In this document: positions 1-64,000 of the stretch, piece after piece | Layout: every line of letters begins with the position of its first letter | Position numbering within the stretch: the first letter of the stretch is position 1 | Source of the DNA: Paragemmobacter kunshanensis | GTDB taxonomy: Bacteria > Pseudomonadota > Alphaproteobacteria > Rhodobacterales > Rhodobacteraceae | DNA: 64,000 bases | Assembly: GCF_011059185.1 (NCBI RefSeq) | Contig: NZ_JAALFE010000002.1 | Location: 1-64,000, forward strand | Direction: 5' to 3' | Translations under genes and position numbers: made by a program | The notes under the pieces: model-generated | Told to the model about the DNA's origin: nothing | Seen by the model: only the letters and a program-made list of their open reading frames with translations | The model's database searches: none

Positions 1-2
1 CC

Positions 3-680
3 AGAATGCTGCGGGTTCGAGGCTTGATCCACCCGACTTCGGCCGTTTGCGCGACGACAGACACCGCTCGGGGCGAAGAACGCTTGCCCAGCGAGCAAAA
101 TCAGGCGATCTTGAAGTCAAGCGGCAGGCCACTTGGGGAATGTCGGATAAAGAAGACTCAAGAAATGAACCCCAGGGAGGTCATTTCTGAACCTCATATA
201 CTAATTACAAATCAACTTATTCCTGTAACTAGTAATTCCTCTGAAAAAGAGGAAGCGGCGGATGTCGTGCCCAATGCACGACCCGAGGAGCGGGTTGATG
301 GGGAACTGGAAGACTGGGTTGCAGAGGTGCGCAAGAAGCGAACCGCGCTTGACCTGCCAACAATCATGCAGGCCTGTCCAGAGTTCGCGTCCTGGGCGCG
401 TAATATGGGCGGATTCCTGAAGGATTGGGGCGATCTGCATCGGGTTGCCGGGCAACTCAGGCCGATGATCGGGATTTCGGAGCATGCTTGGAACGTGGCT
501 CAGGACCGAATGGGCACTCAGGTGGCCACGGCTGCGTTTGCACTTGTGTTCGAGAAGCACAGCGCGGGCGAGGTTGCCTCACCAGGCGGATATCTGCGCG
601 GCATGGTCGAGAAAGCCGGGGCAGGGGAGCTGCATCTTGAGCGTAGCTTTTATGGCAGGCTCAGCGGGCAAGCGGCGTAA
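3..680 (+). CDS. repC: Plasmid replication initiator RepC, C-terminal part (5' end outside window)
   Basis: RepC initiates replication of repABC plasmids and chromids. The last 110 or so residues carry the conserved RepC C-terminal domain: LPTIMQACPEF, then WGDLHRVAGQLRPMIGIS, a central helix region, and the signature SPGGYLRGMVEKAGAGELHL close to the stop. The stretch before it (ECRIKKTQEMNPREVISEP and following) resembles the variable linker of RepC. The frame is open to the window edge, so the true start is not visible. The first 30 residues do not look like RepC, so the gene may be a truncated or rearranged remnant. Base composition around 180-260 is more AT-rich than the neighbourhood, which fits acquired DNA. 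The core genes farther on argue for a chromosome, so this is probably a relic of an integrated replicon. No repA or repB is visible. Confidence 0.6.
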   Translation, partial: RMLRVRGLIHPTSAVCATTDTARGEERLPSEQNQAILKSSGRPLGECRIKKTQEMNPREVISEPHILITNQLIPVTSNSSEKEEAADVVPNARPEERVDGELEDWVAEVRKKRTALDLPTIMQACPEFASWARNMGGFLKDWGDLHRVAGQLRPMIGISEHAWNVAQDRMGTQVATAAFALVFEKHSAGEVASPGGYLRGMVEKAGAGELHLERSFYGRLSGQAA

Positions 681-1053
681 GAGGGTAAGATTAAAAGATG
701 TTACGCATCCGCAGGTGTAGGCAGGGCTGTAGAAAATATCTTGCCGATCTGCTGAATATGCTAACTATCTGCCAAATAACGATAATTTAGCACCTTGTGC
801 AAGATTTTGCCGATTCCCGTTGCGGATTTTGCGTCCGCAGATACCTCTGCTGTTCCAAATCAATGGCTTCGACAAAAACGCAGGCATGGCGCGGTGTGGT
901 GAGGACCCGCTGAAATTGGCCAGGACAGCGTCAATGCTCGAGAAAAGTGAAAGTGTCCTTCGGGTTTTGTGACTGACGGATGAGGGCCTTTGGGGTCCCT
1001 CAGATGGGTCCGGGCCGGATTCCGGTCTGTCTTTCCTGATGAAGGGCATTCCG
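681..1053. other. Intergenic stretch without a supportable gene
   Basis: After the RepC fragment there are about 370 bases where I see no gene with family features or a good ribosome-binding site. The sequence is less GC-rich at 700-860 than in the catabolic genes to the right, which suggests leftover DNA from the same acquired segment as repC. No tRNA, attachment-site duplication or IS end was recognised. Confidence 0.4.
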
Positions 1054-1221
1054 ATGCAAACAGGTGTTTTGCGCGTGTTGCGCGCGACCGCTGCCTGGTG
1101 GTGGCGACACAAGGAACTACGCCGAATTGGCCAGACGGGGCAGGCACAACGGCTCGAGCGCGAGACCGTCCTGCGTGATCTTGGCTATCTCAGTGGAGTT
1201 TTGAAAGTATTTTATGTTTGA
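1054..1221 (+). CDS. Possible small basic protein, DUF1127-like
   Basis: A 55-residue frame beginning MQTGVLRVLRATAAWWWRHK has a GAAGGG ribosome-binding site about eight bases before the ATG. It is rich in Arg, Leu and Trp, and its second half (RLERETVLRDLGYLSG) resembles the L-x-x-x-x-L-x-D-L/I-G core of small DUF1127 proteins, which are very common in alphaproteobacteria. The match is weak and the frame may be chance. If real, it ends only about 70 bases before the MarR-like gene. Confidence 0.25.
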   Translation: MQTGVLRVLRATAAWWWRHKELRRIGQTGQAQRLERETVLRDLGYLSGVLKVFYV

Positions 1222-1225
1222 AAGT
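1200..1225 (+). promoter_or_regulatory. Direct repeat TTTGAAAGT upstream of MarR-like gene
   Basis: TTTGAAAGT occurs twice (1200-1208 and 1217-1225), spaced 17 bases apart, in an AT-rich patch about 70 bases before the regulator start. The same half-site, as TTTCAAA, appears in the divergent region at 8607-8641 and at 25064-25080. I infer a shared operator; no binding data can be seen from sequence. Confidence 0.35.
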
Positions 1226-1293
1226 CTATCGTAAAATCCATTTGCGTCAACGGGGCTGTGCTGGGATGGTCGGGGGCAGGGGGAGCGAAAGCG

Positions 1294-1848
1294 ATGGCCG
1301 AGAAAAATATTCAAACTCAAAAGGATGCACCTTTGCGGGGGCTCGACTGGCATTGGCATCTGGCGGAAGGCCCGGCCGAGGTGGACACGACCGAGCTGGA
1401 ATTCGCCCTGATGCGGACCTTCGAGGGATTCGGGCGCTGGCAGTCGGAATGCCTGGCGTCGGTCTGCGACCTGGCGGCGACGGGGCCGGAGAATGCGCTG
1501 TTGCACATCATCCGGATGAATGAACGGCCCAAGACGATCAAGGATCTGGCGCGGCTGACGAACCGGGATGACGTGCCGAACATCCAGTATTCGCTGCGCA
1601 AGCTGATCGGGGCAGGGCTGGTGCTGCGCAAGGGATCGGGCCGGTCCGGCGTGACCTATGAGGTGACGGAGGAAGGCCGCCGGGTGACCGATGACTATGG
1701 CGCGCTGCGGCGGCGGTTGCTGATCCAGGCGGTGGCGAATGTGCCGGGCTTTGGCGACCGCCTGGCGGAGGCGACGCGGACGCTGAACCTTCTGTCGGGG
1801 ATCTATGAAGAGATCTCGCGCGTGGCGGCGACGCATCGGCGCGGATGA
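1294..1848 (+). CDS. MarR-like winged-helix transcriptional regulator
   Basis: A 184-residue protein with a central winged helix-turn-helix: TIKDLARLTNRDDVPNIQYSL is the recognition-helix region, and the following wing (GLVLRKGSGRSGVTYEVTEEG) is typical of the MarR/PF13463 group of predicted regulators. The ATG at 1294 is chosen because GGGGGAG lies about eight bases upstream; a longer frame starts at 1258 without support. Homologues of this length often accompany aromatic-acid catabolic genes, and here it lies next to a flavin monooxygenase gene and the anthraniloyl-CoA cluster. The ligand is unknown. Two TTTGAAAGT repeats lie just upstream and could be its own operator. Confidence 0.7.
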   Translation: MAEKNIQTQKDAPLRGLDWHWHLAEGPAEVDTTELEFALMRTFEGFGRWQSECLASVCDLAATGPENALLHIIRMNERPKTIKDLARLTNRDDVPNIQYSLRKLIGAGLVLRKGSGRSGVTYEVTEEGRRVTDDYGALRRRLLIQAVANVPGFGDRLAEATRTLNLLSGIYEEISRVAATHRRG

Positions 1849-1871
1849 GGGGCACCCCCTGCGCGGAACGT

Positions 1872-2002
1872 CTCACCCCGCCCCCTCTCCCTGACCCTCT
1901 CCCCCGGGGGGAGAGGGAAGGGTGCCCGGTTCTGGATCGTGGCGATGGCCGTGCCGTTGCGCGCCCCCTCTCCCCCCCGGGGAGAGGGTCGGGGTGAGGG
2001 GG
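1872..2002. repeat. Inverted pair of GC-rich hairpin repeats
   Basis: Two copies of a C/G-rich element face each other between the convergent MarR-like and flavin monooxygenase genes. Each contains a hairpin with CCCTCTCCCC / GGGGAGAGGG arms (1895-1917 and 1966-1988), flanked by CTCACCCCG at 1872 and its complement near 1991. The second copy ends at the stop codon of the monooxygenase. It probably serves as a bidirectional terminator and has the look of a dispersed repeat family. Confidence 0.65.
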
Positions 2003-3514
2003 TCAGGCCAGCGCGGGCTTGCCGAGGCTGGCTTGCGGGCGGTCCAGCCTGCGGTGCAGTTCCCTGGCCACGCGGGCATAGCTGCCGGGTTTGACGGGCA
2101 TCTGCCATTCCATGAAGCGCTGCATCGCCCCGATGCCCAGGCCCATGTCGCCCAGCAATTCGTCGATCTGGTGCATGGAGAAGGGGATGATGTTGGTGCC
2201 GCGCGCGTGCTTGCCTTCGGTCCGCGCCTCCATCCAGCGGAGGCGGGCGTCGGTGGCGGCCAGCTGGTCGCGGTCGGAGGGCAGGTTCAGCGCATCGCCC
2301 AGCAGCGCCGCGATCCAGAGCGCGCCCATTTCCGCCGAGAGCGGCGAGAAGAAGGAGGAGTTGTAGCCGTTGAAGGCGAGGTTCCGCACCCCCGTGGGCA
2401 GGATGCAGCGGTAGAGGCGGAAGTTGCCGCGATCGTCCATGATGCGGGCCTGCAGCGCGGGGTCGAGGAAGGGAACCTCTTGCCGCCAGCCGGTGCCGCA
2501 GATGACGATGTCGGCGGGGATCTTTTCCCCCGATTTCAGCAGGGCATAGCGGCGCCCGCCTTCGACGAGGAGTTGGGCGATGGCGGTATCGCGCTTGATG
2601 GCGATGCGCCCTTTTTCCACCAGCCCGAAGAACCCGTCGGTGACAAGCGAGACGGTAGAGCGCGCGATGCGTTCGAAGGACCCGCGCGGCAGGGCGTTCA
2701 GCTTTTTCAGCTTCAGCTGTTTCGTGATGACCGACTGGACAGAGCCGAGCATGGAATTGCGGACAGGCCTGCCTGCGCCGTGCAGGAACTTCTCCACCCC
2801 CTGAAGGCGGATATAGGGGAACAGCCCTTCGCCCATGCGGGTAAGGAAGAGGTATTTGTAATTCAGCACCCCTGCCAGTTTCTTGGGCATCTTCCAGATC
2901 AGTTCGCGGGCGACGACGGTCATGGAGGCTGCGGCATCGACAAGGCCCACGGCCACGTCGCAAGAGGATTTGCCGTAGCCGATGACGACGACATGTTTGC
3001 CGCGCGCCTCGGCTTCGTTCAGGAATTCCGAGGAATGGCAGATCGTGCCGCCAGCCTGCCTGAACTCTGCCGCGCCGGGGAAATCGGGGATGGCGGGGGC
3101 CGAGAAGATGCCGTTGCAGATGGTCAGGAAATCGAAGCTGTCGGTCTGCTCCGCCGCACCCTTTGGTTGGAAGGTGACGGTCCAGCGCCCGTCCGCGCCT
3201 TGGGTCGCGCGGGTGACGGGGGTGGACAGGCGGATCAGGGGTTTCAGGCCGAAGGTTTCGGCATAGTCGTTCAGATAGGCCTGCACCTGCTGGCCCGAGG
3301 GCCATTCGGGATAGTGCTTCGGCATCGGGAAGTCGGAGAGGCAGTAGGTGTCCTTGCCGTTCTGGGTGGACACGCCGGGATAGAGGCGGGTCGTGGACCA
3401 GACGCCGCCCACGTCATGCACCTTTTCGAAGACGGTCACGTCATGGCCGAAGTCGCGCAGGTGGCGGGCGGTGGTGAGGCCGGCGAAACCGGCGCCGATG
3501 ATGGCGATTTTCAT
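2003..3514 (-). CDS. Flavin-containing monooxygenase (FMO-like)
   Basis: A 503-residue class B flavoprotein monooxygenase. The N-terminal FAD site is IIGAGFAGLTTARHL (residues 4-18). The region IPDFPGAAEFRQAGGTICHS fits the FMO fingerprint, and VVVIGYGKSSCDVAV is the second, NADPH-binding Rossmann motif. Such enzymes oxygenate N, S or ketone groups using NADPH and O2. The start is supported by GGGGAA just upstream. It lies 55 bases downstream of an SDR gene on the same strand, so the two are probably one unit, divergent from an AraC regulator. The substrate is unknown; the neighbourhood suggests an aromatic or alicyclic compound. Confidence 0.8.
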   Translation of the reverse strand: MKIAIIGAGFAGLTTARHLRDFGHDVTVFEKVHDVGGVWSTTRLYPGVSTQNGKDTYCLSDFPMPKHYPEWPSGQQVQAYLNDYAETFGLKPLIRLSTPVTRATQGADGRWTVTFQPKGAAEQTDSFDFLTICNGIFSAPAIPDFPGAAEFRQAGGTICHSSEFLNEAEARGKHVVVIGYGKSSCDVAVGLVDAAASMTVVARELIWKMPKKLAGVLNYKYLFLTRMGEGLFPYIRLQGVEKFLHGAGRPVRNSMLGSVQSVITKQLKLKKLNALPRGSFERIARSTVSLVTDGFFGLVEKGRIAIKRDTAIAQLLVEGGRRYALLKSGEKIPADIVICGTGWRQEVPFLDPALQARIMDDRGNFRLYRCILPTGVRNLAFNGYNSSFFSPLSAEMGALWIAALLGDALNLPSDRDQLAATDARLRWMEARTEGKHARGTNIIPFSMHQIDELLGDMGLGIGAMQRFMEWQMPVKPGSYARVARELHRRLDRPQASLGKPALA

Positions 3515-3569
3515 GTGTATTCCCCGTTGGTTGGGGGCGGGGGCGTTCTGCGGCCCCTTCGCCCATATG

Positions 3570-4337
3570 TCAGGACATCAGGAGCGGGATGGCCGGTTCG
3601 GCGCGTTCCGGCCCCATCGCGGTGTAGCCGCCATCGACGCGGATATCGGTGCCGGTGATGAAGGAGGCCTCGTCCGAGCAGAGGAAGAGGACGGCAGAGG
3701 CCACCTCTTCGGGGTTCGCCACGCGGCCCAGCAGGTGGAAGGGGGCGGCCACGGCATCGGTCTTGGCGCGGTTGCCGTTCGTCAGCTGGTCCATGATGTT
3801 CGACCATGTCCAGCCGGGGCTGACGGCGTTGACGCGGATGCCCTTGGGCGCAAGGTCCATCGCCTGATTGCGGGTCAGTTGCAGGATCGCGGCCTTGGAT
3901 ACCGGGTAGAGCCAGCGCCCCGTCTGCGCCACGCGCGAGGAGATGGAGCCGAAGTTGACGATGGCGCCCTTGTTGCGGGCCAGTTCCTCTTCGGCCGCCT
4001 GCATCAGCATGACGGAACCCACGATGTTGACGTTCAGGCTTTCCAGCCAGTCCGCGCGCGAGGAGGCCGCGCCATTGTCGAGGTAGGAGCAGGCGACGTT
4101 CACGAGAAAGTCGATGCGGCCGAATTTCGCCTTGGTGGCGGCGACGAGGGCGGTGATGTCGGCATCTTCGCGCAGGTCGCAGCGGTGGAAGGCGACGCCT
4201 TCGGCGAATCCCCCGCCTTCGGCGATGTCGGCCACCATGACCTTTGTTCCCGCCGCCACGAAGGCATCGACCACGGCGCGACCGATCTTGGTGCAGCCGC
4301 CGGGGATGATGGCCACCTTGCCTGACAATCCGCGCAT
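3570..4337 (-). CDS. Short-chain dehydrogenase/reductase (SDR)
   Basis: A 255-residue classical SDR. The cofactor motif is GGCTKIG near residue 13. The catalytic Ser lies in FGSISSRVAQ, and the Tyr and Lys are in YPVSKAA. The C-terminal IRVDGGYTA is also typical of the family. An oxidoreductase acting on a hydroxyl or keto group is expected. It is first in a two-gene unit with the flavin monooxygenase downstream and is divergent from the AraC-type gene, separated by 170 bases that must hold both promoters. Its link to the anthraniloyl-CoA pathway is inferred from position only. Confidence 0.8.
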   Translation of the reverse strand: MRGLSGKVAIIPGGCTKIGRAVVDAFVAAGTKVMVADIAEGGGFAEGVAFHRCDLREDADITALVAATKAKFGRIDFLVNVACSYLDNGAASSRADWLESLNVNIVGSVMLMQAAEEELARNKGAIVNFGSISSRVAQTGRWLYPVSKAAILQLTRNQAMDLAPKGIRVNAVSPGWTWSNIMDQLTNGNRAKTDAVAAPFHLLGRVANPEEVASAVLFLCSDEASFITGTDIRVDGGYTAMGPERAEPAIPLLMS

Positions 4338-4507
4338 TCCGACACTCCCTGATTATTCTTTAGGTTTGAAGGGATTGTGCGCCGATGGGTCCGGCGGGCT
4401 ATCCGGGGGGCGCGGGGATTATCCGGAAAACGAAAAAAACGTGACTCGCCGGGGTCGGATTGCCGCAGGGCGTGTTACGCTTTGCCGTGGAAAATAAAGG
4501 TGCGCCG

Positions 4508-5482
4508 ATGGGTCTGCCGCTTCTGAAGGATCATGCGCTGTTCCGATCCCGCGACCTTGACGAGGCGCGGGAGCGGGTGGCGGCGGTTTTCTGCCCCCAC
4601 CGGCTGGAAACGCTGGGGGCGCGGAGCCTGTTCGACGCCTGCCACCACCATCTGCCCGGGCAGCGGCTGTCGCTGAACTATATCGAATACGGGGCGAAGA
4701 CGCTGATCGCGCCGGGGGAGCTGGGCGGGTTCTACCTCTTGCAGATCCCGCTGGAAGGCGGGGCCGAGATCAGCAACGGGATGGGAAGCTATGCGTCCAC
4801 GCCAGAGCGGGCGGCGATCCTCAACCCGCATCTGCCGACGCGGATGACCTGGGAAGAGGGGACGCGGCAGGTGCTGGTGCAGGTGTCGCGCAAGGCGATG
4901 CAGGATCATCTGGCCGGCGTGCTGGGCGGCGCGTCGGACCGGCCGCTGACATTCGAGGGGCCGCTCGATCTGACCGCCGGGCCGGGGGCGGCGCTTCGGC
5001 GGCTCGTGATGTGGCTGGTGGCCGAGGCGGATGCGGGCAGCCCGCCCATCGGGACGGGGCTGATGGCGCGGCAGATCGAGGGGACGGTGCTGTCGGGGTT
5101 GCTGGAGGCGCGGCACGATCACGCGGCGCAGATCGCGCGGCAGAAGGCGGCGCCGCGCCCGCGTCATCTGCGGCTGGCGGAAGGGTATATCGAGGCGCAT
5201 CTGGACCAGCCCATCACGCTGGAGGAGGTGGCGCAGGCGGCGGGGATTTCGCCGCGCGGGCTGCAATTGGCCTTCCGCGAGTTTCGGGGGACCACGCCGC
5301 TGGGCTTCTGGCGCGAGGCGCGGCTGGCGCGGGCGCATGCGGATCTGATGGCGGCAGGTCCGGGAACCAGGGTGACGGATGTCGCGCTGCGCTGGGGGTT
5401 CACCCATTTCGGACGGTTTTCCGAGATGTATCGCGCGCGCTACGGGCTTTGCCCGCGGGATGCGCTGCGGGCGGGGGGGTGA
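4508..5482 (+). CDS. AraC-family transcriptional regulator
   Basis: A 324-residue regulator. The N-terminal part is an AraC_binding_2-type effector domain (LSLNYIEYGAKTLIAPGEL, FYLLQIPLEGGAEI). The C-terminal hundred residues are two helix-turn-helix motifs (ITLEEVAQAAGISPRGLQ and VTDVALRWGFTHFGRFSEMY). This architecture is common in activators of aromatic-acid catabolism. The ATG at 4508 is preferred because AAAGG lies eight bases upstream. It is divergent from the SDR/flavin monooxygenase pair and convergent with the paaJ-like thiolase, so the SDR pair is its most likely target. Confidence 0.85.
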   Translation: MGLPLLKDHALFRSRDLDEARERVAAVFCPHRLETLGARSLFDACHHHLPGQRLSLNYIEYGAKTLIAPGELGGFYLLQIPLEGGAEISNGMGSYASTPERAAILNPHLPTRMTWEEGTRQVLVQVSRKAMQDHLAGVLGGASDRPLTFEGPLDLTAGPGAALRRLVMWLVAEADAGSPPIGTGLMARQIEGTVLSGLLEARHDHAAQIARQKAAPRPRHLRLAEGYIEAHLDQPITLEEVAQAAGISPRGLQLAFREFRGTTPLGFWREARLARAHADLMAAGPGTRVTDVALRWGFTHFGRFSEMYRARYGLCPRDALRAGG

Positions 5483-5484
5483 CT

Positions 5485-5508
5485 CCCCTCCCCGCGGGCG
5501 GGGAGGGG
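5485..5508. terminator. GC-rich hairpin between convergent genes
   Basis: CCCCTCCCCGC pairs with GCGGGGAGGGG around a two-base loop, directly after the araC-type stop and before the end of the convergent thiolase gene. There is no clear U-tract. It resembles the element at 1872-2002. Confidence 0.5.
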
Positions 5509-5533
5509 TTGGGGGAGGGGTCGCCGGGATGGG

Positions 5534-6709
5534 TCAGACGGCCAGCAATTCCAGCGCGACGCCCTGACCCACGCCAACGCAGAGCGTGACGAGGGCGCTT
5601 TTGCCGCCCGTTTCATGCAGGCGGCGGGCGGCGGTGCCAGCGATGCGCGCGCCCGACATGCCCAAGGGATGGCCCATGCTGATCCCGCCGCCATAGGCGT
5701 TCACCTGCGCGGCGTCGTCGGGAATGCCCCAGGCGCGCAGGCAGGCGAGGGTCTGGGCGGCGAAGGCCTCGTTCAACTCGATCACGCTGTAATCGCCGGG
5801 CTGCCTGCCGGTGCGGGCGGTCAGCCTTTCGGCTGCGGCGACGGGGCCGATGCCCATCACGCGCGGCGCGACACCGGCAGAGGCCGCCGCGCCGACACGG
5901 GCAAGGGGGGTGAGGCGGTGGCGCTTCACCCCGGCGGCAGAGGCGAGGATGAGGGCGCAAGCGCCGTCATTGATGCCTGCGGCATTGCCTGCGGTCACCG
6001 TGCCGCCCGTGCGGAAGGGGGCGGGGAGGGCGGCCAGTTTCTCCATCGTCGTGGCGCGGGGGTGTTCGTCCTGCGCGACCACGGTGTCGCCCTTGCGGGA
6101 GCGGATCGTCACGGGAAGGATGTCGGCGGCGTGCCAGTCGGCGCTGTAGCGGGATTGCGAGCGGAAGGCGAAGGCGTCCTGATCCGCGCGCGGGATGGCA
6201 TGTTCGGCGGCCACGTTTTCCGCCGTTTCGGGCATGGAATCGGTGCCATAGGCGCGGGCGATGCGGTCGTTGACAAAGCGCCAGCCGATGGTGGTGTCGT
6301 GGATTTCCGCCGCGCGGGAGAAGGCGGTTTCGGCCTTGGCCATGACGAAGGGGGCGCGGGTCATGCTTTCCACCCCGCCCGCGATGATGACATCGGCCCC
6401 GTCGCGGATGGCGCGGGCGCCCGCGATGACGGCGTCTAGGCCCGAGGCGCAGAGGCGGTTCACGGTCAGGGCGGGGGTGGATTCGGGAAGGCGCGAGAGG
6501 AGGACGGCCATGCGGGCGACGTTGCGGTTATCCTCGCCCGCCTGATTGGCGCAGCCCATGATCACCTCGTCCACGGCCAGGTCGGGGTGCAGGTCCAGCA
6601 GGCCGTCGATCACATGGGCGGCCATGTCGTCGGGGCGGACCGTGGCCAGCGCGCCGCCGTGGCGGCCGATGGGGGTGCGGCGGTGGGCGCAGAGGAAGAC
6701 GTCGGTCAT
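5534..6709 (-). CDS. paaJ: 3-oxoadipyl-CoA thiolase (PaaJ/PcaF-like)
   Basis: A 391-residue thiolase. The acylated cysteine is Cys87 in NRLCASGLDAV. NAYGGGISMGHPLGMSGAR gives the conserved His, and TLCVGVGQG gives the second Cys. The stretch GCANQAGEDNRNVARMA is characteristic of beta-ketoadipyl-CoA thiolases, which split 3-oxoadipyl-CoA into succinyl-CoA and acetyl-CoA at the end of aromatic catabolism. The ATG at 6709 overlaps the stop of the upstream dehydrogenase gene by four bases (ATGA), so the two are translationally coupled. It is last gene of the three-gene minus-strand operon. Assignment to phenylacetyl-CoA or to anthraniloyl-CoA breakdown cannot be settled from sequence; the neighbours favour the latter. 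Confidence 0.85.
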   Translation of the reverse strand: MTDVFLCAHRRTPIGRHGGALATVRPDDMAAHVIDGLLDLHPDLAVDEVIMGCANQAGEDNRNVARMAVLLSRLPESTPALTVNRLCASGLDAVIAGARAIRDGADVIIAGGVESMTRAPFVMAKAETAFSRAAEIHDTTIGWRFVNDRIARAYGTDSMPETAENVAAEHAIPRADQDAFAFRSQSRYSADWHAADILPVTIRSRKGDTVVAQDEHPRATTMEKLAALPAPFRTGGTVTAGNAAGINDGACALILASAAGVKRHRLTPLARVGAAASAGVAPRVMGIGPVAAAERLTARTGRQPGDYSVIELNEAFAAQTLACLRAWGIPDDAAQVNAYGGGISMGHPLGMSGARIAGTAARRLHETGGKSALVTLCVGVGQGVALELLAV

Positions 6710-7833
6710 GGGATCAGTCCGGGGGCGGGGAGGTAGCGGGATTTCAGATGCGCGGGGGCGGCGGCTTCCAGCGCGGCGAGGGTGTTCAGGATCGTGTCGC
6801 GGCCGTGGGTCTGGACGATCTCGAACGGGCCGCGCGGGAAGTTGAGACCGAGTTTCAGGGCGGTGTCGATGCCTTCGGCGGTCGTGCCGCCTTCGGACAA
6901 AAGCCACGCGCCTTCGTTGGCGAGGGTGGCTTCGATCCGCAGCGCGATGGATGCGGCATCGGGTGGCGGGGGCGCATCAATGGCGGGCAGGGTGAAGCCC
7001 GTGCCGGTCTTGCGCCCCAGCGCGCCCCGCTCCACCTGCGCCTTGAGTGCAGTGAAGACGTGGTAGCGCGGGTGGTTGCCCATCGCGGCAGAGAGGCTTT
7101 CGGTGGCGGCAAGGTTGATGTCGGCCCCGATCAGGTCGATCAGCGCGAAGGGGCCGAGGCGATAGCCTGCGGCGCGCATGGCGGCGTCTATGTCCTGCGG
7201 GCTGCGGCCTTCCTCCAGCAGCGCAAGCGCCTCACCGTAATAGGGGCGGGCGCAGCGGTTGACGATGAAGCCGGGGCGGTCGGCGCATTGGATGACGGTC
7301 TTGCCTGCGGCTTCGGTCAGGGTGCGGGCGGTGGAGAGGGCCTGCGGGGTGGTGCCTGCGTGCGGGATCAGTTCGACAAGGCGCATCACCGGGGCGGGGT
7401 TGAAGAAATGCAGCCCCAGCAGGCGTTCGGGATGGGCAAGGCCGCGCGCGATGGCCGCGACGGAGAGGGAGGAGGTGTTGGTCGCCAGCACCGCATGGGG
7501 GGAAAGGTGGTCTTCCAGCAGGGTGAAGACGGATTGCTTGGCGGGAAGGCGTTCCACGATCGCCTCGACCACCATCTCGGCGGGGGCGATATCCTCCACC
7601 CGGTCGGTGACGGTGAGGCGGGAGAGGAGGGCGGCGCGGTCGCCTTCGGTCATCGCGCTCTTGTCGATGCGGGGTTGCAGGCTGGCCGAGAGGCGCGACA
7701 GGGCCGTGGCGCGGCTGTCGGGGCTGGCATCGGTGGCGCGGACGGGGTGGCCTGCGGCGGCGAAGACCTGCGCGATGCCAAGGCCCATGGCGCCAAGGCC
7801 GATGATGCCGATGGTGGGTCTGGCGGCGGTCAT
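6706..7833 (-). CDS. paaH: 3-hydroxyacyl-CoA dehydrogenase (PaaH-like)
   Basis: A 375-residue protein. The NAD-binding motif is GIIGLGAMGLGIAQVF near the N terminus. NTSSLSVAAIA and GLHFFNPAPVMRLVE (catalytic His) are the HCDH fingerprint, and GFIVNRCARPYYGEAL begins the C-terminal domain; a second, shorter HCDH C-terminal repeat follows (residues 280-360). It should oxidise 3-hydroxyadipyl-CoA or a similar ring-cleavage product. It is shorter than many PaaH proteins (about 475-500 residues). It is coupled to its neighbours by ATGA overlaps on both sides. Confidence 0.85.
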   Translation of the reverse strand: MTAARPTIGIIGLGAMGLGIAQVFAAAGHPVRATDASPDSRATALSRLSASLQPRIDKSAMTEGDRAALLSRLTVTDRVEDIAPAEMVVEAIVERLPAKQSVFTLLEDHLSPHAVLATNTSSLSVAAIARGLAHPERLLGLHFFNPAPVMRLVELIPHAGTTPQALSTARTLTEAAGKTVIQCADRPGFIVNRCARPYYGEALALLEEGRSPQDIDAAMRAAGYRLGPFALIDLIGADINLAATESLSAAMGNHPRYHVFTALKAQVERGALGRKTGTGFTLPAIDAPPPPDAASIALRIEATLANEGAWLLSEGGTTAEGIDTALKLGLNFPRGPFEIVQTHGRDTILNTLAALEAAAPAHLKSRYLPAPGLIP

Positions 7834-8582
7834 TGGCCCATGAACCTTGGCTTTTCGCGGGCGCGGAAGGCACGGATGCCTTCGGCCTTGTCGGCGGTGT
7901 CGAGGAGGGTTTCGAAGGCGGCGCGTTCTTCCGTCAGGGCCAGCGCGCGGTCTTCGCCTGCGATCAGCGCGGCCTTGGCGGCCATGAGGGCGAGGGGGGC
8001 GCGGGTGGCAAGGCGCGCGGCGAGTTGGGTGGAGAAGGTGGCGGCGTCCTCTTCCAGATGGGCGGCGATGCCCCAGCCATGCGCGGTCTGCGCGTCGATG
8101 ATTTCGCCCGTCAGCACCATCCGCATGGCGCGGGCGCGTCCGGCCAGCGCCATGAGGCGTTGACCGCCCCCCGCGCCGGGGATGAGGCCGAGATTGGTTT
8201 CCGGCAGGCCGAGGCGGGCGCTGGGAGACAGCACCATGATGTCGGCCATGAGGGCGAGTTCGAAGCCGCCGCCCAGGGCGAAGCCTTCGACCAGCGCGAT
8301 GATCGGCTTGGGAAAGGCGCGGATGGTGGCCCAATGGGTTTTCCTTGGGTCCGTGGCGCCTTCGGCACTGGTCTTGTGTTCGATTTCGCCAATGTCGGCC
8401 CCGGCGGCGAAGTTGCCCTCCGCCCCCCGCAGCACGACGGCGCGGATCGCGGGATCGGCGGCGAGTGTCGTCAGCGCATCGGCCAGCGCGCCCAGAAGCG
8501 CGGTGTTCAGCGCGTTCTTCTGTGCGGGGCGGTTGAGGGTGAGCGTCACCCACCCGTCATGGCGTTCGGTCAGCAGGTCCAT
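7830..8582 (-). CDS. paaF: Enoyl-CoA hydratase/isomerase (PaaF-like)
   Basis: A 250-residue crotonase. The oxyanion-hole motifs are NFAAGADIGEIE (residues 57-68) and ALGGGFELALMADI, and the second catalytic Glu lies in LPETNLGLIPGAGGGQRL. It should hydrate 2,3-dehydroadipyl-CoA or an equivalent unsaturated CoA ester. It is first gene of the paaFHJ-like operon and overlaps the next gene by four bases. The 127-base divergent region toward the fused monooxygenase holds a strong palindrome (8624-8641) likely to control both operons. Confidence 0.85.
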   Translation of the reverse strand: MDLLTERHDGWVTLTLNRPAQKNALNTALLGALADALTTLAADPAIRAVVLRGAEGNFAAGADIGEIEHKTSAEGATDPRKTHWATIRAFPKPIIALVEGFALGGGFELALMADIMVLSPSARLGLPETNLGLIPGAGGGQRLMALAGRARAMRMVLTGEIIDAQTAHGWGIAAHLEEDAATFSTQLAARLATRAPLALMAAKAALIAGEDRALALTEERAAFETLLDTADKAEGIRAFRAREKPRFMGQ

Positions 8583-8606
8583 GCGGCCATCTTCGCGGGC
8601 TGCGAC

Positions 8607-8641
8607 AAAATTTCAAGCCCGAAAATTTCAAACTTGAAATT
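8607..8641. promoter_or_regulatory. Palindromic operator in the divergent paaF / monooxygenase region
   Basis: AATTTCAAACTTGAAATT (8624-8641) is a perfect inverted repeat with 8-base arms and a 2-base centre. A further half-site AAATTTCAAG lies just to the left (8609-8618). The size and symmetry fit a MarR-family dimer, and a MarR gene is embedded in the operon to the right (11732). Binding is inferred. Confidence 0.6.
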
Positions 8642-8709
8642 GTTTTGCGATGGTGTCAGCCTTTTCGCCAGATGGGCGCATTCCGCGCCGGATGACGGGA
8701 TTTCGGGCG

Positions 8710-10995
8710 ATGAAGATTCTCTGCCTTGGGGGCGGGCCTGCGGGCCTTTACTTCGCGATTTCGATGAAACTGCGCGATCCGTCGCATCAGGTGACGGTGC
8801 TGGAGCGGAACCGTGCGAATGACACCTTCGGCTGGGGGGTGGTGCTGTCGGACGATGCGCTGGGGCGGATGGCGAAGAACGACCCCGTGTCGACGCAGGC
8901 GATCCGGGATCATTTCGCCTATTGGGACGATATCGCTGTCGTGCATGACGGGGTGCGGACGGTTTCCGGGGGGCATGGGTTCGCGGGGATCGGGCGCAAG
9001 CAGATGCTGATCCTGCTGCAGGCGCGGGCGCGGGAATTGGGCGTCGATCTGCGGTTCGAAACCGAGTTCAAGACGGCCGAGGAGTATCGCCGCGATTACG
9101 ATCTGGTGGTGGCGTCGGACGGGATCAATTCGGCGGTGCGGCGGGAATATGCGGACGTCTTCCAGCCCGATATCGACATGCGCCTGTGCAAGTTCGTCTG
9201 GCTGGGCACGCATCAGAAATTCGACGACGCCTTCACCTTCATCTTCGAGAAGACCGAGCATGGCTGGGTCTGGGCGCATGCCTATCAGTTCGACGACAAT
9301 ACCGCGACCTTCATCGTCGAATGCGCGCAAGAGACGTGGGACAGGTGGGGCTTTGCCGACATGTCCAAGGAGGACACGGTGGAGACGTGCCGCAAGATTT
9401 TCGCGCGGCATCTGGGCGGTCACGCGTTGATTTCCAACGCGGCGCATCTGCGCGGGTCGGCGGTTTGGATGAACTTCCCCCGCGTGATCTGCGGGACGTG
9501 GTATCACCAGAACGTGGTGCTGATGGGGGATGCGGCGGCGACGGGGCATTTCTCCATCGGGTCGGGGACGCGGCTGGCCTTTGATAGTGCGATTGCGCTG
9601 GCCGAGTATCTGCATTCCGAACCGACGATGGAGGGCGCGTTCCAGCGCTATCAGGACGAGCGGCGGGTGGAGGTGTTGCGTCTGCAATCGGCGGCACGGA
9701 ATTCTCTGGAATGGTTCGAACAGGTGGAGCGCTATCTGGACCTGCCGCCGGAGCAGTTCGCCTATTCCCTGCTGACACGCAGCCAGCGGATCAGCCACGA
9801 AAACCTGCGGCTGCGCGATCCGGCGTGGTTGCGGCGGGCGGAGGACTGGTTCCAGGAACAGGCCGGGGGGCAGCCCGGCCGCGCGCCGATGTTCGCGCCC
9901 TTCCGGCTGCGCGACATGGCGTTGAAGAACCGCGTCGTGGTGTCGCCGATGGCGCAATACAAGGCGGTGGAGGGCTGCCCCACGGATTGGCATCTTGTCC
10001 ATTACGGCGAACGCGCCAAGGGTGGGGCGGGGCTGGTCTATACGGAGATGACCTGCACATCCGCGCAGGGCCGCATCACGCCCGGCTGTCCCGGGCTTTA
10101 TGCGCCGGAGCATGAGGCGGCGTGGACGCGGATCGTGGATTTCGTCCATGCCGAGACGGAAGCAAAGATCTGCTGCCAGATCGGCCATGCGGGGCGGAAG
10201 GCTTCGACGCAGATCGGGTGGGAGGAGGGGGATGCACCTCTGCCTTCTGGGAATTGGGAGATCATTGCGCCTTCGGCTTTGCCGTGGTCGCCGAAGAACG
10301 CCGTTCCGCGCGAGATGACGCGGGCGGATATGGAGGCGGTGACGGCGGAATTCGTGGCGTCGGTGGAGATGGCGAAGCGCGCGGGGTTTGACATGATCGA
10401 ACTTCATGCGGCGCATGGCTATCTGATTTCGTCCTTCATCTCTCCGAAATCGAACAGGCGGTCGGATGAATATGGCGGATCGCTGGAGAACCGGATGCGC
10501 TGGCCGCTGGAGGTGCTGCGGGCGATGCGGGCGGCCTGGGGTGAGGAGAAGCCGCTGTCGGTCCGTATCTCGGCCACGGATTGGGTGGGGGATGAGGGCG
10601 TGACGCCGGATGAGGCGGTGGAGATCGCGCGGATGTTTGCGGGCGCGGGGGCGGATATCATCGACGTCTCGGCGGGGCAGACGTCGGTCGATGCGCGGCC
10701 TGTCTATGGGCGGATGTTCCAGACGCCGTTCAGCGACCGTATCCGCAACGAGGCGGGGTTGGCGACGATGGCGGTGGGGAACATTACCGAGCCTGACCAT
10801 GTGAATTCCATCCTGCTGGCGGGGCGGGCGGATCTGGTCTGCCTTGCGCGGCCGCATCTGGCCGATCCCTACTGGACATTGCATGCGGCGGTGGCGATGG
10901 GGGATGCTGCGACGGAATGGCCGCTGCCCTATCTGGCAGGGCGCGATCAGGCGCGGCGGTTGGCACAGAAGGCGGTCGAGGTGATCCGGGCATGA
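8710..10995 (+). CDS. Bifunctional 2-aminobenzoyl-CoA monooxygenase/reductase-like protein (salicylyl-CoA 5-hydroxylase type)
   Basis: A 761-residue fusion. Residues 1-380 are a class A flavin monooxygenase ([15 protein letters not shown] at the N terminus, [13 protein letters not shown], and the second FAD motif [17 protein letters not shown]). Residues 400-750 are an old-yellow-enzyme domain ([48 protein letters not shown]-type [14 protein letters not shown]). This two-domain arrangement and length match the Azoarcus evansii enzyme that hydroxylates and then reduces anthraniloyl-CoA without aromatic ring cleavage. Homologues are also annotated as salicylyl-CoA 5-hydroxylase. The ATG at 8710 is chosen because the FAD motif follows at once. 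It is first gene of a plus-strand operon with ATGA overlap to the next gene. Confidence 0.85.
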
Positions 10996-11735
10996 GCGTG
11001 GCAGGGCGGCGGGTTCTGGTGACGGGCGGCGGGTCGGGCGCGGGGGCGGACCTTGCGCTGGGCTTTGCCCGTGCGGGCGCCGCCGAAGTGGTGATCTGCG
11101 GGCGGCGGGTGGAGGCCTTGGCTTCGGTCGCCGCGCAGCATGAGCGTATCCGGGCGCTGCCCTGCGATGTGACGGATGAGGCGTCGGTTCAGGCGCTGTT
11201 CGCGCAGGCGGGGCGGGTGGATGTGGTGATCGCCAATGCAGGCGCGGCGGATAGTGCAGTGCTGGCCAAGACCACGCTGGCGCAGTGGAACGCGATGATT
11301 GCGGTGAACCTGACGGGGGTTTTCCTGACCTTCCGTGAAGGCCTCAGGCAGTTCGATGGCTGGGGGCGGTTGATTGCGGTGGCATCCACCGCCGGGGTGA
11401 AGGGCTATGCGAAGGTCGCGCCTTATGCGGCGGCGAAGCATGGGGTGATGGGATTGGTGCGGTCCGTCGCCTTGGAGGTGGCGCGGGGGCCGGTGACGGC
11501 GAATGCGATCTGTCCGGGGTTTCTGGATACCGAGATGACGGAACAGTCGATCCGGGTGATTTCGGAAAAGACGGGGCGGACGGCCGATCAGGCGCGGGCG
11601 GCGCTGGAGGGGATGTCGCCTCAGGGGCGGCTTTACCGTCCCGATGAGGTGACGTCGGCGGCCTTGTGGCTGTGTTCGGAGGGGGCGGCGGGCGTGAACG
11701 GGCAGGGGATCGTGATTTCGGGAGGTGAGGTGTGA
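10992..11735 (+). CDS. SDR family oxidoreductase
   Basis: A 247-residue classical SDR. The cofactor motif is [16 protein letters not shown] lies in VIANAGAAD, the catalytic Ser in [10 protein letters not shown], and Tyr/Lys in YAAAKHG. The ATG at 10992 overlaps the stop of the fused monooxygenase gene by four bases. In this operon it most likely reduces or oxidises a ring keto/hydroxy group of the dearomatised 2-amino-5-oxocyclohexene-carboxyl-CoA intermediate or a later 3-hydroxyacyl-CoA; this role is inferred from context. Confidence 0.8.
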
Positions 11736-12163
11736 GCGACTCGCTTTCGAAACGGCGGTTGAAGATGTGGATCCGGCTGCTGGGCGTGACGCGCGCGGCG
11801 GAGGGGGAGTTGCGCGAATTCCTGCGGGTGCAGCATGGGACGACCCTGCCGCGGTTCGACGTGATGGCGGCGCTGTACCGGCGGCGGGAGGGCGTGACGA
11901 TGAGCGAGCTTTCCCGGATGCTGCTGGTATCGAACGGGAATGCGACGACAGTGGTGGACCGGCTGGAGTCGGATGGTCTGGTGCGGCGGACGCCAAGCGA
12001 GACGGATCGGCGGACGGTCTTTGTCGCCTTGACGGCAGAGGGGCTGGCGCAGTTCGAGGGGCTGGCGGCGGGGCATGAGGCGGAAGTGGCGCGGATGTTC
12101 GGGGGCCTGTCGGAGGCCGATCTGGACGCGCTGACGGATATCCTGAAGCGGATGGGGGCGTGA
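11732..12163 (+). CDS. MarR-family transcriptional regulator
   Basis: A 143-residue MarR protein with the winged helix [20 protein letters not shown] and the wing/dimer segment [19 protein letters not shown], the classical MarR D-x-R-x-x-x-V-x-L signature. The GTG start at 11732 overlaps the preceding TGA and has GGAGGT just upstream; the next gene begins at the TGATG of its stop. A regulator gene buried in the operon it probably controls gives feedback. The palindrome at 8624-8641 is the best operator candidate. The inducer is probably an aromatic acid or its CoA ester. Confidence 0.85.
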
Positions 12164-12975
12164 TGGGCGCGATGGCGGGGCTGAAGCCCGAACATTTCCT
12201 GTGGGAGGTGGTGGACCGGGTGGCCGTGGTGCGGCTGAACCGGCCGGAGCGGAAGAATCCGCTGACCTTCGAGAGCTATGCCGAGTTGCGGGATACCTTC
12301 CGCGCGCTGGTCTATGCCACGGATGTGGATGTGGTGGTGATCGCGCCGAACGGGGGGAATTTCTGTTCCGGCGGGGATGTGCATGACATCATCGGCCCGC
12401 TGGTGGGGATGGAGATGAAGGAGCTCTTGGCCTTTACCCGGATGACGGGGGATCTGGTCAAGGCCATGATCGGCTGCGGCAAGCCCATCATCGCGGCGGT
12501 GGATGGCGTCTGCGTGGGGGCGGGGGCGATCATGGCGATGGCGTCGGACCTGCGGCTGGCCAGCCCTGGGGCGAAATGCGCCTTCCTGTTCACGCGTGTG
12601 GGGCTGGCAGGGTGTGACATGGGGGCCTGCGCGATGCTGCCGCGCATCATCGGGCAGGGGCGGGCGGCGGAACTGCTGTACACGGGCCGCGTGATGCGGG
12701 CGGAGGAGGGGGAGCGGTGGGGCTTCTGGAACGCGCTGCATGCGGCGGAAGAGTTGGAGGCGGCGGCGATGACGCTTGCGCGGGCCTTGGCGGCGGGGCC
12801 TGTCTTCGCGCATGGGATCACCAAGACGCAGCTTAACCAGGAATGGAACATGGGGCTGGAACAGGCGATCGAGGCCGAGGCGCAGGCGCAGGCGATCTGC
12901 ATGCAGACGCGGGATTTCGAGCGGGCCTATCGGGCTTTCGTCGCCAAGGAGACGCCGGTGTTTCGCGGGGATTGA
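12163..12975 (+). CDS. Enoyl-CoA hydratase/isomerase family protein
   Basis: A 270-residue crotonase. [12 protein letters not shown] and [17 protein letters not shown] form the oxyanion hole. The region normally holding the second Glu reads [23 protein letters not shown], so the usual Glu is not obvious; the enzyme may perform a ring hydration, hydrolytic ring opening or deaminating step rather than simple hydration. ATG at 12163 shares a base with the MarR stop (TGATG); a GTG one codon earlier is possible. A hydratase of this type is present in described anthraniloyl-CoA clusters. Confidence 0.8.
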
Positions 12976-12988
12976 GATGTCGCAGGGC

Positions 12989-13074
12989 GATTTTTCTGCG
13001 AAAAATCAGGGGGCGTTCCGCCCCCTCGTCGCTGACGCTCCTCACCCCCTGAGGGTATTTTTGCCAAGATGAAG
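12989..13074. repeat. Composite intergenic repeat: two hairpins plus GGTATTT...CCAAGATGAAG word
   Basis: Within the 104-base gap before the acyl-CoA dehydrogenase gene come a hairpin GATTTTTC-TGC-GAAAAATC (12989-13007), the 19-base palindrome AGGGGGCGTTCCGCCCCCT (13008-13026), and the word GAGGGTATTTTTGCCAAGAT (13051-13070). The palindrome recurs exactly, in inverse orientation, at 43303-43321, and the last word recurs at 39326, 43219 and 50464. This is a dispersed chromosomal repeat that may also attenuate transcription inside the operon. Confidence 0.7.
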
Positions 13075-13079
13075 ATGAC

Positions 13080-14216
13080 ATGAGCGATAGAACCTTTCTG
13101 GACTGGCCCTTCTTCGAGGCGCGGCATCGCGAGTTGGCGGTGGCGCTGGAGGAATGGTGTGCGGCGCATCTGCCGGTGGATCATGGCGATGTGGATGCGG
13201 CCTGCCGCGGGCTGGTGGCGATGCTGGGGGCCGGGGGGTGGCTGCGCCATTCCGGGGCGGGGGCGGGCGAGCGGCTGGATGTGCGCACGCTCTGCCTGAT
13301 CCGCGAGACGCTGGCACGGCATGACGGGTTGGCGGATTTCGCCTTTGCCATGCAGGGGCTGGGGATGGGGGCGGTGAGCCTGTTCGGCACGCCCGCGCAG
13401 CAGGAGTGGCTGGCGCGGACGCGGGTGGGGGCGGCGATTTCGGCCTTTGCGCTGACAGAACCCGGATCGGGGTCGGATGTGGCGGCGACGTCGACCAAGG
13501 CCACGCGGGTGCAGGGCGGCTGGTTGATCGAGGGCGAGAAGACCTGGATTTCCAATGGCGGGATTGCCGATGTCTATGTCCTCTTCGCGCGGACGGGTGA
13601 GGGGCCGGGGGCGAAGGGGTTGTCGGCCTTCCTGATGCCCGCTGACACGCCGGGGCTGGAGGTGGTGGAGCGGTTGGAGGTGATCGCGCCGCATCCCTTG
13701 GCCACGCTGCGGATGAAGGGGCTGGTGCTGCCGGAGGAGGCGCTGATCGGCGAGGCGGGGGCGGGGTTCAAGATCGCCATGTCGGTGCTGGATGTGTTCC
13801 GGTCCACCGTGGGGGCGGCGGCGCTGGGCTTTGCGCGGCGGGCGCTGGACGAGGCGCTGGCGCGCGTGAAGGCGCGGCGGATACAGGGGCAGGCGCTGGC
13901 GGAATTGCAGATGGTGCAGGGGCATCTGGCGGATATGGCGGTGAAGATCGACGCCGCGGCGCTGCTGGTCTATCGGGCGGCATGGAAGAAGGACAATGGC
14001 GCGGCGCGGGTGACGCGCGAGGCGGCGATGGCGAAGCTCTATGCCACCGAGGCCGCGCAGGAGGTGATCGACATGGCGGTGCAGTTGCATGGTGGAGATG
14101 GCGTGCGGCACGGGTCGGTGGTGGAAAGCCTCTATCGCGAAATCCGCGCGCTGCGGATCTATGAGGGGGCGTCGGATGTGCAGCGGGTGGTGATCGCCCG
14201 CAGCATCCTGAATTGA
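13080..14216 (+). CDS. Acyl-CoA dehydrogenase
   Basis: A 378-residue FAD acyl-CoA dehydrogenase. [14 protein letters not shown] and [19 protein letters not shown] bind FAD, and [18 protein letters not shown] is the dimer/FAD region. [16 protein letters not shown] retains the catalytic Glu of the YEG motif. It should introduce a 2,3 double bond in a ring or open-chain CoA intermediate of the anthraniloyl-CoA route. Codon use and strand match the operon, although a repeat element separates it from the hydratase gene; the start codon lies six bases after that repeat and has no clear Shine-Dalgarno. Confidence 0.85.
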
Positions 14217-14235
14217 ACAACGGGAGGGACAGGAC

Positions 14236-14688
14236 ATGACCAAGGCACTTGACGGCGGTATCACCCGCGATGGCACGGCCTATCACGGGCGCGAGCTGAA
14301 CATTCTGGGGCAGCGCTATTTCCCCAAGGCCAGTTGCGAGGCGAGCTTCGCCTTCGAGACCAACAGCGAGCCGGGGCAATACGTGCCGGTCCATGTCCAT
14401 CCCACGCAGGATGAGTTCATCCTTGTGCAGGAGGGGCAGTTGGAGCTGAAGCTGGATGGTGTCTGGCAGACCGCCCGCGCGGGCGATCTGGTGCGGATGC
14501 CGCGGGGCGTGCCGCATGGCTATTTCAACAAGTCCGACAAGCCCTGTCGCGCGCTGTTCTGGGTATCGCCCGCAGGCAAGCTGGAGGCGCTGTTCGACAC
14601 GCTGCATGACATGACGGATATCCCCGCCATCGTCGCCGCCTCGGCGGCGCATGACGTGGATTTCCTGCCACCCGAAGCCAACGACTGA
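14236..14688 (+). CDS. Cupin-domain protein
   Basis: A 150-residue single-domain cupin. The metal-binding motif 1 is VPVHVHPTQDEFILVQEGQ (residues 52-70) with two His and a Glu, and motif 2 is MPRGVPHGYFN. A GGGAGG ribosome-binding site precedes the start, 19 bases after the dehydrogenase stop. The function is unknown. A metal-dependent isomerase, hydrolase or dioxygenase on a CoA intermediate, or a sensor, is possible. Its place between the dehydrogenase and the thioesterase ties it to the aromatic-CoA operon. Confidence 0.7.
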   Translation: MTKALDGGITRDGTAYHGRELNILGQRYFPKASCEASFAFETNSEPGQYVPVHVHPTQDEFILVQEGQLELKLDGVWQTARAGDLVRMPRGVPHGYFNKSDKPCRALFWVSPAGKLEALFDTLHDMTDIPAIVAASAAHDVDFLPPEAND

Positions 14689-14694
14689 TCGGTC

Positions 14695-15102
14695 ATGTAT
14701 CAGCGCACGATCCGGGTGGAGTTCAACCATTGCGATCCGGCGGGGATCGTCTTCTATCCCCGCTATTTCGAGATGACGAATTCCGTGATGGAGAATTTCT
14801 TCCGCGAGGTGGTGGGCTATTCCTATCACGCCATGATGGATGACGGGATCGGCGTGCCGACCGCGCGGGTGGAGACGGATTTCCGCGCGCCCTCGCGCCT
14901 TGGCGATGTGCTGGATTGGGGGATGGTGGTCGAGGCGGTGGGCGGATCATCGGCCACCTTCCGGCTGGAGGCGCGCAGTGGCGCGGAACTGCGGCTGATC
15001 ACGCGGCTGGTGCTGGTGTGGATGTCGCCCGAGCATCGGCCCGCCCGCTGGCCGGATCGTATTCGCGCGGTGCTGACCGCGCATCTGGAGACGAAAGAAT
15101 GA
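14695..15102 (+). CDS. 4-hydroxybenzoyl-CoA thioesterase-like hot-dog protein
   Basis: A 135-residue hot-dog thioesterase with the family motif VEFNHCDPAGIVFYPRYFEM near the N terminus; the Asp of CDPAG is the expected catalytic residue. Such enzymes remove CoA from aromatic or dead-end thioesters and protect the CoA pool during hybrid aromatic pathways. The next gene starts inside its stop (ATGA overlap), so the two products are made together. A thioesterase plus RidA pair is also reported in the Azoarcus evansii 2-aminobenzoate cluster. Confidence 0.8.
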   Translation: MYQRTIRVEFNHCDPAGIVFYPRYFEMTNSVMENFFREVVGYSYHAMMDDGIGVPTARVETDFRAPSRLGDVLDWGMVVEAVGGSSATFRLEARSGAELRLITRLVLVWMSPEHRPARWPDRIRAVLTAHLETKE

Positions 15103-15506
15103 CCGACAGCACGCTGCAATTCCTGCATCCGTCGCATTGGAAGCCCGCCATCGGCTATTCCAACGGGGTCGCCGCCACGGGGCGGATGGTCTTTACCGGG
15201 GGGATCATCGGCTGGAATGCCGATCAGGTTTTTGAAACCGATGATTTCGTGGGGCAGGTGGAACAGGCCCTGAAATCCATCGTCGAGGTGCTGGCCTGTG
15301 CTGGTGCGGGGCCGGAGCATCTGGTGCGGCTGACATGGTATGTCACCGACAAGCGGGAATATCTGGGTTCGCTGAAGGAGTTGGGCCGCGTCTACAAGGC
15401 GGTGATCGGGCGGCATTACCCGGCGATGGCGCTGGTGCAGGTGGTGGCGCTGGTCGAGGACCGCGCCAAGGTGGAGATCGAGGCGACGGCGGTGATTCCC
15501 GCCTGA
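15099..15506 (+). CDS. RidA/YjgF (L-PSP) family protein
   Basis: A 135-residue RidA-like protein (MVFTGGIIGWN, QVEQALKSIVEVLACAGAG, VRLTWYVTDK, YPAMALVQVVALV, KVEIEATAVIP). Canonical RidA hydrolyses reactive enamine/imine intermediates and needs an Arg in the C-terminal part; here the corresponding segment is VVALVEDRAKVEIEA, so canonical deaminase activity is uncertain. In a pathway that yields a 2-amino-cyclohexene-CoA, a protein that hydrolyses an enamine/imine and frees ammonia would make sense; this is inference. The ATG overlaps the thioesterase stop by four bases. It is convergent with the CoA ligase gene. Confidence 0.75.
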   Translation: MTDSTLQFLHPSHWKPAIGYSNGVAATGRMVFTGGIIGWNADQVFETDDFVGQVEQALKSIVEVLACAGAGPEHLVRLTWYVTDKREYLGSLKELGRVYKAVIGRHYPAMALVQVVALVEDRAKVEIEATAVIPA

Positions 15507-15513
15507 GCGTCAG

Positions 15514-17139
15514 CTAGCCGCGCAGGCGGAAGCGCTGGATCTTGCCGGTCTGGGTTTTCGGCAGCGCTTCGGTGAAGATCACGCGGCGGGGGTATTTGTA
15601 GGGCGCGATGACCTTCTTCGCGTGGTCCTGCAGGAGTTTCACCATCAGCGCATCGCCCGCATGGCCGGGGGCCAGCACCACATGCGCCTCCACCACCTGA
15701 CCGCGGTCCGCGTCGGGCGCACCGATAACGGCGCATTCGAGGACGGCGGGATGGGAGAGGAGGGCGGCCTCCACCTCCGGCCCGGCGATGTTGTAGCCTG
15801 CGGAGATGATCATGTCGTCGGAGCGGGCGGCGAAGTGGAAGCGCCCCTCGTCATCCTGCCAGAAACTGTCTCCCGTCAGGTTCCAGCCGTCCCTCACATA
15901 GGCGGTCTGGCGTCTGTCGGCCATGTAGCGGCACCCGGTGGGGCCGCGCACGGCAAGGCGGCCGACCTCTCCCCTTGGCAGTTCCTCCATGTCGGGGCCG
16001 ACGATGCGCGCCTGATACCCAGTGACGGGGCGGCCGGTGCAGCCGGGGCGGTGGTCATCGAAGCGGTTGGTCAGGAAGATGTGCAGCATCTCGGTCGCGC
16101 CGATCCCGTCAAGCATGGGCTTGCCCGTCTTGGCCTGCCATTCCTCATAGACCGGGGCGGGAAGGGTTTCGCCCGCGCTGACGGCGGCGCGTAGCGACGA
16201 CAGGTCGGCGCCTTCGTCCATCGCCTTGAGCATCACGCGATAGGCGGTGGGGGCGGTGAAGCAGATGGTGGCGCGGTGTTCGGTGATGATGTCGATCATG
16301 TTGGGCGGGCTTGCCTGTTCCAGAAGCGCCGCCGCCGCGCCGAAGCGCAGGGGGAAGATGGCAAGGCCACCGAGGCCGAATGTGAAGGCAAGGGGTGGAG
16401 AGCCGACGAAGACGTCGTCGGGGGTGACGCCCAGGACTTCCCGCGCATAGCCGTCGGCGATGATCAGAAGGTCGCGGTGGAAATGCATCGTGGCCTTGGG
16501 TTCGCCCGTGGTGCCGGAGGTGAAGCCCAAGAGCGCCACGTCGTCGCGCCCCGTGGGGGGCGGGGTGAAGCGGACGGATTTTCTCAGCGCGATGCGGTCA
16601 AGTTCGGCATCGTGGTTGGCGGTGCCGTCAAAGCCGATCACCGTGTGCAGGAAGGCGCTCTCCTTCTGGCAGGTGACGAGGTCCTCCATCAGGCGGGTGT
16701 CGCAGAGGGCGTGGGTGATCTCGGCCTTGTCGACGATCTTGGCCAACTCGCCCGCGCGCAGCATGGGCATGGTGTTCACCACCACCGCGCCCGCCTTGGT
16801 GGCGGCCAGCCAGCAGGCGACCATGGCGGGGTTGTTGGCGGATCGGATCAGGACGCGGTTGCCGGGTTTGACGCCGTAATCGTCGACCAGCGCATGGGCG
16901 ATGCGGTTGGTCCAGTCGGTCAGTTCCTTGTAGGTGCGGCTGCGGCCATTGCCGATCAGGGCGGTGTGGTCGCCAAAGCCGCGCTCCACCATGCGGTCGG
17001 TCAGTTCGACGGCGGCGTTCAGCCATTCGGGATAGGCAAAGCCGTCAAGCATCAGGTCGGGCCATTGATCCGCCGGGGGCAGGTTGTCGCGGGTGAAGCT
17101 GTCGACATGGCCTGACGGGCCGAGGGAGAGGCTGTGCAT
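15514..17139 (-). CDS. Benzoate/2-aminobenzoate-CoA ligase
   Basis: A 541-residue acyl-adenylate-forming ligase. The AMP-binding P-loop is LGFTSGTTGEPKATMHFH. The adenine region is DGIGATEMLHIFLTN, the hinge is RSDDMIISAGYNIAGPEVE, and the C-terminal catalytic Lys is in LPKTQTGKIQRF. The length and benzoate-CoA-ligase-like motifs match the 2-aminobenzoate-CoA ligases that start the hybrid pathway. The location eight bases past the convergent RidA gene supports anthranilate as substrate, but benzoate or a substituted benzoate is possible. It is 80 bases downstream of the permease gene on the same strand, with a strong hairpin in between. Confidence 0.8.
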   Translation of the reverse strand: MHSLSLGPSGHVDSFTRDNLPPADQWPDLMLDGFAYPEWLNAAVELTDRMVERGFGDHTALIGNGRSRTYKELTDWTNRIAHALVDDYGVKPGNRVLIRSANNPAMVACWLAATKAGAVVVNTMPMLRAGELAKIVDKAEITHALCDTRLMEDLVTCQKESAFLHTVIGFDGTANHDAELDRIALRKSVRFTPPPTGRDDVALLGFTSGTTGEPKATMHFHRDLLIIADGYAREVLGVTPDDVFVGSPPLAFTFGLGGLAIFPLRFGAAAALLEQASPPNMIDIITEHRATICFTAPTAYRVMLKAMDEGADLSSLRAAVSAGETLPAPVYEEWQAKTGKPMLDGIGATEMLHIFLTNRFDDHRPGCTGRPVTGYQARIVGPDMEELPRGEVGRLAVRGPTGCRYMADRRQTAYVRDGWNLTGDSFWQDDEGRFHFAARSDDMIISAGYNIAGPEVEAALLSHPAVLECAVIGAPDADRGQVVEAHVVLAPGHAGDALMVKLLQDHAKKVIAPYKYPRRVIFTEALPKTQTGKIQRFRLRG

Positions 17140-17184
17140 GGCGGGCCTTCGCGGAACGGGTGGAATGGGGAAGGGTGGGGGGTG

Positions 17185-17208
17185 CGGGGGGCGGGACGCC
17201 GCCCCCCG
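17185..17208 (-). terminator. Strong GC hairpin downstream of the permease gene
   Basis: CGGGGGGCGG pairs with CCGCCCCCCG around a four-base loop, just after the permease stop on the minus strand and before the ligase start. There is no U-tract. It would reduce or stop read-through from the upstream operon into the ligase gene. Confidence 0.5.
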
Positions 17209-17219
17209 CGCGGGTGGGA

Positions 17220-18671
17220 TCAGGACCGGTTCTCGCCCATCCGGGCGAAACCGGCAGGATCCGCCTTTTCCAGCCGCAGCGCGGCCAGCCAGCCGATCAG
17301 CGCCGCCGCCGGGATGATGGCGGGCAGGATCCAGCCCAGCGCGCCGCCGGTGGTGCCGGTCAGGTCGCCGAAGTTCAGGAAGATATAGACGAAAAGCGCC
17401 GCCATGATCAGCCCGGAAACGGCGGGCAGGATCAGGGTGGCAAGCGGGCCTTCGCCCTTGGCGTTCGACCGGAAGAAGGCGATCACGGCAAGCGATGTCA
17501 CCGTCATCATCCCCAGCACGCCCAGCGTGCCCACCTGGCTGATCCAGGTGAACATGTTCAGGATCGGGTCCAGCCCCAGCCCGGCAAAGACCGCCAGGAT
17601 CACCAGCGCGCCGATGGTCTGCACCACAGATCCGACATGCGGGCTGGAATGCGCGTCATGGGTGCGGCCAAAGGCTGCGGGCAGAAGCCCCTCGCGCCCG
17701 GCGACATAGCTGTAGCGGGCGATGTAGTTGTGAAAGGCCGAAAGCGCGGCAAAAAGGCTGGAAACCAGCAGGATCCCCGCGATCGGCGGCACCGGGCCGC
17801 CCACATAGATGTCGGCCAGCATGAAGAAATACTCGGTCGGGTCAGCCAGTCCGCCGATGGTCGGGATCAGGTTCTCTGCCCCGACGCCCGCGATCATCAG
17901 CCAGGTGGTAAAGACGAAGAACAGACCGATCATCAGGACCGACAGATAGGTCGCGCGCGGGATGGTCTTTTCGGGATCACGCGCCTCTTCGGCATAGATC
18001 GTGGTCGCCTCGAACCCGATGAAGGAGCCAAGGCAGAAAAGGATGGCCGCGGTCAGCGACCCCGAGAAGATGGCATTGGTGTCGAAGAGGTTCACCGAAA
18101 GCCCGCCCGCATCCGCCGCCCCGCCCGCGCCGAGGATGGCGAAATCGACGATCAGCACGATGAGGTATTCCAGCGCCACCAGCACGATCAGCACCTTGGC
18201 CGACAGGTCCACCTGCCGATAGCCCAGGATGCCCACCAGCAGGATGGCGATCAGGCTCCAGCCCCACCAGGGCAGGTTGATGCCGAAACTGCCGAAGACG
18301 CCTGCGGCGATGCCGCCCAGAAGGCCGATCAGGCCGAATTGCATGGCGTTATAGGCGGCCAGCGCGGTAAAGGCCGTGGCCCCGGCCCAGCGCCCGCCAA
18401 GCCCGCGCGCGGCATAGGCATAGAAGGCGCCCGCGTTCTTCACGTAACGCGACATGGCGACATAGCCCACCGCGAAGGCCAGCATCACCAGCGTCATGAA
18501 GAGGAAGGTCGCGGGGACGCCCGTCCCGTTGCCGATCAGAAAGGCGATGGGCACCGCCCCCGCCACCCCCGTCAGCGGGGCCGCGGCCGAGATCACCATG
18601 AAGGTGACGGCCAGCAGCCCCAGCGAATTGCGGCGAAGCTGGTTGGCCCCGCCCTGCGAAATCTCGGTCAT
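17220..18671 (-). CDS. APC-family amino acid/amine permease
   Basis: A 483-residue inner-membrane transporter with about 12 hydrophobic segments, starting with LGLLAVTFMVISAAAPLTGVAGAVP, the typical first helix of APC permeases. FCLGSFIGFEATTIYAEEARDPEKTIPRA is the conserved helix-6/loop region. The ATG at 18671 has AAGGAG upstream. It is the last gene of the operon that begins with the NicX-like dioxygenase, so it probably imports the amine or amino-acid-like substrate of that pathway. Confidence 0.85.
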   Translation of the reverse strand: MTEISQGGANQLRRNSLGLLAVTFMVISAAAPLTGVAGAVPIAFLIGNGTGVPATFLFMTLVMLAFAVGYVAMSRYVKNAGAFYAYAARGLGGRWAGATAFTALAAYNAMQFGLIGLLGGIAAGVFGSFGINLPWWGWSLIAILLVGILGYRQVDLSAKVLIVLVALEYLIVLIVDFAILGAGGAADAGGLSVNLFDTNAIFSGSLTAAILFCLGSFIGFEATTIYAEEARDPEKTIPRATYLSVLMIGLFFVFTTWLMIAGVGAENLIPTIGGLADPTEYFFMLADIYVGGPVPPIAGILLVSSLFAALSAFHNYIARYSYVAGREGLLPAAFGRTHDAHSSPHVGSVVQTIGALVILAVFAGLGLDPILNMFTWISQVGTLGVLGMMTVTSLAVIAFFRSNAKGEGPLATLILPAVSGLIMAALFVYIFLNFGDLTGTTGGALGWILPAIIPAAALIGWLAALRLEKADPAGFARMGENRS

Positions 18672-18756
18672 TGTCCACTCCTTGTTGGTTGGCGAGGCCG
18701 GTCTTGCTGCCGGTTGCCGGTTCTTTCCGGGGCGAGCGGGCCCGCCCCGGAGGATG

Positions 18757-19266
18757 TCAGTCCCCCTTGGGCAGATGGACGGCCCGGCGATAGGCGCGCT
18801 GGCCGTAAAGCAGGGCCGAGGGGGTGTCGGACAGGCGCACGGAATGGACCTGTCCGACGATGATGTGATGCGTCTCCCACAAGAGGGCCGTGGCAAGACG
18901 GCATTCGAAAACGGCGGTGGCCCCGGCCAGAAGGGGCTGGCCCAGGGGGCCATGCGTCCAGTCCGCCTGGGCAAAGCGCTGGGCATGATCGCCCCCCGCA
19001 CGGCCGGCAAAGAGGTTCGATATCTCTTGCTGATCTTCGGCCAGAAGATTGGCGCAAAAGGCCCGGTTGGCCAGGATGGCCGCGGCGGCGGGGCTCTGGT
19101 GGTGGATGCAGGCCAGAAGCGAGGGCTGTTCCCCATCCGCCGAAACCGAGGTGAGCGAGGAGATCGTCACCCCCGCCAGCCCCCCCGGCCCATCGGTCGT
19201 GGCGACGGAAACGAAGGTGGCGGCGCGGCTCATGCCTTCCAGAAAGCGGGCGCGAAGGGTTTCCAT
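18757..19266 (-). CDS. Flavin reductase-like protein (FMN reductase component)
   Basis: A 169-residue flavin-reductase-domain protein (SRAATFVSVATTDGPGGLAGVTISSLTSVS, PSLLACIHHQSPAAAAIL, HHIIVGQVHSVRL). These proteins supply reduced flavin to two-component monooxygenases. The likely oxygenase partner is the acyl-CoA-dehydrogenase-fold flavoprotein at 22583-23926 in the same operon. It lies six bases downstream of the glutamine-synthetase-like gene. Confidence 0.8.
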   Translation of the reverse strand: METLRARFLEGMSRAATFVSVATTDGPGGLAGVTISSLTSVSADGEQPSLLACIHHQSPAAAAILANRAFCANLLAEDQQEISNLFAGRAGGDHAQRFAQADWTHGPLGQPLLAGATAVFECRLATALLWETHHIIVGQVHSVRLSDTPSALLYGQRAYRRAVHLPKGD

Positions 19267-19271
19267 CCGCC

Positions 19272-20612
19272 TCAGCCCAGATCGAAGAAGCGTTCGAGTT
19301 CCACATCCGGCACCCGGCGGCGGAATTCGTCATGCTGGCATTCGCGGGTGGCGGTGAAGGCCTCGACGAAGCGGGGACCGAGCCAGTCCTTGGCGAAGTC
19401 CGATCCCCGCAGGCGGTCGATCGCCTCGGGCATGGACCGGGCGAAATCGCGGGGCGGGGTCTGGGCATAGCCCGAGCCGATGGTTTCAGGATCGGGTTCC
19501 ACGGCCTCGAGGATGCCCGCCACGCCTGCGGCGATGGTGGCGGCGGCGGTGAGGTAGGGGTTGGTATCGGCCCCCGGCAGGCGGTTTTCCACCCGCAGGC
19601 TGCCCGCGTCATGGCCCACGAGGCGGAAGCAGGTGGTGCGGTTCTCATATCCCCAGGTCAGGCCGGGGGGGGCAAAGGTGCCCGGCGCGAAACGGCGATA
19701 GCTGTTCACCGTGGGCTGGAAGATCAGCGTCATGTCGCCGATGTATTTCTGCAGGCCGCCGAGGAAGTGCCGGAAGGTCTGGCTGACGCCGTTCTTGCCG
19801 CCCTCGTCCCAGAAAAGCGGCTTGCCCGCCTTGTCCTTCAGGCTGACATGCAGGTGGATCGACTGGCTGTCGGCCTGTTCGTTCCAGCGCGGCATGAAGG
19901 TGACGGATCGGCCCTGACGCAGGGCCAGCGCGCGGATGAAGTTCTTCAGAAGCACCAGTTGGTCGGCCGGTTCCAGCCCCTCGCCCGCGCCGATGCAGGC
20001 CTCCATGAAGCCTGCGCCGATCTCCTCGTGCATCTTGGCAAGGTTGATCTTCAGCGGTTCGCAGATGGCAGAGATGGCTTCGTACCATTCCGTCTGCACG
20101 GCCTGATAAAGGATCAGGTCATGGCTTGCATGCTGGGTCGCGGGTTTCAGATTGCGATAGCCCTTGGCGCGCGCGCTTTCGGCGGTTTCGTCGAACAGCG
20201 TGTATTCCAGCTCCATGCCGTATTTCGGGATGAACCCGGCCGCGCCTGCCCGCGCCAGCACCGATTTCAGGATCGACCGGGGGCAGATCTGGGCCGAGGC
20301 CCCGGTGTAGTTGGACAGGACCAGCAGATCATGCCCGGGCTTCGACCAGGGCATCTGCCGCACGGTGGTAGGGTCGAGTTCCAGCGGATCGTCATGGAAA
20401 TCGCCGCTGTCGTCATTCACGCCCGGAATCGTCAGCATGGCATCGGTCGGATCCAGCGCCAGTTGCGCGGGGGCCATGCCCATGCCGTTGCGGGCAATGC
20501 CCTTCAGGCTTGAGACGGAAACCATCTGCCCGCGCAGAAGGCCGTTGGTATCTGCCATGGCCACGGTTGCGAAACGGCTGGCCGGATCGGCGAGGAAGTC
20601 GTCGAGTGTCAT
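19272..20612 (-). CDS. Glutamine synthetase-like ligase (gamma-glutamyl-amine synthetase type)
   Basis: A 446-residue protein of the glutamine synthetase fold. It has the N-terminal beta-grasp part (FATVAMADTNGLLRGQMVS), the metal-binding Glu region KYGMELEYTLFD, a second Glu motif EEIGAGFMEACIGAGEGL, and the ATP/substrate segment NSYRRFAPGTFAPPGLTWGYENRTTCFR. Relatives include PuuA and the gamma-glutamyl-anilide and isopropylamide synthetases, which couple glutamate to amines. It lacks the adenylylation loop and context of GlnA. In an operon with a ring dioxygenase and an amine permease, gamma-glutamylation of an amine substrate is plausible. The start overlaps the TetR stop by four bases. 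Confidence 0.8.
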   Translation of the reverse strand: MTLDDFLADPASRFATVAMADTNGLLRGQMVSVSSLKGIARNGMGMAPAQLALDPTDAMLTIPGVNDDSGDFHDDPLELDPTTVRQMPWSKPGHDLLVLSNYTGASAQICPRSILKSVLARAGAAGFIPKYGMELEYTLFDETAESARAKGYRNLKPATQHASHDLILYQAVQTEWYEAISAICEPLKINLAKMHEEIGAGFMEACIGAGEGLEPADQLVLLKNFIRALALRQGRSVTFMPRWNEQADSQSIHLHVSLKDKAGKPLFWDEGGKNGVSQTFRHFLGGLQKYIGDMTLIFQPTVNSYRRFAPGTFAPPGLTWGYENRTTCFRLVGHDAGSLRVENRLPGADTNPYLTAAATIAAGVAGILEAVEPDPETIGSGYAQTPPRDFARSMPEAIDRLRGSDFAKDWLGPRFVEAFTATRECQHDEFRRRVPDVELERFFDLG

Positions 20613-21289
20613 TCCCTGTTCCCTGTCAAACGGGCGCTTTCAAGCGCCTCTAGCTGTTCGAGATCGTGCATCGGATGGGTGGAATAGGCGCGCAGGAAGA
20701 CGCGCAGCCCGTTCATGATGTAGCGGCCCAGCTGCGCCCGCGTGGGCTGGCTGTCGGGCAGGTAAAGCGCCTGGGTGCGCGGGGCCGAAAGGATCAGGCC
20801 CCAAAGATCCTGCGCGGCAAGTTCGGCATCGTCGAAGGACAGCCGCCCCGCCGCGCGCTGGCCGGTCAGATAGGCCATGATCCCGCGCAGCAGTTCATCC
20901 GGGCCCGAGGATTGGTAGGCGCGGCCGATCTCGGGAAAGCGCTGCACCTCGCCGATGATCAGCCGGGCCAGCGACAGCATGTCGGGGCGCATCACCGTAT
21001 CGGCATAGGCCCAGGCAAAACCCAGAAGATCCGCCACCATTCCCCCGGGCGAGGGATGTTCGAAGACCGTCAGCATGACATCGCCCTTGCCGTGCATCAT
21101 GGCCTGAAAGAGCGCCTCCTTGCTGTCGAAATACTGGTAGAGCGTGGGCTTCGACAGGCCCGCCTCGGCGGCCACGGCATCCATGGTGGTGCCGGAATAG
21201 CCCTGTTCGGAAAACACCTTCAGAGCGGCCTCCAGAATGCGCCGCTCACGATCAATCCGGTTCTGGGCGCGGCGGGAGGGGGCGGTCAT
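20609..21289 (-). CDS. TetR-family transcriptional regulator
   Basis: A 226-residue TetR repressor. The N-terminal helix-turn-helix (ILEAALKVFSEQGYSGTTMDAVAAEAGLSKPTLYQYFDSKEALF, residues 18-61) is textbook. The C-terminal domain resembles AefR-like TetR_C proteins (RLIIGEVQRFPEIGRAYQ). It is embedded in the catabolic operon with ATGA overlaps on both sides, so it is co-made with the enzymes and probably represses the operon promoter at 24985-25167. Confidence 0.85.
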   Translation of the reverse strand: MTAPSRRAQNRIDRERRILEAALKVFSEQGYSGTTMDAVAAEAGLSKPTLYQYFDSKEALFQAMMHGKGDVMLTVFEHPSPGGMVADLLGFAWAYADTVMRPDMLSLARLIIGEVQRFPEIGRAYQSSGPDELLRGIMAYLTGQRAAGRLSFDDAELAAQDLWGLILSAPRTQALYLPDSQPTRAQLGRYIMNGLRVFLRAYSTHPMHDLEQLEALESARLTGNRE

Positions 21290-22578
21290 GCGGGCAGGCC
21301 CTGCAGGAAATCGGTCAGGTGGCGGTTATAGGCATCCGGTGCCTCGACATTGCAGACATGGCCCGCGCCGGGGATCACCTCGAACCGCACGTCGGGGCGG
21401 GGGGCGCTGTCCCAGATGCGGCCCGCCACGGCGCGGATCTCGGCCGGCGGGGCGAGGCGGTCATGCTCGCCGGTCATCATCAGGACGGGCATCGTAAGGC
21501 GCGAAAAGTCGAAGCGTTCCAGCGGGTTGGTGAAACAGACCAGCGCATCGCGATAGGTCGAGGCGGGAATCGCGGCCATGGAGGCCAGGAGATCGGCCTT
21601 CACCCCGTCAGAGGCATCTGGTCCTGCCAGCACCTTCACCACGGCGGGGGCGAAATCGGCCGGGACCTGACCCGCGTTCAGCGGCACCTCGCGCGACAGG
21701 CGGAAGGCCTCACGCTCTTCCGGCCCGGCCTCGGACATGCCGGTGCAGCCGCCCGACAGGACGAGGCCGTCCAGCATCTCGGGGTGGCGCATGGCGAAGG
21801 AGGTGGCGATCCATGAGCCGTAGGAAAGGCCCACAAGAACAAGGCGGCGCGCGCCGAAGGTTTCGGCCACGCGCAGGATATCGGCGCAGTAGTCATCGAC
21901 GGTCGAACCGCGGGGGCCGAGCGTGCTGTCGCCATAACCGCGCAGGTCCAGCGCGGCGGCGCGGATGTGATGGCCTGCCGCGCCCAGCTGCGCGCGCCAG
22001 TTGCCGCGGTTGCCGCCGATGCCGTGGAGGAAGAGGCAGAGCCTGCCATCGCCGCGATCGGGCGTGGCGGAAAGGCCAAGGCGGGGCAGGGCGTCGATCG
22101 TCAATCCGGTGATCGGCTGCGGGGCTGGTGCGGGGGGGTGCGGGGGGGTGCCCTGCACCCCCCCGGCCCCCCTCAGTGCCTCGATCCCGGCCTCAAATAC
22201 TGCGCGGGTGCCGTCGCAGATCTGGGTCAGGCGGGCGGCGGGGGCGGCGATGGTGGCGGTCCATGTCACCACCGACCCGCCCGCATCAGAGGGCGAAACA
22301 GTCAGCCGCGCGTCATAGCTTTCGGCCCCCGCGATGCCGTCCAGGTGGGTATAGGCCAGCACCCGGTCGCTGTCGGAGAAATAGGTCTGCTGTTCGCGGT
22401 AGAGCGTATCCTCGCCCGTCACGGTGAAGGCGCGGATCAGGTGGCCGCGTCCATCACGTTCGGTGCGGATCGTGGCGATCCAGGGATGCCATGCCCCGCC
22501 GAAATCCCGCGCCACGGCCCAGACCTGGGCCGGGTCGGCGGCGACATGGGCGTGGACGTGAACGCGGTCGCGCCCCAT
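21286..22578 (-). CDS. SRPBCC domain - alpha/beta hydrolase fusion protein
   Basis: A 430-residue fusion. Residues 1-140 resemble an SRPBCC/polyketide-cyclase domain (VHVHAHVAADPAQVWAVARDFGG, YREQQTYFSDSDRVLAYTHLD). Residues 160-430 are an alpha/beta hydrolase with oxyanion LFLHGIGGNRGNW, nucleophile elbow LVGLSYGSW, acid TGEHDRLAPP and His in GAGHVCNVE. The nearest functional model is an N-formylmaleamate deformylase (NicD) acting after the NicX-like dioxygenase; this is inference. The linker (about residues 137-153) is coded by G/C homopolymer tracts forming a hairpin, as if two genes were joined there. It starts four bases after the upstream stop and overlaps tetR by ATGA. Confidence 0.75.
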   Translation of the reverse strand: MGRDRVHVHAHVAADPAQVWAVARDFGGAWHPWIATIRTERDGRGHLIRAFTVTGEDTLYREQQTYFSDSDRVLAYTHLDGIAGAESYDARLTVSPSDAGGSVVTWTATIAAPAARLTQICDGTRAVFEAGIEALRGAGGVQGTPPHPPAPAPQPITGLTIDALPRLGLSATPDRGDGRLCLFLHGIGGNRGNWRAQLGAAGHHIRAAALDLRGYGDSTLGPRGSTVDDYCADILRVAETFGARRLVLVGLSYGSWIATSFAMRHPEMLDGLVLSGGCTGMSEAGPEEREAFRLSREVPLNAGQVPADFAPAVVKVLAGPDASDGVKADLLASMAAIPASTYRDALVCFTNPLERFDFSRLTMPVLMMTGEHDRLAPPAEIRAVAGRIWDSAPRPDVRFEVIPGAGHVCNVEAPDAYNRHLTDFLQGLPA

Positions 22579-22582
22579 GGCC

Positions 22583-23926
22583 CTAGCGCAGCCCCTTGAG
22601 CGATCCGGCATCCCCGCGCCAGAGCGAGTTGCGCGCGCCGCCCTCGTCCCCCGGCGCGGTGTCGATTTCGTCCATGTCGTAAAGCGTCAGGATCGACAGG
22701 TAATCTTCCATGATTTCCGACGTATAGGGCAGCATCAGCGCGCCGCAGCGGCTGTCGCGATACATCCGTTCCAAGGGCAGAGAGCGCAGCATGGACTGCC
22801 CGCCGCAGGTGCGGATGGCCATGCTGGTCATTTCCGCCGCGCCTTCCATGACGTTGTACTGCGCGGCATACATGCGCATCACCTCGGCCTTTGTCGGGAA
22901 CCCCTTCGCCTCGGAGAAGGCCTGCCACCAGAGCGCGCGCATATTGGCAAGGCGGGCATACATCTTGCCCACGGCGATGCGTTTCGTTGCATACATGCGG
23001 CGGTCGATGGGGGGCTGACCGGGGACCTGACCCTTGAGATAGGCCACGGTGAAATCAAACGCCCCCTGCGCCACGCCCATATAGGTGGGCGAGAGCGTTG
23101 CCATCATATGCGGCCAGTTGGGCAGGGTCTTGCCGAAGATGCCGCGCGGCATCAGCATGTCTTCGGCCGTGACGAAGACATCTTTCAGGATCAGGTCGCG
23201 GCTGTTCGTGCCGCGCATCCCCAGCGGATCCCATTCGCCCTTGACCGTCAGCCCCGGCGCATCCTTGTGGACGACGAAGAGCATCGTGTCCTCATGCCGG
23301 GGCTCCACGCCTTCGAAGACCTCGGTGCAGACGATGGTGTAGTAATCGCAGTACCCCGCAAGCGAGGCGAATTTCTTGAACCCGTTGATCTTCCAGCCGC
23401 CTTCGACGGCGCGGCACTGGGTCTGGTTCGGTTTCGACGTCCAGTTCTGCCCGCCTTCCGAGATGGGCTGCGAATAGATCGCCTTTTCCGCAATCGCCCG
23501 CTTGAACTGCCGTTCGCGCAGGGGGGCGAATTCGGCGCGTTCCGCATCCGTCAGGTTGGGCATGTCGAACATGAAGCGCGACCATGCCATCGAGGAATTG
23601 TGCATGTTGAAGGTGAGCGCGGTCGCCCCGCAATATTTGGCGATTTCCGCCCCCACCATGGCATATTCCCACATGGTGAAGCCCATGCCGCCATATTCTT
23701 CCGGGATGCAGAGCGTCAGGAACCCCGCCTCGGCCAGATCGCGGTAATTGTCGACGGGGAACGATGCCTCGTCATCCACGGCCTTGGCGCGGGCGGCGAA
23801 GGTCGCGCCCATGGCGTTGACCTTGTCCAGCATGGCCAGCACCTCGGGGCGGATGCGCGATAGGTCATAGTAATCGCCGGGGCTGCTCATGGGCATGGCG
23901 GCGGTGATCGGGCGCTGTTCGGTCAT
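22583..23926 (-). CDS. Acyl-CoA-dehydrogenase-fold flavoprotein, probable flavin-dependent monooxygenase
   Basis: A 447-residue member of the acyl-CoA dehydrogenase superfamily (FLTLCIPEEYGGMGFTMWEY, KINGFKKFASLAGYCDYY, DPLGMRGTNSRDLILKDVFV, CGGQSMLRSLPLERMYRDSR). Where dehydrogenases have the catalytic Glu in a YEGT motif, this protein reads CGALMLPYTSEIM, so the standard base is absent. Together with the flavin reductase gene in the operon, this suggests a two-component (group D) hydroxylase of an aromatic or N-heteroaromatic substrate. A true dehydrogenase remains possible. The ATG overlaps the dioxygenase stop by four bases. Confidence 0.7.
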   Translation of the reverse strand: MTEQRPITAAMPMSSPGDYYDLSRIRPEVLAMLDKVNAMGATFAARAKAVDDEASFPVDNYRDLAEAGFLTLCIPEEYGGMGFTMWEYAMVGAEIAKYCGATALTFNMHNSSMAWSRFMFDMPNLTDAERAEFAPLRERQFKRAIAEKAIYSQPISEGGQNWTSKPNQTQCRAVEGGWKINGFKKFASLAGYCDYYTIVCTEVFEGVEPRHEDTMLFVVHKDAPGLTVKGEWDPLGMRGTNSRDLILKDVFVTAEDMLMPRGIFGKTLPNWPHMMATLSPTYMGVAQGAFDFTVAYLKGQVPGQPPIDRRMYATKRIAVGKMYARLANMRALWWQAFSEAKGFPTKAEVMRMYAAQYNVMEGAAEMTSMAIRTCGGQSMLRSLPLERMYRDSRCGALMLPYTSEIMEDYLSILTLYDMDEIDTAPGDEGGARNSLWRGDAGSLKGLR

Positions 23927-24984
23927 CAGGCAAGCTCTCCCTGCAAAACGCCATCGCGGACGACGACGCGCCCGTCGAGGGCGATGGTGCAATTCCTCAT
24001 CGGAAGGTCGAAATGGCCGAGCGTGTAGCGCCCGGCATATTGATTGGCGCCCGTGGACCACAGGAACGACCCCGCAATGGCGCGGAATTCCACGGCCTGC
24101 ATGTCGCGCTTGTCATACATGGCGGCCGAGACCCATTTCGCGCCGTGGTTCATCCCCCAGCCGACATGCGAAAGGCCATAGGCGTTCCGGTCCTCCCACG
24201 CCTCCATGTATTCGCGCAGGTGCAGGGCATCTATGCCGTCGCCCTTGATCGCGGTGACGAAGTCCTTCTCGATGGTGAAGTCGATCCGGCTGGTGAGGAA
24301 GGTCTTGAACGTCAGGTTCATGTCGCCCACGTCCATGACGATGCGCCCGTTCACCGCCTCCTTGCCGGGGAAGGCAAGGCAGAGGCCACCCGGCCAATGC
24401 GCCACAGCGCCGGGGGTGGTGCCGAAGCCCGCGGTCCCGCCGCAGGGCGCGCCGCGCAGATCGACCGTCAGGTCGGTTCCGGCGGCAGAGGTGACGCGCA
24501 TCTCGGACGCCTCGCGCAGCATCTGGATGCCGATCTGAAGCTTGATCGCGTCCTCGGCCCTGGGTTCGGTGCGTTCCAGGATTTCGGGATGTTCGTTGGT
24601 GATGACCAGAAGGCGGGTGCGCCCCGCCTCTTCGATCTCCGGCCATTCGGGGGCGTGGATCAGCCCCTCGACCGTGCAATCGACGATGATGTCGACACGT
24701 TTCAGCGCCTCGATCACCGCGCGGTTGCCCTGGATCGCCCAGCTTGTTCCGGTGGATTTCACCGGGACCGGGGCCGATTGCGCCGGGGTGGGCATCTGGA
24801 TCATGCAGAAATCCGCGCCGAGGTCATAGGCCGCGAGTTCGCACAGATGCACCAGCACCGGCCGCGACTGCGTTTCCGACAGGATCGCCACCTGCGTCCC
24901 CTTGCCGATCCCGTTCAGCGCGAGGACGCGCCGAAAGGCGGCAAGCCATTTGCCTTCGATGCGTTCCTGAAGCATCCCCACCAT
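23926..24984 (-). CDS. NicX-like 2,5-dihydroxypyridine 5,6-dioxygenase
   Basis: A 352-residue protein strongly similar in its C-terminal two-thirds to NicX of Pseudomonas putida, a non-haem iron extradiol dioxygenase related to M29 aminopeptidases. It shows VMDVGDMNLTFKTFLTSRI, DALHLREYMEAWED, YGLSHVGWGMN and GHFDLPMRNCTI. His273, His324 and Asp326 correspond in spacing to the iron ligands proposed for NicX (His265, His318, Asp320). The reaction would open a dihydroxypyridine-type ring to an N-formyl amide acid. It is often mislabelled aminopeptidase. First gene of a seven-gene minus-strand operon; the upstream 183 bases hold palindromes for the regulator. Confidence 0.75.
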   Translation of the reverse strand: MVGMLQERIEGKWLAAFRRVLALNGIGKGTQVAILSETQSRPVLVHLCELAAYDLGADFCMIQMPTPAQSAPVPVKSTGTSWAIQGNRAVIEALKRVDIIVDCTVEGLIHAPEWPEIEEAGRTRLLVITNEHPEILERTEPRAEDAIKLQIGIQMLREASEMRVTSAAGTDLTVDLRGAPCGGTAGFGTTPGAVAHWPGGLCLAFPGKEAVNGRIVMDVGDMNLTFKTFLTSRIDFTIEKDFVTAIKGDGIDALHLREYMEAWEDRNAYGLSHVGWGMNHGAKWVSAAMYDKRDMQAVEFRAIAGSFLWSTGANQYAGRYTLGHFDLPMRNCTIALDGRVVVRDGVLQGELA

Positions 24985-25015
24985 CCCTGTTGTGCGATTC
25001 GCTTCGATGCGAAAT

Positions 25016-25080
25016 CTTAACTCTTGGGTTAAGGTTTCTGTGAGGGGGGGATTCTGTCAACAGAAATTTCAAACTCAAAT
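25016..25080 (-). promoter_or_regulatory. Palindromes upstream of the NicX-like operon
   Basis: Three candidate operators lie before the first gene: CTTAAC-TCTTGG-GTTAAG (25016-25033), TTCTG-TCAA-CAGAA (25052-25065), and AAATTTCAAACTCAAAT (25064-25080). The last shares its left half with the perfect palindrome at 8624-8641. They are candidates for the operon TetR and for a MarR shared with the anthraniloyl-CoA cluster. No promoter boxes are convincing. Confidence 0.45.
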
Positions 25081-25167
25081 CAAAGCAGGCATCACGGCCG
25101 CCCCAGATTTCTCCGCGGACCTTATAAAATCATTCACTTACAACGGCTTGATGGGGATCCCGCCCGA

Positions 25168-26226
25168 TCAGGCGGGCAGGCCTTCGCCACGTCGCGCGGC
25201 CGAATCCTCTGCCAGGTCCAGCAGGGCCTGAAGCTCTGCCCCCCGGGCAAAATCAGGCTCGGCCGGGCCTTCGCCGCGAATCGCCGCGATGAATCGTTCA
25301 TAGACCGTGGGCAGAATGGGGCAGGGCAGTTCCTGCCAGAGCGCGGCTTTCAGGTCCGGTTCCAGGCAGGCGAAGAGCTGGCTTTGCCCGCCTTCGAAGC
25401 GCAGGTCGAGGCCGCCCTTGTCGCCATAGATCCGCAGGCGCAGGTCGTTCAGATGACCACTGGCAAAGCGCGTCGCGGCCACGGTGCCCAGCGCGCCATT
25501 GGCCAGCACCACCTGCATCGTGGCACTGTCATTGGCATCGAGGACATAGTCGCCGATCCGCCCGCCCGGGGCCTTGTCGAAGGTGGCCAGCCGGCAGGAC
25601 ATCTCGGCCACCGGCAGCCCGGCGGCGAAGGTCGCGAAATCGAGGATATGGATCCCCACATCGCCCAGCACGCCCTTCGATCCATGCGCCTGCGACAACC
25701 GCCAGAGCCACTGGCTCTCCTTGTTCCAGGCGCCCCAGGCATCCTGCACCAGCCAGCTTTGCAGATAGCTGGCCTCGAAATGCCGGACGGCACCGATGCG
25801 CCCGGCACGCACAAGGCGTGCTGCCTCCTGCAGGGCGGGGACATTGCGATAGGTCAGGTTGACCATGTTCACCACACCGGCCCGGGCGGCCAGATCGGCC
25901 ATCTCGGCGGCATGGGCGGCGCTGGTGGCCAGCGGCTTTTCGCACAGGACATGCTTGCCCGCGGCCAGCACGGGCAGGGTGGTGGCGTGATGGGCGGCAT
26001 CGGGGGTGACATTGGTCACGGCATCGAACCGGCCCCAGGCCAATGCCTCGTCCAGGGTGGCAAAGCCATGGGGGATGCCGTGGGCCTGCCGGAAGGCGGC
26101 CAGCGCCTCGGGGCGGGGATCGACCCCGGCCACCAGTTCCACCCCGGGAATGGCGGCAAAGCTCTGGGCATGGTTGGCTGCCATGCCGCCGGTCCCGATG
26201 ATCAGCAGGCGGATCGGTTGCGCCAT
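25168..26226 (-). CDS. Gfo/Idh/MocA family oxidoreductase
   Basis: A 352-residue NAD(P)-dependent dehydrogenase. The Rossmann motif is LLIIGTGGMAANHAQSF, the conserved EKP lies in LCEKPLATSAAHA, and GSKGVLGDVGIHILDFATF gives the active-site GGG/D-x-G-x-H region. Such enzymes oxidise sugar, inositol or related polyol carbons. It begins one base after the ThuA-like stop, so both form one unit. The ThuA plus MocA pair is common in sugar-catabolism loci. No transporter gene is attached here. Confidence 0.8.
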   Translation of the reverse strand: MAQPIRLLIIGTGGMAANHAQSFAAIPGVELVAGVDPRPEALAAFRQAHGIPHGFATLDEALAWGRFDAVTNVTPDAAHHATTLPVLAAGKHVLCEKPLATSAAHAAEMADLAARAGVVNMVNLTYRNVPALQEAARLVRAGRIGAVRHFEASYLQSWLVQDAWGAWNKESQWLWRLSQAHGSKGVLGDVGIHILDFATFAAGLPVAEMSCRLATFDKAPGGRIGDYVLDANDSATMQVVLANGALGTVAATRFASGHLNDLRLRIYGDKGGLDLRFEGGQSQLFACLEPDLKAALWQELPCPILPTVYERFIAAIRGEGPAEPDFARGAELQALLDLAEDSAARRGEGLPA

Positions 26227-26227
26227 C

Positions 26228-27013
26228 TCAGCGATACCCTTCCTCGCCGTCGTGATGCAGGCGCGGCCCGCGTTCGGTGATCGGCTCCAGCGCCGCATCC
26301 ACGGGGCGGTTGGGCGCGGCCCCGGGATCGGCGATGCGCGCCGCCGGATTATGGGCCCAGCGCACCGCATTGGCGATCACGCGCTGCACATTGGCATCGT
26401 GATAGGTGGGATAGGTTTCATGCCCCGGCCGGAAGTAGAACAGATTGCCCGCCCCGCGCCGATAGGTCAGCCCCGAGCGGAACACCTCGCCCCCCGCGAA
26501 CCACGAGATGAAGACCGTCTCCAGCGGTTCCGGCACGCCAAAGGGTTCGCCATACATCTCTTCGTGTTCCAGTTCGAAATGATCCGGCAGGCCCGCCGCG
26601 ATCGGGTGCTGGCGGCTGGTGACCCACAGCCTTTCGCGTTCGCCCGCCTCGCGCCATGTCAGGTTGCAGGGCGCGCCCATCAGGCGCTTGAAGGGTTTGG
26701 CGAAATGGGCCGAATGCAGGAAGATCATGCCCATCCCGCCCCAGACCGCCTCGCAGACCCGGTCGACCACGGCATCGGCCACCTCGCCATGGGCGGCATG
26801 GCCCCACCAGATCAGCACATCCGTCGCGGCAAGGGTTTCCGGCGTCAGCCCATGCTCCGGCTCCTGAAGGGTGGCCGTGCGCGCCGTGATGCCCCCCGCC
26901 CGGTTCAGCGCGGCGGCGATGGTGCCGTGCATCGTGTCGGGATAGACCTGCGCCACCACCTTGTTCTTCTGTTCATGGACATTCTCGCCCCAGACGGTGA
27001 CCCGGATCGACAT
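26228..27013 (-). CDS. ThuA-like (trehalose utilisation) protein
   Basis: A 261-residue protein of the ThuA family, which has a class I glutamine amidotransferase-like fold ([69 protein letters not shown]). ThuA is tied to trehalose catabolism in Sinorhizobium, and with ThuB (a MocA-type dehydrogenase) oxidises trehalose-type sugars. The pair here has the same logic: ThuA-like followed by a dehydrogenase. The substrate is unknown. Confidence 0.8.
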
Positions 27014-27146
27014 CTTACCGCTTCCTTCCTGCGCTGCACCCCTTGCGCGCCTGGTCGCCGCGCGCTCCGGGCCATGCTGGCATCGCCCAAGGCCAAGCGC
27101 AACCCGCCGCGCAGCGTGGGTATCGCCTTGGTGATGCAGGGGAAAG

Positions 27147-27221
27147 TGGCAGCCCGTAGGGGAGTCGAACCCCTCTTCCCAGGTTGAAAACCTGGTGTCC
27201 TAACCGATAGACGAACGGGCC
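27147..27221 (-). tRNA. tRNA-Glu (anticodon TTC)
   Basis: On the minus strand GGCCCGT opens the acceptor stem and ACGGGCT closes it. The anticodon stem-loop is CCAGG-TTTTCAA-CCTGG with anticodon TTC. The T arm is AGGGG-TTCGACT-CCCCT, and CCA is encoded at the 3' end. Total length is 75 bases including CCA. No integrase or attachment duplication was seen next to it. Confidence 0.97.
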
Positions 27222-27319
27222 ACGATCAGTGCGGCGCTGTCTAAAGCCGGGACCGCCGACTCGCAAGAGGGAAAATGCGCGCCAGTTCGCGCAGACCCCC
27301 ACCGCCCCCTGCGGACGCA

Positions 27320-29071
27320 TCACGCGCGGGCGGCATCCTCCAGCCGCAACTGCACCTTTGTCCGGCCATTCCACTGGTTCAGTTCCAGCTTGCCCGCAAG
27401 GTGAAAGCGCTGGTGGCCGCCCTCCAGCAGGGCGGGGCCGAGCGGGCCTTCGAAGGCCCCGAAGGCCACCGCGTCGAGCTTGGGTCCCATCCCGTCGCCG
27501 AAGGACAGGCGCAGATGGCTTTCGCCGATGCGCCGGGCGCTGGTCGCCATGGCGGCAAAGGCAAAGCGCGGGGCAGGGGAAGAGGCCCCGAAGGGCCCCG
27601 CCTCTTCCAGCCGCTCCACCAGATCGCGATCCGCGGCGCCCGGCATCAGCAACCCGTCCAGCCGCAGATCGGCCGGCCCTGCGCTGCCTGCCCCCTGTCG
27701 CGCCAGCAGGTCCGACAGGCGCGCCATCGCGGCCTCAAGCTGCGCCGCATCGACCGTCAGGCCAGCCGCCATGCGATGCCCGCCGCCCTTGATCAAAAGC
27801 CCCTCATCCGCCAGCCGATGCACCGAAGCGCCCAGATCGACGCCCGAGATCGACCGCCCCGATCCCTTGCCGATGCCGCCATCCAGCCCGATCACCACGG
27901 CGGGGCGGTTGGTCGCCTCCTTCAGGCGGCTGGCGACGATCCCCACCACGCCGGGATGCCACCCCTCGCCCGCCGCCCAGACCAGCGGCGCGTCCAGACC
28001 GCGCGCCTCGGCCTGGGCCATGGCGGCCTCGCGCACGCGCATCTCGATCTCGCGCCGTTCGGTGTTCAACTCGTCCAGCCTGTCGGCCAGGGCGCGGGCC
28101 TCGGCCTCGTCCTCGGTGATCAGAAGCCGCGCGCCCAGATCGGCCGCGCCGATCCGCCCGCCCGCATTGACCCGGGGGCCCAGCAGGAAGCCAAGGCTGT
28201 ATGTATTGGGGGCCTGATCCATCCGCGCCACATCGGCAAGCGCCCGCAGGCCCGGCCGCCTGCGCTGCGCCATGATCTTCAGGCCCTGCCGGACCAGCGC
28301 ACGGTTGACCCCGATCAGCGGGGCCACATCGGCGACAGTGGCCAGCGCCACCAGATCAAGCAGGGCCATCAGATCCGGCCCCTGCACGGCATCGGCGCGC
28401 AACTGGCGGTTCGCCTCGACCAGCATCAGGAAGACGACCGAAGCCGCGCAGAGATGGCCAAGCCCGCCATCCTCATCCTGCCGGTTGGGGTTCACCACGG
28501 CCAGCGCTGGCGGCAGGGTTTCCGCGCCCAGGTGATGATCCAGCACGATCACATCCGCCCCCGCGGCCACGGCCGCCGCGATCGGCTCATGCGACAGGGT
28601 TCCGCAATCCACGCAGATGATCAGCCGGTGCCTTTCGGCAAGCGCCTGCATCGCCGGCACGTTCGGGCCATAGCCTTCGTCGATCCGGTCGGGGATATAG
28701 AGTGTGGCCTGATGCCCCATCGCCCGCAGCCAGACCAGCAGCAACGCCGCCGATGCGCCGCCATCGACATCGTAATCCGCAAAGACGGCAATCGCCTCGC
28801 GCCCCTTCAGCGCCTTCAGGAACCGCGCCGCCGCCGGGCCCATGTCGCGCAGCGTCAGGGGATCGGGAAGAAGGTCGCGCAGGGCGGGCTGCAGATAGGC
28901 CGCGGCCTCGTCCGGGGGGACGCCCCGCTTGACCAGCGTATGGCACAGGGCCAGCGGCAGATGCGTCTGCTGCGCCATGGCCTCGGCTAGCCGGTCCTCT
29001 TCGGCCGAGGGGCCGATCCAGCGCCGCCCGGTGAGCGAGGTTTCGACATTCAGGAATGCGCGTGCGGTCAT
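27320..29071 (-). CDS. recJ: Single-stranded-DNA-specific exonuclease RecJ
   Basis: A 583-residue 5'-3' single-strand exonuclease for recombination and mismatch repair. Motifs of the DHH phosphoesterase family are visible: FADYDVDGGASAALL, ICVDCGT, and DHH in IVLDHHLGAETLPPA. The DHHA1 part carries KGSGRSISGVDLGASV and LIKGGGHRMAAGLTV, and a C-terminal OB-like domain follows. The start MTARAFLNVETSLTG fits family N termini; a start 12 codons upstream is possible. It stands alone between tRNA-Glu and glpX. Confidence 0.92.
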   Translation of the reverse strand: MTARAFLNVETSLTGRRWIGPSAEEDRLAEAMAQQTHLPLALCHTLVKRGVPPDEAAAYLQPALRDLLPDPLTLRDMGPAAARFLKALKGREAIAVFADYDVDGGASAALLLVWLRAMGHQATLYIPDRIDEGYGPNVPAMQALAERHRLIICVDCGTLSHEPIAAAVAAGADVIVLDHHLGAETLPPALAVVNPNRQDEDGGLGHLCAASVVFLMLVEANRQLRADAVQGPDLMALLDLVALATVADVAPLIGVNRALVRQGLKIMAQRRRPGLRALADVARMDQAPNTYSLGFLLGPRVNAGGRIGAADLGARLLITEDEAEARALADRLDELNTERREIEMRVREAAMAQAEARGLDAPLVWAAGEGWHPGVVGIVASRLKEATNRPAVVIGLDGGIGKGSGRSISGVDLGASVHRLADEGLLIKGGGHRMAAGLTVDAAQLEAAMARLSDLLARQGAGSAGPADLRLDGLLMPGAADRDLVERLEEAGPFGASSPAPRFAFAAMATSARRIGESHLRLSFGDGMGPKLDAVAFGAFEGPLGPALLEGGHQRFHLAGKLELNQWNGRTKVQLRLEDAARA

Positions 29072-29186
29072 GCCCGAGGAAGTGCCGCAAAGCCCGCAAG
29101 GGCGCAAGAGGCGATGCCGGATCCCGCGCCCCGCGCGCCGCCCGATCCGCGGGCCGGCGCGGGGCGCGCGGGTGGCTGTGGCCGCG

Positions 29187-30152
29187 CTATTTCAGCGGGC
29201 TGCGATAGGTCATCCGGCGCACGGATCCTGTCTTCGACCGCATCAGGATCGTCTCCGTCGTCACGGCGGTCGGTTCGCGCTTGATCCCCGACAGGAGCGA
29301 GCCACTGGTGACGCCCGTCGCGGCAAAGATCACATCGCCGCGCACCAGATCGTCACGCGTATAGACGCGATCGAAATTGCTGATCCCGGCCTTGCGCGCC
29401 CGGGCGCGTTCGTCATCGTTGCGGAACAGGAGCTTGCCGAAGAACTGGCCGCCCATGCATTTCAGCGCGGCCGCCGCCAGCACCCCTTCGGGCGCCCCGC
29501 CCGATCCCATATACATGTCGATCCCCGTCACATCGGGTTCGGCGCAATGCATGACACCCGCCACATCGCCATCGGTGATCAGCCGGATCGCCGCCCCGGT
29601 GGAGCGAATCTCCTTGATCATCTCTTCATGCCGGGGGCGTTCCAGCACGCAGACGGTGATGTTCTCGGTCGAGCAGCCCTTGGCGGCGGCAAGGGCCGAG
29701 ACGCGTTCCGACGGCGTCATCGTCATGGTCACGGTGCCGGGCTTGTAGCCGGGGCCGATGGCCAGCTTTTCCATATAGACATCGGGCGCATGCAGCAGCG
29801 TGCCGCGCGGTGCCATGGCAATCACGGTCAGCGCGTTGGGCATGTCCTTCGCGGTCAGCGTCGTGCCTTCCAGCGGATCCAGCGCGATGTCCACGGCGGG
29901 GCCCTTTCCGGTGCCCACCTCTTCGCCGATATAGAGCATCGGCGCCTCGTCCCGTTCCCCTTCGCCGATCACCACGACCCCTGCAATGTCAAGCAGGTTC
30001 AACTGGTTGCGCATGGCATTGACCGCGGCCTGATCGGCGGCCTTCTCATCGCCGCGCCCGATCAGTGCGGCCGAAGCCAGCGCCGCCGCCTCGGAGACGC
30101 GGGCAAGGCCCAGCGAAAGCAGACGGTCCTGAAATTCTTCCTTGTCGGCCAT
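29187..30152 (-). CDS. glpX: Fructose-1,6-bisphosphatase class II
   Basis: A 321-residue GlpX phosphatase that makes fructose 6-phosphate in gluconeogenesis. Key motifs are VVIGEGERDEAPMLYIGEEVG (metal site), VDIALDPLEGTTLTAKDMPNA (the D-P-x-E-G-T signature), MGSGGAPEGVLAAAALKCMGG, and RGDVIFAATGVTSGSLL. The ATG at 30152 is preferred over an earlier one because GGGAGAGAG precedes it. The gene lies downstream of hom on the same strand, but a block of hairpins separates them. Confidence 0.95.
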   Translation of the reverse strand: MADKEEFQDRLLSLGLARVSEAAALASAALIGRGDEKAADQAAVNAMRNQLNLLDIAGVVVIGEGERDEAPMLYIGEEVGTGKGPAVDIALDPLEGTTLTAKDMPNALTVIAMAPRGTLLHAPDVYMEKLAIGPGYKPGTVTMTMTPSERVSALAAAKGCSTENITVCVLERPRHEEMIKEIRSTGAAIRLITDGDVAGVMHCAEPDVTGIDMYMGSGGAPEGVLAAAALKCMGGQFFGKLLFRNDDERARARKAGISNFDRVYTRDDLVRGDVIFAATGVTSGSLLSGIKREPTAVTTETILMRSKTGSVRRMTYRSPLK

Positions 30153-30259
30153 GCGTCTCTCTCCCAATGGCTTTTCGCCCGCTTAGCGCCCGGCGGGGGG
30201 CGCGGCAAGCATGGTGACGCTAACGGCGGGCAGGATTGCGGCGCGACGGGGGCCCGAGG

Positions 30260-30369
30260 GGGAAAATTCTTCTTCCGAAGAATTTTCCCGGCCCCGCCCT
30301 GCGGGCGGGGGGCAAATTTTTCGCATGAAAAATTTGCTGCTGCGAAAACTTTTCAGGGAAAAGTTTTCG
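30260..30369. repeat. Four tandem perfect hairpins between hom and glpX
   Basis: Consecutive inverted repeats fill the gap: GGGAAAATTCTTC with a 4-base loop (30260-30289, 13-base arms), CCCCGCCC/GGGCGGGG (30292-30310), GCAAATTTTTC/GAAAAATTTGC (30312-30337), and CGAAAACTTTTC-AGG-GAAAAGTTTTCG (30343-30369, 12-base arms). The last is placed to terminate hom on the minus strand. Having three AT-stem hairpins in such GC-rich DNA is unusual, and a similar AT hairpin plus GC hairpin pair occurs at 12989-13026. Confidence 0.75.
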
Positions 30370-30376
30370 TCCCCGC

Positions 30377-31672
30377 TCAGACTTCTTCGATCCGGATCGC
30401 CACCGGGCTGCCGACAACCACGCCAGTGGCCGGGAAGGACGCCAGTGCATGGGCAATATCGGCCGGTGCGGCCTTGTGAGTGACGATCAGCACGATGGCC
30501 TTGTCATCGGCCTCTCCGGGCTGGTTGATCTGGCGCATCTGGTCGATGGAAATGCCCGCCTCGCCGATGCAGGTGGCGACCTTGGCCAGCGCGCCGGGTT
30601 TGTCGAGCAGTGTCATCCGCAGGTAATAGGGCGCGGGCGTGGCCGAACGGGCCGGGACCGCCTCGACCAGCGAAGCCGCGGGACGTCCGAATGTGGGAAG
30701 TCGCAGGCCGCGCGCGATGTCGATCACATCGGCCATCACCGCGCTGGCCGTCGGGCCTTCGCCCGCGCCGGGGCCGCGCAGCACGATCTGGCCCACGCTG
30801 TCGCCTTCCAGAACCACCATGTTGGTGCCGCCCTGCAACTGCCCCAGCGGGCTTTCGGCCGGCACAAGGCAGGGCGTCATGCGCTGTTCCAGCCCGCGGC
30901 CGGTCATCTGCGCCACGCCCAGCAGCTTGATGTGATAGCCCATCTCGTCGGCCATGCGGATGTCCTCGATCGAGACATTGCCGATGCCTTCCAGTTCCAC
31001 CTTGTCGAAGCTGACTTTCGTGCCAAAGGCGATGGCGGCAAGCAGCGAAAGCTTGTGGCCCGCATCGATCCCGCCCACATCGAGGTTGGGGTCGGCTTCC
31101 AGATAGCCCAGCTGGCGGGCCTCTTCGAAGACTGTCTCGTAGGGCAGGCCCGCATTCTGCATGCGGGTGAGGATATAGTTGCAGGTGCCGTTCATCACGC
31201 CCATGACGCGCCGCATCTGATTGGCGGCGAGCCCTTCGGTCAGGGCCTTGATCACCGGAATGCCGCCTGCGACGGCGGCTTCGAAGCGGATGACGCGGCC
31301 CGCGGCCTCGGCGGTTTCGGCAAGGTTCTGGCCATGATGGGCAAGCAGCGCCTTGTTGGCGGTCACGATGTCCTTGTCCGCCGCCAGCGCGGCCTCGGTC
31401 GCCGCCTTCGCGGGGCCGTCATGGCCGCCCATCACCTCGACGAAGACATCCACGTCATCGCGCTGCGCCAGGGCCACGGGATCGTCCTCCCAGGCGTAAC
31501 CGGACAGGTCGGCATCGCGGTTCTTCGTGCGGTCGCGGGCCGAGACGGCGGTGATGACGACGGGGCGACCGGCCCGCGCGGCGATCAGGTCGGCATGTTT
31601 CTGCACGATCCTGACGACGCCGATGCCAACGGTTCCCAGACCGGCAAGACCGAGGCGGAGGGGCGTGGGCAT
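30377..31672 (-). CDS. hom: Homoserine dehydrogenase
   Basis: A 431-residue enzyme converting aspartate semialdehyde to homoserine for threonine and methionine synthesis. N-terminal NAD(P) motif LGLAGLGTVGIGVVRI, the VTANKALLAHHG region, catalytic NGTCNYILTRM, LGYLEADPNLDVGGIDAGHKL, and a C-terminal ACT domain (YYLRMTLLDKPGALAKVATCIGEAGISIDQM). ATG at 31672 is chosen (GGAG seven bases upstream); an in-frame ATG five codons earlier cannot be excluded. Confidence 0.95.
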   Translation of the reverse strand: MPTPLRLGLAGLGTVGIGVVRIVQKHADLIAARAGRPVVITAVSARDRTKNRDADLSGYAWEDDPVALAQRDDVDVFVEVMGGHDGPAKAATEAALAADKDIVTANKALLAHHGQNLAETAEAAGRVIRFEAAVAGGIPVIKALTEGLAANQMRRVMGVMNGTCNYILTRMQNAGLPYETVFEEARQLGYLEADPNLDVGGIDAGHKLSLLAAIAFGTKVSFDKVELEGIGNVSIEDIRMADEMGYHIKLLGVAQMTGRGLEQRMTPCLVPAESPLGQLQGGTNMVVLEGDSVGQIVLRGPGAGEGPTASAVMADVIDIARGLRLPTFGRPAASLVEAVPARSATPAPYYLRMTLLDKPGALAKVATCIGEAGISIDQMRQINQPGEADDKAIVLIVTHKAAPADIAHALASFPATGVVVGSPVAIRIEEV

Positions 31673-31769
31673 GAGAGACTCCATCATGGATCAGACCCCG
31701 CCCTGTTAGCCGTTCGTGGCAGGGCTTGCAACGCAGGGCGCATGCCCGCGCACGGCCCGCGGGGCTGGG

Positions 31770-31982
31770 TCAGCCGGAGGCCCCCGCGCGGCCCCGCAGC
31801 GCATCGCCGCGCGCGGCCATGGCGGCGGCGGCCTCGGCGTCCAGCGTCGGGCTGTCGGCGGCGAGGATATCCTCGATCGGCAGCAGGGCCGGGGGCGCGG
31901 CGGGCGCGCCTGCATCCAGAAAGCCCGGCTCTGCGCAGGCGGCCAGCGCGAAGGGGAGGAACAGGGCAGGGATCAGGCGCAT
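31770..31982 (-). CDS. Small lipoprotein of unknown function
   Basis: A 70-residue protein with a short basic start and hydrophobic signal RLIPALFLPFALAACAEP; LAAC is a lipobox, so the mature protein would start at Cys16 and be lipid-anchored. The remainder is Ala-rich (AAPPALLPIEDILAADSPTLDAEAAAAM). A ribosome-binding site GGAG lies seven bases upstream. No family is recognised. It lies 97 bases upstream of hom on the same strand. Confidence 0.6.
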   Translation of the reverse strand: MRLIPALFLPFALAACAEPGFLDAGAPAAPPALLPIEDILAADSPTLDAEAAAAMAARGDALRGRAGASG

Positions 31983-32037
31983 GGGCGGCTCCGGCAGGGT
32001 GGGGGCATGTTAGACGCCCGCCCCGCCGGGGGAAAGA

Positions 32038-32949
32038 TCAATGCGCGGGGCGGATGAAGGTACCGTTCTTCAACTCGGCCATGGCCTGCCGGATTTCCGC
32101 CTGGGTATTCATCACGATGGGCCCATGCCAGGCCACGGGTTCCTGGATCGGCGCGCCCGAGATCAGCAGGAAGCGGATGCCGTCGGGGCCGGCCTGCACC
32201 GTCACCTCGTCGCCGGTGCCGAACTGCACCAGCGTCCGGTCGCCCGACATGTCGCGGATGTTCACCTCCTCGCCCATCACCTCCTTCTCCAGCAAGACGC
32301 CGCGGGGGCGGCTGGCATCGCGGAAACTGCCGCGGCCTTCGAAGACATAGGCAAAGGCGCGGCGGTAGGTATCCACCTTGAAGCTCTTCTTCCGGCCCGG
32401 CGGAACGTAGATGTCGAGGTATTGCGGATCGGCGGCGATGCCATCGACCGGGCCGGTCTTGCCCCAGAAGCTGCCGACGATCACCTTCACGATGGTGCCG
32501 TCATCATCCATGATCTCGGGGATGTCGCGGCCCTTCACATCCTGATAGCGCGGCGCGGTCATCTTCAGGCTGGAGGGCAGGTTCGCCCAAAGCTGGAAGC
32601 CATGCATCTGCCCCTTGGCATTCCCGCGCGGCATTTCCTGATGCAGGATGCCCGACCCTGCCGTCATCCACTGCACGTCGCCGCCCTTCAGGAGGCCATG
32701 ATTGCCCAGGCTGTCGCCATGTTCCACGGCACCGGCAAGGACATAGGTGATCGTCTCGATCCCGCGATGCGGGTGCCAGGGAAAGCCGCGCATGTAGTCG
32801 CGCGGATCCTCGTTGCGGAAATCGTCGAACAGCAGGAAGGGATCCATCCGTTCGGGATCGCCAAAGCCGAAGGCACGGTGCAGATGCACGCCCGCGCCTT
32901 CATAGGTGGGCTGGGCGCGGTCTTCGTGGGTGACGGGGCGGATGGACAT
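32038..32949 (-). CDS. Pirin family protein
   Basis: A 303-residue double-cupin pirin. The N-terminal metal-binding cupin shows FPWHPHRGIETITYVLAG (His residues), VQWMTAGSGILHQEMP and HGFQLWANLP. The C-terminal pirin domain includes YVPPGRKKSFKVDTYRRAFAYVFEG. Bacterial pirins may oxidise flavonoids such as quercetin or modulate other enzymes. The ATG at 32949 follows AGGGAG. No operon partner is obvious. Confidence 0.9.
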   Translation of the reverse strand: MSIRPVTHEDRAQPTYEGAGVHLHRAFGFGDPERMDPFLLFDDFRNEDPRDYMRGFPWHPHRGIETITYVLAGAVEHGDSLGNHGLLKGGDVQWMTAGSGILHQEMPRGNAKGQMHGFQLWANLPSSLKMTAPRYQDVKGRDIPEIMDDDGTIVKVIVGSFWGKTGPVDGIAADPQYLDIYVPPGRKKSFKVDTYRRAFAYVFEGRGSFRDASRPRGVLLEKEVMGEEVNIRDMSGDRTLVQFGTGDEVTVQAGPDGIRFLLISGAPIQEPVAWHGPIVMNTQAEIRQAMAELKNGTFIRPAH

Positions 32950-33069
32950 GGGCGCACTCCCTGTGATGCAGCACTGCAAGCTAGGATGTGCAGGCGGGGC
33001 GGACAATGCCGCCCCGCGCGAAATCGCTGTGCCCCGGCGCACAATGGCAGGCCGGGGGTGCGGATCAGA

Positions 33070-33654
33070 TCAGCACTGAACACCGGTCATGCAGAGCGTG
33101 GGCAGGAAACGCGGCCGCAGGGCGATGGTTTCGTTGATCGTCGTCACATCCAGGATGTCGGTCACCGGCGAATAGGGCACGACCACCTCGAAGACGATCA
33201 TGTTCGATCCGACGGCCATCATCGGGATATCTGCCTCGACCTGGGTCAGCGTGCCCTCGGTCAGCGGCAGCATCACGTTGCCCGGCGAATAGGACCACAG
33301 CACATCCAGCCCCTGCAGGCCCAGCGGCCCGTCCGAGGTGCGGCGGATGCTGGTGATGCGGACGCGGGCATCCTCGCCCTCGATCAGGTATTCCAGCGTG
33401 CGTTCCAGCCCGGTCAGGAAGGCCGGGGTGGCAGGCACCATCTCGCGCGACAGCATGTCTGCCACGGCATAGGTGCCTTTCTGGATCAGGTTCTGGGTCT
33501 GGTAGACATGCCAGAAGGCGAAGAAACCCGTCATGCCCATCGCCATGACCGGGACGATGAACATCGCCTCGGCCAGCAGGGTGCCTGACGTATCGGTGCC
33601 GAAGCGGCGGATCGCGCGGCCAAGGCCGGATTTCAGGGAAGACAGCAAGCGCAT
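33070..33654 (-). CDS. TadE/TadF-like pseudopilin family protein
   Basis: A 194-residue protein with one N-terminal transmembrane segment following a short basic stretch (GTLLAEAMFIVPVMAMGMTGFFAFWHVY); the A-E-A/F motif is typical of TadE-like pilin precursors. The rest (about 140 residues) would be periplasmic. The ATG at 33654 is chosen because AGGGGG lies eight bases before it; two earlier start-like codons lie within nine bases. It is the third gene of a unit with a second TadE-like protein and a TadG-like vWA protein. The C terminus ends with two Cys. Confidence 0.7.
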   Translation of the reverse strand: MRLLSSLKSGLGRAIRRFGTDTSGTLLAEAMFIVPVMAMGMTGFFAFWHVYQTQNLIQKGTYAVADMLSREMVPATPAFLTGLERTLEYLIEGEDARVRITSIRRTSDGPLGLQGLDVLWSYSPGNVMLPLTEGTLTQVEADIPMMAVGSNMIVFEVVVPYSPVTDILDVTTINETIALRPRFLPTLCMTGVQC

Positions 33655-33667
33655 GGTCATCACCCCC

Positions 33668-34201
33668 TCAACTCGGTTCGTTCACATAGACCGAGGCCAC
33701 CGACAGGGCATAGCCGCCCTGCGCGTCAAGCTCGATCGGGATGGCATAGGCGGATGTCGGGAAGATCGCATCCACTGTCACGCAGACACGGATCAGCATC
33801 AGGTCGTTCTGCTGGCCCGGCACGACTTCGGTCACCGGCTGAATGATCTCGTCATCGCGGGTCACGCAGGGATCGTTCTGATCGGGCAGAAGAAAGGTGG
33901 TGCGGCTGATCCGGCGAATGTCGACGGCGGTGTTCTCGTAACAGTTCTCCACCAGGAAGACGCGGTCGCAGATTTCCTGGCGCAGGAATTCCGCATCGGG
34001 ATTGGTATACTGGCCCAGGCGCAGCGACCGGATCACCATGTCGGCGGCGCGGTCGATGCTGGCCCAGCGCGACATCATCATCCCGCTTTCCAGCGTGGCG
34101 ATGAAGATGGTGAACAAGAGCGGCACCAGGATCGCGAATTCCACCGTGGCGGTGCCGTCCTCGCGCCGCAGGAAGCGTCGGAAAAGGGAAAGCGCGCGCA
34201 T
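33668..34201 (-). CDS. TadE-like protein
   Basis: A 177-residue protein whose start, RRFLRREDGTATVEFAILVPLLFTIF, has the G-x-A-x-V-E-F motif of TadE pilin-like proteins followed by a transmembrane helix. In Flp/Tad systems such proteins are processed by the prepilin peptidase and join the pilus or its assembly. The ATG at 34201 overlaps the stop of the TadG-like gene by four bases. No tadABC or flp genes are in the window. Confidence 0.8.
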   Translation of the reverse strand: MRALSLFRRFLRREDGTATVEFAILVPLLFTIFIATLESGMMMSRWASIDRAADMVIRSLRLGQYTNPDAEFLRQEICDRVFLVENCYENTAVDIRRISRTTFLLPDQNDPCVTRDDEIIQPVTEVVPGQQNDLMLIRVCVTVDAIFPTSAYAIPIELDAQGGYALSVASVYVNEPS

Positions 34202-35862
34202 CAGTTCACAAGCCTCAGCTGGGTGATGTTGGTGGCGATCGCCTGGAAGGCGGCGTTCAGTTGGGCGGTGCTGGTCGAATGGAAGAAGTGCCCTTCGGAA
34301 GAGGAGCAACCCTTCACCGCGTTGATGCCGCGCGTCGGCGCCGAGAAGGCGATGCCATAGACCAGAACGCCCTCCTGCTTCGTCACGTTGCAGATGTCCT
34401 GCAGTTCCTCATCCATCTCGGGGGTCGAGGAGCTGGTGCCGCGCTGGCTGCGGAAATTGCCGAACCATTCGTTGTAGCGCGCGGTCCGCGTGCTGCTGGA
34501 CGTGCCCAGCGCCCGGGCATAAAGGTGCCAGGCCGTCCAGCTGACGTTCAGTTCCTGCCAGGCCTGCTGCCAGGTCAGCTGCGTGCCCTGCGTGCCGGTG
34601 GTGCCGCCCCAGGATGTGGCGCGCCATTCGCCGGCGTTGCTGTTGCGATGGGGCACCCAGAACTGGTTGGTGCCGGCGGTCGCCGGACGCCCGGTCTGAT
34701 GACGGATCGAATAGTTGCCATCCGTGCCCTTGAAGATCGGCGACAGGCCGGTGCGATAGTCGTCATTCAGGCGCACATCGCCGAAGTTCTCACCATCCGT
34801 CATCAGGACGACGATCTTCAGCGCGTCACGCTTGGAGTAGTCGAAAGGGCGGTCGCGGAATTCGGTCGGCACCACGCCCGCATCGACATATTCGTTCAGG
34901 ACAGAGCGGAACTGCGGATCCAGCAGCGCACCGCCCCACTTCATTCCGGCATTGGTCGAGGTGGCGCCGATTGCCGTCAGATCGTCGATATAGTCATGCA
35001 GGTCGTTGATATCGTCATCGGGCAGGCGCACGACGTTCACCGCCGAAGGCGGGCACCAGACGTTGGCGGCCGTCGGCGAGCGCCCGGTGGTGGAATGCGA
35101 TGTCGGGAAGGAACTCAGCGTGGTATAGGCATCCGCCCAGCCGGTGGCGGGCATTTCCAGCGTTCGCGAGATCCCGGTCGACGAATAGACCGAGGTCGGC
35201 ATGTCCACGCAGTTGACATTCGCCGTCGCGGCAAGACCCGGCACATGGGTGACGTTGAACTTGGTGCGCAGCGATGCGCCAAGGTTCACCTGCCCGTTAT
35301 AGGGCACGATGGCGATGGAGATCTTGTTGTTGTCATTGGCCAGAACCGTGCTGACGAAATTCTTCGCCGCCGATTTCAGCGAAGACAGCTTCGACCCGGC
35401 CATGGAGCCCGACACGTCAAGCACGAGGACGACCTCGATATTCGTCGCGCGCTGTTCGGCGACGGAGCGGCCCTTCACATCAATCACATCCACGCCCGAG
35501 GCATGCATGAACATCGTCTCGACCGGGATCTTCCCCTCCACCTCGACCGAGCGCTGCCCGGTGCCATTGGTGACGGCGACCTTGGTCAGATAGGACAGCA
35601 GCCCCTCGCGGTCGACGCAGTCGTTGACCACGGCCGTGGGGTCCAGCGTCTGGCGCAGGGCGGCGGCGTTCAGCGCGCAGCGGTCCAGCGTCTGGGCCAG
35701 CGCCGCCCGGCGGTTCTCCGTCCGCATCAGATCGACGGCCATGCCGCTCATCAGGAAGAAGGTGGCGAAGAGGAAAAGCCCGAAGACGAGCAGCGAGCCC
35801 TCTTCATTGCGGCGAAAGCGCCGGAACGGGCGAACAAGGAAGGACAGGGCGAAGTTACGCAT
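34201..35862 (-). CDS. TadG-like protein with von Willebrand factor A domain
   Basis: A 553-residue protein. The N-terminal TadE-like segment EEGSLLVFGLFLFATFFLMSGMAVDLMRTE spans the membrane. From about residue 150 comes a vWA domain with an intact MIDAS motif (VVLVLDVSGSMAGSKL), and the later KIVVLMTDGEN contributes to it. The vWA domain is split by a long insertion rich in Ser, Thr and Gly. TadG-like proteins link Flp pilus biogenesis to the cell envelope. It is first gene of the three-gene unit; the ATG was preferred to an upstream TTG. Confidence 0.8.
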   Translation of the reverse strand: MRNFALSFLVRPFRRFRRNEEGSLLVFGLFLFATFFLMSGMAVDLMRTENRRAALAQTLDRCALNAAALRQTLDPTAVVNDCVDREGLLSYLTKVAVTNGTGQRSVEVEGKIPVETMFMHASGVDVIDVKGRSVAEQRATNIEVVLVLDVSGSMAGSKLSSLKSAAKNFVSTVLANDNNKISIAIVPYNGQVNLGASLRTKFNVTHVPGLAATANVNCVDMPTSVYSSTGISRTLEMPATGWADAYTTLSSFPTSHSTTGRSPTAANVWCPPSAVNVVRLPDDDINDLHDYIDDLTAIGATSTNAGMKWGGALLDPQFRSVLNEYVDAGVVPTEFRDRPFDYSKRDALKIVVLMTDGENFGDVRLNDDYRTGLSPIFKGTDGNYSIRHQTGRPATAGTNQFWVPHRNSNAGEWRATSWGGTTGTQGTQLTWQQAWQELNVSWTAWHLYARALGTSSSTRTARYNEWFGNFRSQRGTSSSTPEMDEELQDICNVTKQEGVLVYGIAFSAPTRGINAVKGCSSSEGHFFHSTSTAQLNAAFQAIATNITQLRLVN

Positions 35863-36419
35863 GGCTGGCGTTCCCAAGATCGTTGCACGGCAGGCCGGTC
35901 ACCGGCGATCCCGCATGTTCTTGCCCCCGGTCGGGGAAGGTGCGGAAAGCGGCGGGGTCCTGCAAGGGTTGCGTGTGGGGCGAGGAATCTTCCGCAGGGC
36001 GAATGAAACGGTCGGCCGAAATCCGCCATGATTGTGGCGGCGCAGCAGACAGTGCTTTCCGCAGGCTCCTGAGCGAGGGCCCAGGCGATTCGCAGCGCAG
36101 CGATCGGCCCAGAATCGCATCCGTTCGGCGTTTCACATGTGAAATCGTCATTCTCGGCCCTTTCAGGGATGCCTGCGGTGGCTCTCCACCCGTCCATAAG
36201 TCTGGGTTTCTAGCCGGAATGCTGGGCAGCATTGCGGCGCCATTAAGAAAGCTTCTGCCAAGATCCGCGCCGGGGCGAGGGCGCCTCGGGGCGCATTTGC
36301 GGGCCGGAATTAAAGGGTTTGAAACGCGGCCGTTCTAGACCTGCCTGCAAGGGTTCAGGTCATGTTACCCTCATGGCCGGGGACGCGCCGCCCCTCTGCG
36401 GCGCGAAAGGGAGGATGAC
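35863..36419. other. Long divergent intergenic region with palindromes
   Basis: No gene is convincing in these 557 bases between the TadG-like gene and glutamate dehydrogenase. It holds a perfect 14-base palindrome TTTCACATGTGAAA (36131-36144) in the middle and an inverted repeat GACCTG/CAGGTC (36338-36361) shortly before the dehydrogenase gene. Both are candidate regulator sites. Confidence 0.5.
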
Positions 36420-37850
36420 ATGCACCATTCCGGGGAACCGAGCTTTCGGGAATCCGTCGATCTGATGTTCAACCGCGCGGTCCGCCTGATGGATCTGTCG
36501 CCGGGGCTGGAACAGAAGATCCGCGTCTGCAACTCGACCTATACCGTCCGCTTCGGGGTCAGGTTGCGGGGCAAGATCGAAACCTTCACCGGCTATCGCT
36601 CGGTCCATTCGGAACATATGGAACCCGTGAAGGGTGGCATCCGCTATGCGCTGTCGGTCAACCAGGACGAGGTAGAGGCGCTGGCCGCGCTGATGACCTA
36701 CAAATGCGCGCTGGTCGAAACGCCCTTCGGCGGATCGAAGGGCGGGCTCTGCATCGACCCGCGCGCCTGGGACGAACACGAACTGGAACAGATCACGCGC
36801 CGCTTCGCCTATGAACTGATCAAGCGCGACCTGATCCATCCGGCGCAGAACGTGCCCGCCCCTGACATGGGCACGGGCGAACGGGAAATGGCCTGGATCG
36901 CCGACCAATATGCCCGGATGAACACCACCGACATCAACGCCAAGGCCTGCGTCACCGGCAAGCCGCCCCATGCGGGCGGCATCCAGGGCCGGGTCGAGGC
37001 GACGGGCCGCGGCGTGCAATTCGCCCTGCGCGAATTCTTCCGCCATGCCGAGGATGTGGCCAAGGCCGGGCTGTCCGGCACGCTCGACGGCAAGCGCGCC
37101 GTGGTGCAGGGCCTGGGCAATGTGGGCTATCACGCCGCGAAATTCCTGTCGGAAGAGGACGGGGTGAAGATCACCGCCATCATCGAACGCGACGGCGCCC
37201 TGATCTCCGAGGCGGGCCTCGATGTCGAGGCCGTGCGCCAGCACCTTTCGGCGACCGGCGGGCTGAAGGGCTTTGCCGGGGCGCAGTTCACCGAGGCGGG
37301 CGCCGCCGTCCTGGAACAGGCCTGCGACATCCTGATCCCCGCCGCGATGGAGGGGGTGATCCACAAGGGCAACGCCCCGCGCATCACGGCCCCCCTGATC
37401 ATCGAGGCGGCCAATGGCCCCATCACCTTTGGCGCGGATGAAATCCTGCGCCAGAAGGGCACGGTCATCATCCCCGACATGTATGCCAATGCGGGCGGTG
37501 TGACGGTCTCCTATTTCGAATGGGTCAAGAACCTGTCGCATATCCGTTTCGGCCGCATGCAGCGCCGCGCCGAAGAGGCGCGCTCGCGCCTGATGGTCGA
37601 AGAACTGGAACGCCTCAGCGCGGACAAGGGCCTTGGCTGGACGCTGGCGCCCGATTTCAAGGAAAAATTCCTGACCGGGTCGGACGAACTGGCGCTGGTG
37701 CGGTCGGGCCTCGATGACACGATGCGCACGGCCTATCAGGCGATGCGCGAGGTCTGGCACAGCCGCGCCGATGTCGAGGATCTGCGCGTCGCGGCCTATC
37801 TCGTGTCCATCGGGCGGGTGGCGCAGACCTATCGGTCCAAGGGGCTCTGA
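36420..37850 (+). CDS. gdhA: Glutamate dehydrogenase
   Basis: A 476-residue Glu/Leu/Phe/Val dehydrogenase interconverting glutamate and 2-oxoglutarate plus ammonia. KGGIRYALSVNQDEVEALAALMTYKCALVETPFGGSKGGL covers the substrate and catalytic Lys motifs; the Rossmann motif is AVVQGLGNVGYHAAKFL; NAGGVTVSYFEW is conserved near the C-terminal third. Length and sequence fit the hexameric enzyme of about 450-480 residues. Upstream GGGAGG serves the start. It precedes the sarcosine oxidase operon, from which a hairpin separates it. Confidence 0.92.
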   Translation: MHHSGEPSFRESVDLMFNRAVRLMDLSPGLEQKIRVCNSTYTVRFGVRLRGKIETFTGYRSVHSEHMEPVKGGIRYALSVNQDEVEALAALMTYKCALVETPFGGSKGGLCIDPRAWDEHELEQITRRFAYELIKRDLIHPAQNVPAPDMGTGEREMAWIADQYARMNTTDINAKACVTGKPPHAGGIQGRVEATGRGVQFALREFFRHAEDVAKAGLSGTLDGKRAVVQGLGNVGYHAAKFLSEEDGVKITAIIERDGALISEAGLDVEAVRQHLSATGGLKGFAGAQFTEAGAAVLEQACDILIPAAMEGVIHKGNAPRITAPLIIEAANGPITFGADEILRQKGTVIIPDMYANAGGVTVSYFEWVKNLSHIRFGRMQRRAEEARSRLMVEELERLSADKGLGWTLAPDFKEKFLTGSDELALVRSGLDDTMRTAYQAMREVWHSRADVEDLRVAAYLVSIGRVAQTYRSKGL

Positions 37851-37946
37851 CCAGGGGCTGCGCGAACCCGCGCCATGGCGCGGAACCGCACAGCCAAGGG
37901 GGCGCTTCCGAAAAGCGACACGATCCTGTCGCGGGCGGCAATGGCT

Positions 37947-37980
37947 TTGCGGGGCGGGGGTTGCATCCTCCGCCCCGCAA
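37947..37980 (+). terminator. Hairpin between gdhA and soxB
   Basis: TTGCGGGGCGG pairs with CCGCCCCGCAA (11-base arms, 12-base loop) about 100 bases after the gdhA stop. There is no U-tract, so it is either a weak terminator or a repeat. Confidence 0.45.
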
Positions 37981-38019
37981 CGCTTTGCTGGGCAGGCTGC
38001 TGCCAACGGGACGGATGGG

Positions 38020-39270
38020 ATGCGCTATTCTGGGCTAAGGGTCATCACCGAAGGGCTTTTCGGGAACAAGGGCTGGAAACCGGCCTGGCGCGACCCTGCC
38101 CCCAAGGCCGAATATGACGCGATCATCATCGGCGGCGGCGGGCATGGGCTTTCGACTGCCTATTACCTTGCCAAGAACCACGGCATGACCAACATCGCCG
38201 TGCTGGAGAAGGGCTATCTCGGCTCGGGCAATATCGGGCGCAACACGACCATCGTGCGCGCCAACTACTTCCTGCCGGGAAATTCGGAATTCTACTCCCA
38301 CTCGATGAAGCTGTGGGAGGGGTTGGAACTCGACCTCAACTACAACGTGATGCATTCGCAGCGCGGCCTCATCAACCTCTTCCATTCCGACGGCCAGCGC
38401 GATGCCTTCGTCCGGCGCGGCAATTCGATGATCAACCAGGGCGATGACGCGATCCTGCTGGACCGCGAGGGCGTGCGCGAGATGCTGCCCTATCTCGATT
38501 TCGAACAGACGCGGTTCCCGATCTATGGCGGCCTCTACCACCCGCGCGGCGGCACGGCGCGGCATGATGCGGTGGCATGGGGCTATGCGCGCGGGGCGGA
38601 CCGGCGCGGCGTGGACCTGATCCAGAATTGCGAAGTGACGGGGATCGACATCGAAGGCGGCCGCGTGACGGGCGTTCAGACGACACGCGGCGCGATCAAG
38701 GCGAAGAAGGTGGGGATGGTCGTCGCCGGGCGGTCGTCACAGGTCGCCGCGATGGCCGGGATGCGGCTGCCCATCGAAAGCCACATCCTTCAGGCCTTCG
38801 TGACCGAGGGGCTGAAGCCAGTGATCGACCATGTCGTCAGCTTCGGCATGGGGCATTTCTACATCAGCCAGTCCGACAAGGGCGGTCTGGTCTTTGGCGG
38901 CGATCTGGATTTCTACGCAAGCTATGCCTCGCGCGGCAACCTGCCGATGGTGGAGCATGTGATGGAAGCGGGCATGACGTTGATGCCGATGATCGGGCGG
39001 GCCAAGGTGCTGCGGTCCTGGGGGGGCATCATGGACATGTCGCCCGACGGATCGCCCATCATCGACAAGACCCATATCGACGGCCTCTTCGTCGATTGCG
39101 GCTGGAATTACGGGGGTTTCAAGGCCGTGCCCGCCTCGGGCTTCTGCATGGCGCATCTGATGGCGACAGGCGAGTCCCACCCCGTCGCCGCCCGCTTCAC
39201 CCTGAACCGTTTCGCGACCGGCCATATCCTCGACGAGGAAGGCACCGGGTCGCAGCACAACCTGCATTGA
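38020..39270 (+). CDS. soxB: Sarcosine oxidase subunit beta
   Basis: A 416-residue flavoprotein subunit of heterotetrameric sarcosine oxidase, which oxidatively demethylates sarcosine to glycine, feeding C1 units to tetrahydrofolate. FAD motif AIIIGGGGHGLSTAYYLA (residues 34-51) and GYLGSGNIGRNTTIVRANYF are typical of SoxB. The His in GGTARHDAVAWGYAR matches the residue that carries covalent FMN in characterised enzymes. The start at 38020 leaves the family-typical N terminus MRYSGLRVITEGLFGNKGW. It is first gene of soxBDAG. Confidence 0.95.
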   Translation: MRYSGLRVITEGLFGNKGWKPAWRDPAPKAEYDAIIIGGGGHGLSTAYYLAKNHGMTNIAVLEKGYLGSGNIGRNTTIVRANYFLPGNSEFYSHSMKLWEGLELDLNYNVMHSQRGLINLFHSDGQRDAFVRRGNSMINQGDDAILLDREGVREMLPYLDFEQTRFPIYGGLYHPRGGTARHDAVAWGYARGADRRGVDLIQNCEVTGIDIEGGRVTGVQTTRGAIKAKKVGMVVAGRSSQVAAMAGMRLPIESHILQAFVTEGLKPVIDHVVSFGMGHFYISQSDKGGLVFGGDLDFYASYASRGNLPMVEHVMEAGMTLMPMIGRAKVLRSWGGIMDMSPDGSPIIDKTHIDGLFVDCGWNYGGFKAVPASGFCMAHLMATGESHPVAARFTLNRFATGHILDEEGTGSQHNLH

Positions 39271-39325
39271 CCATGTTCTCCATTCCCGCCTCGCACCCGG
39301 CCCCCACCGTCGCCGCCTTCGGCGA

Positions 39326-39378
39326 GGGTATTTGGGCCAAGATGAAGACCGCATCCTTCATCTTGGTGAAAATACCCC
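39326..39378. repeat. Palindromic repeat with GGTATTTGGGCCAAGATGAA arms
   Basis: Between soxB and soxD, GGTATTTGGGCCAAGATGAA (39327-39346) faces CTTCATCTTGG-TGAAAATACC (39356-39376), giving near-complete arms with a short loop. The same element is at 43219-43270, and single arms are at 13051 and 50464. This word is very common in Rhodobacterales intergenic DNA. Inside this operon it could cause partial termination or mRNA processing between B and DAG. Confidence 0.75.
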
Positions 39379-39460
39379 GGGGTGAGGCCGAAGGCCGAGG
39401 GGCAGCGCCCCTTTGCCAGGCCTGCAGCCGGGACCAACGCCCTGAAGGAAAGACCCGCCG

Positions 39461-39733
39461 ATGCGCCTGACCTGCCCGCTCTGCGGCGCGCGTGACCGCC
39501 GCGAATTCACCTATTACGGGGCCGAGGACTACCTGAACCGCCCCGCGCCCGACGCCCCGCCGCAGGCATGGGACGATTACCTGCACAACCGCGACAACCC
39601 CGCCGGGGTGACGCGCGACCTGTGGTATCACGACATGGGCTGTTCAAGCTGGCTTCTGGTCACGCGGAACACCGTCACGCATGAGATCCTCGCCGTCGAG
39701 GCGGTGGCCGACAGGAAAGGCGGTGCCGCATGA
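39461..39733 (+). CDS. soxD: Sarcosine oxidase subunit delta
   Basis: A 90-residue subunit with the zinc-binding CPLCG motif at residues 5-9 and the conserved YYGAEDYLNRPAP and DLWYHDMGCSSWLLVTRNT stretches of SoxD. The structural zinc should use three Cys (two in CPLCG, one in MGCSSW) plus a His. AAGGAA precedes the ATG. It overlaps soxA by four bases (ATGA). Confidence 0.95.
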   Translation: MRLTCPLCGARDRREFTYYGAEDYLNRPAPDAPPQAWDDYLHNRDNPAGVTRDLWYHDMGCSSWLLVTRNTVTHEILAVEAVADRKGGAA

Positions 39734-42645
39734 GGCTGGCCGGAAAGGGGCTGATCGACCGCGGCCAGCCCGTCACCTTCACCTTCGATGGCAGCACCTA
39801 TCAGGGGTTCCGGGGCGATACGCTCGCCTCGGCGCTGCTGGCCAATGATGTCCGCCTTGTCGGGCGCAGCTTCAAGTATCACCGCCCGCGCGGCATCCTG
39901 ACCGCCGGGTCGGAAGAGCCGAACGCGATGGTCGAGATCCTCGAGGGCAACCAGCAGACCCCGAATGTCCGCGCCACGGTGCAAGAGGTTTTCGACGGGC
40001 TGGCCGCGCGCAGCCAGAACCGCTTCCCCTCGCTGAAATTCGACCTCCTGGGGATCAATGACCGCCTGTCGCCCTTCCTGTCGGCAGGGTTTTATTACAA
40101 GACCTTCATGTGGCCGCGCCCCTTCTGGGAAAAGCTTTACGAACCGCTGATCCGCCGCGCCGCGGGCCTGGGCAGCCTGTCGCGCCAGCATGACGAGGCG
40201 CAGTATGAAAAGGCCTGGGCCTTCTGCGATGTGCTGGTGATCGGATCGGGGCCTGCGGGTCTGATGGCCGCGCTGACGGCGGCGCGGGCCGGGGCCGATG
40301 TGATCCTGGCCGAGGAAGAGGCGCGGATGGGCGGGCGGCTGGTCTCGGACAACCTGCGCGTCGATGGCCAGCCGGGGGTGGACTGGGTCGAGGGCACGCT
40401 GGCCGAACTGCGCGCCTTGCCCAATGTCCGCCTGATGACCCGCACCACCGTGACCGGCGCCTATGATGACGGCACCTTTGGCGCTCTGGAACGCGTGGGC
40501 CTGCACTGCGGCCCCGCCCCGCATCTGCCGCGCGAATGTTTCTGGCGGATCGTGGCCGGGCAGTCGGTGCTGGCCGCGGGCGCGCTGGAACGCCCGCTGG
40601 CCTTCCCCGACAATGATCGCCCGGGCATCATGCTCGCCTCGGCCGTGCGCAGCTATCTGCACCGTTATGGCGTGGTGCCGGGCCACCGCATCGCGCTGAT
40701 CGCCAACAACGACGCCGCCCGCGCCACCGCGCGCGACCTGATGGCAGCCGGGGTCAAGGTGGCCGCGATCCTCGACACCCGGCCTGATGCCAGCGTGGTG
40801 GAGGATTGCCCCGTCTATGTGAACGCCCAGATCACCGGCACGGCGGGCCGTCTGGGCCTGACCTCGATCACCTTCCGCCACGCGGGCGGCAGCGCGACGC
40901 TGGAGGTGGACACGCTTGCCATGTCGGGCGGCTGGAACCCGACGCTGCATCTGACCTGCCACATGAACGGCCGCCCCCTCTGGCGCGAGGATATCGCGGC
41001 CTTCGTCCCCGCCCCGGATGCCGTGCCCCGCCTGACCCCTGCCGGGGCCTGCAACGGCACCTTTTCCACCGCCGGTGCCTTCCGCGAAGGCCAGGATGCC
41101 GCGCGCCGCGCTCTGGCCGCGCTGGGCCGCAGCGCGCCCGATCTGGCCCTGCCGCAGGCCGAGGACGCGCCTTATGCCCTTGCCGCCTACTGGGAAACCC
41201 CGGGGGTGGAGGGTCGGCAATGGCTCGACTTCGCCAATGACGTGACGACCAAGGATGTGAAGCTCTCCGCGCAAGAGAATTTCCGCTCGGTCGAACACAT
41301 GAAGCGTTACACGACGCAGGGCATGGCCCCCGATCAGGGCAAGAACTCCAACGTGGGCGCGCTGGCCGTGCTGGCCGATGCCACCGGGCGCGGCATCCCC
41401 CAGACCGGCACCACCACCTTCCGCCCGCCATACGTCCCCACCTCCATCGCTGCGATGGGCGCGGGCGGGCGCGGCGCGGGCTTTGCGCCGCAGCGCTTCC
41501 TGACCTCCGATCAGGCCAGCCGCGACCGCGGCGCCCCGATGATCGAGGCCGGGCTCTGGTATCGCCCCAGCTATTTCCCCAAACCCGGCGAGACGACATG
41601 GCTTGAAGCCTGCAACCGCGAAACCCGCATGCTGCGCGACAGCGTCGGCGTGGCCGATGTCTCCACCCTGGGCAAGATAGACATTCAGGGCAGGGACGCC
41701 GCGCGCTTCCTCGACCTGGTCTATACGAACACCTTCTCCACCCTGCCCGTGGGGCGCGTGCGTTACGGGCTGATGCTGCGCGAGGATGGCCATGTGCTGG
41801 ATGACGGCACCAGCGCGCGGCTGGGGGAACATCACTTCCTGATGACCACCACCACCGCCGCGGCGGGCCTTGTCATGCGGCATCTCGACTTCGTGCATCA
41901 GGCCTTCTGCGCGGGCTGGGACGTCCGCTTCACCTCCGTCACCGAATCCTGGGCGCAATTCGCGGTCGCCGGTCCCAAGGCGCGCGATCTTCTCGCCACG
42001 CTGCTGGGCGAGATGCCCGATCTGCCCTTCATGGGGGTTGCCGATGTCACCCTCGGCAAGGTGCGGGCGCGGCTCTTCCGCATCTCCTTCTCGGGCGAAC
42101 ACGGATATGAAATCGCCATCCCCACCCGCTTTGGCGAGGCGCTGTTCCGCGATCTTGTGGCACGGGCCGAGATCCTCGGCGGCGGCCCCTACGGGATGGA
42201 GGCGCTGAACGTCCTCCGCATCGAAAAGGGCTTCATCACCCATGCCGAGATCCACGGCCGGACCACCGCCTTCGACATCGGCATGGAAAGGATGGTCAGC
42301 GCGAAGAAGGACTGCATCGGCAAGGCCGCCGCCGCCCGCCCCGGCATGACGGGGCCGGAACGGGATCAGCTGGTCGGGCTGAAGGCCACGTCCCCGATGG
42401 GGGCAGGGGCGCATCTCTTCACCCCGGGCGACCGTGTGCATCGCGAAACCGATCAGGGCTATGTCACCTCGGTCTGCTACAGCCCGACGCTTGATGCCCA
42501 TCTGGCGCTGGCCTTCCTCAGGAACGGCCGCGCCCGCCATGGCGAGACGATCCGCGTCGTCGATCACCTGCGCAAGATCGACATCCTGGCCGAAGTCACC
42601 GATCCCGTCTTCCACGACAAGGAAGGAGTGAAGCTCCGTGCCTGA
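39730..42645 (+). CDS. soxA: Sarcosine oxidase subunit alpha
   Basis: A 971-residue subunit. Residues 1-100 are the beta-grasp Fer2_4-like domain without iron ligands (FTFDGSTYQGFRGDTLASALL). Residues 165-420 are the NAD-binding domain (VLVIGSGPAGLMAALTAARAG). The C-terminal 390 residues are a GcvT-like tetrahydrofolate domain (ADVSTLGKIDIQGRDAARFLD, SFSGEHGYEIAIPTRFGEALF, GMEALNVLRIEKGF) that captures formaldehyde as methylene-THF. It overlaps soxG by eight bases. Confidence 0.96.
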   Translation: MRLAGKGLIDRGQPVTFTFDGSTYQGFRGDTLASALLANDVRLVGRSFKYHRPRGILTAGSEEPNAMVEILEGNQQTPNVRATVQEVFDGLAARSQNRFPSLKFDLLGINDRLSPFLSAGFYYKTFMWPRPFWEKLYEPLIRRAAGLGSLSRQHDEAQYEKAWAFCDVLVIGSGPAGLMAALTAARAGADVILAEEEARMGGRLVSDNLRVDGQPGVDWVEGTLAELRALPNVRLMTRTTVTGAYDDGTFGALERVGLHCGPAPHLPRECFWRIVAGQSVLAAGALERPLAFPDNDRPGIMLASAVRSYLHRYGVVPGHRIALIANNDAARATARDLMAAGVKVAAILDTRPDASVVEDCPVYVNAQITGTAGRLGLTSITFRHAGGSATLEVDTLAMSGGWNPTLHLTCHMNGRPLWREDIAAFVPAPDAVPRLTPAGACNGTFSTAGAFREGQDAARRALAALGRSAPDLALPQAEDAPYALAAYWETPGVEGRQWLDFANDVTTKDVKLSAQENFRSVEHMKRYTTQGMAPDQGKNSNVGALAVLADATGRGIPQTGTTTFRPPYVPTSIAAMGAGGRGAGFAPQRFLTSDQASRDRGAPMIEAGLWYRPSYFPKPGETTWLEACNRETRMLRDSVGVADVSTLGKIDIQGRDAARFLDLVYTNTFSTLPVGRVRYGLMLREDGHVLDDGTSARLGEHHFLMTTTTAAAGLVMRHLDFVHQAFCAGWDVRFTSVTESWAQFAVAGPKARDLLATLLGEMPDLPFMGVADVTLGKVRARLFRISFSGEHGYEIAIPTRFGEALFRDLVARAEILGGGPYGMEALNVLRIEKGFITHAEIHGRTTAFDIGMERMVSAKKDCIGKAAAARPGMTGPERDQLVGLKATSPMGAGAHLFTPGDRVHRETDQGYVTSVCYSPTLDAHLALAFLRNGRARHGETIRVVDHLRKIDILAEVTDPVFHDKEGVKLRA

Positions 42646-43189
42646 CCTCATCGCCAAATCCGCCCTCGCGGGCCATGCCCCGCTGGTCCGGGCCGGCACC
42701 CGCCTGGCCGAGTGCGCGGCCGCGCCCATCACCTCCATCGCGCCCTATCCGGGCCGCGCGGCACAGGTCGATGCAGCCCTCGCGCCGCTGGGCCTGTCTT
42801 TTCCCGCGCCGAACGGCCAATCGGCCAGCGGCACGGCCCGCCTGCTCTGGGCCGGGCGCGACATGGCCTTCCTGATCGGGGCCGAGACCCCCGCTGCCCT
42901 TGCCGATCACGCTTCCCTCACCGACCAGACCGATGGCTGGGCCATCCTCGGCCTCTCCGGCCCCCTGGCCGAGGCGGCGCTGATGCGCCCCGTCCCGCTG
43001 GATCTTCGGCTGGCGGCCTTCCCCGTGGGCCGCACCGCCCGCGCGCCGCTCAACCACATGCAGGCCATCCTGACCCGCACGGACGATCAGGCCTTCGAGG
43101 TGATGGTCTTCCGCTCCATGGCCCGCACCGCCTGGGCCGAACTGACCGAGGCGCTGGCGGTTCTTGAGGCACGCGCCAAGCTTTCCTGA
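42638..43189 (+). CDS. soxG: Sarcosine oxidase subunit gamma
   Basis: A 183-residue GcvT-fold gamma subunit that holds the complex together. The motifs GWAILGLSGPLAEAALMRPVPLDL, MQAILTRTDDQAFEVMVFRSMARTAW and the position after soxA identify it. The start overlaps the soxA stop. After it comes a palindromic repeat and no folate genes, unlike soxBDAG-glyA-purU clusters of many bacteria. Confidence 0.92.
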   Translation: MPDLIAKSALAGHAPLVRAGTRLAECAAAPITSIAPYPGRAAQVDAALAPLGLSFPAPNGQSASGTARLLWAGRDMAFLIGAETPAALADHASLTDQTDGWAILGLSGPLAEAALMRPVPLDLRLAAFPVGRTARAPLNHMQAILTRTDDQAFEVMVFRSMARTAWAELTEALAVLEARAKLS

Positions 43190-43218
43190 CGTCGCGCCTG
43201 CATGTGACGTCGCAAGAT

Positions 43219-43321
43219 GGGTATTTGGGCCAAGATGAAGACCCGCCCTTTCATCTTGGCAAAAAAATCCTCAGGGGGTGAATTGGCGCGGCACGCGACA
43301 AGAGGGGGCGGAACGCCCCCT
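43219..43321. repeat. Palindromic repeat plus AGGGGGCG hairpin between soxG and dnaG
   Basis: GGTATTTGGGCCAAGATGAA (43220-43239) faces TTTCATCTTGGCAAAAAAATCC (43249-43270), and 30 bases later AGGGGGCGGAACGCCCCCT (43303-43321) repeats, in inverse orientation, the palindrome at 13008-13026. The order of modules (hairpin, CCCTGAGG, GGTATTT word) is the same as at 12989-13074, so this is one composite repeat family. Confidence 0.75.
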
Positions 43322-43433
43322 GAACGGGCCCCGCACCCGGCGCAGCCGGGGGTGGGGAGAAAAGGCTTCGGCGCGGCACGCGCCGTCCGCATGATCACTG
43401 GACAGCCGCCCCCGCCCGCCCGATATAGGGACC

Positions 43434-45401
43434 ATGTCCCTGCCGCCCGGATTCCTCGACGAACTCCGCACCCGTGTGTCCCTCAGCCAGGTCGTGGGGC
43501 GCAAGGTCACATGGGACATGCGCAAGTCCAACATGGCCAAGGGCGACTGGTGGGCGCCTTGCCCTTTCCATCAGGAAAAATCCGCCTCCTTCCATGTCGA
43601 TGACAGGAAGGGCTTCTACTACTGCTTCGGCTGCCATGCGAAGGGCGATGCCGTCACCTTCATCAAGGAGAATGACAATGTCTCCTTCATGGAAGCGGTC
43701 GAGATCCTCGCGCGCGAGGCCGGCATGCAGATGCCCGCCCGCGATCCCAGGGCCGCCGAAAAGGCCGACCGCCGGACCCAGCTTTCGCAGGTGATGGAAG
43801 AGGCGGTGAAATGGTTCCGCCTGCAATTGAAGACCACCGCCGCCGCCGAGGCGCGCGCCTATCTGGAAAAGCGCCGCCTGCCGCCGCCTGCGCAGGACCG
43901 CTGGGATATCGGCTTTGCGCCCGACCAGAGGCAGGGCCTGTTCCAGGCCCTTACGCAAAAGGGCATCGCGCCCGACCTGATCGTCGATGCGGGCCTCTGC
44001 GCGCGCCCCGATGACGGCGGCGCGCCCTATGACCGCTTCCGTGGCCGCATCATCTTTCCCATCCGCGATGCGCGCGGCCGCGCCATCAGCCTTGGCGGGC
44101 GGGCGATGGATCCGAATGCCCGGGCCAAATACCTCAACGGGCCCGAGACGGATCTCTTCGACAAGGGCCGCAACCTCTATAACCAGGCCCCCGCGCGCGA
44201 GGCGGCGGGAAAGGGCCTGCCGCTGATCGTGGCCGAAGGCTATATGGATGTGATCGCGCTCTCCGAGGCCGGGTTCCGCGCCACGGTGGCCCCCCTTGGC
44301 ACGGCGGTGACCGAAGATCAGCTGCGCCTTCTCTGGCGTATCCATGACGAACCCATCATCGCGCTGGATGGCGATACCGCGGGCTTCCGCGCAGCACTTC
44401 GGGTGATCGACCTTGCCCTGCCGCTGCTGGAGGCCGGAAAGGGCCTGCGCTTCGCCATCCTGCCGCAGGGGATGGACCCCGACGATCTGATCAAGGCGCA
44501 GGGGGCCCCCGCCATGCAGAAGGTGCTGGATGCGGCCCAGCCCATGGTCAACCTGCTCTGGCGGCGCGAGACAGAGGGAAAGGTCTTCGACAGCCCCGAA
44601 CGCAAGGCGGCCCTCGACAAGGTGCTGCGCGCCGCGCTGAAGAAGATCGCCGATCCTTCGATCCGCGCCCATTACGGCGAGGATATCAAGCGCCTGCGGC
44701 TGGAGCTTTTCGGCCAGAACGCCCAGCCCTTCCGCCCCTATGTGCCGCGCGGGCAGGGCAGGGCAGGGGGGCGCTTCGCGCCCCTCCAGCCCATCGCGCC
44801 CATGCCCAGCACGCGCGCCTCGCTGCTTGGCTCCGCCACCGCCCCGGTCGAGGAACGCCTGCGCGAGGCGGTCATCCTTGCCACGCTGGTCATCCATCCC
44901 GGCCTGATCCGGCAGTTCGAATCCGCGCTGGAAACGCTCGACTGCACGGGCGAGGATCACGCGCTTCTGCGCAACCTCCTCCTCTCCCATGCCGATGCGT
45001 CCGATCCCCGCGCCGAAATCGCCGCAGCCGCGCCCGCGGCGCTTGATCTCCTGCTGTCCCATCCCCATGTCCGCAATGCCCCCGCCATCCTGAACATCTC
45101 GGATCGGGAGAAGGCGGAATTCGCTCTGGCACAGGATTTCTTCATCCTGCAGGCCGAACGCGGCCGGCGTCGGGAAATCGAAGAGGCCGCGCTGGATATC
45201 GAAGGGGTGGTCGACGAGGGCCTGACATGGCGCATCGCCAAGGCCAATGAGGCCCGGGCCGAGGCGCATCGCGGCCCGCAGGACAAGACAGGCGAATCCG
45301 TGATCTCTGCTAACGGGGTCGCGCTCGACAAGGAGGAACTCGAAGAGGCCCGCAAGGTGTTCGACAGCATCCGCTTCGACCGCCCGTCACGGCGCCATTA
45401 A
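43434..45401 (+). CDS. dnaG: DNA primase
   Basis: A 655-residue primase that makes RNA primers for replication. The N-terminal CHC2 zinc finger is visible (CPFHQEKSASFHVDDRKGFYYCFGC, ending at about residue 65). The TOPRIM core shows VAEGYMDVIALSEAG (Glu) and ALDGDTAGFRAALR (Asp-x-Asp). The C-terminal DnaB-interaction domain follows a Gly/Pro/Arg-rich linker near residue 440. AGGGA precedes the ATG. It is followed 124 bases later by rpoD, the usual dnaG-rpoD macromolecular-synthesis order, without rpsU. Confidence 0.97.
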   Translation: MSLPPGFLDELRTRVSLSQVVGRKVTWDMRKSNMAKGDWWAPCPFHQEKSASFHVDDRKGFYYCFGCHAKGDAVTFIKENDNVSFMEAVEILAREAGMQMPARDPRAAEKADRRTQLSQVMEEAVKWFRLQLKTTAAAEARAYLEKRRLPPPAQDRWDIGFAPDQRQGLFQALTQKGIAPDLIVDAGLCARPDDGGAPYDRFRGRIIFPIRDARGRAISLGGRAMDPNARAKYLNGPETDLFDKGRNLYNQAPAREAAGKGLPLIVAEGYMDVIALSEAGFRATVAPLGTAVTEDQLRLLWRIHDEPIIALDGDTAGFRAALRVIDLALPLLEAGKGLRFAILPQGMDPDDLIKAQGAPAMQKVLDAAQPMVNLLWRRETEGKVFDSPERKAALDKVLRAALKKIADPSIRAHYGEDIKRLRLELFGQNAQPFRPYVPRGQGRAGGRFAPLQPIAPMPSTRASLLGSATAPVEERLREAVILATLVIHPGLIRQFESALETLDCTGEDHALLRNLLLSHADASDPRAEIAAAAPAALDLLLSHPHVRNAPAILNISDREKAEFALAQDFFILQAERGRRREIEEAALDIEGVVDEGLTWRIAKANEARAEAHRGPQDKTGESVISANGVALDKEELEEARKVFDSIRFDRPSRRH

Positions 45402-45525
45402 TCCGCAAGACAGGGGCGGAAAGCGAAAGAATCACCGTCCGCACCCTTTTACCCAGCGTGATTCGCGTTATTGATTCGTCCTCAGGCGAGTCGATTCGCA
45501 TCCGCCCCGCGCCCGAGGAGACCAC

Positions 45526-47517
<1,992 letters not shown>

Positions 47518-47535
47518 GGCGGGGTTCACCCCGCC
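47518..47535 (+). repeat. REP palindrome after rpoD
   Basis: GGCGGGGTTCACCCCGCC begins immediately after the rpoD TAG stop; TAG is itself part of the conserved TAGGGCGGGG head of this repeat, also seen at 52371 and 52407. It belongs to the family associated with the RAYT gene at 52366-52941. Confidence 0.8.
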
Positions 47536-47553
47536 ACCGCCGCGAAAACACAA

Positions 47554-47571
47554 GGCGCCCCACCGGGCGCC
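47554..47571 (+). terminator. Hairpin downstream of rpoD
   Basis: GGCGCCC-CACC-GGGCGCC, 37 bases after the rpoD stop, preceded by AAAACACAA. It could be an intrinsic terminator, but the following bases are CTGTCC rather than a U-tract. Confidence 0.5.
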
Positions 47572-47634
47572 CTGTCCCTCAAGGGAAGACCGCGGAAGGT
47601 CTGCACGCATGACGTCGGTTTCACAGGTCGCTCC

Positions 47635-48120
47635 ATGCATCTTCTGCCCGTCCTGATCGCCCTCTTCCCCATGGCCAGCCATGCCGCCTGCATCGGCGAA
47701 ACCTATCTCGACTGCCCCACCACGGATGGCCGCCGCATCGAGGCCTGTATCGGCGCGGAGGATTTCACCTACCGCCTTGGCCAACCGGGGTCGTGGGAGT
47801 TGGAACTCTCCGTTCCCATCTCTGCCGGAACCGTCACCCCTTGGCCCGGTGTGGGCGGGTCGATCTGGTCCTCGGTCGGCTTTCCGAACGCGGGATATCT
47901 TTACGAGGTCTGGGCGTCCGTCGATCGAAACCCGGATGACATAAACCCATCAGGCGGTGTCATTGTGCTGAAGGGAGAAGAGATCGTCGCAAGGCTGGAA
48001 TGCGCCTCCGGCACGGTCACCACCCCGGCCTTCGTCCTCGAAGATGCGATGGCCATGCGCGGCTGGTGTTACGATCTGACCAGTTTCAGCTGGCAAAAGG
48101 GCAGTTGCGCCGCGCCATAG
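47635..48120 (+). CDS. Secreted protein of unknown function
   Basis: A 161-residue protein with a short signal peptide (MHLLPVLIALFPMASHAACIG, cleavage likely after SHA). The mature part has six cysteines (ACIGETYLDC, RIEACIG, LECASG, GWCYDL, KGSCAAP), suggesting disulfides in the periplasm or outside. No family is recognised. It stands alone between rpoD and the toxin-antitoxin pair. Confidence 0.65.
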   Translation: MHLLPVLIALFPMASHAACIGETYLDCPTTDGRRIEACIGAEDFTYRLGQPGSWELELSVPISAGTVTPWPGVGGSIWSSVGFPNAGYLYEVWASVDRNPDDINPSGGVIVLKGEEIVARLECASGTVTTPAFVLEDAMAMRGWCYDLTSFSWQKGSCAAP

Positions 48121-48157
48121 GGTTTCCCGTCCAGGCTGATGCCCTTCTCTTGCAAAA

Positions 48158-48175
48158 ACGTACGCCATCACGTAC
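48158..48175 (+). promoter_or_regulatory. Putative antitoxin operator: two ACGTAC boxes
   Basis: ACGTAC occurs at 48158-48163 and 48170-48175, 12 bases apart centre to centre, ending ten bases before the yefM-like ATG. YefM-type antitoxins autoregulate by binding short GTAC-containing repeats in their promoter, so this is a probable autoregulatory site. Confidence 0.55.
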
Positions 48176-48184
48176 ATTCTTCCC

Positions 48185-48460
48185 ATGAAAACCCTCACCT
48201 CCACCGAACTCCGCGCCAATCTCTCTGCCGTCATGGACCGCGTGAATGATGACCATGAACCCGTCATCGTCACCCGTGCCGGCGGGAAGCCCGTGGTCAT
48301 GGTCAGTCTGGAAGACTGGTCCAGCATGGACGAAACCACCTACCTGACCGCCTCGCCCGCCAACAAGGCGGCGCTCGACCGGGCGATTGCGGACTTCAAG
48401 GCCAGCGTTCCGGGCATCGTCAAGACGATGGAAGAGCTTGAGGCATTCGAGAAAGAGTGA
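48185..48460 (+). CDS. yefM: YefM-family antitoxin
   Basis: A 91-residue Phd/YefM antitoxin (LTSTELRANLSAVMDRVNDDHEPVIVTRAGGKPVVMVSLEDW, residues 4-45), with a C-terminal toxin-binding tail (MDETTYLTASPANKAALDRAI). It neutralises YoeB and represses its own operon. It overlaps the toxin gene by four bases (GTGA), the usual coupling. Confidence 0.92.
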   Translation: MKTLTSTELRANLSAVMDRVNDDHEPVIVTRAGGKPVVMVSLEDWSSMDETTYLTASPANKAALDRAIADFKASVPGIVKTMEELEAFEKE

Positions 48461-48711
48461 AGGTCCTCTTCCTCCCCGACGCGTTCGAGCAATACGTCCA
48501 CTGGCAGGAGCGTGACCGCGCCATGCTGGCGAAACTCAACCGCCTGATCCGCGAATGCCAGCGGCATCCGTTTGAGGGGACTGGCAAGCCTGAGCCCTTG
48601 CGTGGCGACTATTCCGGCTTCTGGTCGCGCCGCATCGACCGTGAACATCGGCTGGTCTACCGGGTGGAGGGTGAGACGCTGGTCATCCTCCAGTGCCGGT
48701 ATCACTATTGA
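48457..48711 (+). CDS. yoeB: YoeB-family toxin (mRNA interferase)
   Basis: An 84-residue RelE-superfamily ribosome-dependent endoribonuclease. FEGTGKPEPLRGDYSGFWSR and REHRLVYRVEG match YoeB closely, and the C-terminal CRYHY carries the His-Tyr pair needed for cleavage; the Glu in KPEPL is the expected general base. GTG start overlaps the antitoxin stop. All catalytic residues look intact, so the toxin is probably active. Confidence 0.93.
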   Translation: MKVLFLPDAFEQYVHWQERDRAMLAKLNRLIRECQRHPFEGTGKPEPLRGDYSGFWSRRIDREHRLVYRVEGETLVILQCRYHY

Positions 48712-48718
48712 ACGGCAT

Positions 48719-48736
48719 GGCGGGGTGAACCCCGCC
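48719..48736 (-). repeat. REP palindrome after yoeB
   Basis: GGCGGGGTGAACCCCGCC, the inverse of the copies at 47518 and 52374, lies eight bases after the toxin stop. Confidence 0.8.
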
Positions 48737-48906
48737 TTACGTTTGCCCCCCCTGAGTCCCCGCCGCCACACATCGCGCCCCCTGCATATGGGGCCATCAA
48801 CTTCCCCCTAGCCGAAACCTCGCCCCCGCCCCTATAGTTTGGGCCGAACCGGGGGAAACACCCCGGCATGAGGCAGGCATAAACCATAACAAGCAAGGAG
48901 GGGGCC

Positions 48907-49374
48907 ATGCGCTGCCCATTCTGCGGCAATATCGACACCCAGGTGAAGGACTCGCGCCCGGCCGAGGATCACGTCTCCATCCGCCGCCGGCGCTTCTGCC
49001 CGGCCTGCGGGGGGCGTTTCACCACCTATGAACGCGTGCAGCTGCGCGATCTCGTCGTCATCAAATCCTCCGGCAAGCGCGAGGATTTCGACAGGGCAAA
49101 GCTGGAACGCTCCATCCGCATCGCCATGCAGAAGCGCCCCATCGACCCCGAACGCATCGACCAGATGATCTCGGGCATCGTGCGGCGGCTGGAATCCCTT
49201 GGCGAGACCGACATCTCCTCCAAGGTGATCGGCGAGATCGTGATGGAGAGCCTCGCCCGGATCGACACGGTCGCCTATGTGCGCTTTGCGTCGGTCTACA
49301 AGAACTTCCAGGCCGCCGACGATTTCGACAAATTCGTCAGCGAACTGCGCCCCGGCGCAACCCCGGACGAGTGA
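48907..49374 (+). CDS. nrdR: Transcriptional repressor NrdR
   Basis: A 155-residue ATP-cone repressor of ribonucleotide reductase genes. Zinc ribbon at the N terminus (MRCPFCG and [16 protein letters not shown]) and ATP-cone ([29 protein letters not shown]) are intact. AAGGAGGG precedes the ATG. It overlaps ribD (GTGA), a common nrdR-rib arrangement. Confidence 0.97.
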
Positions 49375-50456
49375 CCGACGACGCCCATATGTCCCATGCC
49401 CTCGCGCTGGCGGCGCGGGGGCTTGGGCGCACATGGCCCAATCCGGCGGTCGGCTGCGTTCTGGTCAAGGAGGGCCGCATCATCGGCCGCGGCTGGACAC
49501 AGCCGGGCGGCCGCCCCCATGCCGAACGCATGGCACTGGATCAGGCGGGCGCCGCGGCGCGCGGGGCCACGGCCTATGTGACGCTGGAACCCTGCGCGCA
49601 TCACGGCAAGACGCCACCCTGCGCCGAGGCCCTTGTCGCCGCGGGCATCGCCCGCGTCGTCACCGCCCAAACCGACCCCGACCCCCGCGTGGCAGGCCGC
49701 GGCCACGCGATCCTGCGCGCGGCCGGGATCGCGGTGACCGAAGGCCTGCTCGAACCCCGCGCCCGCGCGCTTCAGGCAGGCTTCCTCAAGCGCATCACCC
49801 AAGGCCTGCCCGTCGTCACCCTGAAACTCGCCGCCACGCTGGACGGGCGCATCGCCACCGCCACCGGCGAAAGCCGCTGGATCACCGGGCCACAGGCGCG
49901 CCGCCGCGTCCACCTGATGCGCATGACCCATGACGCGGTGCTGACCTCCTCCGCCACGGCGCTGGCCGATGACCCCGATCTCACCGCCCGCGATATGGGT
50001 GCTACCCACCAACCCCTGCGCCTGCTGGCCGACAGCGCCCTCAAGACCCCGCCCCACAGCCGCCTCGCCCGCAGCGCCAAGGATCACCCCGTCTGGGTCC
50101 TCCACGGCCCCGCCGCCCCCGAACCCGCCCGCGCCGCATGGGCCGCCACCGGCGCAAGGCTGATCGCCTGCCCGACGGACGGTGCGCACCTGAACCTCAC
50201 CGAAACCTTCCGCCTTCTCGCCGCCGAAGGCCTCACCCGCATCCTGATCGAGGCCGGCGGCCAATTCGCCGCCGCCCTCATCCGCGCCCGCCTTGTCGAT
50301 GACCTCGCCCTCTTCCAGGCGGGCTGCCTGATCGGCGCCGAAGGCACCCCGGTCCTCGGCCCCCTCGGCCTTCACGCCCTGGCAGATGCCCCCCGCCCGA
50401 TCCTCGCCGAAACCATCCCCTGCGGCCCCGACATCCTCACCCGCTGGACCTTCTGA
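49371..50456 (+). CDS. ribD: Bifunctional riboflavin biosynthesis deaminase/reductase RibD
   Basis: A 361-residue protein. N-terminal deaminase domain with zinc site HAERMAL and [16 protein letters not shown]-terminal reductase domain ([40 protein letters not shown]). It performs the second and third steps of riboflavin synthesis. The GTG start overlaps the nrdR stop. ribE/ribBA do not follow here; a hairpin and a convergent gene end the unit. Confidence 0.95.
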
Positions 50457-50463
50457 CCGCCCC

Positions 50464-50484
50464 TTCGTCTCGGCCCAAATACCC
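50464..50484 (-). repeat. Single arm of the GGTATTTGGGCC repeat
   Basis: Read on the minus strand the sequence is GGGTATTTGGGCCGAGACGA, one arm of the element at 39326 and 43219, eight bases after the ribD stop. Confidence 0.6.
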
Positions 50485-50537
50485 AAAACCCCTTCACCCT
50501 CTCACGCCCCGCCGGAGAACATGGGCGCCAAGGGGGG

Positions 50538-50563
50538 GGCGGGGGGACGCCCGTCCCCCCGCC
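50538..50563. terminator. Hairpin between convergent ribD and glyoxalase genes
   Basis: GGCGGGGGGAC pairs with GTCCCCCCGCC (11-base arms, four-base loop). Its place between two convergent genes suits a bidirectional terminator. Confidence 0.55.
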
Positions 50564-50569
50564 ACGGCC

Positions 50570-50998
50570 TCACCAATGCCCGACGCTCGCCATGCTCTTC
50601 CACGGCTCCACCGGCTCCAGCGCGCCACCCTTCTGCAACAACTCGATCGAGATATTGTCCGGGCTCCGCACAAAGGCCATCCGTCCATCCCGCGGCGGGC
50701 GGTTGATCACCACGCCATTGGCCTGCAGATGCGCGCAGATCGCGTGGATGTCATCCACCTCATAGGCCAGATGCCCGAAATGGCGGCTGTCGCTCGGCAG
50801 CCCCTCATCCCCGTCCCAGTTATAGGTCAGCTCCACCGGGCAATCCGGCTGCCCCGGAGGCGCCATGAACACCAGCGTGAACCGCCCCCCCTCATTGTCA
50901 TAACGCCGCGTCTCCTCCAGCCCCAACAGCCGGTAGAAGGCGATCGACGCCTCCAGATCCTTCACCCTCACCATCGTATGCAGATACCGAATGCCCAT
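50570..50998 (-). CDS. gloA: Lactoylglutathione lyase-like glyoxalase/VOC protein
   Basis: A 142-residue VOC-fold protein with metal-binding motifs [18 protein letters not shown] (His), VELTYNWD (Glu), [12 protein letters not shown] (His) and SIELLQKG (Glu), the four ligands of glyoxalase I. It should isomerise the methylglyoxal-glutathione adduct. AAAGGAGGG precedes the ATG. Other VOC functions are possible but all four ligands fit GloA. Confidence 0.85.
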
Positions 50999-51109
50999 CG
51001 CATCCCTCCTTTTCCTTCCGCCACATTACACAGCCGGTCGCGCCCAGTGCCACCGCAAGATATAGTGGGCGCGCGACTCATCCACCCCAGACAGGCCCGA
51101 TCAGACCCG

Positions 51110-51889
51110 ATGCAGCAATATCACGACGCGCTCCGCACCGTCCTTGCCCAGGGCATCCCCTCCTCCGACCGCACCGGAACGGGCACGATCAGCCATTTCG
51201 GCCTGCAATCCCGCTATCCCCTCGCCGACGGCTTCCCCCTCGTCACCACCAAGAAACTCCACATCAAGTCGATCATCCACGAACTCCTCTGGTTCCTGCA
51301 GGGCGATACCAACATCCGCTACCTCAACGACAATGGCGTCACGATCTGGGACGAATGGGCCGATGAGAACGGCGATCTCGGCCCCGTCTATGGCCGCCAG
51401 TGGCGCGATTTCGGCGGGGTGGACCAGATCGAAACGCTGCTCGACATGATCCGCCGCAGCCCCGACTCCCGCCGCCTGATCGTCTCGGCCTGGAACCCGC
51501 CCGACGTGCCGCAGATGGCGCTGCCCCCCTGCCATACGATGTGGCAGGTCCGCATCCTCGGCGGCAAACTCCACCTGCAACTCTACCAGCGCAGCGCCGA
51601 CATGTTCCTCGGCGTGCCCTTCAACATCGCCTCCTACGCCCTCCTCCTCGTCATGCTCGCCCATGTCACGGGCTATGAGCCGGGCGATTTCATCCATTCC
51701 ATCGGCGACGCGCATATCTATTCCAACCATATGGAGCAGGTGGCCACCCAACTCGCCCGCGATCCCCGCCCGCTGCCCACCCTGCGCATCACCCGCCCCG
51801 TCACCTCTCTCTTCGATTTCCGGTATGAGGATTTCGAGATCACGGGCTACGACCCCCATCCCGCGATCAAGGCGGCCGTGGCGGTATGA
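51110..51889 (+). CDS. thyA: Thymidylate synthase
   Basis: A 259-residue ThyA making dTMP from dUMP with methylene-THF. Motifs include [33 protein letters not shown], and catalytic Cys in LPPCHTMWQ, followed by [25 protein letters not shown]. The chosen start gives [15 protein letters not shown], typical of the family. The folA start comes 11 bases after the stop, a classic thyA-folA pair. Confidence 0.97.
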
Positions 51890-51899
51890 GGGGGGCGGC

Positions 51900-52373
51900 A
51901 TGATCACCCTCATCGTCGCCCGCGCCCGCAATGGGGCCATCGGCAAGGGGAACACGATCCCCTGGCACGCGCCCGAAGACCTCGCCGCCTTCCAGCGCGA
52001 AACAACCGGGGGCGCGGTCATCATGGGGCGGCGGACATGGGAAAGCCTGCCCTTCAAGCCCTTGAAGAACCGGCTGAACATCGTCGTCTCCCGCGATGCA
52101 TCGGTGTGGGAGACGGTAGCCCCCACCCCGCAGGCGGCAGTCGCGATGGCGGCAGAGGCGGGCTATGCCCGCATCTACGGGATCGGCGGGCAGGCAATCT
52201 ATGACGCGCTCCTGCCGCTCGCGCATCGGCTGCTGGTGACCGAGGTGGATATGGAGGTGGAAGGGGCGGATACCTTCTTTCCCGCCTTCGACGAGGGGGC
52301 GTGGCGGGTGATCTGGGAACGCCGGTTGCGGGAGGACGGGCCGGGCTGTGTGGTCAGGGAGTGGGTCAGGTAG
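51900..52373 (+). CDS. folA: Dihydrofolate reductase
   Basis: A 157-residue DHFR (IVARARNGAIGKGNTIPWHAPEDLAAFQRET, GAVIMGRRTWESLP, YGIGGQAIYDALLPLA, LLVTEVDMEVEGADTFFP). It regenerates THF consumed by ThyA. GAGGGGGG lies just before the ATG. The TAG stop is the head of a REP palindrome, and the last bases overlap the 3' end of the convergent RAYT gene. Confidence 0.96.
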   Translation: MITLIVARARNGAIGKGNTIPWHAPEDLAAFQRETTGGAVIMGRRTWESLPFKPLKNRLNIVVSRDASVWETVAPTPQAAVAMAAEAGYARIYGIGGQAIYDALLPLAHRLLVTEVDMEVEGADTFFPAFDEGAWRVIWERRLREDGPGCVVREWVR

Positions 52374-52941
52374 GGCGGGGTTCACCCCGCCTTTGCAAAT
52401 CGCCTGTAGGGCGGGGTTCACCCCGCCGATGGCCCGACAAGGCCGCGCCCGGTTTGGCAAAGGAAGAAAAAGCCCAATCCTCCGGCTCGGCGGCAAGGCC
52501 GTGCTTCACCGAGTTCATCCAGCAATATTGCATATGCGCCTCCCAATCCGCCGGATTGCGGATGTGATGCTCCCAGAACCGCTTTTGCCAGATCCCGACC
52601 TGCCCCTTGCGCAAGGCGGGGTTTACCCCGCCATCGTGCATGACCTGAGGCAGTGGCGGGGTGAACCCCGCCCTACGAACCGCCATCGAGAAGCGCGCCT
52701 TGATCGCACCCATGCGGACGGAATAGCTGCTGTCCCCTTCCGGCAGGCGCCAGATGCAATGCATGTGGTCCGGTAGAACCACCCAGGCATCGACATCAAA
52801 GGGCCGTTCCCTCCGTGTCACGCGGACCGCGTCCCGAAGATCATCGATGTGACGCAACAGCAAATCGCTGCCTCGCTGTTGCAGCGTAACGGTGAAGAAG
52901 ATGGTGGCGCCGGGCAGGCGGGGGCGAAGATAGAACGGCAT
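52366..52941 (-). CDS. REP-associated tyrosine transposase (RAYT)
   Basis: A 191-residue Y1-type transposase of the TnpA_REP group. MPFYLRPRLPGATIFFTVTL, the HUH motif in VLPDHMHCIWRLPEGD, GIWQKRFWEHHIRNPADW and the catalytic Tyr in HMQYCWMNSVKHGL are all present. RAYTs handle REP palindromes found around them. Two REP copies (52615 and 52655) interrupt the coding sequence in frame between KARFSMAV and LRKGQVG, adding about 20 residues, and two more (52374 and 52410) code for its C-terminal tail. ATG at 52941 fits the family N terminus; a GTG nine codons earlier is possible. Activity may be affected by the insert. Confidence 0.88.
   Translation of the reverse strand: MPFYLRPRLPGATIFFTVTLQQRGSDLLLRHIDDLRDAVRVTRRERPFDVDAWVVLPDHMHCIWRLPEGDSSYSVRMGAIKARFSMAVRRAGFTPPLPQVMHDGGVNPALRKGQVGIWQKRFWEHHIRNPADWEAHMQYCWMNSVKHGLAAEPEDWAFSSFAKPGAALSGHRRGEPRPTGDLQRRGEPRPT
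52374..52427. repeat. Pair of direct REP palindromes at the end of folA/RAYT
   Basis: GGCGGGGTTCACCCCGCC occurs at 52374-52391 and 52410-52427, both with a TAG head, separated by 18 bases. The first supplies the folA stop codon; both encode the Arg/Pro/Gly-rich tail of the RAYT on the other strand. Confidence 0.85.
52615..52672. repeat. REP pair inside the RAYT gene
   Basis: GGCGGGGTTTACCCCGCC (52615-52632) and GGCGGGGTGAACCCCGCC (52655-52672, opposite orientation) lie within the coding region and keep its frame. A diverged relative with TAGGGCGG head lies at 52984-53013 upstream of the gene. Confidence 0.85.
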
Positions 52942-53020
52942 GCCCCTGCATCGCGCATAAGCCTTCACAAAGGATTAAGGCTGTAGGGCGGATCGCGGTC
53001 CAAACCGCGCCGCCGCGCAG

Positions 53021-53326
53021 TCACAAAGGCCGCAGGTCCCCCAACCCCCGCCGCGCGGCCACAGCCAATTCCCATCGCATCTGCAAGCCCATCCAGAACT
53101 CCGCCGACGTCCCGAAGGCCGCCGCCAACCGTAGCGCCGTGTCGCCCGTGATGTTGCGCCGCCCCGCGATGATTTCCGACACGCGGTTCGCAGGCACGCC
53201 GATATGCCGCGCCAGCGCCGCCGCGCTGAGGCCTTTGGGGACAAGGAATTCCTCGGCCAACACCTCGCCGGGGTGGACAGGCTCCAGCGCGTCAGTGGTA
53301 GTCGGTGAGTTCAACGTCTGAAGCAT
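53021..53326 (-). CDS. higA: HigA-family antitoxin (XRE/VapI type)
   Basis: A 101-residue antitoxin with a helix-turn-helix (GLSAAALARHIGVPANRVSEIIAGRRNITGDTALRLAAAFG) preceded by the family phrase VHPGEVLAEEFLVP. The ATG at 53326 lies six bases after GGAGGG; the gene begins inside the toxin gene (35-base overlap). It should neutralise HigB and autorepress the operon. Confidence 0.9.
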   Translation of the reverse strand: MLQTLNSPTTTDALEPVHPGEVLAEEFLVPKGLSAAALARHIGVPANRVSEIIAGRRNITGDTALRLAAAFGTSAEFWMGLQMRWELAVAARRGLGDLRPL

Positions 53327-53570
53327 TCCCATCCCTCCAGCGGAAGCAGAGCCGCCATTGATCATTGACGCGGATGGACCATTGGCCCGCCCTGTCGCCC
53401 CGCAGCGCCTCCAGCCGGTTGCCGGGAGGGGCGCGCAAATCCTCGATCCGCGTGGCGGCATCCAGCATGGCCAGCTTGCGCAGCGCCACGCGTTCCACCG
53501 CCTGAAAGCGCACCACCCGCTCCAATCGGAACAACCGCTCCGTGTCGCGGTCCGCGAAACCCAGAATCAT
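53292..53570 (-). CDS. higB: HigB-family toxin
   Basis: A 92-residue RelE/HigB toxin (LGFADRDTERLFRLERVVRF, APPGNRLEALRGDRAGQWSIRVNDQWRLCFRW, DVELTDYH). HigB toxins cleave mRNA on the ribosome. The toxin gene comes first, as is typical for higBA. An AT-rich stretch with ATACGTAT-type symmetry just upstream (53568-53590) is a candidate operator. Confidence 0.92.
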   Translation of the reverse strand: MILGFADRDTERLFRLERVVRFQAVERVALRKLAMLDAATRIEDLRAPPGNRLEALRGDRAGQWSIRVNDQWRLCFRWRDGNASDVELTDYH

Positions 53571-53700
53571 ACGCTATACGTATCCCATATGAACAACCCA
53601 TCTGTCCAGCCAGGATGACAGTCGTTGGTTAACAAACGATTGCGAAGCCTTCCCCCCACAGCCCGCCGCGCTACCTATCCGCTCCACAAGGAGCCGCCCC

Positions 53701-54096
53701 ATGCAGATTGCCGTCCTCTACCTCTCCACCGCCGCGATCTTCCTGATCCTCGACGCGATCATGCTGACCCTCGTGATGAAGCCGCTCTTCTCGCGCCATA
53801 TCGGCCCGCTGATGCTGGAGAACATCCGCGCGCTTCCGGCGGCGGCCTTCTACCTCGCCTATGTGGCGGGGCTTCTCTACCTCGTCTCCCTCCCCGCGCT
53901 GCGGACGGGGGCGCCGGTGCTGATCCCGGCGGCGATCATCGGGGCCATGGCCTATGGCACCTATGAATTCACCTCCTATGCCATCATGAAGGATTGGCAC
54001 TGGCAGATGGTGGCGACCGACACGCTCTGGGGCACGGTGCTGACGGCGCTGTCGGCCTGGGGCGGGGTGGCGATCACGCGGGCGGTTGTGGGGTAA
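53701..54096 (+). CDS. DUF2177 family membrane protein
   Basis: A 131-residue inner-membrane protein with four hydrophobic helices (LYLSTAAIFLILDAIMLTLVM, AAFYLAYVAGLLYLVSLPAL, VLIPAAIIGAMAYGTYEFTSYA, LWGTVLTALSAWGGVAITRA). The conserved YGTYEFTSYAIMKDW phrase is the DUF2177 signature. AAGGAG precedes the ATG. The function is unknown. Confidence 0.85.
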   Translation: MQIAVLYLSTAAIFLILDAIMLTLVMKPLFSRHIGPLMLENIRALPAAAFYLAYVAGLLYLVSLPALRTGAPVLIPAAIIGAMAYGTYEFTSYAIMKDWHWQMVATDTLWGTVLTALSAWGGVAITRAVVG

Positions 54097-54201
54097 GTTT
54101 GGGTTAACCACTGGCAAATCGGGCGTGCGCGGCGTATGCACGGGCTGCTGCACTGGCCGTCTGCACCGGCTGTGGCACGGGGTTTGAAGGGGGCAAGGCA
54201 C

Positions 54202-54525
54202 ATGATCCTTTACGGCATTCCGACCTGCGATACCTGCAAGAAGGCGCAGAAGGCGCTGCAGGCGGCGGGCCATGAGGTGACCTTCCGCGATGTGCGGGCA
54301 CAGCCGTTGAGCGATGCGGAAATTGCTGAAATCGTTACGGAATTCGGCGACCGGGTGATCAACCGATCCTCCACCACCTACCGCGCCTTCAACGATTTCC
54401 TGAAAGCGTCGGAGCCAGAGGCGCAGATCGCCGCCCAGCCCACGGTGATGAAACGCCCCATCCTTCGCAACGGGGCGGAGTGGCACCTCGGCTGGGACGA
54501 TGCGGTGCAGGCAAAGCTGCTTTAG
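54202..54525 (+). CDS. ArsC/Spx-family reductase-like protein
   Basis: A 107-residue thioredoxin-fold protein with redox motif CDTC (residues 9-12) in ILYGIPTCDTCKKAQKAL and VMKRPILRNG near the C terminus. This fits the YffB/Spx branch of the arsenate-reductase family rather than a dedicated arsenate reductase. A strong terminator follows, shared with the convergent cold-shock gene. Confidence 0.85.
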   Translation: MILYGIPTCDTCKKAQKALQAAGHEVTFRDVRAQPLSDAEIAEIVTEFGDRVINRSSTTYRAFNDFLKASEPEAQIAAQPTVMKRPILRNGAEWHLGWDDAVQAKLL

Positions 54526-54532
54526 GGCAAAA

Positions 54533-54550
54533 GGCCCGCTGAAGCGGGCC
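54533..54550. terminator. Bidirectional intrinsic terminator
   Basis: GGCCCGC-TGAA-GCGGGCC is flanked by AAAA on the left and CTTTGATTT on the right, between the convergent ArsC-like and cold-shock genes. It suits termination in both directions. Confidence 0.8.
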
Positions 54551-54574
54551 CTTTGATTTCAATGGCTTGCGGGA

Positions 54575-54781
54575 TCAGAGAAGTTTCAGGTCGGAAGCCG
54601 AGGCCCGCCCGTCGCGGCCGGACTGCAATTCGTAACCGATCTTCTGGTTGTCGTTCAGCCCCTTGAGCCCGGCCCGTTCCACCGCCGAAATATGGACGAA
54701 AACATCCTTGCCGCCATCATCCGGGGCGATGAAGCCATAGCCCTTTGTCGTGTTGAACCATTTAACGGTGCCGGTCGGCAT
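54575..54781 (-). CDS. cspA: Cold-shock domain protein
   Basis: A 68-residue single cold-shock domain with RNP1 KGYGFIAP and RNP2 VFVHIS, preceded by GTVKWFN. It binds single-stranded RNA/DNA. The ATG at 54781 has GGAG upstream. The 286 bases before it, up to thrS, hold no gene and may include a long 5' leader. Confidence 0.94.
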   Translation of the reverse strand: MPTGTVKWFNTTKGYGFIAPDDGGKDVFVHISAVERAGLKGLNDNQKIGYELQSGRDGRASASDLKLL

Positions 54782-55029
54782 TCCGCTTCTCCATTTCAAA
54801 ACCCCCTGCGGCGGAATTGCCGTCAGGCCGTGCGCCCATGTCTTCCTAGGTCCGGCCTGTGCGTTGCAGGAGGCGGTCGAAAGTCTGTCGTCACTGGGAA
54901 AATCATGCCAAAGCGCATTATAAAATCAACCCCCCTTGCGACCGGCAGGGGCGGGCCGCAACCCAATGAAACAAGGGGATAATTGTCCCGCGGGCGGTTT
55001 GTGGCCCCTCGCGCGAATCAGGCGGGCAA

Positions 55030-55061
55030 GGGAAAAAGCCACCCTTGGGCAGCTTTTTCCC
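55030..55061 (-). terminator. Terminator of thrS
   Basis: GGGAAAAAGC and GCTTTTTCCC form 10-base arms around a 12-base loop seven bases after the thrS stop, read on the minus strand. Confidence 0.75.
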
Positions 55062-55067
55062 CAAGGG

Positions 55068-57014
55068 TCAGCGCATGTCGGGCGGCAGGGCGGCGGCGGC
55101 CATTTCCTGCACGATCGCGTCAAGCGACATGGTCTCGGTCCGCGTCTCGCCCAGGCGGCGGACGGAAACCGTGCGTTCTTCCACCTCCTTCATCCCGATG
55201 GCAAGGATGACCGGCACCTTGCCCACGGAATGTTCGCGCACCTTGTAGTTGATCTTTTCGTTGCGCATGTCCGCCTCGGCCCGCACCCCGGCAAGGGTCA
55301 GCGCCGTCACCACCTCTTCGACGAAGGGATCGGCATCCGACACGATGGAGGCGACGACCACCTGCCGCGGGGCGAGCCAGAAGGGCAGTTTCCCGGCGTG
55401 GTTTTCGATCAGGATGCCGATGAAGCGTTCGAAGGAGCCAAGGCAGGCGCGGTGCAGCATGAATGGGCGGTGCTTGGCCCCATCCTCGCCGATATAGCTG
55501 GCATCCAGACGCTCCGGCAGGTTCGGGTCGAGTTGCAGGGTGCCGCATTGCCAGTCGCGGCCGATGGCGTCGGTCAGCACGAATTCCAGCTTCGGCGCAT
55601 AGAAGGCGCCTTCGCCGGGGAAGAGTTCATAGGGGTATCCGGCGGCCATGCAGGCATTGGCGAGTGCCGCTTCCATCTTGTCCCAGATCTCGTCAGACCC
55701 CACGCGCTTTTCCGGGCGGGTGGACAGCTTCACGCGCCATTTGTCGAAGCCGAGGTCGGAATAGATCTTCGCCAGAAATTCGATGAATTTCTTCGATTCC
55801 GCTTCCACCTGATCCAGCGTGCAGAAGATATGCGCGTCATCCTGCGTGAAGCCGCGCACCCGCATGATCCCATGCAGCGCGCCGGACGGTTCATAGCGCG
55901 CGCAGGAGCCGAATTCGGCCATGCGGATCGGCAGGTCGCGATAGGATTTCAGGCCCACGTTGAAGATCTGCACATGGCAGGGGCAGTTCATGGGTTTCAG
56001 CGCATTGACGACCTTTTCGCGCGCGCCTTCTTCGTCCACTTCCACGATGAACATGTTCTCGCGGTAGTTTTCCCAATGGCCCGAGGCTTCCCACAGCTTG
56101 CGGTTCACCACCTGCGGCGTGTTCACCTCCACATAGCCATCGCGGCGCTGCTGGCGGCGCATGTAATCCTGCAGCGTGGTGTAGATGGTCCAGCCGTTCG
56201 GGTGCCAGAAGACCTGACCGGGCGCCTCTTCCTGCATGTGGAAGAGGCCCATCTCGCGGCCCAGCTTGCGGTGGTCGCGTTTGGCTGCTTCCTCCAGCAT
56301 GGTCATATGGGCCTTCAGATCGTCGCGGTTCTTGAAGGCCACGCCATAGATGCGCTGCAGCATGGGGCGCGTGCTGTCGCCCAGCCAATAGGCCCCCGCC
56401 ACATGCGTCAGCTTGAAGGCATCCGCCGGAACCTGCCCCGTATGCTGGAAATGCGGGCCACGGCAGAGGTCCTGCCAGTCGCCATGCCAATACATCCGCA
56501 GGTCCTGATCCTCGGGGATCTTGTGGACCAGTTCCACCTTGTAGGGCTCGCCCCGGCTTTCGTAATAGGCCAGCGCGTCGGCGCGGGCCCAGATTTCCGT
56601 CCGCACGGGATCGCGGGCGTTGATGATCTGCTTCATCTTGGCCTCGATCTGGCCAAGGTCATCGGGCGTGAAGGGCTCCGCCCGGTCGAAATCGTAGAAC
56701 CAGCCGTAATCGCGGACGGGGCCGATGGTCACCTTCACATCGGGCCAGATCTCCTGCACCGCGCGGGCCATGATGTGGGCGAGGTCGTGCCGGATCAGTT
56801 CCAGCGCGGGCCCGTCATCCTTCATCGTGTTGATGGAGATGCGGGCGTCACCATGGATCGGCCATTGCAGATCCCAGTGCTGGCCATCGACCATGGCCGA
56901 GATCGCGGCCTTGGCCAGCGACGGCGCTATGGCCTGTGCCACCTGCGCAGGCGTCACGCCCGCGTCGAACACGCGGATATTGCCATCGGGGAATGTCAGG
57001 GAAATCTGGGCCAT
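55068..57014 (-). CDS. thrS: Threonyl-tRNA synthetase
   Basis: A 648-residue class II synthetase. N-terminal TGS domain ([21 protein letters not shown]), editing domain with [11 protein letters not shown]-type His motif, catalytic core with [11 protein letters not shown] (zinc Cys), [30 protein letters not shown], and a C-terminal anticodon-binding domain ([21 protein letters not shown]). Full length. The start [11 protein letters not shown] is typical. Confidence 0.98.
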
Positions 57015-57172
57015 GTCTCGGCTCCCTCGTCGGTTTGGCGCCCACGGAACGCCCGGTTGCGGGTTATGTGCCGCTTTCCTGCGCGGGGGCGGGGGGAATG
57101 TCAACGCCTGCCGCGCGGCTGTGGCATCCGGGCGCGGGCTTCGCTATGCCTTCTGCAAAGAAGGAGGCCGGG

Positions 57173-57913
57173 ATGAGCGCATTTCTGACCACGCCACAGG
57201 GCCGCCGCATCGCCTATGTGCAGACTGCGGGGCAGGGCCCCGGGGTGGTGTTTCTGGGCGGGTTCATGTCTGACATGACGGGAACCAAGGCGATCCATTT
57301 GCAGGATTGGGCCGAACGGCGGGGCCGTGCCTTCCTGCGGCTGGATTATTCCGGCCATGGGCAATCTTCCGGCGCTTTCGAGGACGGCTGCATCGGCGAC
57401 TGGGTCGAGGATGCGATGGCCGTGATCGAGGCGCGGACCGAAGGGCCGCAGGTTCTTGTCGGCTCATCCATGGGGGGCTGGATCGCCCTGCAGATCGCCC
57501 GCGCCTGGCCTGCCCGGGTGAAAGGGCTGGTCGGCATCGCCGCCGCGCCGGATTTCACCGAAGACAGCATGTGGGCGGGGTTCTCTGCCGCGCAGCGGCA
57601 GGCCCTCATGGAACAGGGCCGGATCGTGATCCCTTCGGACTATTCCGAAGGCGGCTACCCGATCACCCGCCGCCTGATCGAAGAGGGCCGCCAGCGCCTT
57701 GTCCTGCGCGCGCCCCTGCCGCTGCCCTTTCCGGTGCGCCTGCTTCAGGGCACGGCGGATACCGACGTGCCGCCCGCCGTGGCGTTGCGCCTGATGGACC
57801 ATGCCGATTGCGCCGATCTGCGCCTGACGCTGGTCAAGGGGGCCGATCACCGCTTTTCAACGCCCGCCTGCCTTGCCATGATCGCCGCAGCGGTGGAAGA
57901 GGTGAGTGTCTGA
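57173..57913 (+). CDS. Alpha/beta hydrolase (ABHD10/acyl-thioesterase-like)
   Basis: A 246-residue hydrolase with oxyanion VVFLGGFMSDMTGTKA, DYSGHGQSSG, nucleophile elbow VGSSMGGW, acid GTADTDVPP and His in KGADHRFS. The DYSGHG and SSMGGW patterns resemble ABHD10-type thioesterases. AAGGAGG precedes the start. It is first of three overlapping hydrolase genes next to the PHA locus. Confidence 0.8.
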   Translation: MSAFLTTPQGRRIAYVQTAGQGPGVVFLGGFMSDMTGTKAIHLQDWAERRGRAFLRLDYSGHGQSSGAFEDGCIGDWVEDAMAVIEARTEGPQVLVGSSMGGWIALQIARAWPARVKGLVGIAAAPDFTEDSMWAGFSAAQRQALMEQGRIVIPSDYSEGGYPITRRLIEEGRQRLVLRAPLPLPFPVRLLQGTADTDVPPAVALRLMDHADCADLRLTLVKGADHRFSTPACLAMIAAAVEEVSV

Positions 57914-58893
57914 TGCGTGCATTCGGAAAAGGGCTGGGTCGGCTGCTGGCGGCCCTGCTCGTCCTGGGGCTCGGGCTCTGGTTCGGGGTGCCGCGCACGG
58001 GAATTGACCGCAGCATCGACTTTTCCGAAGCGAACATTCCCGCCGATGTCGAAGCCTGGATCACCGGGAAGGAACAGCAGTTTTCCGACATCCGCCCCGG
58101 CGATGGCAAGCGGATCCTCTGGGCCGGGGAAAAGGGGCGAAAGACGCCGCTTTCCATCGTCTATGTCCATGGCTTTTCCGGCAGCCCCGCCGAAGTCCGC
58201 CCCGTCCCGGACGAGGTGGCGCGGGCGCTTGGCGCGAACCTCTTCTTCACCCGCCTTGCCGGGCATGGCCGTGATGGCGCCGCCATGGCCGAGGCCAGCG
58301 CCGAGGACTGGCTTTTCGACATGGCCGAGGCGATGGCCATCGGGCGCCGTCTGGGGGACCGGGTCATCGTCATCGGCACCTCGACCGGGGGCACGCTTGC
58401 CGCATTGGCGGCGGGCGATCCGCAACTGAACGAAGGGCTGGCGGGAACGGTGCTGGTCTCGCCCAATTTCGGCCTGCATGCGCCCGCGCAGTGGCTGCTC
58501 GATGCGCCCTTCATCGAAAGCTGGGGGGACATGGTCGCGGGCGAGACGCGCGCCTTCACCCCGCTGAACGCCGATCACGCCCGCCACTGGACGACGGAAT
58601 ATCCGACCGCAGCACTCTATCCCATGGCGCGGCTGATCCGGGCCGCCCGCGCGGCCGATCACGGGCAGGCCCGAACGCCTGCATTGTTCCTTTACGCCCC
58701 CGCCGATCACGTGATCGACCCGGCCCGCATTCCCCCCGTCATCGCCGCCTGGGGCGGCCCCACCCAGGTGGAAAGGCGCGAGATGCAGGGCGATGACGAT
58801 CCCTATGCCCATGTCATCGCGGGCGACATCCTGTCGCCCGGCCAGACGGAAGAGACCATCCGTATCATCACCGATTGGGCGCGCGGGCTGTGA
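57913..58893 (+). CDS. Membrane-anchored alpha/beta hydrolase (lipase/esterase-like)
   Basis: A 326-residue protein. An N-terminal hydrophobic segment (LLAALLVLGLGLWFG) anchors or exports it. The hydrolase core has YVHGFSGSPAEVRP, RLAGHGRDG, nucleophile elbow IGTSTGGTLAAL, acid in YAPADHVIDP and His in DPYAHVIAGD. TGATG joins it to the upstream gene. The substrate is unknown; lipid or polyester esters are possible. Confidence 0.8.
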   Translation: MRAFGKGLGRLLAALLVLGLGLWFGVPRTGIDRSIDFSEANIPADVEAWITGKEQQFSDIRPGDGKRILWAGEKGRKTPLSIVYVHGFSGSPAEVRPVPDEVARALGANLFFTRLAGHGRDGAAMAEASAEDWLFDMAEAMAIGRRLGDRVIVIGTSTGGTLAALAAGDPQLNEGLAGTVLVSPNFGLHAPAQWLLDAPFIESWGDMVAGETRAFTPLNADHARHWTTEYPTAALYPMARLIRAARAADHGQARTPALFLYAPADHVIDPARIPPVIAAWGGPTQVERREMQGDDDPYAHVIAGDILSPGQTEETIRIITDWARGL

Positions 58894-59621
58894 ACGAACC
58901 CCTGCTCCTGATCCCCGGGCTTCTCTGCGACGCGCGCATCTTCCTGCCGCAGATCGTGCATCTGGGCGCGCGGCAGCCGCTGCATATCGCCCTGCCCGCC
59001 AAGGGGGAAACGGTCGAACAGATGTCCGAGGCGATCCTCGCCTCGGCCCCGCCCCGCTTTGCCCTGATCGGCCACGGCCTTGGCGGTGATGTGGCGCTGG
59101 ATATCCTGCGCCGCGACAATGGCCGGGTCAGCCGGGCCGTCCTGATCGCGACCGATCCGCTGGCCGAACCCCCGGCCACCGCCGCCGCGCGCGAGGCGCG
59201 CCTTGTCGCGGCAAAGGCCGGGCGGCTGAAAGAGGTGGTCCGCCAGGAATTCCCCGAAAGCGCCTTCGCCCCCAGCGAATGGCGGGCCGAAATCATGGAT
59301 CTTTTGCAGGACATGGCCCTGTCCTTGGGCGAAGGCGTCTTCCTGCGCCAGACGCGCGCCCTGCAGCGCCGCCCGGATCAGCAAAAGACGCTGCGCCGGG
59401 CCAATCTGCCGCTCCTTTTCATCGCCGGGGCGCAGGACAGCATCGTTCCGCTGCGGCGGCAGGACTTTGCCGCGCAGCTTGCCCCGCATGGCAAGTTGCA
59501 TGTCGTCGAAGGGGCGGGCCACCTGCCCATGCTGGAACAGCCCGAAGCCGTCAGCGCCGCGATCGCGGCCTTTCTGGACGGCCCGATGATGCTGCGCCCT
59601 ACTGCGAGGAAGCCAGGCTGA
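58890..59621 (+). CDS. Alpha/beta hydrolase
   Basis: A 243-residue hydrolase with LLLIPGLLCDARIFLPQ, nucleophile elbow IGHGLGGD (Gly-x-Gly-x-Gly, so the usual Ser is replaced by Gly), acid GAQDSIVP and His in GAGHLPMLE. The elbow residue at the Ser position reads G in GHGLGG, which would remove normal Ser catalysis. GTG start overlaps the previous stop. Its 3' end overlaps the convergent phaZ end by 23 bases. Confidence 0.75.
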   Translation: MNEPLLLIPGLLCDARIFLPQIVHLGARQPLHIALPAKGETVEQMSEAILASAPPRFALIGHGLGGDVALDILRRDNGRVSRAVLIATDPLAEPPATAAAREARLVAAKAGRLKEVVRQEFPESAFAPSEWRAEIMDLLQDMALSLGEGVFLRQTRALQRRPDQQKTLRRANLPLLFIAGAQDSIVPLRRQDFAAQLAPHGKLHVVEGAGHLPMLEQPEAVSAAIAAFLDGPMMLRPTARKPG

Positions 59622-60876
59622 TCTTGGCCTTCTTCGGCTTGGGGGCGGCGGCATTCGCGTCGATGAAGTTCAGAACAAGGGGGCGGATGTTCAGACGCCA
59701 GCTTTTCCCCGCGAAGATGCCGTAATGGCCCGCGCCCGGTTCCAGATGGCTGGCCTTCTTGTCGTCCGGCAGACCGGTCAGCAGCTTCAGCGCGGCCACG
59801 CATTGGCCCGGGGCGCTGATATCGTCATTCGCGCCTTCGACCGTCTTCACCGCGATCTGGCTGATCGCGCCGATATCCACCTTCTTGCCGTTCACGCGGA
59901 ATTCGTTCCGCGCGATCTCGCGGTTCTTGAAGATGCGTTCGACGGTGGAAAGGTAGAATTCCGCCGTCATGTCCATCACGGCCAGATATTCGTCATAAAA
60001 GCGGTTATGGGCATCGTGATCCGACGCCTCGCCGCGCGCCACGCGCATGATCTGTTCGGCAAAGGCCTTGGAATGGCGTTCTGCATTCATCGACATGAAG
60101 CTTTGCAGTTGCAAAAGCCCCGGATAGACCAGCCGCCCCGCACCCTTGTACTTGAACCCCACGCGCTGGATTGCGGTCTGTTCCAGCTGGCCCATGGTCA
60201 CCCGGCGGCCGAAATCCGTCACCTCGGTCGCGGCGGCATCCGGGTCGATCGGCCCGCCGATCAGCGTCAGGCTGCGGGGCTGTGCATCGGGATCCTCGGC
60301 CGCCAGATAGGCGGCGGCGGCGAGTGTCAGCGGCGCGGGCTGGCAGATGGCGATCACATTCACATCCGAACCCAGCGCGCGCATGAATTCGACCAGGTAA
60401 AGCGTGTAATCCTCGACGTCGAACTTGCCCGCCGAAACGGGAATGTCGCGCGCATTGTGCCAGTCGGTGACATAGACATCCGCATCCGGCAGCAGCGAGG
60501 CGACGGTCGAACGCAGCAGCGTCGCGTAATGGCCCGACATCGGCGCCACCAGCAGGATCTTGCGCGCCATCGGGGCGCGGCGGCGCACGAAGAACTGCAC
60601 CAGATTGCCGAAGGGCTTTTCCACAACGGTCTTCACATCGACCAGATGGTCGGTGCCATCCGGCCCCACGATGGACCGGATGCCCCAGTCGGGCTTTGCC
60701 ACCATGCGCCCGAAGGTCCGCTCCGTCACCTCGCCCCAGGCGGCCATCAGGGGCAGCACCGGGTTCATCGACAAGGCGAAGGCCGGATAAGAGGCCATCG
60801 CCCGCGCCGTCGCACCCAGCCACTCATTCGTGTTGCGGGCGGTCTCCATCAGGTCGTAGGTGTACATGTACCGCAA
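59599..60876 (-). CDS. phaZ: Intracellular polyhydroxyalkanoate depolymerase
   Basis: A 425-residue PhaZ that mobilises stored polyhydroxybutyrate. VAPMSGHYATLLRSTV, VYVTDWHNARDIP, and the catalytic Cys in IAICQPAPLTLAA identify the intracellular PhaZ1 family; the His lies in EPGAGHYGIFAGKSWR. A TTG start at 60876 is chosen because AAGGAG lies six to seven bases upstream; an ATG three codons later has poorer spacing. It is divergent from phaC. Confidence 0.93.
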   Translation of the reverse strand: MRYMYTYDLMETARNTNEWLGATARAMASYPAFALSMNPVLPLMAAWGEVTERTFGRMVAKPDWGIRSIVGPDGTDHLVDVKTVVEKPFGNLVQFFVRRRAPMARKILLVAPMSGHYATLLRSTVASLLPDADVYVTDWHNARDIPVSAGKFDVEDYTLYLVEFMRALGSDVNVIAICQPAPLTLAAAAYLAAEDPDAQPRSLTLIGGPIDPDAAATEVTDFGRRVTMGQLEQTAIQRVGFKYKGAGRLVYPGLLQLQSFMSMNAERHSKAFAEQIMRVARGEASDHDAHNRFYDEYLAVMDMTAEFYLSTVERIFKNREIARNEFRVNGKKVDIGAISQIAVKTVEGANDDISAPGQCVAALKLLTGLPDDKKASHLEPGAGHYGIFAGKSWRLNIRPLVLNFIDANAAAPKPKKAKISLASSQ

Positions 60877-60981
60877 GTGCGTCTCCTTGTCCGGGTGGGC
60901 CAATACCGGCATTCACAGCTTTCCCCCCCGGACCGGCGGCGATATGCTGCATAGCGGCGAGGATAGGGGGGAAATATTCGC

Positions 60982-62778
60982 ATGACAACGGAAGAGAACG
61001 ACGCAGGCGAACGGCTCGTTAGGCTTAACGAGAATCTCGCCAAGGTCGAGGAGTTGTCACAGCGCCTCGTGGCCGCGCTGGCCAGGCGCAAGCAGGTGGA
61101 CAATTCCCTGCATGGCCCGGCCCCCGATGTCTACATGAAGGCCGCCGCCGCCTATCTGGCCGAGATGATGCAGAATCCGGCCAAGATACTGGAACACCAG
61201 ATCAATTACTGGGGCAAAAGCCTGAAGCACTATGTCGAGGCGCAGCAGGTTCTGGCGAAGGGCGAATTGAAGGCCCCACCCGATGCCACCCCGCAGGACC
61301 GGCGCTTTGCCAATCCCCTCTGGCAGACCCATCCCTTCTTCAACTACCTCAAGCAGCAATATCTGATGAACGCCGAGGCCGTCACCGAAGCGGTGGGCGA
61401 CATGGAATCGCTGGATCCGGCCGACAAGCGCCGCGTGGAATATTTCACCCGGCAGATCGTCGACATGTTCTCGCCGACCAATTTCCTGGGCACGAATCCC
61501 GATGCGCTGGAGCGCGCGGTGGAAACCGATGGCGAAAGCCTGGTGAAGGGTCTTGAAAACCTCGTCCATGACATCGAGTCGAATTCGGGCGATCTGGTGG
61601 TGACCCTTGCCAACCGCGAGGCGTTCAAGGTGGGCGAGAACCTTGCCACCTCGCCCGGCGCGGTGGTCTATCGCAACCGCATGTTCGAACTGATCCAGTA
61701 CACGCCCACCACGGAAAAGGTCTATCAGACGCCGCTGCTGATCTTTCCGCCCTGGATCAACAAGTTCTACATCCTTGACATGAAACCCGCCAACAGCCTG
61801 ATCAAATGGGTTGTCGAACAGGGCTTCACGGTCTTTGTCGTCAGCTGGGTCAACCCCGATCACAGCTATCGCGACATCGGCATGGATGACTATATCCGCG
61901 ACGGCTATCTGCGCGCCATGGCCGAGGTGCGGCGCATCACCGGCGAAAAGCAGATCAACTGCGTGGGCTATTGCATCGCGGGAACCACGCTTTCGCTGAC
62001 GCTTGCGCATCTGCAGAAGGCGGGGGATCAATCCGTCCGCTCGGCCACACTGTTCACGACGCTGACCGATTTCTCCGATCCCGGCGAGGTTGGGGTCTTC
62101 CTGAACGACGATTTCGTCGATGGCATCGAACGCCAGTCCGAACAGGACGGGATCCTGTCGCGCTTCTTCATGTCGCGCACCTTCAGCTTCCTGCGGTCGA
62201 ACGACCTGATCTATCAGCCCGCCATCAAGAGCTACATGATGGGCGAGGCCCCGCCCGCCTTCGACCTGCTCTATTGGAATGGCGATGGCACGAACCTGCC
62301 CGCGAAGATGGCGGTCGAATACCTGCGTGGCCTGTGCCAGAGCGACCGCTTCGCAACCACGGGCTTTCCCGTCTTCGGCCATCCGGTCACGCTGGCCGAT
62401 GTCCAGCTGCCGCTTTGCGCCATCGCCTGCGAGACCGATCACATCGCGCATTGGCGGGGCAGCTTCAACGGCGTGAAACAGATGGGATCGAAGGACAAGA
62501 CCTTCATCCTGTCGGAAAGCGGCCATATCGCGGGCATCATCAACCCGCCCTCCAAGGGGAAATACGGCCATTACACCAGCGACGCGCCGCTGGAAGGCGC
62601 CCCCGAAGACTGGAAAGCCAATGCCACCTATCATCAGGGCAGCTGGTGGCCGCGCTGGGGCGAATGGCTGGCGGGCCGGTCCGGCAAGAAGATCAAGGCG
62701 CGGATCCCCGGCGATTCGGGGGCAGAGATCCTGGCCCCGGCACCGGGCACCTATGTGGTCGCCACGCCAAGTGGCTGA
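60982..62778 (+). CDS. phaC: Class I polyhydroxyalkanoate synthase
   Basis: A 598-residue synthase that polymerises 3-hydroxybutyryl-CoA at granule surfaces. The lipase-like box is GYCIAG with catalytic Cys331; the N-terminal PhaC_N region contains TPTTEKVYQTPLLIFPPWINKFYILDM; the acid is near CETDHIAHWRGSFNG and the His in SESGHIAGIINPP. Full length for class I. The PhaR-controlled phasin gene follows. Confidence 0.96.
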   Translation: MTTEENDAGERLVRLNENLAKVEELSQRLVAALARRKQVDNSLHGPAPDVYMKAAAAYLAEMMQNPAKILEHQINYWGKSLKHYVEAQQVLAKGELKAPPDATPQDRRFANPLWQTHPFFNYLKQQYLMNAEAVTEAVGDMESLDPADKRRVEYFTRQIVDMFSPTNFLGTNPDALERAVETDGESLVKGLENLVHDIESNSGDLVVTLANREAFKVGENLATSPGAVVYRNRMFELIQYTPTTEKVYQTPLLIFPPWINKFYILDMKPANSLIKWVVEQGFTVFVVSWVNPDHSYRDIGMDDYIRDGYLRAMAEVRRITGEKQINCVGYCIAGTTLSLTLAHLQKAGDQSVRSATLFTTLTDFSDPGEVGVFLNDDFVDGIERQSEQDGILSRFFMSRTFSFLRSNDLIYQPAIKSYMMGEAPPAFDLLYWNGDGTNLPAKMAVEYLRGLCQSDRFATTGFPVFGHPVTLADVQLPLCAIACETDHIAHWRGSFNGVKQMGSKDKTFILSESGHIAGIINPPSKGKYGHYTSDAPLEGAPEDWKANATYHQGSWWPRWGEWLAGRSGKKIKARIPGDSGAEILAPAPGTYVVATPSG

Positions 62779-62825
62779 TCCCGCGCGCAATTCCCGGTTG
62801 CGCGCGCCATTCCGCCATCGCAATG

Positions 62826-62873
62826 CTGCATTGCAGAAAAATACTTGAAATGCTGCGGTGCAGCATGTATATC
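62826..62873 (+). promoter_or_regulatory. phaP promoter with PhaR operators
   Basis: A sigma-70-like promoter is visible: TTGAAA at 62845-62850, a 17-base spacer and TATATC at 62868-62873. The spacer holds the palindrome ATGCTGCGGTGCAGCAT (62850-62866), and CTGCATTGCAG lies upstream (62826-62836). CTGC-N3/4-GCAG is the site known for PhaR of Paracoccus denitrificans, so bound PhaR would block RNA polymerase until PHB titrates it away. Confidence 0.8.
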
Positions 62874-62922
62874 CTGCTCATCAGGAAACGGGCCAACACC
62901 CGGAACGCCAGGAGCAAATGAA

Positions 62923-63372
62923 ATGACCAAGACCCCCGACTTCACCAAAGTCATGCAGGACATGATGGCTTCGTTCCCGGTCGACTCGTCGGCCCTCCAG
63001 AACGCCTTCAAGACTCAGGCCGCGATGGGCGAGAAGCTGTCGAAAGTGGCCCTCGAAGCCGCCGAGAAATCGACCGAGATCACCGCCAAGTGGACGAAAG
63101 ACACCATCGCCAAGCTGGGCGACGTGTCCAAGGCCAAGACCGAGCCGACCGACTACACCAAATCGGTGACGGATTTCGCTTCGGCCGCTGCCGAAATGGC
63201 CGCCGAAAACATGGCCGCCTTTGCCGAAGTGGCGAAGAAGGTCCAGATGGAAACGGTCGAGCTGATGCTGGCCGCCGGCAAGGACTTCTCGGAAGACGCG
63301 ACCGCCGCCGTCAAGAAAGCCACCGCGGAAGTGACCTCGGTCGCCAAGAAGGCCGCTGCAGCCGCGAAGTAA
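62923..63372 (+). CDS. phaP: Phasin
   Basis: A 149-residue amphipathic helical phasin (FKTQAAMGEKLSKVALEAAEKSTEITAKW, AAAEMAAENMAAFAEVAKKVQMETVELMLAAGKD) coating PHB granules. The Ala/Lys-rich C terminus (ATAEVTSVAKKAAAAAK) is typical. AGGAG precedes the start. It has its own PhaR-regulated promoter and ends at a strong terminator. Confidence 0.93.
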   Translation: MTKTPDFTKVMQDMMASFPVDSSALQNAFKTQAAMGEKLSKVALEAAEKSTEITAKWTKDTIAKLGDVSKAKTEPTDYTKSVTDFASAAAEMAAENMAAFAEVAKKVQMETVELMLAAGKDFSEDATAAVKKATAEVTSVAKKAAAAAK

Positions 63373-63424
63373 TCCGCAAGGATCGCGCGCCGTTCGTACT
63401 CCTCCCTGTCGGACAGGCGCCATT

Positions 63425-63454
63425 GGGCGGGCTTCATGCCCGCCCTTTCTTTTT
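63425..63454 (+). terminator. Intrinsic terminator after phaP
   Basis: GGGCGGGC-TTCAT-GCCCGCCC followed by TTTCTTTTT, about 50 bases after the phaP stop. It is the clearest Rho-independent terminator in the window. Confidence 0.92.
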
Positions 63455-63477
63455 GAAAATCCCTGTCCTAAGCTTCT

Positions 63478-63488
63478 CTGCGATGCAG
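63478..63488 (+). promoter_or_regulatory. PhaR autoregulatory site
   Basis: CTGCGATGCAG, a CTGC-N3-GCAG site, lies 36 bases before the phaR start, consistent with the known autorepression of phaR. Confidence 0.7.
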
Positions 63489-63524
63489 CCAATGCAACTG
63501 CAAAAGACCAGGGGAGGGGGCCAG

Positions 63525-64000
63525 ATGGCCGATACCGAAAAGCCGCTGCTGATCAAGCGCTATGCCAGCCGCCGCCTCTACAATACCGAGACATCGGATT
63601 ACGTCACGCTCGAGGATATCGCAGGCTTCATCCGCGCCGGGCGCGAGGTGCAGATAGTCGATCTGAAATCCGGCGATGACCTGACGCGCCAATACCTGCT
63701 GCAGATCGTGGCCGAACATGAATCCAAGGGCGAGAATGTCCTGCCGATCAATGTGCTGACCGATCTCGTCCGCTCCTACACGACCGAGATGCAATCCGTG
63801 GTGCCGCAATTCCTCGCCGCGTCGTTCGAGATGCTGCGCGATGGACAGTCCAAGATGATGGAAAACCTGCAGGCCTTCCCCAATCCGATGGCCGCCATGC
63901 CCGGCTTCGATGCCATGCGCAAGCAGCAGGAAGTCTTCATGCAGGCCTTCATGGGCGGCCTTCCCGGATGGGGTGGCTCCGGTCCGGCCCCCAAGGAGGA
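63525..64000 (+). CDS. phaR: Polyhydroxyalkanoate synthesis repressor PhaR (3' end outside window)
   Basis: The first 158 residues of PhaR are present. The N-terminal DNA-binding domain (PLLIKRYASRRLYNTETSDYVTLEDIAGFIRAGREVQIVDLKSGDDLTRQYLLQIVAEHE) is diagnostic, followed by the PHB-accumulation regulatory domain (NVLTDLVRSYTTEMQSVVPQFLAASFEML). GGGGAGGGGG precedes the ATG. PhaR represses phaP and itself and is released by binding PHB. The gene runs off the right edge. Confidence 0.95.
   Translation, partial: MADTEKPLLIKRYASRRLYNTETSDYVTLEDIAGFIRAGREVQIVDLKSGDDLTRQYLLQIVAEHESKGENVLPINVLTDLVRSYTTEMQSVVPQFLAASFEMLRDGQSKMMENLQAFPNPMAAMPGFDAMRKQQEVFMQAFMGGLPGWGGSGPAPKE

Follow-up and report, generated by a model that had tools for sequence, protein, structure and literature searches.

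Gene content of the locus

The window, the whole 64,000-nucleotide stretch of DNA analysed here, carries seven adjoining minus-strand genes. All seven open reading frames were found in the order claimed by an earlier sequence-only reading, and the protein families it had assigned are backed by Pfam for six of them and, for the NicX-like protein, by a match to NicX in the PDB.

23926-24975 (ORF to 24984), minus strand: NicX-like gene, predicted NicX-clade non-heme Fe(II) ring-opening dioxygenase, 349 aa (7cn3 match)
22583-23926, minus strand: ACAD-fold protein, proposed flavin-dependent oxygenase component, 447 aa (Pfam Acyl-CoA_dh domains)
21286-22578, minus strand: SRPBCC (Polyketide_cyc2) plus alpha/beta hydrolase, proposed N-formyl/acyl hydrolase, 430 aa (PF10604 and PF00561)
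20609-21289, minus strand: TetR regulator with AefR-like C-terminal domain (PF00440 and PF14246)
19272-20612, minus strand: glutamine-synthetase-like (GS-like) ligase, 446 aa (PF00120)
18757-19266, minus strand: flavin reductase, 169 aa (PF01613)
17220-18671, minus strand: APC-family permease, 483 aa (PF00324/PF13520)

The first two genes overlap by 4 bases, and the NicX-like gene more likely starts at 24975 than at 24984, as its relatives begin at ATG-CTT. The operon is adjoined by an aryl-CoA ligase gene (lig) and a 2-aminobenzoyl-CoA-type cluster, both passed over in the sequence-only reading.

15514-17139, minus strand: lig, aryl-CoA ligase of anthranilate/benzoate type, 541 aa (PDB and TIGR02262 matches)
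8650-10995, plus strand: ACMR, 2-aminobenzoyl-CoA-type monooxygenase/reductase, 781 aa (PRK08255, 1286 bits, cutoff 1078)
10917-11735, plus strand: SDR
11732-12163, plus strand: small ORF
12160-12975, plus strand: enoyl-CoA hydratase (PRK08258, 479 bits)
13080-14216, plus strand: acyl-CoA dehydrogenase
14236-14688, plus strand: cupin-like (label from reading the translation)
14695-15102, plus strand: 4HBT-like
about 15093-15506, plus strand: RidA-like (label from reading the translation)

The best PDB match of lig is an anthranilate-CoA ligase (4wv3, 277.7 bits), followed by a benzoate-CoA ligase (261.1 bits), and its TIGR02262 score of 368.6 bits falls slightly under the cutoff of 375.25. ACMR has the monooxygenase/OYE-like reductase fusion of PRK08255, a model named salicylyl-CoA 5-hydroxylase/oxidoreductase; in the rest of the cluster (10917-15506) the hydratase alone passes a curated cutoff.

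A separate clade on the NicX fold

Pfam and NCBIfam searches with a limit of E 0.01 returned nothing for the NicX-like protein; its PDB match was NicX (7cn3, E 1.7e-58), the sole solved relative of the family in the PDB copy searched. The predicted model superposed on NicX with a TM-score of 0.89 at 34% identity, far closer than the next fold neighbours, the M29 aminopeptidases (TM 0.57-0.61, 12-14% identity). Although four of six plasmid matches are annotated as 'peptidase M29' (the other two have no listed feature), the kept iron ligands and this distance leave an M29 aminopeptidase hardly credible, in agreement with the earlier assignment to NicX-type non-heme iron ring-opening enzymes. The His273/His324/Asp326 pattern noted previously corresponds to NicX His265/His318/Asp320 and is kept, as is a fourth ligand absent from that list, Ser302 (NicX numbering); across the clade, in NicX numbering, H265 and D320 occur in 105/105 members and S302 and H318 in 104/105. 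R293 of NicX is likewise kept, together with H105 (105/105) and H189 (103/105).

By contrast, E177 and E308 of NicX, present in 11/11 NicX-type sequences, occur in 0/105 clade members, where the two positions are mostly T/G/V and Y/H/F/V, and two extra residues precede the H105 motif. A tree of 55 of the 117 rows split 44 clade rows from 11 NicX-type rows with support of 100/100. PMC7910607 describes E177 of NicX as binding the substrate/product side at C2 and E308 as probably acting via H105. The loss of both residues throughout the clade suggests a different substrate from 2,5-dihydroxypyridine, as the sequence-only reading had also suggested, for what is probably a ring-opening dioxygenase. 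An ordinary 2,5-dihydroxypyridine or nicotinate-type pathway would account for the NicX fold and iron site, but it is at odds with the separate clade and the lost acidic residues, and the annotated recurrent neighbours included neither a recognised amidase nor a recognised maleate isomerase; we consider it very improbable.

Partner enzymes

At the position of the acyl-CoA dehydrogenase catalytic glutamate, which is carried by the EGT motif, the ACAD-fold protein and its relatives read LMLP(Y/W)T in 17/17 aligned rows, EGTSEI of 1ws9 aligning with PYTSEI; judged by that position alone, the protein is an ACAD fold without the usual glutamate. Its closest PDB sequences are 5gj7 and 5z8t, the latter titled a flavin-containing monooxygenase; a search by fold could not tell oxygenases and dehydrogenases apart. 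The same operon encodes a flavin reductase (121 bits against the RutF model, under its cutoff of 254.75), fitting a two-component flavin monooxygenase, and we propose that the ACAD-fold protein is the flavin-dependent oxygenase component. The alpha/beta hydrolase GxSxG motif occurs in 56/57 family members; one of the 17 PDB relatives of the hydrolase (3kxp, not the closest) hydrolyses a ring-opening product.

Conservation across loci

The seven genes were found to be co-conserved across genomes, and their partners recur as expected of the conserved catabolic operon that had been suggested. Among 59 named inner-clade loci, counting for each gene the loci long enough, the NicX-like gene was accompanied by the ACAD-fold gene in 56/58, the hydrolase in 51/52, TetR in 47/49, the GS-like ligase in 38/47, the flavin reductase in 35/47 and the permease in 26/46; TetR and hydrolase are fused in L034, L096, L097 and L101. 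Transporter genes recurring near the operon are of APC, Tct or ABC type. Loci of the inner form came from Rhodobacteraceae, rhizobia, a SAR116 genome and gammaproteobacteria; those of the outer form, in which a different CoA ligase follows in 16/18 loci, came from Rhodospirillaceae, Acidimicrobiia and others. No pathway with exactly this gene set was found in searches of open-access literature, consistent with the earlier statement.

The GS-like ligase was missing in 9 of the 47 inner loci and absent from the matches listed for the 21 outer loci; on this distribution it lies outside the core of the operon and would not be needed for the core chemistry. It scored 172.8 bits against TIGR03105 (cutoff 469.6), which speaks for family membership only, and it may gamma-glutamylate an aromatic amine. 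On the view taken from the sequence-only reading, the dioxygenase would act directly on, for example, an aminated pyridine or aminohydroxybenzoate-like ring, whose amine would be glutamylated. The frequency of the ligase in inner loci favours this, as does an amidotransferase-like gene (below the model cutoff) after the reductase in L034, L035 and L096, an aniline-type pair (PMC4539516); genes at least 35% identical to the amidotransferase-like gene of L089 occur in L034, L035, L089, L096, L097 and L139 of the 108 loci. Against it stand the loci lacking the ligase and the window itself, where none of the identified genes adjoining the operon was recognised as glutamine-amidotransferase-like. 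Aniline gamma-glutamylation also uses an oxygenase of another type. Such a ring is so far not supported and seems improbable; the anthranilate-type and gentisate neighbours point instead to a benzo-fused heterocycle.

Anthranilate-type and gentisate neighbours

In 5/46 inner loci lig follows the permease on the same strand; lig after permease is found in L050, L051, L076, L079, L107 and L141, and lig lies on the opposite strand in L072, L090 and L096. A divergent ACMR operon occurs in L034, L035 and L096, parts of the ACMR cluster adjoin the NicX operon in L034, L035, L072 and L096, and the outer-clade loci L041 and L048 carry ACMR at 49-50% identity within 10 kb. Among long inner loci, lig (at least 60% identity) was present in 8/39 and ACMR (at least 40%) in 2/39, one of them (L105) a weak 40% match. 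In the family sample, 9/16 NicX-clade genomes contained ACMR compared with 46/143 others (P = 0.053, relatedness ignored). ACMR and the NicX-like gene were unlinked in eight of the nine genomes with both, which counts against the anthranilate reading, being hundreds of kilobases or more apart in G496 and G430 and on separate contigs in G429, G436, G456, G512, G525 and G533; they were close in the window's own genome alone.

Upstream of the NicX-like gene there is a gentisate module, whose gentisate dioxygenase gene (GDO) is within 5.5 kb in 16/46 loci, and in one genome (L143) it continues an ACMR-lig operon, so that both modules form one operon. ACMR was present in 10/10 GDO genomes compared with 45/149 (P = 1.4e-5, relatedness ignored). 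PMC4539516 describes two branches of anthranilate catabolism, one via CoA and one via gentisate, and genes for anthranilate-CoA ligase and ACMR share one plasmid with the quinaldine upper pathway (PMC3534580). These neighbours, found in a minority of loci, point to a benzo-fused heterocycle opened to anthranilate.

A proposed route to anthranilate

We tentatively favour, at somewhat less than an even chance, a role of the operon as an upper pathway that would open an N-heteroaromatic ring and deliver anthranilate (2-aminobenzoate), with an indole-type substrate fitting best. The sequences show the conservation, the distinct clade with its iron site retained and both acidic residues replaced, an ACAD fold lacking the usual glutamate and, in a minority of loci, linkage to anthranilate-type genes; from these we infer the substrate, each reaction and the direction in which the pathway runs. 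The ACAD-fold oxygenase with its flavin reductase would hydroxylate the ring beside the N-bearing CH; the NicX-clade Fe(II) dioxygenase would cut between this C-OH and the CH carrying the nitrogen, as NicX cuts C5-C6 of 2,5-dihydroxypyridine, so that an N-formyl group and a carboxylate result; the alpha/beta hydrolase would take off the formyl group; and the adjoining aryl-CoA ligase and ACMR cluster would break down anthranilate. An indole is the fitting substrate that needs the fewest extra enzymes: 3-hydroxyindole (N1-C2H=C3OH) is a benzo analogue of that part of 2,5-dihydroxypyridine which reacts, and its cleavage would yield N-formylanthranilate. The entry compound may be indole or, given how often a transporter gene occurs, indole-3-carboxylate, which would lose CO2 upon hydroxylation in the way 6-hydroxynicotinate does. 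Indole diffuses, and the recurrent APC, Tct or ABC transporter genes were counted against the indole reading, as were the GS-like ligase and nitrilase, which have no firm role in it, the lig/ACMR linkage in a minority of loci and the weak enrichment of ACMR in NicX-clade genomes.

The same anthranilate-type linkage would suit a 4-quinolone or hydroxyquinoline, converted by the ACAD-fold enzyme to a 3-hydroxy-4-quinolone and cleaved at C2-C3 by the NicX-clade enzyme, the hydrolase then removing the N-acyl group to give isatinate or anthranilate; in the quinaldine pathway, anthranilate-CoA ligase and ACMR stand at the end (PMC3534580). The product of such cleavage would, however, be N-formylisatinate, and one more, decarboxylating step would be required, for which no gene was recognised among the annotated recurrent neighbours, and this substrate appears distinctly unlikely.

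The main rival is catabolism of an N-methylpyridine (homarine, which is N-methylpicolinate, or trigonelline), in which the trio would open the pyridine while the GS-like ligase and N-methylglutamate enzymes handle the released methylamine or N-methylamino acid. Glutamate-synthase-like three-gene sets (Pfam domains GATase, GXGXG and Glu_synthase), presumably mgs-type N-methylglutamate synthases, lie near the operon in 5/108 mapped loci (within about 8 kb in L084, L089, L097, L105 and L139). Such a gene occurs in 10/16 NicX-clade genomes compared with 48/143 (P = 0.024, relatedness ignored), an enrichment about equal to that of ACMR. FAD-oxidoreductase and aminomethyltransferase genes lie within 10 kb in L097 and on Aminobacter plasmid pAA02. 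The hom operon reportedly comprises five enzymes and a regulator and occurs in Rhodobacterales and SAR116; Mgd is described as taking part in homarine catabolism. An N-methylpyridine nevertheless leaves unexplained why anthranilate-type CoA ligase genes, ACMR and gentisate modules are linked to the operon, the replacement of both acidic residues would suit a less polar substrate, and a pyridinium opened in the NicX manner would need extra electrons, so that we regard it as rather unlikely.

Relation to known systems

The operon shares with NicX of Pseudomonas putida KT2440 (7cn3, 7cup) a hydrolase gene nearby, which we take to be a NicD analogue, besides the fold, four iron ligands, R293, H105 and H189; it differs in its partner oxygenase, an ACAD-fold protein with a flavin reductase, besides the clade, E177/E308 and insertion differences given above. 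CoA ligase, monooxygenase/reductase, hydratase and dehydrogenase-type genes are common to the aerobic 2-aminobenzoyl-CoA pathway of Azoarcus evansii, whereas here they adjoin a putative N-heterocycle-opening operon. The indole iif/ind cluster has in common the presumed anthranilate output and an initial two-component oxygenase, but is described with IifC/IifD, the dehydrogenase IifB and the cofactor-independent IifA where the present operon has ACAD-fold, NicX-clade and alpha/beta hydrolase proteins; a review describes a 2-aminobenzoyl-CoA cluster that was shown to matter downstream in one strain. Known indole oxygenases are grouped with styrene monooxygenases and not with ACAD-fold enzymes, which counts against the indole reading, though IacA of iac and others are tabulated in a review as ACAD-like. 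Indole-acetate (IAA) degradation by iad (Variovorax) also ends at anthranilate, but starts with the Rieske-type IadCDE and includes IadI, annotated as a formamidase; the annotated neighbours of the NicX operon included no recognised Rieske oxygenase.

More doubtful than the route to anthranilate itself is that the clade would be a new non-heme iron dioxygenase class, a 3-hydroxyindole 2,3-dioxygenase (or one for a close benzo-fused analogue) on the NicX fold, that it would define a further aerobic indole-to-anthranilate route, and that the GDO-FAH-nitrilase-reductase module would supply unassigned genes of the gentisate branch. If true, the NicX family would gain a second ring-opening reaction and genes would be assigned to a sink for N-heterocycles in soil, freshwater and marine settings. 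Even with a homarine-like substrate, the residue signature permits direct re-annotation of the clade.

Upstream region

24996-25060, minus strand: candidate promoter/operator (sequence patterns)

The candidate comprises TTGACA at 25055-25060, a palindrome CTTAAC-N6-GTTAAG at 25016-25033 and a second inverted repeat at 24996-25015, patterns picked after seeing the sequence; a generic promoter scan found nothing. Among 57 inner upstream regions, TTGAC[AT] was present in 43 (7.6% of shuffles) and a palindrome with 6-base arms in 31 (18% of shuffles).

Organization and conservation of the NicX-like operon

The operon and the genes beside it in the window are arranged as follows; the start of the NicX-like gene is probably at 24975, because its relatives start at ATG-CTT in an alignment of upstream regions.

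8650-10995, plus strand: 2-aminobenzoyl-CoA-type monooxygenase/reductase (ACMR; PRK08255, 1286 bits, cutoff 1078)
after ACMR, to 15506, plus strand: SDR, enoyl-CoA hydratase, acyl-CoA dehydrogenase, cupin-like, 4HBT-like and RidA-like genes
15514-17139, minus strand: aryl-CoA ligase (lig), best solved relative the anthranilate-CoA ligase 4wv3
17220-18671, minus strand: APC permease
18757-19266, minus strand: flavin reductase
19272-20612, minus strand: glutamine-synthetase-like (GS-like) protein
20609-21289, minus strand: TetR regulator
21286-22578, minus strand: SRPBCC plus alpha/beta hydrolase
22583-23926, minus strand: ACAD-fold protein
23926-24975, minus strand: NicX-like protein

All seven minus-strand ORFs of the operon claimed by the sequence-only reading were found. 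As far as the flavin reductase, neighbouring genes overlap or stand a few bases apart, and 85 bases separate the reductase from the permease. Family searches with the window proteins backed the ACAD fold, the SRPBCC plus alpha/beta hydrolase, the TetR with an AefR-like C-terminus, the GS catalytic domain, the flavin reductase and the amino-acid permease; the NicX-like protein had no match in Pfam or NCBIfam at E 0.01, but it matched solved NicX (7cn3) at E 1.7e-58. Among the papers listed by a search of the open-access literature, none dealt with this gene cluster.

That reading had also proposed a search for co-conservation as a check, and the gene set proved to be co-conserved across genomes. 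A NicX-like match at E 1e-30 or better occurred in 34 of 398 genomes of the phylum, 19 of which, the window's own included, reached at least 50% identity, the remaining matches being at most 40%; the order NicX-ACAD-hydrolase-TetR-GS-reductase was found in five genomes of two families. A further genome scan used the best 80 of 562 relatives, 59 forming an inner clade (at least 62% identity) and 21 an outer one. Counting only loci long enough, with near-duplicates left in (L033 and L070 come from one genome, as do L055 and L142), the inner loci among these best 80 of 562 carried ACAD (56/58), hydrolase (51/52), TetR (47/49), GS (38/47), reductase (35/47) and permease (26/46); at the outer loci of the same set a different CoA ligase came next in 16/18, 9/20 had a hydrolase and 8/18 had an ACAD-fold protein. 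In nine of the outer loci (L108, L109, L111, L112, L113, L115, L116, L126 and L127; eight labelled actinobacterial) the ligase was present with no recognised hydrolase or ACAD beside it. A kynureninase assignment for a class-V aminotransferase near Acidimicrobiia loci was dropped, other transaminase models having matched, below their cutoffs.

A probable ring-opening dioxygenase distinct from NicX

A paper on NicX (PMC7910607) gives H265, S302, H318 and D320 as iron ligands and E177 and H189 as product contacts, with E308 thought to work via H105. We surveyed these positions in 116 sequences from the loci (window copy included, near-duplicates left in), 105 at 40% identity or above and 11 below. 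The iron ligands were kept in 105, 104, 104 and 105 of the 105, respectively, and R293 in all 105, and are thus common to NicX and the window's clade, whereas E177 and E308 were never glutamate in the 105; both glutamates were present in 11/11 sequences below 40% identity. A tree of 55 rows split 44 from 11 at 100/100 support. The AlphaFold model (mean pLDDT 82.5) was closer to NicX (TM 0.89) than to M29 aminopeptidases (TM 0.57-0.61); on this fold and the kept iron ligands the M29 aminopeptidase reading was rejected, and plain NicX was rejected on the loss of E177/E308 and the separate clade. From residues and model, we read the protein as a probable ring-opening iron dioxygenase whose substrate would be without the 2-hydroxyl of 2,5-dihydroxypyridine.

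The ACAD-fold protein, a proposed oxygenase, and fused proteins

In an alignment with 1ws9, the ACAD-fold protein has P at the position of the glutamate in EGTSEI, and an LMLP(Y/W)T motif is invariant in 17/17 aligned members; acyl-CoA dehydrogenase activity was dropped on these grounds. The replaced glutamate and the adjoining flavin reductase suggest a two-component monooxygenase. Foldseek placed the ACAD model near both dehydrogenases and monooxygenases, the two groups not being separated. An assignment of the iif indole oxygenase as ACAD-like was dropped. At the outer-clade locus L048 (1213-3075), the flavin reductase adjoins another ACAD-fold protein, the second of that locus, which is HsaA-like (323 bits against a cutoff of 450).

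The alpha/beta hydrolase family keeps GxSxG in 56/57 members. SRPBCC, alpha/beta hydrolase and TetR form a single enzyme-regulator fusion of 652-668 aa at L034:6221-8227, L096:12354-14312, L097:12327-14321 and L101:12335-14335. The flavin reductase is in turn fused to a LysR substrate-binding domain, no DNA-binding domain being detected, at L032:3182-4348, L069:15700-16866, L090:15762-16922 and Aminobacter pAA02 (L150, annotated 'LysR substrate-binding domain-containing protein'); from its domains this fusion looks as if it were ligand-gated.

Proposed route and linkage to anthranilate genes

We tentatively propose that the operon opens an indole-type heterocycle and delivers anthranilate, a serious possibility rather than a probable one. 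Flavin-dependent hydroxylation of the ring would come first. A NicX-type reaction would then break the bond joining C-OH to the N-bearing CH, the N-formyl group would be taken off, and anthranilate would pass to lig and ACMR; we infer all these steps, from hydroxylation to anthranilate delivery, from the sequence facts. Indole would be the simplest substrate, because 3-hydroxyindole yields N-formylanthranilate directly and a quinolone needs one more step; indole-3-carboxylate stays an option, since transporter genes recur near the operon and speak for an entry compound that is polar. The score of lig in the benzoate-CoA ligase family is slightly below cutoff, and its substrate is therefore not fixed by sequence.

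Among the best 80 of 562 relatives, lig (at least 60% identity) was present in 8/39 inner loci of at least 19 kb, and in 5/46 inner loci it followed the permease in the same orientation; ACMR (at least 40%) was present in 2/39 inner loci of at least 19 kb, that of L105 being weak. All 108 mapped loci together held lig in 9, ACMR at 45% or above in 6 and gentisate dioxygenase (GDO) in 23. The ACMR operon is divergent from the NicX operon in L034 and L035, ACMR occurs at 49-50% in the outer-clade loci L041 and L048, both from one family that may be Bradyrhizobium-like, and in L141 lig lies behind the permease. Across a sample of 159 genomes of the family, ACMR was found in 9 of 16 NicX-clade genomes versus 46 of 143 others (P=0.053, uncorrected for relatedness or number of tests). 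A minority of loci thus link the NicX operon to anthranilate genes, and the genome-wide association is weak, which counts against the anthranilate route.

The NicX-clade and ACMR genes lay apart in 8 of the 9 genomes having both, and close in the window's own genome only; this weighs slightly against the anthranilate route and slightly for catabolism of an N-methylpyridine (homarine-type) substrate instead, which we nevertheless consider unlikely. Such an N-methyl substrate would be favoured because glutamate-synthase-like gene sets (L084, L089, L097, L105 and L139), presumably of the mgs type, and demethylase-type genes (L097 and Aminobacter pAA02) neighbour the operon. The NCBIfam label of these sets is glutamate-synthase-like and nothing narrower; an mgsC-like gene occurred in 10/16 NicX-clade genomes versus 48/143 others (P=0.024, uncorrected, same 159 genomes). 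At the same five loci, the GS-like gene of the window had no orthologue that was seen beside the operon.

The gentisate dioxygenase module

A module of GntR and GDO-FAH-nitrilase-reductase2 recurs upstream of the operon, with GDO within 5.5 kb in 16/46 and reductase2 within 2.5 kb in 17/52 loci among the best 80 of 562 relatives. GDO is similar to gentisate dioxygenase 3bu7, a solved structure (E 4.1e-168), and the nitrilase resembles NIT4 (E 8.6e-105). In the 159 family genomes, ACMR was present in 10/10 GDO genomes versus 45/149 others (P=1.4e-5) and GDO in 4/16 NicX-clade genomes versus 6/143 others (P=0.010), both uncorrected. The window's genome carries the module on another contig (L130, G000:C52, about 1289-5762), unlinked to the operon and near an ABC transporter ATPase match. 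A 728-aa reverse-strand 'cluster 21' is probably an antisense gene-caller artefact, because the GDO-FAH-nitrilase genes occupy the same places.

At L143, about 4.6-16.2 kb, ACMR-ECH-ACAD2-4HBT-RidA-lig-GDO-FAH-nitrilase-reductase2 stand in one row on a single strand, in a genome with no NicX-clade match at the threshold used. For anthranilate, one paper describes a CoA branch and a branch via 5-hydroxyanthranilate and gentisate (PMC4539516); according to a 2018 review (PMC6221969), the enzyme acting in the gentisate branch had not been reported. The GDO, FAH, nitrilase and reductase2 of L143 are candidate genes for that branch.

Upstream region and genomic surroundings

Upstream of the NicX-like gene lie TTGACA, then CTTAAC-N6-GTTAAG, then a second inverted repeat; a generic promoter scan there gave no match. 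Among 57 inner upstream regions, and with patterns picked after inspection of the sequence, TTGAC[AT] occurred in 43 (7.6% of shuffles); 31 regions held a palindrome with arms of 6 bases (18% of shuffles), and 16 had exact CTT(A/T)AC-N6 arms (manual count). The palindrome region is a plausible candidate TetR site.

The contig probably belongs to a repABC plasmid or chromid, because the window opens inside the C-terminal part of repC (6-680, contig G000:C30). Gfo/Idh/MocA-like and ThuA genes lie directly upstream of the operon on the same strand (25168-27013), and weak Gfo-like matches (29-31%) are also found upstream in L051, L055 and L140.
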